27,716 bases of DNA. It comes from a virus. The stretch is taken from the IMG/VR virus record IMGVR_UViG_3300008219_005152, positions 1-27,716 of that record. One strand, 5' to 3'. Of the stretch, positions 1 through 27,716 are shown one piece after another. The position numbers and the translations under genes were made by a program. Below the pieces are notes generated by a model. It saw only the letters and a list, made by a program, of their open reading frames with translations, ran no database searches and was not told where the DNA came from. Position 1 is the first letter of the stretch. Every line of letters begins with the position of its first letter.

Positions 1-3000
1 CACCGCCGTTGCCGCCCACTTTGCCACCGCCCATCCGGGGGGTGTTATCTAAATCTCTTAGTTCTATTTGTTGTTGTCCTGGTGCTGGCTCGGCTTCTTC
101 AAAGCCAATCTGCTCGGGTTGGGGCTCAGGTTGCTCTTTGGGGGGTTCTCCTTTTTGTGGATCCCTTTCCTTAGATTTGGCTGGCTTAGGTGAAGATTCC
201 CTATTCCGTATGACCTCTTCCCTTTCCTCGCGAGAGTCTTCTTGCTGCTCGACTCTCGACCTTGGCCCCGGTTGCGATGGGGGAGGCTCTTCCGGTCTTT
301 CTTCGCGTTCCAATTCAGGGCGGAAACCTACCTTGGAGGTGATCTTTCCTAACTCCACCAACGAGCAATAGTCATAAGGCCAATTATAATTGTTTCTTCC
401 GACGCCCAATATTCCCTGGTCATATAAATTCATGGTATATCTATTTTTACGGGCTACTACCGAGTTTCGCATTCCGGGCGGAAGAGAATCAGATATATAT
501 CCAAACTGGGTGTTAAAATTCTGCGTGGCGTTGCCGTCATTAATCTCTTGGAGCATCATCGTAGTGTAATCGGTCATTCCCCGCTGTTTAACCTTGAATA
601 CCAGCCAGCGGATTTCTGGGACAAATCCATCTTTGTGAGGATGAATAACGGTATCAAGCAGGTCGGCACGCGGAATTCCCGTGCGGGGAATATTAAGCTC
701 AATTTGTTTGCTCAAGATTTCCGGATAGGGCACAAGGCGATCTTCGCTCTGCGCTGCGGGCATGTAGTGATCTATAGCCACGACGCTGGTCTTAAAATTG
801 TCTCCGATGCTTGGCAAGATTCCTTGCCATATATCCGCTAAATCTTGGCGCGAGAAAGCTACCGTGTGTTCAAAAAGATAAATAACAGGAATGCGCGCTT
901 CCGCTGGCGAAAGAACTTCATCATAGTCATCCCCCCCAAAAGGATCAATAAAGCCGGGAATTGAAGGATAATCCGGGGGGAGAAGATTTTTTACTTGCTT
1001 TCGCAACGAGGGGGGCATAGAATATTTTGTAAATGCCCGACGAAATTCTTTAATTTTGGGTCCGAGTTGATGCAGATTCGCGCGCAAGGTCATTGCCCGC
1101 ATTCTCCCATTTTCAGAGTCGTAATAAAAGGGCATCGCTATAATCCCTTCGGAAATAGTCTTTTCGCCGTCTTCCCCCAAAGTTCCCATTTTTTTAGCTC
1201 GCGAAGGAACCCATTGATTAGGGGGCATAATTTCTTCAGGCTTAAAACCGACCAAAGAAGCTAAAGAATCGACACTACGACTGGCTTCCAGCACAAAGAG
1301 CGGAACTTTTTTCACTGGTTGCACTAAAGCATTGGGATCCACACCACTGGTCCTTCCGGGGTCACCGCACAACCTAAATTCCGTAGAATTCATATCTACA
1401 TCTGAAATATAAAGATAAATCCCCTCGTTTTCTTGGGGCATTACACCATATTGGTGCCACATACCATAAGTAAAATAATCGGTTCCAGGCTGGTTGGGAT
1501 CGCCTGTTGAAGGCACATTCGCGTTGGTAAGCCCTCGCATCACTGACGCACTAAAGTTATAGCTCACAGGTGTTTGAGCTTCCGACGAGTCGCGCGATGC
1601 TGGCTTGGGAAAATCTAAAATAGGACATTCCCACTTAGGCATGATAACCCATTTATTGCTATTTAGAGGGCTAATTTTTCCTCCTACTTCCGACGGAAAC
1701 TGATTGTCGATAACAATCGTGGCATCAAGATCCTGCCGGTTTTGCCACGCTCGATTCCACTCGTAGATCGGCAGGTTAGAAGAACTGATAACCTCGGAGG
1801 ATGTTAGAGAAGCAAACGACCCGGAGGCAAAGTCATAATAATACCCGTCAGAGTTGACATATTCCACATAAATATCATCCCCTTGTAGTATTTGTCCAAG
1901 AGTTACTTCTCCACTTTCTTTGGGCATGTAGGTAAGGCGCGCAATGCTCGGTCCATAGTAATAGGTTGGTGCAAAGGGGGCGAATTCGCCGCGGTGCAAG
2001 GGCCAGTCGCGTCCTTCGGGGGTTGCGCCGACAGTGGTTTTGGTCGCTGTGCCGTAGCCCGCGGCCCTAAGCTCATCCCACCCAAATACAGTAGAACCTG
2101 TGGCGGTAGGAGTTCCAAACGCATAGGGATTACTATAAAGGTTAAAATTGTCAGTCTTCCTCACTACAACTTCCATAATGTAGGCTTTTTGGGCAGATAC
2201 CGTCGCCGTTCTTTCCTCAATTTGAGATGTTGACTGGGCTCCTTGAGGACTAGTTGTAGTATTCTTTTGCGGGATTTCTGCCACAAATTTAGTCATATAC
2301 CCTGTCTCTCTTTGGGTTAGAAAAAACTCGGGTGTTACCCCCAAAAAATTGGAAATAGCCGATCGGTATAACGTATCATTAAAAGAAGAGGAAGCTGGTA
2401 TCGAAGCTGTTACGTCTAGCCAGAGTAATGTATTTATATCAGCATTGACGACGCCAGGTTTTTCGTCGGTAAAATGTTCCATGGGCTTCAAAAGACCTTC
2501 AAAAGGAATTACATCTCCCCAAAACATCTTATTGACGTTAGCGTCTTCGAAATCAAATTGTTCCGCGCTTCCTTGCTTGCGGCGGCGGCGGCCGCCTGGG
2601 AAACCTTCGGTAATTCCGCTGAAAGCTCCAGTCAGACAACCCTTGAGAGGACTATAGAGGGTTTCCACTTGCCCAGCGGCGATGCGTCCTGGGAAGAATT
2701 GTTCGCTGTTTCTCCCGTTACGGCAAATGGGATATTGCACTCCCATGCCCGATTTAATGGAGTTATACAGAATGCCGGGAGCAAAAAATGGGCGCAGCAC
2801 GGTGCGCCAAGCAGATGCAGACAGGTGGGCATAACCATAGTTAATCGTCGAGGTCTCTTCGTTTAAATCCGAAATATCTAGGCGTGCCCCGGCAGTAACG
2901 GTGGATTCGGGTCCTCGGGTAGATCCTGAATAGGTAGCAAAGGCTCCGTATGACTCAGAAAATAAAGTAGCAATCTCCAGGGTTCTTGTTTGAGGATAAA

Positions 3001-6000
3001 AACCATCATACGGCAATAATTTCACAATCGCTTCAGACGTCAGCCCAAACTCTTTGGGCTTTTTGTTGAACTCTAAGTCATCCGTTCCATGTTCCATAAA
3101 TGGATTCAAATATTCTATCAGATCGGTAGTGGTAAAACGAGTAAAAAAGTTGGCGTCTATCGAACTGCTCAAATCGTCGGATGCCCCTGTCAGTGTGAGG
3201 GCTCCCGTCAAAGCCGTATACACTGACCCATTCGCCTTATAGGTCGGCATGTGCTCACTAATTCGGAATTCTGGTATAAGAGTATATTCTTTTCCCGCAC
3301 GCCGAATATCGGTAACGTAATCGTTGTATGTCGCGTAGGAAGGAAAATGTTGTTTAGTGAGCGCAAATCTTTGAGCCCCATCGACCACTCTTCGGCATCT
3401 TCCCGCTATCCAGTCGGGGCGGCTATAAATAGATCCCCCTACTGTTAGAGGATTGACTACATCGTAAAGTGTGATCAGCGGGGTGGTGGCTTTTTCTGAG
3501 GTAACATGGGTAGGAACGCAATAGACATATTGAGCAGATATAATACTGGAAGTTTGATAAAAGCTGATGCCGGCTTCAGCGTCTTGGTCATAACCGTCTA
3601 TTGTTTGTCCAAAATGTGGCATCATCAACTCGCCCGATTGCATTTGACCTGCGCCCGCAATAAGAGTGGCATCGTTGGTTATGTTTCCAGGTCCCCCGCC
3701 ATTGAGGCGAAGTCCAAATCTCAGCATCGCGTTAAAGGGGTTTACTGTATTGAACCCGGAAGCTCTTCCGTCACGCGCGGTAAACCATTCGGAATAAGGG
3801 AAGGAATCCATAGGCCAGATGGATCCGGTTCCTTGTCCCGTGACGGTGGCTAAAGTAAAATACGGATTAGATATTGCGGTGCCCCAGCCATGGCTCCATG
3901 GAAGTTGTTCTTCTCCCATCACCCGATATCCCTGGGAGGTGACGAAATTTCCTGTCTGTTCGGAAGCATAAACAATGGTCTCGATAAGATTCGAGCCACT
4001 AAATCTCCCAGCCTGAACAGAATTGCTTGTTATTACCGCCGATCCTGTGAGATTTTGTATTAGTTGGGGATAGAGTCCCTCAATGGTGGTGCCACCTTTC
4101 ACCAACTGCTCAAGTTCGTCAGAAAAATATATATTAGGTACCGTTACGCCATCCTCACGCCAAAAGTTGTTTTTAAACGCCAAACGCGAGCGAGTGCCAG
4201 ACAAATAAGTATATCGTTCCTGCGGATAAATCGTTTCCTTATAGGTCATTCTTTTGATAAGATCCACGCCTGTGGTGGTTCTCTCTACTTCTTGCACATA
4301 GGAATCTCTTAATATTTCATAGGGTCGCCTTATGATCCCAGACTGATATTTTCTTTTATTTCCTAATTTTACGTTCAGCCCTTTATTGGCAAACCCTTGC
4401 AGAACATTTCCGTAAGAATATTCGAGTTCTACGGGCACCAACTGTTCGTATTCGGTTTTGGAAGGAGTGCCGCGATAGGTTCTAATAGTGTGCTTGAGAG
4501 GTTTATATCGCGATGTAAGTGGAGGCTCAATAAACCGTTCGCTATATCTCTGGGTAAGAACATTGCCCACCTCCCCTGGGTTGGGGCTGGAGTATTGGCT
4601 TCTTCCCGCGTCGCGGAATGTGCGAGAATAGCTGTCTCTAAATGCCTTACTTCCTCTGTTGGTGTTGACTGACTGGGCATCAAATTCGTATACATTATTT
4701 TGGGTGTAATATTTTGCCTGTGCCAATTCGCCGGTACGAGTTTGGGTCCATGGAACAAAACTAGGGAAGGTCTCTGCCCAGATCCACCCCACATTCCCCA
4801 CACTGTTAGTGAAAAACGGTGAGAACGTACCGCTTAAAAGAGCATCAATATCCCATTCGGGAGATGAGGCTGCGCTATAAGCGCCGAATTTATAAACCTC
4901 AGCCGTAGATAGGCTGCTAGAAGGAATCAATATATTTGAAGGATAGTGGGATGACGACAGAATCCACTTGTCGTAGTTTTCGCTCCCTGTTGTGTCACTC
5001 CCTGACGTTGCCAAAAACCATTCGGTTCTGTCTGCCGCGGGAATCGGTCTGGTCACAAATCCATTATCTCGGATCGAGGCAGTGAGGGCCTGGGTGCTCC
5101 CCGCCGATGCTGGGTATGCAGCTAAAGAGAGTCTTTGTATGGTATTGCGTTGAGTTTTGTGTAAATTAGCAAGTCCAAACACAGGAACCGTATAAACATC
5201 TCCCTGTGATGCAGTTAGATTAACGATGTTGGGATTACCTGGGATATCGGTAGCTGATCGGGTCAAAGAGGGTAACCCATCATTGAACCATGTTAGCCCA
5301 TCTCCCGAAGTTTGAGCCTGCATATAGTCAAGTTCAGCAGTAATGTTTTGCTGGAATCCGCCCCAACCTGTGTATTGACGTAAATATCCTCTATAGCCGG
5401 TGCCGGCTCCCAGGGAGTAACCGAGAACTCGGCTGGCATTGTTGCCAATGCGTTTCACATACTCGTTACGATAAGTTACTACATTGTTTGGAGAAACCTG
5501 ATCCGAAGGCATGTCGCGAAATTGTTGTTTCGATACCAATTTTCCGCCGGGAGCAGCGAACTGGTTTACAATAATGGTCTGATTAGTTCTCGCCGATCCG
5601 GTTTGTCGGGGAGAGAAATAATCTACGGAGCCCGTGAGCCCGGCTGTCCTTCTTATTGGAGGGGTAACAAAAGCTGATGCCATAGACCCGCTTGATCCAG
5701 TTCCACTGGCGTGGTTGGTGACAAGATAGTAATTGCTGTTATTAAAGACAAAATCCATATTCGTCAAGGCGCGATCGTTCGTTTGAACTACCTCATAGTT
5801 TAGCTTGTAATTACCGATGGGCTGCACACCCGCAGTGGGAGCAATCGTTCCCGTAAGGGTTTTGATATTTTTAATGTTCACCGGAGCCTGGGCTAACATC
5901 CCGCGTCGGTAAAATCCTTTGGGAACAGTTCCGGAGATAATAGTTTCGAACGACCCAGTTCCCGAATTAATCGTCAGCTTGTATGACTCTTTCCTTGAAT

Positions 6001-9000
6001 CTTTGTTTTGTTCCAGAGGATTAACGTGGCGGGCTTGTAGCCCCCCCACATGCTCAAACGTAAACGGCCCTTGAATAGCAGCAGGTCGCTCATGAAGATC
6101 AACCAAGTCAACATTAGATATTCCATAAAGAACGAGAGACCCTTGATAACCTGTCGTGATGCTCGATGAGACTGCTTGGAAGGGTGCTAAAAGTTTGCCT
6201 CGGTAATGTGTACCGTCTTTGGTGGCTCTAAACGAAACTGCTCGTTTCGTTGTGGATAAAATTCGCTGAATTGGTGTGGGCAGCGGCTGAAAAGAATCGA
6301 AAGAAAAGCCGGTATTGTTGCGTGCGCGGCTTTGGTGTTCTTGGGAAATAATATTTTCTCCAGCATCGTTGCTGCCCAAGCTCACCTCAATATACGGTCT
6401 TTGACTACTAGTGTATTCAGTCTGGGCGGCAGATAAGATAGCTGCTCTATCGGTGTTTATACCAGTGTCGGTGACCGCATCAATTGACCGAGACAGGGGA
6501 TAAGCTGTTCTTTCGGCTCGAACTTTCCACCAAAAACCATTGGTGGCTTGAGAAAGCGGGATCGGTGCGTGGTTAAACTCCCAACCCCTCGTATGGGGGT
6601 TGCTTGAGTATCCCGCGCTTCTAACAACGCCGTCGCCGATAGGATAGGGATAGTTGCCCATTCGTTTTTTGTTTCCGAGAAAATGATAGTGGTATTTAGG
6701 TCTTTCGAGGATGTGACTCTCGACGATCGTCCTTACGTCTTCTGAATGGCGAGCAGAGGCGGGAAATAGTTGTTCAATCATTTGACCCATGGCTGTATCT
6801 AACCATTTATAATATTTAAGGTATTTTTCCAGATCGGGGGTGTTGCCCACTTTTCGGAAAAATATCTCCCGCAACTTTGCCATTGACTTATAATCTTGGC
6901 GATATTTGTTGACCGGCTCTCCTATGAGATTGTTCATTTCTTCGATTGACGCAAACATTTGAAGCATCCTATCGGAGATGCCCCGATACATGCTTTTTTC
7001 CAAGGAGAAGTAGAAATTAGTAGGGCGGCGATTAGGCTTAAATACTTCTACATCTCCTGCGAGAATTTTCACCATATCGTCGCTGGCCACATATTCGGGG
7101 AGTTGAGTTTTTTGAGTATAAACATATTGCTTGCGCACAGGTGACGAGCTAGTAGCAAAGAAATCGCCTCTGCCGGTGTGCTGTCTTAAATTAATATTAC
7201 TAAAGACGCCCCCCTGATAAACAGATGGGTATTCGCTGGTGCCGGTGACTGAGCCCGATGAGTAGTCGGCTACTAAAAATCTTCCGTTAATATTGCTGCC
7301 ACTAACGTCACCGAAATCCCAGTTCAGAGCCATCGTCTCTATGGCAGGAATATAATCCTGGGAAGAACCTGTTTGAAACCCGTAGGCATATCGGTAGGGG
7401 CGTAGGCGGCCAAAACTATCAACCTCTTGCGCATGGCGGTCTACTGTTCCCGTTGGAATATAATCGCTCCAATAGACCAGGCTAGACGCACGCACATCCG
7501 TCGCGGTGTCTACTGCCCCCGTAAAATTAGTGCGGTGGGCACCGAGGTATAGGCGTTTACTAGTGCCTAGCATCGCTCCACCGCTCGCAGCAGTCAATGA
7601 CGAGGTTAGATAAAAACTGTTTCTTTTAAATCCGGTGTTATAGTTGACGCCGTAAAATTCCAACTTGTAGTAATCAGAAGTCTGATCTTCAATGACGGCT
7701 CCGGTAACCCCATCAGAAAAAGGATATTTGGTCGGGCGCACACTTAGTGCTAAATTCCACTTTTGATTTTCATAGACGTTTTGAAAAACACTGCTAGTGA
7801 GAATCGTGGTTCCAGCGCGGTCAAGCACAGCAAAACTAACGTCTTTAATTTTGGAGGTAGGTGACGTGATCTCCGCATCAGCAGATGCAGATTTAATCGC
7901 ATATACCATCAGCCCATGATCATTGCCGTAATCCGCCCAAGTCAAATTACTAGAAGTGACGCTAGCAGTAAGAGGACTATGATACCCGAACAAAGAGGCC
8001 GAGTTAACCGTCACAATTTCATGATTTAGGGTATGAGTATTTGATTTATCGGGAAAGATAAATTCCGATTCAATTGTGAAGGCATATTGTCCCAAGTCAT
8101 TGCTGCCGGTAATAATCCCGATAGACTCCGGATTTTCTGCGTTATAATGTTGATAAATGGTGCCATAAGAGTCTTGGGTGTTCAAAAGACCCGTAAAATC
8201 AACATATTTTTTTGATGCAGCGCCGGCTTTATAGGAAGTATCTAAAACAAAATCTTGGTTATTCGCATATACATTCAGGGCAATGAGATCATCATCCACT
8301 CCCAAACAGCGAATAAAGTTTCTTATTGCCTTCTCGCTTCCTTTAGATTTCAGAATATAAGGAAGGTTAGCGTAAATGTTCTTATAAATTACATTTTTTA
8401 TGTCAGTGAGATTCTGGTCAAAGTTGAGGGTGGCATCCCGTTGTAAAAATTGTTCCATTAAGCCAGCATTTTCAAACAACTCCGGAGTTTGAATTCCCAC
8501 ACTATCCAAAAGACGATCATTGTAGGGGAATTCATTAATGCTAGCTGTTGCGCTGCCGCTAATGTAGCGCATTTGTTTGAGTTGTGATAGCTCCCCAATT
8601 TGAGCATGGAGCGTATCAAGATAACTAGCCATAATCTGCGTTATGTTTGAAAGTTCATTGTTGGTTTGTGCATCTTCTTCGATGATCCATGACGGGAGCG
8701 TATTAACGAGTCGCGCTGTATTAGTATAATCGTATAATTTACCCGAAGCGGTCAACTCTCCGCGGGAACCTGTCAATAAATGGTGTGTGGGCCGGACAAT
8801 TGGATCCGGCTTCTCATAAAGCGATAATGACGCAGAGTAGGCGATCGCATCTATCGCAGAGCCTGTGCTGCGGGCTCCCGAAGCATAATTGACGAACAAG
8901 CCATTTGATATTCTTCCGGAATAATCTAAAACAACCTTATCCAAAGGCGTGGAATCAGTAACTCCCTCATTGAAACGGTAATAAACCCCCAAATCGACGT

Positions 9001-10069
9001 TGGCTAAATACTGATCACTTCCGCCATAAACTCGGCTAAACCAATTCCTTCCAACCTCTTCCGCATTTCGGGCTTTTTTCCAAAACCTAAATTCATCCAG
9101 AGATCCTGACAATTTCCCCCAGCCAAGCATGCTCGCATCGGATGCGTCGGCGGATCCCGAAGGAGCAGATCGTAGAGCCGCCAAATTGCTTATTAAAGAT
9201 CCCGTAACAACTCCAATCTCTGCGCTGTAAGTTATTTTGGGGCCGACACAAGTTCCGCTTTGATAAAATTTAATATCAACTGTAGAACCGCTTGTGTCGA
9301 GAGTCACAGAATATTGATTCCACTTATTGTTACCAATATTTAAACCACCTGTGGTGGGCACCGGCAATTCGTAAAAGCCGGTTGTGCCTGACTGCATCGT
9401 GACAAAGAACCTGTCTTGTTCCACCGAGCTAATAGATACTGTAAATCTTCCATAATCATGAGAAGATGATAAATTTCCGTTCCACGCATCAAAAACTACT
9501 TCCCGAGAAGAAGTTACCTGAGAAACAGACCAGTCTTTTTTGAGGCAAAATTCTACTGCCGATCCTGAAGCGCCGCCGAATTCCAGATTGTTAGTTCTGT
9601 ATTGGGCGGTAGAATAGATAGTTCCGGAATGAGGCCCGCCTTTTGTTTGAATATATTCAGCAGAACTCGAATAATATCCCGAAGAGTGTGTAGTTGGGGT
9701 TCCGTAAGATAACCCAAACGTCACATATCCAGTAGAGCGCGGGTATTTGTCATTAAGAACATATTTTTCAAGAGCGTTAAGGTCATTATAAAACTTTGTC
9801 GTTTCCAGACCCGATCCGTCATAAGGGTAGCTGCTCGAAATATAATCAAATGCGCTCGCATAATACTTTTCGGCTGAACCAAATTTTACAAAGTTGTCGG
9901 GATCCGAAAAATCAAGTGGGGAAACAAAATCTCTATTTTTCTTGATGCTCTCACTTAGGTGAGCCGCTGATTCAATCCCATCGCCCAATGAGCCAACCGC
10001 CGATTTCTTGAGAAATTTATTAACAGTGGTTGTCTGCTTGTTTTTTTCAAATAACTTTTTGATACTCAT
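1..10069 (-). CDS. Giant virion structural protein, C-terminus beyond left edge (at least 3356 aa)
   Basis: One open frame runs from an ATG at 10069 to the left edge with no stop in about 3356 codons. The ATG overlaps the stop of the 507-aa gene (ATGA), so translation is probably coupled. The protein is rich in Ser, Gly, Thr, Tyr and Asn. Visible parts are an N-terminus starting MSIKKLFEKNK; a LamG-like region near residues 160-385; a second jelly-roll-like region near 660-900; a polybasic RRRRK patch at 2494-2498; a motif NWPYDYCSLVELGK near 3228-3241; and a Pro/Glu/Arg-rich tail at about 3250-3336 that turns Gly-rich. There is no signal peptide or membrane segment. I recall similar N-termini in proteins labelled virion structural protein in marine phages. 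Its place after gp6 suggests a peripheral baseplate or fibre-like component, possibly taking the role of T4 gp7/gp8/gp10. That role is inference; the open frame and structural character are well supported. Confidence 0.88.
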   Translation of the reverse strand, partial: MSIKKLFEKNKQTTTVNKFLKKSAVGSLGDGIESAAHLSESIKKNRDFVSPLDFSDPDNFVKFGSAEKYYASAFDYISSSYPYDGSGLETTKFYNDLNALEKYVLNDKYPRSTGYVTFGLSYGTPTTHSSGYYSSSAEYIQTKGGPHSGTIYSTAQYRTNNLEFGGASGSAVEFCLKKDWSVSQVTSSREVVFDAWNGNLSSSHDYGRFTVSISSVEQDRFFVTMQSGTTGFYELPVPTTGGLNIGNNKWNQYSVTLDTSGSTVDIKFYQSGTCVGPKITYSAEIGVVTGSLISNLAALRSAPSGSADASDASMLGWGKLSGSLDEFRFWKKARNAEEVGRNWFSRVYGGSDQYLANVDLGVYYRFNEGVTDSTPLDKVVLDYSGRISNGLFVNYASGARSTGSAIDAIAYSASLSLYEKPDPIVRPTHHLLTGSRGELTASGKLYDYTNTARLVNTLPSWIIEEDAQTNNELSNITQIMASYLDTLHAQIGELSQLKQMRYISGSATASINEFPYNDRLLDSVGIQTPELFENAGLMEQFLQRDATLNFDQNLTDIKNVIYKNIYANLPYILKSKGSEKAIRNFIRCLGVDDDLIALNVYANNQDFVLDTSYKAGAASKKYVDFTGLLNTQDSYGTIYQHYNAENPESIGIITGSNDLGQYAFTIESEFIFPDKSNTHTLNHEIVTVNSASLFGYHSPLTASVTSSNLTWADYGNDHGLMVYAIKSASADAEITSPTSKIKDVSFAVLDRAGTTILTSSVFQNVYENQKWNLALSVRPTKYPFSDGVTGAVIEDQTSDYYKLEFYGVNYNTGFKRNSFYLTSSLTAASGGAMLGTSKRLYLGAHRTNFTGAVDTATDVRASSLVYWSDYIPTGTVDRHAQEVDSFGRLRPYRYAYGFQTGSSQDYIPAIETMALNWDFGDVSGSNINGRFLVADYSSGSVTGTSEYPSVYQGGVFSNINLRQHTGRGDFFATSSSPVRKQYVYTQKTQLPEYVASDDMVKILAGDVEVFKPNRRPTNFYFSLEKSMYRGISDRMLQMFASIEEMNNLIGEPVNKYRQDYKSMAKLREIFFRKVGNTPDLEKYLKYYKWLDTAMGQMIEQLFPASARHSEDVRTIVESHILERPKYHYHFLGNKKRMGNYPYPIGDGVVRSAGYSSNPHTRGWEFNHAPIPLSQATNGFWWKVRAERTAYPLSRSIDAVTDTGINTDRAAILSAAQTEYTSSQRPYIEVSLGSNDAGENIISQEHQSRARNNTGFSFDSFQPLPTPIQRILSTTKRAVSFRATKDGTHYRGKLLAPFQAVSSSITTGYQGSLVLYGISNVDLVDLHERPAAIQGPFTFEHVGGLQARHVNPLEQNKDSRKESYKLTINSGTGSFETIISGTVPKGFYRRGMLAQAPVNIKNIKTLTGTIAPTAGVQPIGNYKLNYEVVQTNDRALTNMDFVFNNSNYYLVTNHASGTGSSGSMASAFVTPPIRRTAGLTGSVDYFSPRQTGSARTNQTIIVNQFAAPGGKLVSKQQFRDMPSDQVSPNNVVTYRNEYVKRIGNNASRVLGYSLGAGTGYRGYLRQYTGWGGFQQNITAELDYMQAQTSGDGLTWFNDGLPSLTRSATDIPGNPNIVNLTASQGDVYTVPVFGLANLHKTQRNTIQRLSLAAYPASAGSTQALTASIRDNGFVTRPIPAADRTEWFLATSGSDTTGSENYDKWILSSSHYPSNILIPSSSLSTAEVYKFGAYSAASSPEWDIDALLSGTFSPFFTNSVGNVGWIWAETFPSFVPWTQTRTGELAQAKYYTQNNVYEFDAQSVNTNRGSKAFRDSYSRTFRDAGRSQYSSPNPGEVGNVLTQRYSERFIEPPLTSRYKPLKHTIRTYRGTPSKTEYEQLVPVELEYSYGNVLQGFANKGLNVKLGNKRKYQSGIIRRPYEILRDSYVQEVERTTTGVDLIKRMTYKETIYPQERYTYLSGTRSRLAFKNNFWREDGVTVPNIYFSDELEQLVKGGTTIEGLYPQLIQNLTGSAVITSNSVQAGRFSGSNLIETIVYASEQTGNFVTSQGYRVMGEEQLPWSHGWGTAISNPYFTLATVTGQGTGSIWPMDSFPYSEWFTARDGRASGFNTVNPFNAMLRFGLRLNGGGPGNITNDATLIAGAGQMQSGELMMPHFGQTIDGYDQDAEAGISFYQTSSIISAQYVYCVPTHVTSEKATTPLITLYDVVNPLTVGGSIYSRPDWIAGRCRRVVDGAQRFALTKQHFPSYATYNDYVTDIRRAGKEYTLIPEFRISEHMPTYKANGSVYTALTGALTLTGASDDLSSSIDANFFTRFTTTDLIEYLNPFMEHGTDDLEFNKKPKEFGLTSEAIVKLLPYDGFYPQTRTLEIATLFSESYGAFATYSGSTRGPESTVTAGARLDISDLNEETSTINYGYAHLSASAWRTVLRPFFAPGILYNSIKSGMGVQYPICRNGRNSEQFFPGRIAAGQVETLYSPLKGCLTGAFSGITEGFPGGRRRRKQGSAEQFDFEDANVNKMFWGDVIPFEGLLKPMEHFTDEKPGVVNADINTLLWLDVTASIPASSSFNDTLYRSAISNFLGVTPEFFLTQRETGYMTKFVAEIPQKNTTTSPQGAQSTSQIEERTATVSAQKAYIMEVVVRKTDNFNLYSNPYAFGTPTATGSTVFGWDELRAAGYGTATKTTVGATPEGRDWPLHRGEFAPFAPTYYYGPSIARLTYMPKESGEVTLGQILQGDDIYVEYVNSDGYYYDFASGSFASLTSSEVISSSNLPIYEWNRAWQNRQDLDATIVIDNQFPSEVGGKISPLNSNKWVIMPKWECPILDFPKPASRDSSEAQTPVSYNFSASVMRGLTNANVPSTGDPNQPGTDYFTYGMWHQYGVMPQENEGIYLYISDVDMNSTEFRLCGDPGRTSGVDPNALVQPVKKVPLFVLEASRSVDSLASLVGFKPEEIMPPNQWVPSRAKKMGTLGEDGEKTISEGIIAMPFYYDSENGRMRAMTLRANLHQLGPKIKEFRRAFTKYSMPPSLRKQVKNLLPPDYPSIPGFIDPFGGDDYDEVLSPAEARIPVIYLFEHTVAFSRQDLADIWQGILPSIGDNFKTSVVAIDHYMPAAQSEDRLVPYPEILSKQIELNIPRTGIPRADLLDTVIHPHKDGFVPEIRWLVFKVKQRGMTDYTTMMLQEINDGNATQNFNTQFGYISDSLPPGMRNSVVARKNRYTMNLYDQGILGVGRNNYNWPYDYCSLVELGKITSKVGFRPELEREERPEEPPPSQPGPRSRVEQQEDSREEREEVIRNRESSPKPAKSKERDPQKGEPPKEQPEPQPEQIGFEEAEPAPGQQQIELRDLDNTPRMGGGKVGGNGG
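62..325 (-). other. Low-complexity Pro/Glu/Arg/Gln-rich tail of the giant protein
   Basis: Residues about 3250-3336 consist mostly of Pro, Glu, Arg, Gln, Ser and Lys, with runs such as EREERPEEPPPSQPGPR and EQPEPQPEQ. They are followed by a Gly-rich end (PRMGGGKVGGNGG) that leaves the window. This composition predicts a disordered, highly charged extension, unlike the beta-rich body of the protein. Confidence 0.75.
7380..8090 (-). other. Second jelly-roll (LamG-like) region in the giant protein
   Basis: About residues 660-900. The pattern FTIESEFIF, then QKWNLALSVRP, YYKLEFYGVN, KRLYLGAHRTNFTG and DVRASSLVYWSDYI resembles the strand order of a concanavalin-A-like sandwich, with an exposed W/Y closing strand. 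The similarity is weaker than for the first region, and it could be another beta-sandwich fold. Confidence 0.4.
8910..9595 (-). other. LamG / concanavalin-A-like domain within the giant protein
   Basis: About residues 160-385 of the giant protein. It begins near LEFGGASGSAVEF, alternates short beta-strand-like segments with SGS and GG turns, has a strand reading KWNQYSVTLDTSG, and reaches LDEFRFWKKARNAEEV, which resembles the closing strand of LamG-like (Laminin_G_3) domains. It is followed by YYRFNEG and DYSGRISNG, also typical after such domains. These folds usually bind glycans or act as structural jelly rolls. This call rests on motif resemblance only. Confidence 0.6.
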
Positions 10070-11589
10070 GAGCTTTCTTCATTGTTCACTCTAAATTTAA
10101 AGACCTCTGGTTGTTCCATATATTTTCCATACATATAATACATGAACTGGATCCCATAGGAATATCCTGGCTCTAAATAAGTCGTGTCTAAGTCAAAATA
10201 ATTTCCGCTAATGTCGTAGGAAAGCTTCGTAAAATTGTAACTCCCCGTTCCAAAGGGAAGAATTTCCATTTGATCGATAACCCGATAAAGTCGATAATAA
10301 GCCGATTCAATTTGTTTGGGTTTTATCGTCGTGGTGGCCAGCGTATAAATATTAGGGTTCCAGTTTTTATCTCGTACGAACACGCGCAATCGGGATTGCT
10401 GCCCCTTGAGATACTCACTTTTAAGATTCGTGATATCGGTGACATATTCCGTATCGTAAACCAAACTGCTAGCAGTTAGCGAGGTGGGGCTGAAGCTTCC
10501 TGTATAATATTGGGTGGAGCCCGAAAACCAGACGTCGCATATACCATCCAGCGTGCTCGTGGTAGCGAAGGAAGCCGTATAAGTTCCTGTAATTGTTAGA
10601 TCATTTTCGGTGAGCACTCCTCCCGAGATGTTGTATACGGTAGAGCCCAACAAATCTACGACCTCTAATTTACTTCCCGCGGGAGTTCCGTCATAACTCG
10701 CGCTATAGAAATTAACCAGTATATTTTGGAGTTTAGATTGGTCGCGACCACCGCCGGCAGCAGCTTGAGAAGTCGTGGGCTCAAGCCCCGGTATATTTTG
10801 AAGGTTTCCTCGAATATCATTATAAAGGAAGAGAGTTTGGCGATTTTCTGCCGGAGTCAACAGACTGCTTGAGAGCAAAAAGTTTCCTCGGTTATCCTGC
10901 CGGGAAGAATCCCACCTTGCCTCTATAACCGGTCTCTTGAAATAATAGTCGCTAGTTCTTCCGAAGAACCTTTTGGTATAAAATGAGCCCGACGAGCCGG
11001 AAATGATGGCGTCGGGAAATTTCAGAAGAAAGCCGTAGTTCGTTTTTTCGGTCGATCTAAAGCGCGCTATGAGGGAAGTAATATCCACACTAATATCTTC
11101 CAACCCTCCGGTAAAGAAAAAGCTAGTGGCATAATTTCCAGTCAAGTAGTCGCTTCCTGTATTGTTCCACTCTACTCCTTGAGAAGATGAAATCCAGTTG
11201 GATACGCCAATATCGGTATAGTTTTCCATATCCAATCCAGTTCCCTCAACCCAGGCGGATTCTACCATGTTGATGTCGAGGCTGTAGCTAATGGGCGTCG
11301 TGTTTCCGTGAGGAGCATTATACATTTTGAGCATGTATTGAACACTAGAGGAGGGTACGGTGCCGGCATTTATATCGGATATAAGGGTGCTCACAGGGAA
11401 GTTAATTAAAATTCTAGCCTGCTCGGCTGTGGTAGAGTTAGCCGACGCAGAAGTTTGCCCATGAATAACAAAGGCTTCCAAAATATCGGATGCACCCATA
11501 TTTGAACCAGTGCCTCGTGTTTGAAGGTCGTCTTTGAAAGCGTTGGTAATGGTATTATCACTGTTGGAAAAATATTTCTTGATTGCCAT
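10066..11589 (-). CDS. Virion structural protein, DNRLRE-like N-terminal half (507 aa)
   Basis: The ATG at 11589 overlaps the last base of the gp6-like stop (TAATG), and the stop overlaps the start of the giant gene (ATGA). The N-terminus MAIKKYFSNSDNTITNAF is followed by a beta-rich domain. Residues about 105-225 contain SAWVEGTGLDMENY, WNNTGSDY and a region ending in KRPVIEARWDSS, resembling the DNRLRE/CBM96-like pattern (Trp-x-Glu-Gly with a later Gly-x-Asp-Tyr). Then comes DNRGNFLLSSSL and a second Ser/Thr/Gly-rich beta half. No catalytic motif, signal peptide or membrane segment is visible. I recall close relatives as unnamed virion proteins in marine phages. Its position between gp6 and the giant protein suggests a baseplate-periphery or fibre-attachment role, which is inference. 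Confidence 0.8.
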   Translation of the reverse strand: MAIKKYFSNSDNTITNAFKDDLQTRGTGSNMGASDILEAFVIHGQTSASANSTTAEQARILINFPVSTLISDINAGTVPSSSVQYMLKMYNAPHGNTTPISYSLDINMVESAWVEGTGLDMENYTDIGVSNWISSSQGVEWNNTGSDYLTGNYATSFFFTGGLEDISVDITSLIARFRSTEKTNYGFLLKFPDAIISGSSGSFYTKRFFGRTSDYYFKRPVIEARWDSSRQDNRGNFLLSSSLLTPAENRQTLFLYNDIRGNLQNIPGLEPTTSQAAAGGGRDQSKLQNILVNFYSASYDGTPAGSKLEVVDLLGSTVYNISGGVLTENDLTITGTYTASFATTSTLDGICDVWFSGSTQYYTGSFSPTSLTASSLVYDTEYVTDITNLKSEYLKGQQSRLRVFVRDKNWNPNIYTLATTTIKPKQIESAYYRLYRVIDQMEILPFGTGSYNFTKLSYDISGNYFDLDTTYLEPGYSYGIQFMYYMYGKYMEQPEVFKFRVNNEESS

Positions 11590-13382
11590 TATTTCACTAC
11601 CCCCACGACATCTTTATTCGGCAGTAGCACCTCTGCCACACTATCTTGGGGAATAACTAGATATCTTCCGTCTGTGGAGAGGTTTGTATCAATATCATAT
11701 TCCGCGGTGCTGTATAATCCCCCGACTTTGTTATCAAGCTCCACATTGAGGGTATCAATAACCCCAGGCACTTCGTTTAAAAGTTTGTAAATTTCGGAAA
11801 TGTAAATGGCTTCCCCAATATTTCTCTTCACGTTTAGCAACTTGTTGATTAATTTATTCGTGCAAGCGTCTAAAAGCTCATATTTGTTTACATCTAATTC
11901 GGGGGTTATTTCAAACTTGATTCCATAATTTATTACCTTTGCATCCAAAATGTCAATGGTGTCATTCATCATGCGATAGCGATTAATCCATGTTTTGAGA
12001 TTCTCTTTCATCGTTGTGTTGGCCACAGCTAAATTCCCCGAAGTGTCTTCGGATAACACATACATGTTCAAATTTCTTTTAAGTGAGTCGGGATCTTGGA
12101 TCACGTTCACTCTCTTGATCCTGCCAAACTTAGAAGGCATCATGTAGGCAAGCGTCGTATAATCCGACCGTGTTACCGCTCGGTTTTGAGAAGCAAATGC
12201 ACCGTAGGCCCTAGTCCTTACTTCATCGGGCATAAGCAAACTCGTATCGCCCGTAATCGGTTCGGCATTTTGGGCTTCCAGTGATTGGATAACTTCCCCC
12301 ATAGTGGCGGCGGCGAGATTTGCTCGATTCCTAAAAATTAATTCGGGATTCAGGATTGTGCGAACTGATCCCACCGAAGCGTTAATATTATCATTGGTAT
12401 TAGCGCGGTAGGATACGGTTAAGGTTGTATTTTCGGGCACGACTCCGAACTTGTCAGTTTGTATGAGGTTGGAGGGATCAAAAGTTGGGTCAGAGATATA
12501 ACTTCTCCCCACTACATCTAAAACCACGTCAGCCGGATCAGCAATGATATCGCCCGTCAGATTACCCGACGACCCATAACCAAATTGCAAAAACGCATCT
12601 CCCGAGGCATCGAACTCGGTTACAAAACGGCGTGGCACCGGGCGCAGTCGCATCACATAGGGCACAGCGGTTCTATCCGAGGCGTAATTGGGAACTTCCT
12701 GTGCCACTACATCCTGAGTCAGATACTCGACTTCGTAGTATTCGTTACCCTGAGAATCTGTCACCGAAATAATTTCGCTAATGTTAGAAACCCCAACCGG
12801 AAGGCGTATAAATCGTTGATAATTGCCCACTTCTATAGCTTTGGTGCCGTTTTGCCCGGATGTAACATTCCCGAATGCTTGAACAGCAAACCATGTTGGA
12901 ACACCGGTATCCGAATCTACCTTTGCTACCGTTACCTCATTATTCGCTGCCGAGAAATCCACATTCTCGTTCAACGTAAATACTGCCCCTCCTGCCGACG
13001 ACACTGTTAACCCGCGCTGCAAAATAGGCAGATAATCAGTATCGGGTTCTCCGCTTGCTGCGGTTGCTGGGATCAGCACATAAAACGTTACTACTCCGGT
13101 CGTAGTAGCTGCGCCGGGGATTTTATATCCCAGTTGTTGTGCCAGGCGCACAACATTTTCATATTCAAGCGCGCTATCCAAAAAACTTTCGTTAGCCTGA
13201 TAATCAGTATAAAATGATAACTGGTCTCCGACATACGCAACCAAATCCAACATAAGAGCGCCAAACGAAGCTTCGTTGAAGTCTTTAAAAGTGGTGGGAT
13301 AATATCGTTTTGCGTAGTTGGTCAGCGACTCCTTGATGGTTTCAAAATCTCTGCTTGCATAAGAGATCGGTTTTTTTGACAT
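11589..13382 (-). CDS. 6: Baseplate wedge protein, T4 gp6 / baseplate J family (597 aa)
   Basis: In T4, gp6 forms the continuous ring of the baseplate with gp7, gp25 and gp53, and its rearrangement drives sheath contraction. The N-terminus shows the gp6 signature: YASRDFETIKESL, DFNEASFGALMLDLVAYVGD and ANESFLDSALEYENVVRLA. The middle contains NRAVTRSDYTTLAYMMPSKFG (about residues 395-415), typical of baseplate J proteins. The C-terminus contains IGEAIYISEIYKLLNEVPGV, as in gp6-like wedge proteins. Length is close to T4 gp6 (660 aa). The ATG at 13382 has a GAGGG ribosome site six bases upstream. The gene lies directly after gp25 and before the 507-aa virion gene, with a one-base overlap into the latter. 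The gene symbol is by homology to T4. Confidence 0.93.
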   Translation of the reverse strand: MSKKPISYASRDFETIKESLTNYAKRYYPTTFKDFNEASFGALMLDLVAYVGDQLSFYTDYQANESFLDSALEYENVVRLAQQLGYKIPGAATTTGVVTFYVLIPATAASGEPDTDYLPILQRGLTVSSAGGAVFTLNENVDFSAANNEVTVAKVDSDTGVPTWFAVQAFGNVTSGQNGTKAIEVGNYQRFIRLPVGVSNISEIISVTDSQGNEYYEVEYLTQDVVAQEVPNYASDRTAVPYVMRLRPVPRRFVTEFDASGDAFLQFGYGSSGNLTGDIIADPADVVLDVVGRSYISDPTFDPSNLIQTDKFGVVPENTTLTVSYRANTNDNINASVGSVRTILNPELIFRNRANLAAATMGEVIQSLEAQNAEPITGDTSLLMPDEVRTRAYGAFASQNRAVTRSDYTTLAYMMPSKFGRIKRVNVIQDPDSLKRNLNMYVLSEDTSGNLAVANTTMKENLKTWINRYRMMNDTIDILDAKVINYGIKFEITPELDVNKYELLDACTNKLINKLLNVKRNIGEAIYISEIYKLLNEVPGVIDTLNVELDNKVGGLYSTAEYDIDTNLSTDGRYLVIPQDSVAEVLLPNKDVVGVVK

Positions 13383-13409
13383 TGGAAGCCCTCGGTATTA
13401 CTTCAGTAA

Positions 13410-13811
13410 TTAGTCGTTTATCGGAGATATTTCTATTCTATCAGAAGTGTCAATTGAGCCGACGTTGTATTCGATAGAGATGCGGACTGCATTCAAATCC
13501 ATGTGACTGTCTTGATCGGATGTTATAAAGCTGATTTTCTCGATATTAATAAACGGTAGATATTTGGTTACCTGCTTGTTTATGAGTGTCACAACCTGAT
13601 TTTGAAGTCTGCCCGAAATTCCCTCGAACAACACTCTTCGAAGCCCGCATCCAAACTCGGGAATCATAGGACGCTCTCCCGGTGACGTCAACAACATATT
13701 TTTAAAGTTTTGTTTTATAACTGGGCCCAAAGTTTTGTTCAATGCATAAGGTCCGTCTTCTTGGCTGTAAGCTAGCGGAAGCCTAACTGAAATTCCCTGT
13801 AATTTTGACAT
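13410..13811 (-). CDS. 25: Baseplate wedge protein, gp25 / gpW lysozyme-like family (133 aa)
   Basis: The family forms the inner wedge core and the first contact with the tail sheath; despite its name it is not an active lysozyme. The diagnostic block GERPMIPEFGCGLRRVLFE (about residues 45-63) is present, preceded by a helix NKTLGPVIKQNFKNMLLTS and followed by a helix LQNQVVTLINKQVTKYLP and strands. The length of 133 aa matches T4 gp25 (132 aa). The ATG at 13811 has the strongest ribosome site in the window (AAGGAAGGAGGG, 8 bases upstream), overlapping a late-promoter-like GATAAATA. The gene lies between the 2054-aa LysM protein and gp6, as expected for a wedge operon. Confidence 0.93.
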   Translation of the reverse strand: MSKLQGISVRLPLAYSQEDGPYALNKTLGPVIKQNFKNMLLTSPGERPMIPEFGCGLRRVLFEGISGRLQNQVVTLINKQVTKYLPFINIEKISFITSDQDSHMDLNAVRISIEYNVGSIDTSDRIEISPIND

Positions 13812-13819
13812 TCAAGTAG

Positions 13820-13831
13820 CCCTCCTTCCTT
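13820..13831 (-). promoter_or_regulatory. Strong ribosome binding site of the gp25-like gene
   Basis: On the minus strand this reads AAGGAAGGAGGG, eight bases before the ATG at 13811. It is the longest purine Shine-Dalgarno match noticed in the window and fixes the start. Confidence 0.85.
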
Positions 13832-13839
13832 TATTTATC
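13832..13839 (-). promoter_or_regulatory. Candidate T4-type late promoter (GATAAATA) before gp25
   Basis: The minus strand reads GATAAATA, overlapping the stop codon of the 2054-aa gene. It matches T4 late promoters (TATAAATA) at 7 of 8 positions and the NATAAATA form described for T4-like cyanophages fully. A start about six bases downstream would give a short leader that keeps the AGGAGGG ribosome site. A gp55-like sigma, the factor that reads such sites, is encoded in the same window. No transcript data support it. Confidence 0.45.
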
Positions 13840-16800
13840 CGCGGTTGTCATAAAATGCTTGAAGTTTATTTATTTTGCTGTTTAGGTTAGCTCGGTCTAC
13901 TACGGGTTTGAGATCTGCGGAAGCTGCCGCCAATTTCAAATAAAGGTGGTTGATCCCTACCTTATCTAAAACGGCACCTTGGTGCGCGTCTCGCGCCTTA
14001 AGAGGTTGCGATTCCGACGAGTCACTGTTATACCACGCGATCATACCATCCGCCATTTGGGGGGTCGCAAAATTGAACCACCATTCTGTAGACCACTCCA
14101 CATCAAATAACGCTGCCACCCCGTTAGCCGAATACGCTTCCCACAAAGGAGAATCTGCATCGGTTACATGTAACTGCTCGTAGTCATCACTTCTTCCCGG
14201 TATTCCATTAGATTCGGGCCACGTACTATAGGCAGAAAAAGCCTCTAAAAAATTATAGGAAAAAGCAGTCCACGGAATATCATAATTCACGCCATAGAGC
14301 AGCCGTTGTCGCTCCACGGATGCCCAAGGTTTAAACCGAGCACCGCCGGTCAAATCCTCACGATTTGAATGATAGTCGCCAGGAGAAGTCATAGCTGCCT
14401 CTATCACCCCTAACGCCGAAACATAGGGAGTGGTGAGAGCTTCTCGAATAATAGAATTTTTAATATTTTGGCTTAATACTGCCCACGCATCCCAGGCTAC
14501 CTCGTATATTCCACCAGAGCCCCCCTCATGTTCGCTGCCCTCAAATGTGTTTTTCCAAACCGAGCCTCCTACGTCTGAGTAGCTAAGTTTTTGAAGCCTT
14601 CTGCCTTCTCCCTTTGTGGGATCAGCTAATCCGAATTTATTTCCTAGGGTCAACTGTGGTCTCCCGCTTTCGCCTTGATTAATAAGCCTGGTGTGGGATA
14701 CTCCCGGCATAGCTCGCAGCCTTAAAAAAGAGTTCGTCGTTCTGGGGTAGGCACGGCTGACGTAATTTTCTTCGGGCGTGCCCAACACCCCATACGGCGT
14801 CGTTAGAATTCGAATTCGGTTGATATTATCGGATGTCTCAGGGTTTGGAGGAAGAAGTGGGGGAGTAATTCTCTGCTGCGTTGATCCGCCGCCGAGGGCC
14901 CTGGCCTCAAATACAGGAACTGTGGTATGAGAACCAAACATAAGTTCCTGCTTAACAATATCTTCGTAAGCCTCGTCTAACTCATTGATGCGATTTCTAA
15001 TATCTCTATACCCATAAAAAGTTTCGCCATCAATCTCCACGGGGAAGTTCATGTAGGGATTACTATAAACCGTGACCTTCTGTTCGTTGATAGCTCCCAG
15101 TAAACCATCGTCGGCTAAAGCTGCTCTTTGCCCGGCAAAGAAATTGAAGGGAGCATAATTATGCAAAAAGTCAACTGCCTTATCATAATAAATAATTTGG
15201 AGGCCGCGGATAAGTGGAACAGGGAAATATCTTAAAAACGAGATCTTTCTAAATGCATCTTTGTCAGCGGCGGAATTCCACCCTGGCGCAGGCCCGCTCG
15301 CATGAAATCCGGTGACTTGGTTTTCGATAGCATGATCAAATCCCGCGACCAAAAACCTTCCATTGTAGACGTAATCCGAGTAAGTATTATACCATCTTTT
15401 CCACACTGATTGCTGTGGTGTTTTTTCAAAGAAATTATTCGTCACAGAGGCGTATGCATCATTCTCTGACATGTTTTTGAATAACGTTAAGAGTATTTGC
15501 CTGATAAGGTAAACGAATTTGTCTTGCAGGTCGTCTATTTGGTTGTATTCAGATAATTGTCCGCCCTCTTCATCATCCACCATCACTTTCTCTACGTTAT
15601 CAAGGGAAGACAACACAAGATCAAAAATCTTCCGCTCACGGAGATCTTTCTCTATTTTGTAGGCGAGATACCCCACCATCATATTGACCGTATCCGGAAT
15701 AGCCCATCCATTATAAACCCTGAGTAGGGGTCCAGCATTAAGCATAAAATTAGCTACCCTCACCTGAAGCGTGTTTATTAGCGCGACGGCTATGTTTTCC
15801 TCTTTGGTCTTGAGGCAATCATTATTAAGACTACGCACGGCAGGTTGAGACAATACCTTTGTTAAATTTTGAAGCTTGGTTTTTCCCTGCGCTGTAAGCC
15901 AGAAATTTAGGAGTTGCGTGCGGAACTCTTCCATCCGGTTATCAAATAAATTTGAAAAGTGGTATGTGCGCCTCGTATCCTCATCCAACTCGGATAAATT
16001 TGGCGATTCACCAAGAAGGGCTGCGCGCCGAATATCTGTGTTGGCTGCTGCCACTAAATCGGGGGAATAATTATTTGTTTGAGTGGAAGTTCCGACTCCA
16101 ACCGGAACCTGAATCATTCTCATAGGGTTCGAAAGAGGTCCCGTATTTATGAAGTCGTCAGGATTGGCAGGTTCTACCAGCCGTGACGGAGCCGACGGTT
16201 GCCAGCCATGGTCGGGATTAGGGTAGGTCCGATAGGGTTGGTGTGCCACAATGCTATAGTTAGCTTTATCGGGGTTATTGACTACTTGATCGTTTACGGT
16301 AATAGTGCGGGGTAGATTGGGTGTGTTATCTTCTGCCAGCTTAAATGTGAACATGTCATCCCTGATGACTTGATCCCCAGGAGTGTTCTCTCCTGCGGGG
16401 AATCTGTTCATTGCGACGCTAACTTTATTGTCGAGGTGAAAACGAAAAAACATCTCGCCGAGATCTTTGTCGCCCGTAAACCATATTATGTCAGGAGTTG
16501 TTTTTTCGCGCTGATCACCGTCGTCGGCGTAATCGCCGTCGGGATTAGCAATAGATAAAAATACTCTGCTTTTTTTAGATTCATAAAAATTACTGGCAGC
16601 GAGATAAAGCTGCGTTTGAGTCAGCGGGGTGGCAGCTTGCTCAGGCGCTGGGTTGGCTACTTGAGCAAATAAGGCTTCCTCGATGGCTTTCCTTGCGGCA
16701 TTGGAAAGATCTGCCAGATATTGTAGAAACGCGTTGTAAAACCCAGCGAAGGGCAAGTTTTCCATAAAATTATCAATTTCAAGTTGAAAAGAAAAATTAA

Positions 16801-19800
16801 ACTTGGCAAGTTCGCACAGACTCTTGACTTCCTCTAATTTGGCGGTTATTTGACTGTCTATTTCCGCCAACAGTTGCGCTTCACTCAGCCCTGTAATTAC
16901 AGGAGAAGGAACGGGAGGATCTTTAGCCTCGCAAAATGCTTCTTTGGGGTCAACTTTGGGTAACAATCCTTCCACTCCCGAAAGCAATGACCCGATGGTA
17001 GCAAAATATTGAATGATTTTTTCGGGGGTGATACCCAAAGAAGCATATTTCGTGTCATCTCTCTTGAGAGATTCTTGTCTTTCGGCCACCAAAAGAGGAT
17101 CACCCTTCTCGTCTGGGGAAAGATCCGATAAATCAGCAAAGCCCTTGTTTACCATTTCGTTTATAATTCCGATGGTGCGATTTTTGGCGTTGCTTTGCAG
17201 CAATGCGGTAGTCTCTGTCATCAGCAGAATGTTAGAGGTATCTCTATTGAACTGCCTCAATTGATCTATGGTGGCTGCTTCTTCAACTACTATTTTTTGG
17301 TCCTGGTCGTTTCGTCGAGAATATCGATTTACCAGCCCGGAGTCAGTGGCTACCCTCACAAGATCTATATCCCCCGCTCCATCAACCAGCACATTAATCT
17401 GGATGTTGCCATAGGTGTCAATGGCAGACCCCTTGAGCTTGTCTGGGTTGTCTTCCGCATCCGATGATTCGGGCCCACACCCAAGTGCCGCTTTGACTAC
17501 ATCCCCCAGAACACTCAAGATCATCTGTTTGATAAAGGAAAATACTAGCTGCTCTATCTTTTTTCTCCAAAGAGCCATAAAGTCGGTAGTAGGTTGCTGG
17601 GAGAATTTAATCCCCTTGGGAGGAACGAGAGCCTCTGAAACTAAAGTTCTTACTCCAGGGGGGATACCGCCAGGCTTCAATATCTGCGTATCAATAAGAT
17701 CGCCGATTACCTCAATAATACAAAAAAGTTGGTTGTTTACCTCTTCTTCGACAAGGCGAAGAACTTTGTCAGGATGCGACGTATAGAATTCTAAATCGGT
17801 AAGTTTATATTTTTTAATATGCTCTTCAAGTAGTTGGTCTCTAATTTTGCTGGCGACGAGGGCTATAATATCGCGACGTTTCATTTTGCCAGTAAAAAGC
17901 TGATATACCTGCATAGCATCGCGGAGTAATGCCGCTTGAGCCGACCCGCATTGTCCTGCCGAGGCTCTAATAGTGTTAATCATGTCTTTAGAACTGATGG
18001 CTAGTCTTTGCTGGGTTTGCTTTCTAGCCAATCCGGCTGTTTTGAATATCTGCTCTTCCTCTTCTTTAGTGAGTTTCCCCTTTTTCTTATCCTCTTCTTT
18101 TTTGCGCTGCACGGCAGCCGGATAAATAATAGGATTAGGCCAAGTAAACTTAGTAACAAATTCGGTCCAGGGAATTTTATTTGCCGAAGTTTTTCCAATA
18201 GCAGAAATCTCCTTACAATAGAACATATACCCCAGGGTTGTGGGAGTTATGCCAGCAAAAAGATTGGTAGCCGAAGTTTGTGTTGGCGATGGAGAGGTAG
18301 GATTCCCGTCAGCGGTCTGCCTTTCGGAAGGGGCAGGATCGTCAGTAAAGCTTCTTCCGTATCCTTTAGTATAGGCAGTGCCGTCTACCACAATCAATTG
18401 AATAACATAAGATGCATCCATCATAAACTCGATGGTAGAATCCGAAGTAGTAGTGATTTTATTCAATGCTAAAAATTGTTCCACAGTCGCATAAAAGGTA
18501 TCTACATGTTCCGCCTGTGCCTCTAAACTTAAGCCGGACATTAGCTCCGGAGTCATCCCCTCGGAGGTAACTTCGGCGTCGTATTCTCTCAATACTCGCG
18601 CTGTCTCCTTAAGATTTTGTTTAAGATCTTCCAGCTTAAAGGGAGCGTTTTTCATCGTCCCTGTCCACCGATTGGTGGTCGATAAAATAGCTTTTAATAA
18701 TTGAAGGGAAGTCATATCGCCTTCGCTGATTCCTGTCGGGGGGATAGCGCCGGAAGGTATTACGGAGTCTAATGTCGTCTTGCTCACTTTGGCATAAACT
18801 ATCCATCGCTTGGGAACCGGGCGCGGAGCTTCGCCGGTAGGGGCTTTTCCGGTACCGGAATGAGGTCTTCCAGGGTCTCCGTAATAAGACCCCACCTCGA
18901 CACCTTCAGTTAGGTCTTCGCCTGACAGAAGCCGGGCTTTTTGTTCTGCGGTGGCAAATGGCTCTTTCCCCGCAGCCTTTAAGATTTGGTTAAGCCCCCG
19001 TTCTTTTAATTTCCTAAAGTTTTCCCTTACTGGGGCGCTCCCCTCTACGAGCCCAATATCATATGATCTGGGGTTGACGGCATTTGTTCTTTTGACATAA
19101 TACCAATATTGATCGCTGGTATTATAGTAGGGCTCCGGGTTTGGGTCTTCGGGCGGAGCGTGAACAAAAGGATTGTGCCCTGTTTTAACATTTTGGGGGG
19201 CCGCTCCTTGATCTTCAATAGGTTCTGGAGGAGGTGTTACGCTGGGGCTGACCGTTTCTAAATAGCCGGGGATAAGAACGGGATCCCCAGGATAAATCAG
19301 ATCGATGTTGCGGATCTGCGGATTAGCCTCTACAATTTTGTTCAAAGGCATGTTGTAAATCACGGCTATCCCACTTAGTGTGTCGCCCCGCACCACTATA
19401 TGGGTAAAATCCGACGAAGGCTCAGCAGGTGTTGCATTTCCAAACGATGTTCGGATCTGTTTTACCTTTTCTTGCGGAATGGTGTTTTCTACATCGGGCA
19501 TCTGCGCTACTTTAGTAGAAACACTTTGCCCTGCGGCCGGCTGGTCAATGGTCGATTGATTTTCAATTAATTGAGAGAGTTGGGTGGTCACACTCAATAA
19601 ATTATCGATCCCTTCCGTGTCATCCGCAATTTCTCTCAAAATCACTAGGGCGGCTTCGTCACCTACAAGCATCAATGTTAGTTGATCTGGATTTATCTCC
19701 CGTATAGGCGGGACAGTTCTCGCTTTTTTTACAATGGCATTTTGGGGATACAAGGCTGCGTATGCCAATGCATCCTCAACGGTGATGGTGCGCGTCTCCT

Positions 19801-19999
19801 CCGTTAAGGGACCTAGCACTAGCAGTTTTTGCCCAATCGAAGAGAAAGTTCCAAAATTAATATAGGTGTCATGAATCCCCGAAATTACCCACTGATTTCG
19901 GGGTTCATCATAAATATAGTCAGTGCCATTTCTTCCATCGCCCGCATATTTCCCAGGGTTTGGGTTAACTATATTTCTCTGCTTGGTGGTAAGTGCCAT
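13835..19999 (-). CDS. Very large LysM-containing baseplate/tail protein (2054 aa)
   Basis: The ATG at 19999 follows the spike-like gene after 18 bases. Residues 1-180 are a soluble N-terminal region. Residues about 199-246 form a LysM domain (HIVVRGDTLSGIAVIYNMP, NPQIRN, YPGDPVLIPG). A Pro-rich linker follows, then a long body with no family I recognise: a charged helix of Lys/Glu repeats at about 630-652, an amphipathic helical stretch at about 770-845 ending ALGCGPESS, and a Trp/Tyr-rich C-terminal part. There is no signal peptide. T4 gp53, a wedge protein, also carries a LysM-like fold, and this gene sits next to gp25 and gp6, so a gp53-like role fused to other baseplate functions is plausible. 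Binding to peptidoglycan during penetration is the alternative. The LysM call is firm; the function of the other roughly 1800 residues is unknown. Confidence 0.85.
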   Translation of the reverse strand: MALTTKQRNIVNPNPGKYAGDGRNGTDYIYDEPRNQWVISGIHDTYINFGTFSSIGQKLLVLGPLTEETRTITVEDALAYAALYPQNAIVKKARTVPPIREINPDQLTLMLVGDEAALVILREIADDTEGIDNLLSVTTQLSQLIENQSTIDQPAAGQSVSTKVAQMPDVENTIPQEKVKQIRTSFGNATPAEPSSDFTHIVVRGDTLSGIAVIYNMPLNKIVEANPQIRNIDLIYPGDPVLIPGYLETVSPSVTPPPEPIEDQGAAPQNVKTGHNPFVHAPPEDPNPEPYYNTSDQYWYYVKRTNAVNPRSYDIGLVEGSAPVRENFRKLKERGLNQILKAAGKEPFATAEQKARLLSGEDLTEGVEVGSYYGDPGRPHSGTGKAPTGEAPRPVPKRWIVYAKVSKTTLDSVIPSGAIPPTGISEGDMTSLQLLKAILSTTNRWTGTMKNAPFKLEDLKQNLKETARVLREYDAEVTSEGMTPELMSGLSLEAQAEHVDTFYATVEQFLALNKITTTSDSTIEFMMDASYVIQLIVVDGTAYTKGYGRSFTDDPAPSERQTADGNPTSPSPTQTSATNLFAGITPTTLGYMFYCKEISAIGKTSANKIPWTEFVTKFTWPNPIIYPAAVQRKKEEDKKKGKLTKEEEEQIFKTAGLARKQTQQRLAISSKDMINTIRASAGQCGSAQAALLRDAMQVYQLFTGKMKRRDIIALVASKIRDQLLEEHIKKYKLTDLEFYTSHPDKVLRLVEEEVNNQLFCIIEVIGDLIDTQILKPGGIPPGVRTLVSEALVPPKGIKFSQQPTTDFMALWRKKIEQLVFSFIKQMILSVLGDVVKAALGCGPESSDAEDNPDKLKGSAIDTYGNIQINVLVDGAGDIDLVRVATDSGLVNRYSRRNDQDQKIVVEEAATIDQLRQFNRDTSNILLMTETTALLQSNAKNRTIGIINEMVNKGFADLSDLSPDEKGDPLLVAERQESLKRDDTKYASLGITPEKIIQYFATIGSLLSGVEGLLPKVDPKEAFCEAKDPPVPSPVITGLSEAQLLAEIDSQITAKLEEVKSLCELAKFNFSFQLEIDNFMENLPFAGFYNAFLQYLADLSNAARKAIEEALFAQVANPAPEQAATPLTQTQLYLAASNFYESKKSRVFLSIANPDGDYADDGDQREKTTPDIIWFTGDKDLGEMFFRFHLDNKVSVAMNRFPAGENTPGDQVIRDDMFTFKLAEDNTPNLPRTITVNDQVVNNPDKANYSIVAHQPYRTYPNPDHGWQPSAPSRLVEPANPDDFINTGPLSNPMRMIQVPVGVGTSTQTNNYSPDLVAAANTDIRRAALLGESPNLSELDEDTRRTYHFSNLFDNRMEEFRTQLLNFWLTAQGKTKLQNLTKVLSQPAVRSLNNDCLKTKEENIAVALINTLQVRVANFMLNAGPLLRVYNGWAIPDTVNMMVGYLAYKIEKDLRERKIFDLVLSSLDNVEKVMVDDEEGGQLSEYNQIDDLQDKFVYLIRQILLTLFKNMSENDAYASVTNNFFEKTPQQSVWKRWYNTYSDYVYNGRFLVAGFDHAIENQVTGFHASGPAPGWNSAADKDAFRKISFLRYFPVPLIRGLQIIYYDKAVDFLHNYAPFNFFAGQRAALADDGLLGAINEQKVTVYSNPYMNFPVEIDGETFYGYRDIRNRINELDEAYEDIVKQELMFGSHTTVPVFEARALGGGSTQQRITPPLLPPNPETSDNINRIRILTTPYGVLGTPEENYVSRAYPRTTNSFLRLRAMPGVSHTRLINQGESGRPQLTLGNKFGLADPTKGEGRRLQKLSYSDVGGSVWKNTFEGSEHEGGSGGIYEVAWDAWAVLSQNIKNSIIREALTTPYVSALGVIEAAMTSPGDYHSNREDLTGGARFKPWASVERQRLLYGVNYDIPWTAFSYNFLEAFSAYSTWPESNGIPGRSDDYEQLHVTDADSPLWEAYSANGVAALFDVEWSTEWWFNFATPQMADGMIAWYNSDSSESQPLKARDAHQGAVLDKVGINHLYLKLAAASADLKPVVDRANLNSKINKLQAFYDNRG
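19262..19405 (-). other. LysM domain in the 2054-aa protein
   Basis: Residues about 199-246 show the classic LysM order: an initial strand with GDTLSGIA, a helix, NKIVEANPQIRN, a second helix/loop LIYPGDPV and the closing strand LIPGY. LysM folds bind GlcNAc-containing glycans such as peptidoglycan; in T4 gp53 a LysM-like fold serves structural contacts instead. Confidence 0.9.
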
Positions 20000-20015
20000 G
20001 TAATATATAACGCCT

Positions 20016-20023
20016 TATTTAGT
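20016..20023 (-). promoter_or_regulatory. Weak late-promoter-like motif (ACTAAATA) before the 2054-aa gene
   Basis: The minus strand reads ACTAAATA over the end of the spike-like gene, one mismatch from NATAAATA. The same AAATAA core lies at comparable places before the gp25 and hub genes. Because the core includes the stop codon, chance is a serious alternative. Confidence 0.2.
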
Positions 20024-20942
20024 TTGTGGTGTTGTAGGTGCTGTTTATGTAGGATTCGCCGGCTGGAAACAGATAATTTCCCTTCAACATAACAGAATTC
20101 ATTTGATTAGCTTGAAGATCTGTGATCATCGTGACTAAAGTGCTGACCTGGCTCAGTATCCCTGTCGCTAGATCCGGGGAAGGAGAAACGGGAGTGCCGG
20201 GCGCGGTCGAAACATGAACATGAACTGCCAAGTTGAGCAAAAGCTGAATGTAGCTTTTTACAAGCGTAAGGCACAGACCATTTAATTGCATAACTAAATC
20301 TGTCTGCGCAGCCATCGCTTTAACCATGTTTTCCCCTTTCACTAAAGGTTGTAGCGTTGTATCTTCATTTCCGGCGATGAGGTCGATGCCTGAACGGATA
20401 TTCACTTTCACTCCTTGGGAATTATAGGTATCCGTGCCGGTCACTAGTTTGATGCCATCTCGCGCAATTATCCTGACGCCGTCAGCTTTAATCGCAATTC
20501 CCGATCGTGTCTTGGGAGATCCCACTCTCCCTGGTGTCAAGTGAAAATTGTCATCAATATCAGTTCGTTGGCTAATATAAATCCGCGCAGCATCCAACTC
20601 CGGGCTTTTATCCGTGTAAACTGTTTGCTCGTCGGAATTCACTTCTCGGCACATCATACCCGACATACCGGCAATGATATCAATGCATCCTGCGTGGGTG
20701 TTCCCCCTCCCTCCGTAGCCGCTATCTGCGCCTCGGGGACGGTCACGTCCCATAATGATAAATTGGTTATTGGCTGCTTGGATCACCTTCTCGGAGGGAG
20801 TCCTGTTATAAACGGGATTAGCTTCGGGAAGGTGCGTATTAAATAATCCGCTGTTTTGGACGAAGTAATCGTCTATTTCTTGGGATTGTTTTCTAACATT
20901 TTCGGGTGCCCCGTCTTTAATGTCTGCTCTTATTTTTGCCAT
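20019..20942 (-). CDS. Tail spike/needle-like protein with beta-helical segment (307 aa)
   Basis: The ATG at 20942 has a GAGG site seven bases upstream. Residues 1-100 include a Gly-rich block, GYGGRGNTHAGCIDIIAG, near 76-92. Residues about 147-195 contain successive short strands (IAIKADGVRIIARDGIKLVTG, then VKVNIRSGIDLIAG) resembling the repeating strands of the T4 gp5 C-terminal beta-helix or gpV-type spikes. A helical stretch follows, then HVHV at 241-244 leading into a Pro/Ser-rich turn, and a helical end. The gene directly follows the OB-like/lysozyme gene, which fits a trimeric membrane-piercing spike encoded apart from its lysozyme. Histidine pairs of this kind bind iron in other spike tips, though here the pair is not at the C-terminus. 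The family is recognised by pattern only. Confidence 0.6.
   Translation of the reverse strand: MAKIRADIKDGAPENVRKQSQEIDDYFVQNSGLFNTHLPEANPVYNRTPSEKVIQAANNQFIIMGRDRPRGADSGYGGRGNTHAGCIDIIAGMSGMMCREVNSDEQTVYTDKSPELDAARIYISQRTDIDDNFHLTPGRVGSPKTRSGIAIKADGVRIIARDGIKLVTGTDTYNSQGVKVNIRSGIDLIAGNEDTTLQPLVKGENMVKAMAAQTDLVMQLNGLCLTLVKSYIQLLLNLAVHVHVSTAPGTPVSPSPDLATGILSQVSTLVTMITDLQANQMNSVMLKGNYLFPAGESYINSTYNTTN
20211..20222 (-). other. HxH (HVHV) putative metal-binding motif in the spike-like protein
   Basis: Residues 241-244 read HVHV, followed by STAPGTPVSPSPDL. HxH motifs from three subunits hold an iron ion in the spikes of phage P2 (gpV) and phi92 (gp138). The analogy is inferred, and the motif is internal, 63 residues from the C-terminus. 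Confidence 0.4.
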
Positions 20943-20958
20943 TTATGAACCTCTAAAC

Positions 20959-22356
20959 TTAAGTTGAAACTGACCAGCCGGGGTAGGGTCGTGGAGTTTG
21001 GGGGTACCAGTTTCCGGCCTTAGCCTTACTGCTCCACTTGCCGCCTAAGTTTTTAGCCTTTTCCTTAGCAGCTTTGGCGTTGCTCCAGTCATTGTTTTTA
21101 ATTCCCTCGACGTCGTACCCGTAAAATTTACGCAAATAGGTGACGTTGCTAGTTCCTAATCCATCTTTGGCTCCAAGACCCTTTTCCACAAATACTTTTA
21201 CACTCCATATCCCAGTGATATGAGCCATTGCCATGACTCCCGACAAGTCAATTTTTTCTCCATGCGGAGTAACCCCGGCTTCAATAGCGGCTTTCACCGA
21301 CGGGTATTTCATCGCCTCTAAATATTTAAGTTTCCACCAACGGTCGGCGAACTTTTCCTGAAGGGTAGCCTGAATAAAACGGTTCCAGGGAACTAGGGCG
21401 GGATGAGCCCCCACATCTTGTCGGGCGAGGTGCCCCATTTGGTATTTTCCCCAAAAAAATGACATGCCGTTCTTTCTTGTTGGTTTTCCTTTCCTCAGCC
21501 AAGTTCTATACCAGCGATTTTTGTTGTAAGTATTGCTGCTTTCGCGTTGCCCTACTGCACTCTTGAAAGCGTTGTAATCTCCCCGATTAGGGATAGCTTT
21601 GCTTCCTCCGACGCTACGGCCTTTTGCATAGCGCCGCATCAAAGACTTTTTGCCACATTTGGGTTTTTCTTTGTCGGCGGGAGGAACAGTAAGTTTAGCG
21701 GGTACGTTGGGGGCGCTGTTGGGTTTGCGATCTTTTGCCGTCACTCCAGCGGTGTCAGTTGTGCCGCCCACTTTTCTTGGAGTTTTATTGCTCACGGCTT
21801 TGGCTAGATTGGGTCCTGTTTTGGGCGCTCCTTGTGAAGGGGTAACACCTGACTTGGCCACCTCTTTGCACAAAGCAATAGTCTGCGAATATCCAGCGGG
21901 GAATGCGGAATGACCACCAAGAACCTCCAGAATCACTCCGTTTTCATGTCTAAATTGCGCATGGTTCCGATCCTGGTGGTTTACTCGAATTAGTGATCCC
22001 GCAGTTATACCGTTCAGGTGACTTCCTCCCACATATTCGGGATAGAGGTCTATAATTTGATGGTCATGGGGAGATGATGGTATAGGCAAATGGGCATGAA
22101 CTTCAGGTATGCGCGCCTTCACTCTCACGACGTTAGCGGCAGAAGAACCTGGCGTTACGCTCATGACGGTCTCCGGGTTGCGCAGCACCACAGCAAACCA
22201 TTCAGTCTTTCCTTCGTAAGTATTAGTTCCAAAACTCTCTGCCGTGCGCGCCTTTAACTCGTCAAGCAACGTATCGCTCGTAGCATAAAGTCGTTTAGTT
22301 TTTGGAGTTACTCGATTTGGGCGATTAAGAAAACTGTTATCGACTGGCTTTGTCAT
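20959..22356 (-). CDS. Baseplate hub protein: OB-fold-like N-terminus plus lysozyme-like domain (465 aa)
   Basis: The likely role is local digestion of peptidoglycan at the tail tip during injection. Residues about 50-175 look like the beta-barrel found at the start of gp5-type hub proteins: WFAVVLRNPETV, VRVKARIPEVHAHLPIP, GSLIRVNHQDRN and NGVILEVLGG. A basic, Pro/Lys-rich linker follows (about 175-260). Residues about 264-390 carry a lysozyme/transglycosylase-like core: AVGQRESSNTYN with a likely catalytic Glu, then FFWGKYQMGHLA, matching the Glu...Gly-x-Tyr-Gln arrangement of that fold, and GVMAMAHITG. There is no signal peptide, as expected for a virion enzyme. The ATG at 22356 has an AAAGGGG site upstream. 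It lacks the beta-helical needle of T4 gp5, which seems to be supplied by the next gene. Confidence 0.75.
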   Translation of the reverse strand: MTKPVDNSFLNRPNRVTPKTKRLYATSDTLLDELKARTAESFGTNTYEGKTEWFAVVLRNPETVMSVTPGSSAANVVRVKARIPEVHAHLPIPSSPHDHQIIDLYPEYVGGSHLNGITAGSLIRVNHQDRNHAQFRHENGVILEVLGGHSAFPAGYSQTIALCKEVAKSGVTPSQGAPKTGPNLAKAVSNKTPRKVGGTTDTAGVTAKDRKPNSAPNVPAKLTVPPADKEKPKCGKKSLMRRYAKGRSVGGSKAIPNRGDYNAFKSAVGQRESSNTYNKNRWYRTWLRKGKPTRKNGMSFFWGKYQMGHLARQDVGAHPALVPWNRFIQATLQEKFADRWWKLKYLEAMKYPSVKAAIEAGVTPHGEKIDLSGVMAMAHITGIWSVKVFVEKGLGAKDGLGTSNVTYLRKFYGYDVEGIKNNDWSNAKAAKEKAKNLGGKWSSKAKAGNWYPQTPRPYPGWSVST

Positions 22357-22371
22357 GAGATAACATCCCCT

Positions 22372-22662
22372 TTATTTGTCGTTGATCATGTCGAACAAGT
22401 GCTTTTTATCATCCTCGCTTAGCGACATGTCGCCTTTGTCGGCTTCTTTTTTATAGACCAGTGTAGCCAGCTTAACCAATTGCTCATTGCTACGTTGCAA
22501 CGTTTCTACAAATTTGGCAGCGGTTGTTCCCGCGTCGGCATACCGTTCTTTCGAAACTCCCATATATTCTTTAAGCTCCGAAAGCAGAAGCTCGGTTTCT
22601 TGCCTGTCGTTTTTGATATTTTCTAGGGCTTGCTCTATGAGGGAGTCTAAATTTTTACGCAT
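22372..22662 (-). CDS. Small helical acidic protein, function unknown (96 aa)
   Basis: The ATG at 22662 has GGGAGG about 12 bases upstream. The protein is almost wholly charged and helix-forming (KNLDSLIEQALENIKNDRQE, ETLQRSNEQLVKLATLVYKK) and ends in LSEDDKKHLFDMINDK. No membrane segment, cysteine or known motif is present. A coiled-coil virion or assembly factor would fit its place between the late sigma and the hub gene, but I do not recognise the family. It follows the sigma gene after 39 bases. Confidence 0.7.
   Translation of the reverse strand: MRKNLDSLIEQALENIKNDRQETELLLSELKEYMGVSKERYADAGTTAAKFVETLQRSNEQLVKLATLVYKKEADKGDMSLSEDDKKHLFDMINDK
22373..22380 (-). promoter_or_regulatory. Weak late-promoter-like motif (GACAAATA) before the hub gene
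   Basis: The minus strand reads GACAAATAAAGGGG, one mismatch from NATAAATA and overlapping the stop of the 96-aa gene. It shares the AAATAAAGG core with the gp25 junction. It could simply be a Lys-stop codon pair followed by a ribosome site. Confidence 0.25.
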
Positions 22663-22701
22663 TAGTTTCTATGTCCTCCCGTCGGTATAGTAAATAGAAC
22701 T

Positions 22702-23394
22702 CTACTTAATTTCTCCGCTGTTCCATTTTTCTTTGAACGAGCGGTATCTCACCCTCATTTTATTCAGACAACTGACGACCTGCTTGGTGTTGAGTCCGGT
22801 AATTTCTCTCATATAAAGATAGACAGCCTTCTTATTAAAAATTTCTATCTTATCCAAATTGTTCATCAATGTTAAGACAGCATCTAAAACTTTTTTCTCA
22901 TTTTCTTTTAGAGTGAGAGATTGCCACCCCTCCACCTCACCCAATAAGTGCGACCAAAATTGGTATTCTTCCTGCTCGTCTAAAAGATCCTGATGGTCGC
23001 TAGCGGAAAATGCCTCAATCTCCCGAAGCATGCTGTCATAGTGGATTTCTCTTTTGTTCTTTTGGGTTTGTTTTTTGGCCTTATGGGTGAACCAATTCTT
23101 GGTAACTACAGAAAAATATGAAAATGCTTTAGTTCCCTGGTTGGGATCGAATTTTCCTAAGATAGTCGTGAGCCAGATTTTACATTCATCTTTTAGGGGG
23201 TTGATATTTTCTAGGGAAGTAAATTTGTAGGTGTAAACGATTTTATCCACCAGTTCGTTGAAAGCTGGCTGGATATGTTCAATATAAAGTTTAGTTCTCT
23301 CTGAAGTATCTTCGGTGGCGCAATATGCAACAATTGCTGCTTCAGTATCTTGGGTAAAGTAATACTGTTTTTTTTTCTTAGCTTTCCTCGCCAT
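22702..23394 (-). CDS. 55: Late-transcription sigma factor, T4 gp55-like (230 aa)
   Basis: T4 gp55 replaces the host sigma on RNA polymerase and directs it to late promoters. Residues about 81-102 (KFDPNQGTKAFSYFSVVTKN followed by WF) match the core-binding and -10-recognition region 2 of sigma-70 proteins as seen in gp55. The C-terminal part (EIFNKKAVYLYMREITGLNT, VVSCLNKMRVRYR) looks like a short helix-turn-helix. The N-terminus is Lys-rich (MARKAKKKKQYYF). I chose the ATG at 23394, since AGAAGAAGG lies 11 bases upstream; a GTG at 23406 would leave no spacing. It overlaps the membrane-protein gene by 17 bases. T4 gp55 is shorter (185 aa). The end, KEKWNSGEIK, lacks the acidic/hydrophobic clamp-binding tail known in T4. 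Confidence 0.85.
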   Translation of the reverse strand: MARKAKKKKQYYFTQDTEAAIVAYCATEDTSERTKLYIEHIQPAFNELVDKIVYTYKFTSLENINPLKDECKIWLTTILGKFDPNQGTKAFSYFSVVTKNWFTHKAKKQTQKNKREIHYDSMLREIEAFSASDHQDLLDEQEEYQFWSHLLGEVEGWQSLTLKENEKKVLDAVLTLMNNLDKIEIFNKKAVYLYMREITGLNTKQVVSCLNKMRVRYRSFKEKWNSGEIK

Positions 23395-23695
23395 ATACAC
23401 CCACACCTTCTTCTAAAGTAGAATCTTCCTCGATCACCGTAAACATTTCCTTATATATTTCAAGCTCGTCTTTTAAATCGCGGCTATGAACTAGCAACTC
23501 GCTCAAAGTGGTGTCGCCATAATAAGTTTCAAGCTCATAAACTTTTTCGAGATGTGTCACATAGTCTGCCATTGCCGCGGATGCATTTTGGCTTGTATCG
23601 CTCAAATATTGGAACCTCCTCAGCAGTTCCCGAATATACCACACTGCCAACAAGTCTAAGACTAAATTGGCCCCAAATAATATCCATCCAATCAT
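23378..23695 (-). CDS. Small membrane-anchored protein, function unknown (105 aa)
   Basis: The ATG at 23695 overlaps the stop of the zinc-ribbon gene (ATGA). Residues about 2-22 (IGWILFGANLVLDLLAVWYI) form one hydrophobic segment followed by Arg residues, so the C-terminal part would face the cytoplasm. The rest is helical and acidic (DYVTHLEKVYELETYYGDTT, LKDELEIYKEMFTVIEED) and suggests a coiled coil. I do not recognise the family. The tight coupling with the zinc ribbon and sigma genes suggests co-expression, not necessarily shared function. Confidence 0.75.
   Translation of the reverse strand: MIGWILFGANLVLDLLAVWYIRELLRRFQYLSDTSQNASAAMADYVTHLEKVYELETYYGDTTLSELLVHSRDLKDELEIYKEMFTVIEEDSTLEEGVGVYGEES
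23406..23414 (-). promoter_or_regulatory. Ribosome binding site deciding the sigma factor start
   Basis: The minus strand reads AGAAGAAGG, 11 bases before the ATG at 23394. It touches the alternative in-frame GTG (23404-23406), making that longer start unlikely. Confidence 0.6.
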
Positions 23696-23952
23696 TTTCT
23701 GCTTTTTTCCTTCAATTCTTTTTTCGACTTAATAATTTCTTTTTTAGCATCTGTAATGGCCGCACGAGTTTCCTCCCCAACCTTTTTAGAGCGAGTTGGG
23801 GTCTTTATCCTGGTTTTTGAGGGCGTGGACAGATCTTTCCGCAATGCGCCAGGAGTGTTGCAGGCGTTACAATCTGTAAGACGTTCGCGGTATGAATGAA
23901 CTGCTTCCATTCCAGCCCCGCATTCTACACACATGTAGAGATATCGAGGCAC
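23692..23952 (-). CDS. FmdB-like zinc-ribbon protein (86 aa)
   Basis: The sequence begins MPRYLYMCVECG and has Cys8, Cys11, Cys28 and Cys31, the spacing of FmdB-family zinc ribbons, with the usual tyrosine-rich start. The C-terminal half is basic and helical (KTRIKTPTRSKK, ITDAKKEIIKSKKELKEK), suited to nucleic-acid or RNA polymerase contact. The start is a GTG at 23952 that shares a base with the previous stop; no good ribosome site is seen, so translation is probably coupled. The family's biochemical role is not settled. Its position two genes before gp55 makes a transcription role attractive, but that is inference. Confidence 0.8.
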   Translation of the reverse strand: MPRYLYMCVECGAGMEAVHSYRERLTDCNACNTPGALRKDLSTPSKTRIKTPTRSKKVGEETRAAITDAKKEIIKSKKELKEKSRK

Positions 23953-24146
23953 TATGCTAGGTCAAAACGAACTTTGTCGGGATCTTTTTCCGCTGCCCTA
24001 ATGGTGGGCGGGTTAAGAACATAAACCTCGTCGTCTTTTAGTTCTAGTGCCCAATCGCCCAAAAGTTCAGTAATGTCGGATTCTTCGGCAAGACATTTTT
24101 GAAGAGTCATCAAAAGTGCCCCGATGGCTTGGCTAGATAGTTTCAT
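23952..24146 (-). CDS. Small conserved-looking phage protein (64 aa)
   Basis: The ATG at 24146 has an AGGAG site eight bases upstream. The protein reads MKLSSQAIGALLMTLQKCLA, then an acidic middle (EESDITELLGDWALELKDDE) and VYVLNPPTIRAAEKDPDKV. I recall short proteins with the same MKLSxxAxGALMxxLQKxL...VLNPPT pattern in marine myoviruses, unnamed. It heads the small-gene block leading to the sigma factor, 34 bases after the epimerase. A co-regulator such as a T4 gp33 analogue is conceivable but unproven. Confidence 0.7.
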   Translation of the reverse strand: MKLSSQAIGALLMTLQKCLAEESDITELLGDWALELKDDEVYVLNPPTIRAAEKDPDKVRFDLA

Positions 24147-24180
24147 AGTTTTTTCTCCTATTTGTTATATTAGGTGGTTT

Positions 24181-25191
24181 TTAACATTTTGTTAAGTGTC
24201 GATTAGTTCTCGTGTAAATATTGGCGATATGAACAGCCGCTTTGCCGTCGCCATAGGGGCACTTTTTTCCTGCAAGGTTGATCTCGTTGGCCCATCTGAC
24301 GCAAGCAGCCAATTCCCCCGGCTGCTTACATAGGATGGAAAACGTTCCCAATCCTTCGCCTCGCTCAGTAAAGTCGCGGCAGACAATACAGGGTTTTTTT
24401 AAGAACGCGGCTTCTTCCTGTATGCCCCCGCTGTCAGTTATAATATATTTACACGCCGCAAGACGATCAATAAATTCATCATGCTCCAGTGGCTCAATTA
24501 CTTCTACGTTTGGAAGGAGCGCAATGTGCTTTTTCACACTGGGGTTAGGGTGGATGGGTAGAACGAACCTTAGATCTCTATTCTCTTGCGCTAAATGGTT
24601 TATAGCGGCAAACCACTGCTCTATCTCGTGATGCTTCTCTCGACGATGAAGCGTGACGATGACCGTGTTGCTATCCGAGGTATTAATGTGGGCAATATTG
24701 TCGAGAACGGTGTTTCCCACCATATAGAGTTTTTGGCTGAATCCTTCATCTGCTAATCTTTGGCGCGCAGTTTCAGTTGGCGTAAAATGAATTTCGGCAA
24801 GAGCCGATATTGCGCGCCTATTGAATTCCTCCGGATAGGGGCTGTATTTATCATAGGTTCTCAGACCGGCCTCTAGGTGAGCCACAGGGATCTTCCGATG
24901 AAATGCCGCCAAAGCCGTGGCAAAAGCAGAGGTAGTATCTCCCTGCACCATGACCGATGTTATATCCGTGAAGATTTCTTCGTTATTCAAAATAGACTGC
25001 ACAATAGTGTCAAGGCGGTTGCTCCCTGACCCGATATTTAGAGTGTGGTCAGGTGGGCGAATATTTTGAAGCAGGTCAGTGTGTTGCCCGGTAAAAAAAG
25101 TCTTATAAGGATATTTCCTCTTATCCAACTCTTTCATCACAGGCTTGACTTTGATGTATTCCGGGCGCGTTCCGAACGTAATGAGTAGCAC
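24181..25191 (-). CDS. wecB: UDP-N-acetylglucosamine 2-epimerase (WecB-like, 336 aa)
   Basis: The family interconverts UDP-GlcNAc and UDP-ManNAc for surface polysaccharides. Visible motifs are the nucleotide-binding start ITFGTRPEYIKVKPV, TGQHTDLL, VQGDTTSA (Asp85), HLEAGLRT (Glu107), PEEFNRR (Glu121/Glu122), VTLHRRE, PIHPNP (His214) and TDSGGIQEEA near 252-261. These match the acidic and histidine residues known to be catalytic in E. coli WecB, so activity is expected. The protein is somewhat shorter than typical (about 370-380). Translation starts at a GTG one base after the dehydratase stop, behind AGGTGG. It ends the sugar cassette just before the late small-gene block. Confidence 0.92.
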   Translation of the reverse strand: MLLITFGTRPEYIKVKPVMKELDKRKYPYKTFFTGQHTDLLQNIRPPDHTLNIGSGSNRLDTIVQSILNNEEIFTDITSVMVQGDTTSAFATALAAFHRKIPVAHLEAGLRTYDKYSPYPEEFNRRAISALAEIHFTPTETARQRLADEGFSQKLYMVGNTVLDNIAHINTSDSNTVIVTLHRREKHHEIEQWFAAINHLAQENRDLRFVLPIHPNPSVKKHIALLPNVEVIEPLEHDEFIDRLAACKYIITDSGGIQEEAAFLKKPCIVCRDFTERGEGLGTFSILCKQPGELAACVRWANEINLAGKKCPYGDGKAAVHIANIYTRTNRHLTKC

Positions 25192-25192
25192 C

Positions 25193-26143
25193 TTACCACC
25201 TAAAGTTTTCTTTATAAAAGTTTACTATTTCACCAATTTCTACGTCAAATATTTTTTTAGGCTGCCATCCGAGCATTTTCAACTTGGTATCATCTACAGC
25301 ATATCTCACATCCTGCCCTTGTCTCACATAACCCAAGTTGACATATCCGTTCCAATCTACTTGGTCCCCGTAGAACGCTTCAATAACTTTTCTCACTGTG
25401 TCTTTGTTCTTTTGTTCAAAGTCGCCGGCAATATTATAGATCTCGTTGGGCACGCCTTTATCGATCACTGCTAACACCGCATCTGCCGTGTCTTGGGCAT
25501 GCAGCCAATTGCGATAAGGTTCCCCTTTGTCGTGAAGGCGGATTTCCTTCCCGCGTTGGAGATTTCGCACGCATATAGGAATTAGCTTTTCGTGGTATTG
25601 GTTTTTGCCGTAGTTGTTGGTGGGGCGAACAATATTGTAGGTAATACCATAAGTTCTGGCCCACGCAACCACGAGCATATCCGCGGCTGCCTTGGCGGCT
25701 GAATAAGGGTTGCTTGGGTGGAGACGATCTGTTTCTTTATGGTATCCCTCCACAATATCTCCATATACTTCATCCGTGCTAAAGTGAATAAACCGTGGGC
25801 GGCTGTCAGTATTCTCTGGCTTGTTCCGAATAATGTCGAGAAGATTTTTGGTTCCCACGATATTGCTGCTAATGAAATCGTCGCTGTTGATAATGCTGTT
25901 TCCCACATGAGATTCCGCAGCCGTGTTAATAACATAGTCGCATTCCGGCAGCGTTCTGATTTTAGCAATGTCTGCGCGTTGAAACGTAAAGTTTTTGTTC
26001 TGCGAAAATTCTGCAATTAGCTCGGTGTTTGCTGCATAAGTGATTTTGTCAATGCCATAAACTTTCCACCCGCGTTCCAGGCAGGCACGAGTAACATATG
26101 ACCCGATAAACCCTAGGCAGCCGGTGATAGTAACAAGCTTCAT
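25193..26143 (-). CDS. dTDP-glucose 4,6-dehydratase-like SDR enzyme (RmlB-like, 316 aa)
   Basis: This is an extended SDR that probably turns an NDP-hexose into the 4-keto-6-deoxy sugar using bound NAD+. Residues 7-15 are TGCLGFIGS (Rossmann Gly motif), 75-79 AAESH, 122-128 STDEVYG with the Thr-Asp-Glu triad of true dehydratases, 147-151 YSAAK (Tyr-x-x-x-Lys), then RPTNNYGKNQYHEKLIP and PYRNWLHAQD, all characteristic of RmlB. The triad separates it from 4-epimerases. It overlaps the GDPD-like gene by ATGA. The nucleotide attached to the substrate cannot be decided from sequence; no RmlC or RmlD partner lies in the window. Confidence 0.9.
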   Translation of the reverse strand: MKLVTITGCLGFIGSYVTRACLERGWKVYGIDKITYAANTELIAEFSQNKNFTFQRADIAKIRTLPECDYVINTAAESHVGNSIINSDDFISSNIVGTKNLLDIIRNKPENTDSRPRFIHFSTDEVYGDIVEGYHKETDRLHPSNPYSAAKAAADMLVVAWARTYGITYNIVRPTNNYGKNQYHEKLIPICVRNLQRGKEIRLHDKGEPYRNWLHAQDTADAVLAVIDKGVPNEIYNIAGDFEQKNKDTVRKVIEAFYGDQVDWNGYVNLGYVRQGQDVRYAVDDTKLKMLGWQPKKIFDVEIGEIVNFYKENFRW

Positions 26144-26574
26144 TCCACAAATCCCACATAGTCGCTACACACGCCAGCAATATCGGAAGCGGCAGTTTCT
26201 TGCGTTTCTTCTATAGAGTGACATACGATGACAGATTTGTTATTTACAGGTTTTCCAGGGTAAGTCCACACATATCCTTTACTGGTCAAGGTGAAGTCGT
26301 CGGTTTGATGCCAAAAACAATGAACGTCATTCTCCAGCATTATGCTGAGGGCATCCAGAGATTTAGCATGACACCACAAGCCAGGGGTTTTCAAAAATTC
26401 AATATCCACTTTGTGCATTGAGCCATCGTGCCCAAGATACAACTGGTTGTCGCGATACCATACATCTATTTCGGCATCGAACCCTAGCGTGAGAGCCTCT
26501 TTAATATAAGAAGGATCATTTTCTCGGGCTGGATTAGGTCCGAGAGTGTTTCCTCTGTGAGCAATTAAAAGCAT
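26140..26574 (-). CDS. Short GDPD/PLC-like TIM-barrel protein (144 aa)
   Basis: The start IAHRGNTLGPNPARENDPSY carries the His6-Arg7-Gly8 and Glu18 features of glycerophosphodiester phosphodiesterases. FDAEIDVW supplies Glu35 and Asp37, LYLGHD supplies His49, and WCHAK supplies Lys71, so all expected active-site positions are present. Classical enzymes are about 240 residues; this one is 144 but ends cleanly (GVCSDYVGF), so it looks like a compact family rather than a fragment. I recall similar short proteins in bacterial surface-polysaccharide loci and large viruses, without defined substrates. It starts three bases after the nucleotidyltransferase stop. It may process a phosphodiester made or used by the cassette. 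Confidence 0.75.
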   Translation of the reverse strand: MLLIAHRGNTLGPNPARENDPSYIKEALTLGFDAEIDVWYRDNQLYLGHDGSMHKVDIEFLKTPGLWCHAKSLDALSIMLENDVHCFWHQTDDFTLTSKGYVWTYPGKPVNNKSVIVCHSIEETQETAASDIAGVCSDYVGFVE

Positions 26575-26577
26575 CTA

Positions 26578-27291
26578 TTACTTGTTCTCCAAAAAATATT
26601 TGAGATCCTCGGGCGTTCCAATCCCCCACATCTTGTGAACATAAAAAGGAAGAAGGGATTTCCCGTCGGCTATGAGTTCGTTGTAAACCGGGGCAATATA
26701 AAACTCGTTGTTTACGCGAATGTCTTTTTCTACCATCTGTTTGGCATAGCGAACAAAATCGGACCCTTTGCGATACCAATAAATTCCGCAGGTCGCAATG
26801 TTAGAGATGGGGCGTTTCTCCGCCACCTCTACAATATACCCTCGGGCATTCGTGCGAACAAACGACCATTTGGGATGAACCGCGTTAAACGTAAAGACAA
26901 TGGCGTCAGTATTAGTTAAGTTTTTGAATGCCTTAAAATTCTCAGGCTCATATTCTATGAACTGATCTGAATTGGCTATAAGCAAATCTTCGTCGTTGTC
27001 AATGTATTTTTCAGCTAACAACGCTGTGGAAGCCGCACCTTCAGTCAGCCCATCTACAACAACGTGTCTAAAGCGATCGTTCGTTATGCGACCCAAAGTG
27101 TCAAGCATCCCCTCATACTTTTCCACATGTTCTTTTCTTACCAGAAAAATATATTCACAATCAAAGTCTAGATTTTCCACCACCGCTTGAATCATTGGCT
27201 TGCCGTTGACGTCAATCAAAGGTTTTGGAAAAGTGTAGCCCTCTTTTATAAAGCGGCTTCCCTCACCCGCCATGGGAATTAAAATTTTCAC
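26578..27291 (-). CDS. Sugar-nucleotide-type nucleotidyltransferase (237 aa)
   Basis: Enzymes of this fold join an NTP to a phosphorylated sugar or related substrate. Motifs are IPMAGEGSRF (residues 5-14, the nucleotide-binding loop), FPKPLIDVNGKPMI (Lys23), GLTEGAAST near 81-89, ANSDQF (Asp109, metal binding), EKRPISNIATCGIYWY and NNEFYIAPVYNELI. It lacks the C-terminal acyltransferase seen in GlmU and is near the size of capsule-locus enzymes such as HddC or Cj1416-type cytidylyltransferases. Substrate and nucleotide remain open. The start is a GTG at 27291 with AAAGGAG seven bases upstream; the gene overlaps the HAD gene by 29 bases. Confidence 0.87.
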   Translation of the reverse strand: MKILIPMAGEGSRFIKEGYTFPKPLIDVNGKPMIQAVVENLDFDCEYIFLVRKEHVEKYEGMLDTLGRITNDRFRHVVVDGLTEGAASTALLAEKYIDNDEDLLIANSDQFIEYEPENFKAFKNLTNTDAIVFTFNAVHPKWSFVRTNARGYIVEVAEKRPISNIATCGIYWYRKGSDFVRYAKQMVEKDIRVNNEFYIAPVYNELIADGKSLLPFYVHKMWGIGTPEDLKYFLENK

Positions 27292-27716
27292 TTATAAACT
27301 CCTTTACTGTTTCTATTGTGACTTCGGTAGGATTTCCTACTTCCATAACTTTACACCCGGTGGCCCGAGCGGCTTGAATTCCCTTGGGAGAATCTTCTAT
27401 TATAAATGCCTCTGAAATATCCACACCAAAATGGGATAACAATTTCAGATATCCTTCGGGGTGAGGTTTGGAATTTTTCACTTCTTGGTTGGTCACAACC
27501 ATTTCTAGTTCGCTTGCCACTCCAGTGGTTTCTAACATCATCATTGCCGTTTCTCGGATACTATTTGTAAAACAGGATACTATAATGCCGTGCCCCTTAA
27601 GCCACCGCAGAAGGTCTCCTTTTTCCGGCGCTCGGTAGCCTTTTTTAATGATGGCATCCTTCGTCTTGTCTTGTTTCAAAGTATAAATTGTCTCAATTTG
27701 TTCTTCACTAATATAC
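27263..27716 (-). CDS. HAD-family phosphatase, N-terminus beyond right edge (at least 151 aa)
   Basis: The frame is open to the right edge and begins inside the window with YISEEQIETIYTL. A TTG at 27679 is not a credible start, since the frame continues upstream. HAD motif II is CFTNS (Ser/Thr), motif III is NSKPHPEGY (Lys), and motif IV is IIEDSPKGIQAA (Glu-Asp acid pair), in the order of beta-phosphoglucomutase/phosphatase-type HADs. Motif I with the nucleophile Asp must lie off the edge. It overlaps the nucleotidyltransferase by 29 bases, a common pairing in glycan loci, where the HAD removes or moves a phosphate before nucleotide activation. The substrate is unknown. Confidence 0.85.
   Translation of the reverse strand, partial: YISEEQIETIYTLKQDKTKDAIIKKGYRAPEKGDLLRWLKGHGIIVSCFTNSIRETAMMMLETTGVASELEMVVTNQEVKNSKPHPEGYLKLLSHFGVDISEAFIIEDSPKGIQAARATGCKVMEVGNPTEVTIETVKEFISENFNSHGG
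27299..27305 (-). promoter_or_regulatory. Ribosome binding site supporting a GTG start of the nucleotidyltransferase
   Basis: The minus strand reads AAAGGAG, seven bases before GTG at 27291. This spacing supports the GTG start that gives the intact N-terminus MKILIPMAGEGSRF. Confidence 0.75.

Follow-up and report, generated by a model that had tools for sequence, protein, structure and literature searches.

TssF and TssG correspond to gp6 and gp7 of T4 and to gpJ and gpI of P2; gp7, gpI and TssG are linked by structure, and gp7 takes part in the (gp6)2-gp7 trifurcation (PMC6300606). gp7 is BW3, and receptor-binding proteins bind either to BW3 or to BW2 together with BW3 (PMC10811340). The DNA analysed here, called the window below, is a stretch of 27,716 bases that makes up the whole of its own virus record. 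On its minus strand it carries a gp25-type and a gp6-type gene and, further downstream, an open frame that fills the left 10 kb. The position of this giant frame, downstream of gp6, parallels the orders 25/6/7 of T4 and W-J-I of P2, with one gene intervening. The original prediction, made from the letters of the window, of a giant phage structural-type gene was right, and the gene lies in a T4-like baseplate cluster. As described below, this is a conserved, overlooked and very large form of a baseplate gene of a known kind, whose product is made as two pieces in some relatives.

A giant gene in a conserved baseplate cluster

The genes of the window on which the comparison rests are the following:

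2..10069, minus strand: giant gene, 3,356 of its 3,360 codons within the window (open frame; stop in contig L002; purifying selection in relatives)
10066..11589, minus strand: 507-aa ORF directly upstream of the giant (ATGA overlap)
11589..13382, minus strand: 597-aa baseplate wedge protein of the gp6 type (E 1.7e-21 to PHROG 219, baseplate wedge subunit)
13410..13811, minus strand: gp25-type baseplate wedge protein (PF04965 GPW_gp25, E 5.7e-13; PHROG 261/43)

Translation from the ATG at 10069 gives 3,356 stop-free codons up to the left edge of the window, as originally claimed; over 2..10069 the remaining minus-strand frames contain 150 and 239 stops. The start codon overlaps the stop of the 507-aa ORF in an ATGA at 10066-10069. 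The C-terminus had been placed close to the edge, with leftward extension proposed as the way to find the stop. Since the window is the whole record, the 3' end had to be taken from another contig, IMGVR_UViG_3300025305_000045 (L002/L026), which differs from the window gene at 4 of 10,068 nt (3 amino acids). There the protein ends in GGNGGDYDF, followed by a stop at L002:12011-12013. With the stop 4 codons beyond the edge, the complete product comes to 3,360 aa and 373 kDa; the 3' end of the gene, including the stop, falls outside the window by 15 nt, and the expectation that stop-delimited gene lists would miss it was right. Dozens of independent contigs carry the same ORF (~25-67% identity), and dN/dS between close pairs of relatives is 0.04-0.09, which confirms the giant as a true gene and neither a chance frame nor an assembly artefact, again in line with the earlier claim. 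The loci analysed include 78 complete single ORFs of 2,945-3,706 aa, a count in which the same contig can occur as more than one locus. Profile self-comparison revealed no internal repeats.

Gene order around the giant is constant: gp25, gp6, 507 aa, giant, 314 aa, 1187 aa, 1119 aa and 352 aa. Among the relatives' loci long enough to show the gene in question, the expected family was in place in 8/8 cases for gp6, 7/7 for gp25, 67/67 for the 507-aa ORF, 76/76 for the downstream 314-aa ORF and 53/57 for the 1187-aa family, and in every such locus for the 1119-aa and 352-aa families. The gp6-type protein of the window also matches the 'baseplate wedge protein' of phage immuto (E 1e-83).

Several neighbouring ORFs showed features of their own. 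The 507-aa ORF bears a weak Disaggr_repeat (DNRLRE-like) resemblance at 367-413. The N-termini of the 314-aa (L002:12049-12993) and 352-aa (L002:20049-21107) ORFs look alike (LTPYGKHLFSVGKF and LTDTGRKRLAAGDG), so these two are perhaps paralogues. Directly before gp25 lies a second giant of 2,054 aa (13835-19999, minus strand) with LysM at residues 200-244 (E 2e-10); because the gp53-type wedge protein has a LysM fold, this second giant may be of the gp53 type or a fused hub protein. A 465-aa ORF (20959-22356, minus strand) contains a stretch, RESSNTY...GKYQMG, that appears lytic transglycosylase-like by eye, with no family match for the ORF, and a 234-aa ORF (22702-23406, minus strand) matches the late sigma factor family PHROG 234 very weakly (E 0.015). 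Finally, 24181-27715 (minus strand) holds a sugar-nucleotide cassette with a UDP-GlcNAc 2-epimerase, an NAD-dependent epimerase/dehydratase, a nucleotidyltransferase and a HAD hydrolase.

In IMG/VR, the two ends of the giant protein used as queries found 24 and 14 loci, and the alignment of its C-terminal module found at least 577 contigs encoding a relative of that part. Pfam and PHROGs gave nothing beyond a sub-threshold LamG match, and sequence searches of the PDB with profiles of the giant, its N- and C-terminal modules and the immuto clade gave no match. tblastn of the N-terminal, middle and C-terminal parts against 50,697 phage records found no annotated phage with the giant, and we found no description of the protein in the literature. 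A gp23-type capsid is present in 7/15 relatives' records, among them those of the three annotated reference phages, and a tail sheath in 5/7; the 27.7-kb window contig itself carries neither. Capsid and sheath in the long relatives identify these phages as T4-like and contractile-tailed. The relatives' sheath ORFs (L228-L232) have ~940-1,140 aa and are larger than T4 gp18, a protein of 659 aa. psbA, sought as a sign of cyanobacterial hosts, was absent in 12 records, and a genome scan for the host returned two MAG matches only, one in a WOR-3 bin and one a 3.6 kb contig. The WOR-3 match (L226:8028-12590, candidate division WOR-3 MAG CP070664.1) consists of a 611-aa piece of the C-terminal module followed by the 314-aa family, on a chromosome-sized MAG contig, and is probably a phage remnant or a misplaced stretch. 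A marine source of the giant-bearing phages is likely, given that a structural neighbour of the C-terminal module is labelled 'uncultured marine virus'.

Modules of the giant protein

Alignment of the relatives, profile comparisons and structure prediction divide the protein as follows:

6650..10069, minus strand: N-module, residues 1-1140, in the position of a gp7/gpI wedge module; best conserved part, with homology to immuto and an uncultured jumbo phage
8960..9592, minus strand: predicted LamG/concanavalin-like sandwich 1, ~residues 160-370 (PF13385, E 1e-4, below its cut-off)
8195..8797, minus strand: conserved helical core, residues 425-625 (hhalign to the immuto-clade core)
7460..8092, minus strand: predicted LamG/concanavalin-like sandwich 2, ~residues 660-870 (AlphaFold pLDDT 66-93 over most of 620-870)
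6689..7027, minus strand: conserved block, residues 1015-1127 (IGEPVN...FPASA...ESHILERPK), from the alignment
3410..6649, minus strand: middle module, residues 1141-2220, variable in length and sequence, with a second fusion boundary near residue 1727
302..3409, minus strand: C-module, residues 2221-3256, conserved in all relatives
2..301, minus strand: charged Pro/Glu/Lys/Arg-rich tail, residues 3257-3356 and on to 3360 (39% charged, 16% Pro)

The N-module is 40-65% identical among relatives, with its core motifs intact, and it occurs as a free-standing ORF of 1,165-1,267 aa in L020/L021, L081, L083, L085, L095, L100, L101, L103, L108, L109, L113 and L117. In hmmsearch it matched the syntenic proteins of immuto and of the uncultured jumbo phage LR756508 (E 3e-17 and 2e-20), and in hhalign the core of the giant aligned with a widened immuto-clade core (probability 100, E 1.6e-63). 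Residues 1015-1127 form the most conserved stretch of the alignment and are common to immuto and L042; a KGS/KGT motif lies in the core at residues 571-590 (window 8300-8359). The immuto protein (QQO92079.1, Flavobacterium phage vB_FspM_immuto, 1,265 aa, uncharacterised) stands at the same place after gp25-gp6 as the giant. Proteins of its type share the N-module core (425-625 and 1015-1127, with an FPxR...IKPxLLxRSK block), but the immuto protein is without the second sandwich, the middle module and the C-module. The syntenic homologue in LR756508 has 1,400 aa. WWT39511.1 of Microcystis phage Mel-JY01, related to the immuto protein by tblastn (E 1e-44), was included in the immuto profile and is not matched by the giant's own profile alone. 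Complete immuto-clade members holding the whole core have 831-1,938 aa, the short ones ~830-960 aa, so that the giant, at 3.0-3.7 kaa, is much the largest form seen.

Two LamG/concanavalin-like beta-sandwiches are predicted in the N-module with fair to good confidence. AlphaFold pLDDT for sandwich 1 is mostly 60-87, and Foldseek matched the sandwich model to pentraxins, neurexin, PAPP-A and CBA120 TSP2 (E 1e-5 to 1e-7, best 2e-7), with a two-domain match to neurexin L2-L3 covering both sandwiches. LamG sandwiches are typical of carbohydrate binding. The BW3 wedge fold has an N-terminal helical bundle and a trifurcation domain; over the giant's core (471-618 and 984-1165) helices are predicted at low confidence (pLDDT <50). 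The middle module is Ser/Thr/Gly-rich and gave no match in Pfam, PHROGs or tblastn. The C-module has 70 invariant columns in the alignment and an AlphaFold model with pTM 0.74 and a moderate pLDDT of 65. Foldseek found no PDB fold matching this model at E below 2; in BFVD it found only unnamed viral proteins (E 1e-33 to 1e-44, ~20% identity). Among these, A0A1B1IV21, A0A1B1IWQ4, A0A516M7I0 and A0A0F7LAZ6 ('uncultured marine virus') are pieces with the C-module fold, none of them described, and presumably belong to the giant's family. The fold of the C-module may therefore have no solved counterpart, although the moderate pLDDT calls for care. The C-terminal tail combines low pLDDT with low conservation and is probably disordered.

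We compared these modules with the known wedge proteins. Profiles of T4 gp5, gp6, gp7, gp8, gp9, gp10, gp11 and gp53 had no match in any of the three, and of the neighbouring gene families gp6 alone was matched, to T4 gp6. T4 gp7 gave hhalign probabilities <1% against the N-module, the whole giant and the immuto core, and it was not detected by the P2 gpI profile either. Tail_P2_I (PF09684) had no Pfam match in the giant at E 0.1. The KGT motif of the giant aligns with the KGT motif of P2 gpI (score 28.1 versus a maximum of 23.1, with 0/200 column shuffles as high), in a weak alignment of only 39 columns with hhalign probability 9-14%. This KGT...IR...LG alignment has a pairwise P of 0.002-0.004, or 0.03 and a lower score with the widened clade; it was obtained at the same spot from three profiles (giant, immuto trio and widened immuto clade) and is confined to the giant's KGT region. 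The original statement that the protein matches no named T4 baseplate protein thus holds at the level of sequence profiles but is incomplete, as position, immuto homology and the KGT motif indicate a gp7/gpI role.

One chain or two

In a C-module tree of 81 rows, the protein is a single chain in 60, is split after the N-module in 13 and is split further downstream in 8. At least 7 changes between the single and split states are required by the tree (6 without L013), and all 10 rows of one supported clade show the break after the N-module. Each second ORF opens at a start of its own, often in another frame, and one group has a common start context (about gagactagttactaaATG, MANKTII.SAPP). Directly 5' of the second-ORF ATG, L081, L083, L085, L095, L100, L103 and L113 carry a near-constant leader, gagactagttactaa, which is a possible common expression signal. 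At the downstream boundary, the second protein of L116, L118, L120 and L132 starts with MAYYLDFVGLNTF or similar, and DFVGLN is found in homologous context inside the single-chain relatives L036, L111, L125, L131, L133, L139 and L140. This boundary maps to ~residue 1727 of the window protein, where the motif is lost. The split ORFs and the embedded DFVGLN show that the giant is built of modules existing both joined and apart, in counts that fit either direction of change. The split in L013 was considered as a third break point and rejected: it is a single in-frame TAG that no good start follows, the close relative L016 is intact, and the TAG may reflect either an error or a nonsense mutation.

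Probable place of the giant in the wedge

Cluster position, homology to the immuto and jumbo phage proteins and the KGT motif together argue for a gp7/gpI wedge role, and in the light of these signs the missing T4 match is probably a failure of sequence comparison. By position and motif the N-module is most likely a gp7/gpI-type wedge subunit, and we consider it probable that the whole is a giant wedge protein of a contractile-tail baseplate, with the N-module doing the gp7/gpI (BW3) job. It might instead be a giant adhesin or tail-fibre-type receptor-binding protein on the baseplate, with the gp7 role falling to the 507-aa protein or another gene. The carbohydrate-binding type of its LamG sandwiches, its size and Ser/Thr/Gly-rich middle, and a 507-aa ORF directly after gp6 would suit such a protein. 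However, the high identity and intact core motifs of the N-module are unlike fast-evolving receptor-binding tips, this module always lies within the gp25-gp6 cluster, and immuto-type homologues hold the same place without the middle and C-modules, which makes an adhesin unlikely.

We regard as rather improbable a polyprotein-like fusion of separate wedge proteins that, once translated, is cleaved into two or three functional chains: relatives do have separate ORFs at two homologous break points, the second ORFs with their own starts, and the DFVGLN start motif is embedded in fused relatives, but the fusion is kept in most lineages. Size alone would recall a tape-measure protein; the predictions are of beta-sandwich and mixed alpha/beta structure instead of long helices, and the gene lies after gp25-gp6, so we give this reading hardly any credence. 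An open frame produced by assembly error or chance, for which one could cite a single frame at a contig edge, is already refuted by the independent contigs, the complete ORFs and their dN/dS, and retains practically no probability.

As a gp7/gpI-type wedge protein, the giant would use its N-module (~1,140 residues) to pair with the gp6-type protein encoded nearby and to help complete the six-wedge ring, and the sandwiches with the fused middle and C-terminal modules would form an outward wedge arm. This putative arm would probably dock tail fibres and/or touch host surface glycans, its binding being relayed to the gp6/sheath machinery. We infer the BW3 role and the glycan or fibre binding from the features above, and from its context we take the giant to be a virion protein. 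More tentatively, the outer wedge of these phages may be mostly one chain of ~370 kDa, in which a gp7-type module and two modules of unseen fold replace several T4 wedge and fibre-dock proteins, with repeated switching between one and two chains at fixed borders.

A core tail gene of 10 kb, carried by hundreds of uncultured phage contigs but missing from Pfam, from PHROGs and from the records of annotated phages, is now given a testable place in the baseplate. Its product occurs naturally both as one chain and as two, which offers a ready-made test of whether wedge modules need a covalent link. Compared with T4 gp7, P2 gpI and TssG, the giant has the same gene position after a gp6/gpJ-type gene and a KGT...A(I/V)R motif with a weak resemblance to that of P2 gpI, but it is three times longer and has extra LamG domains, and, unlike in T4 and P2, a 507-aa gene stands between gp6 and the giant. 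Its predicted sandwiches have the fold of the LamG/concanavalin A-like domains of tailspikes and pentraxins, whereas those of the giant are embedded in a probable wedge protein.
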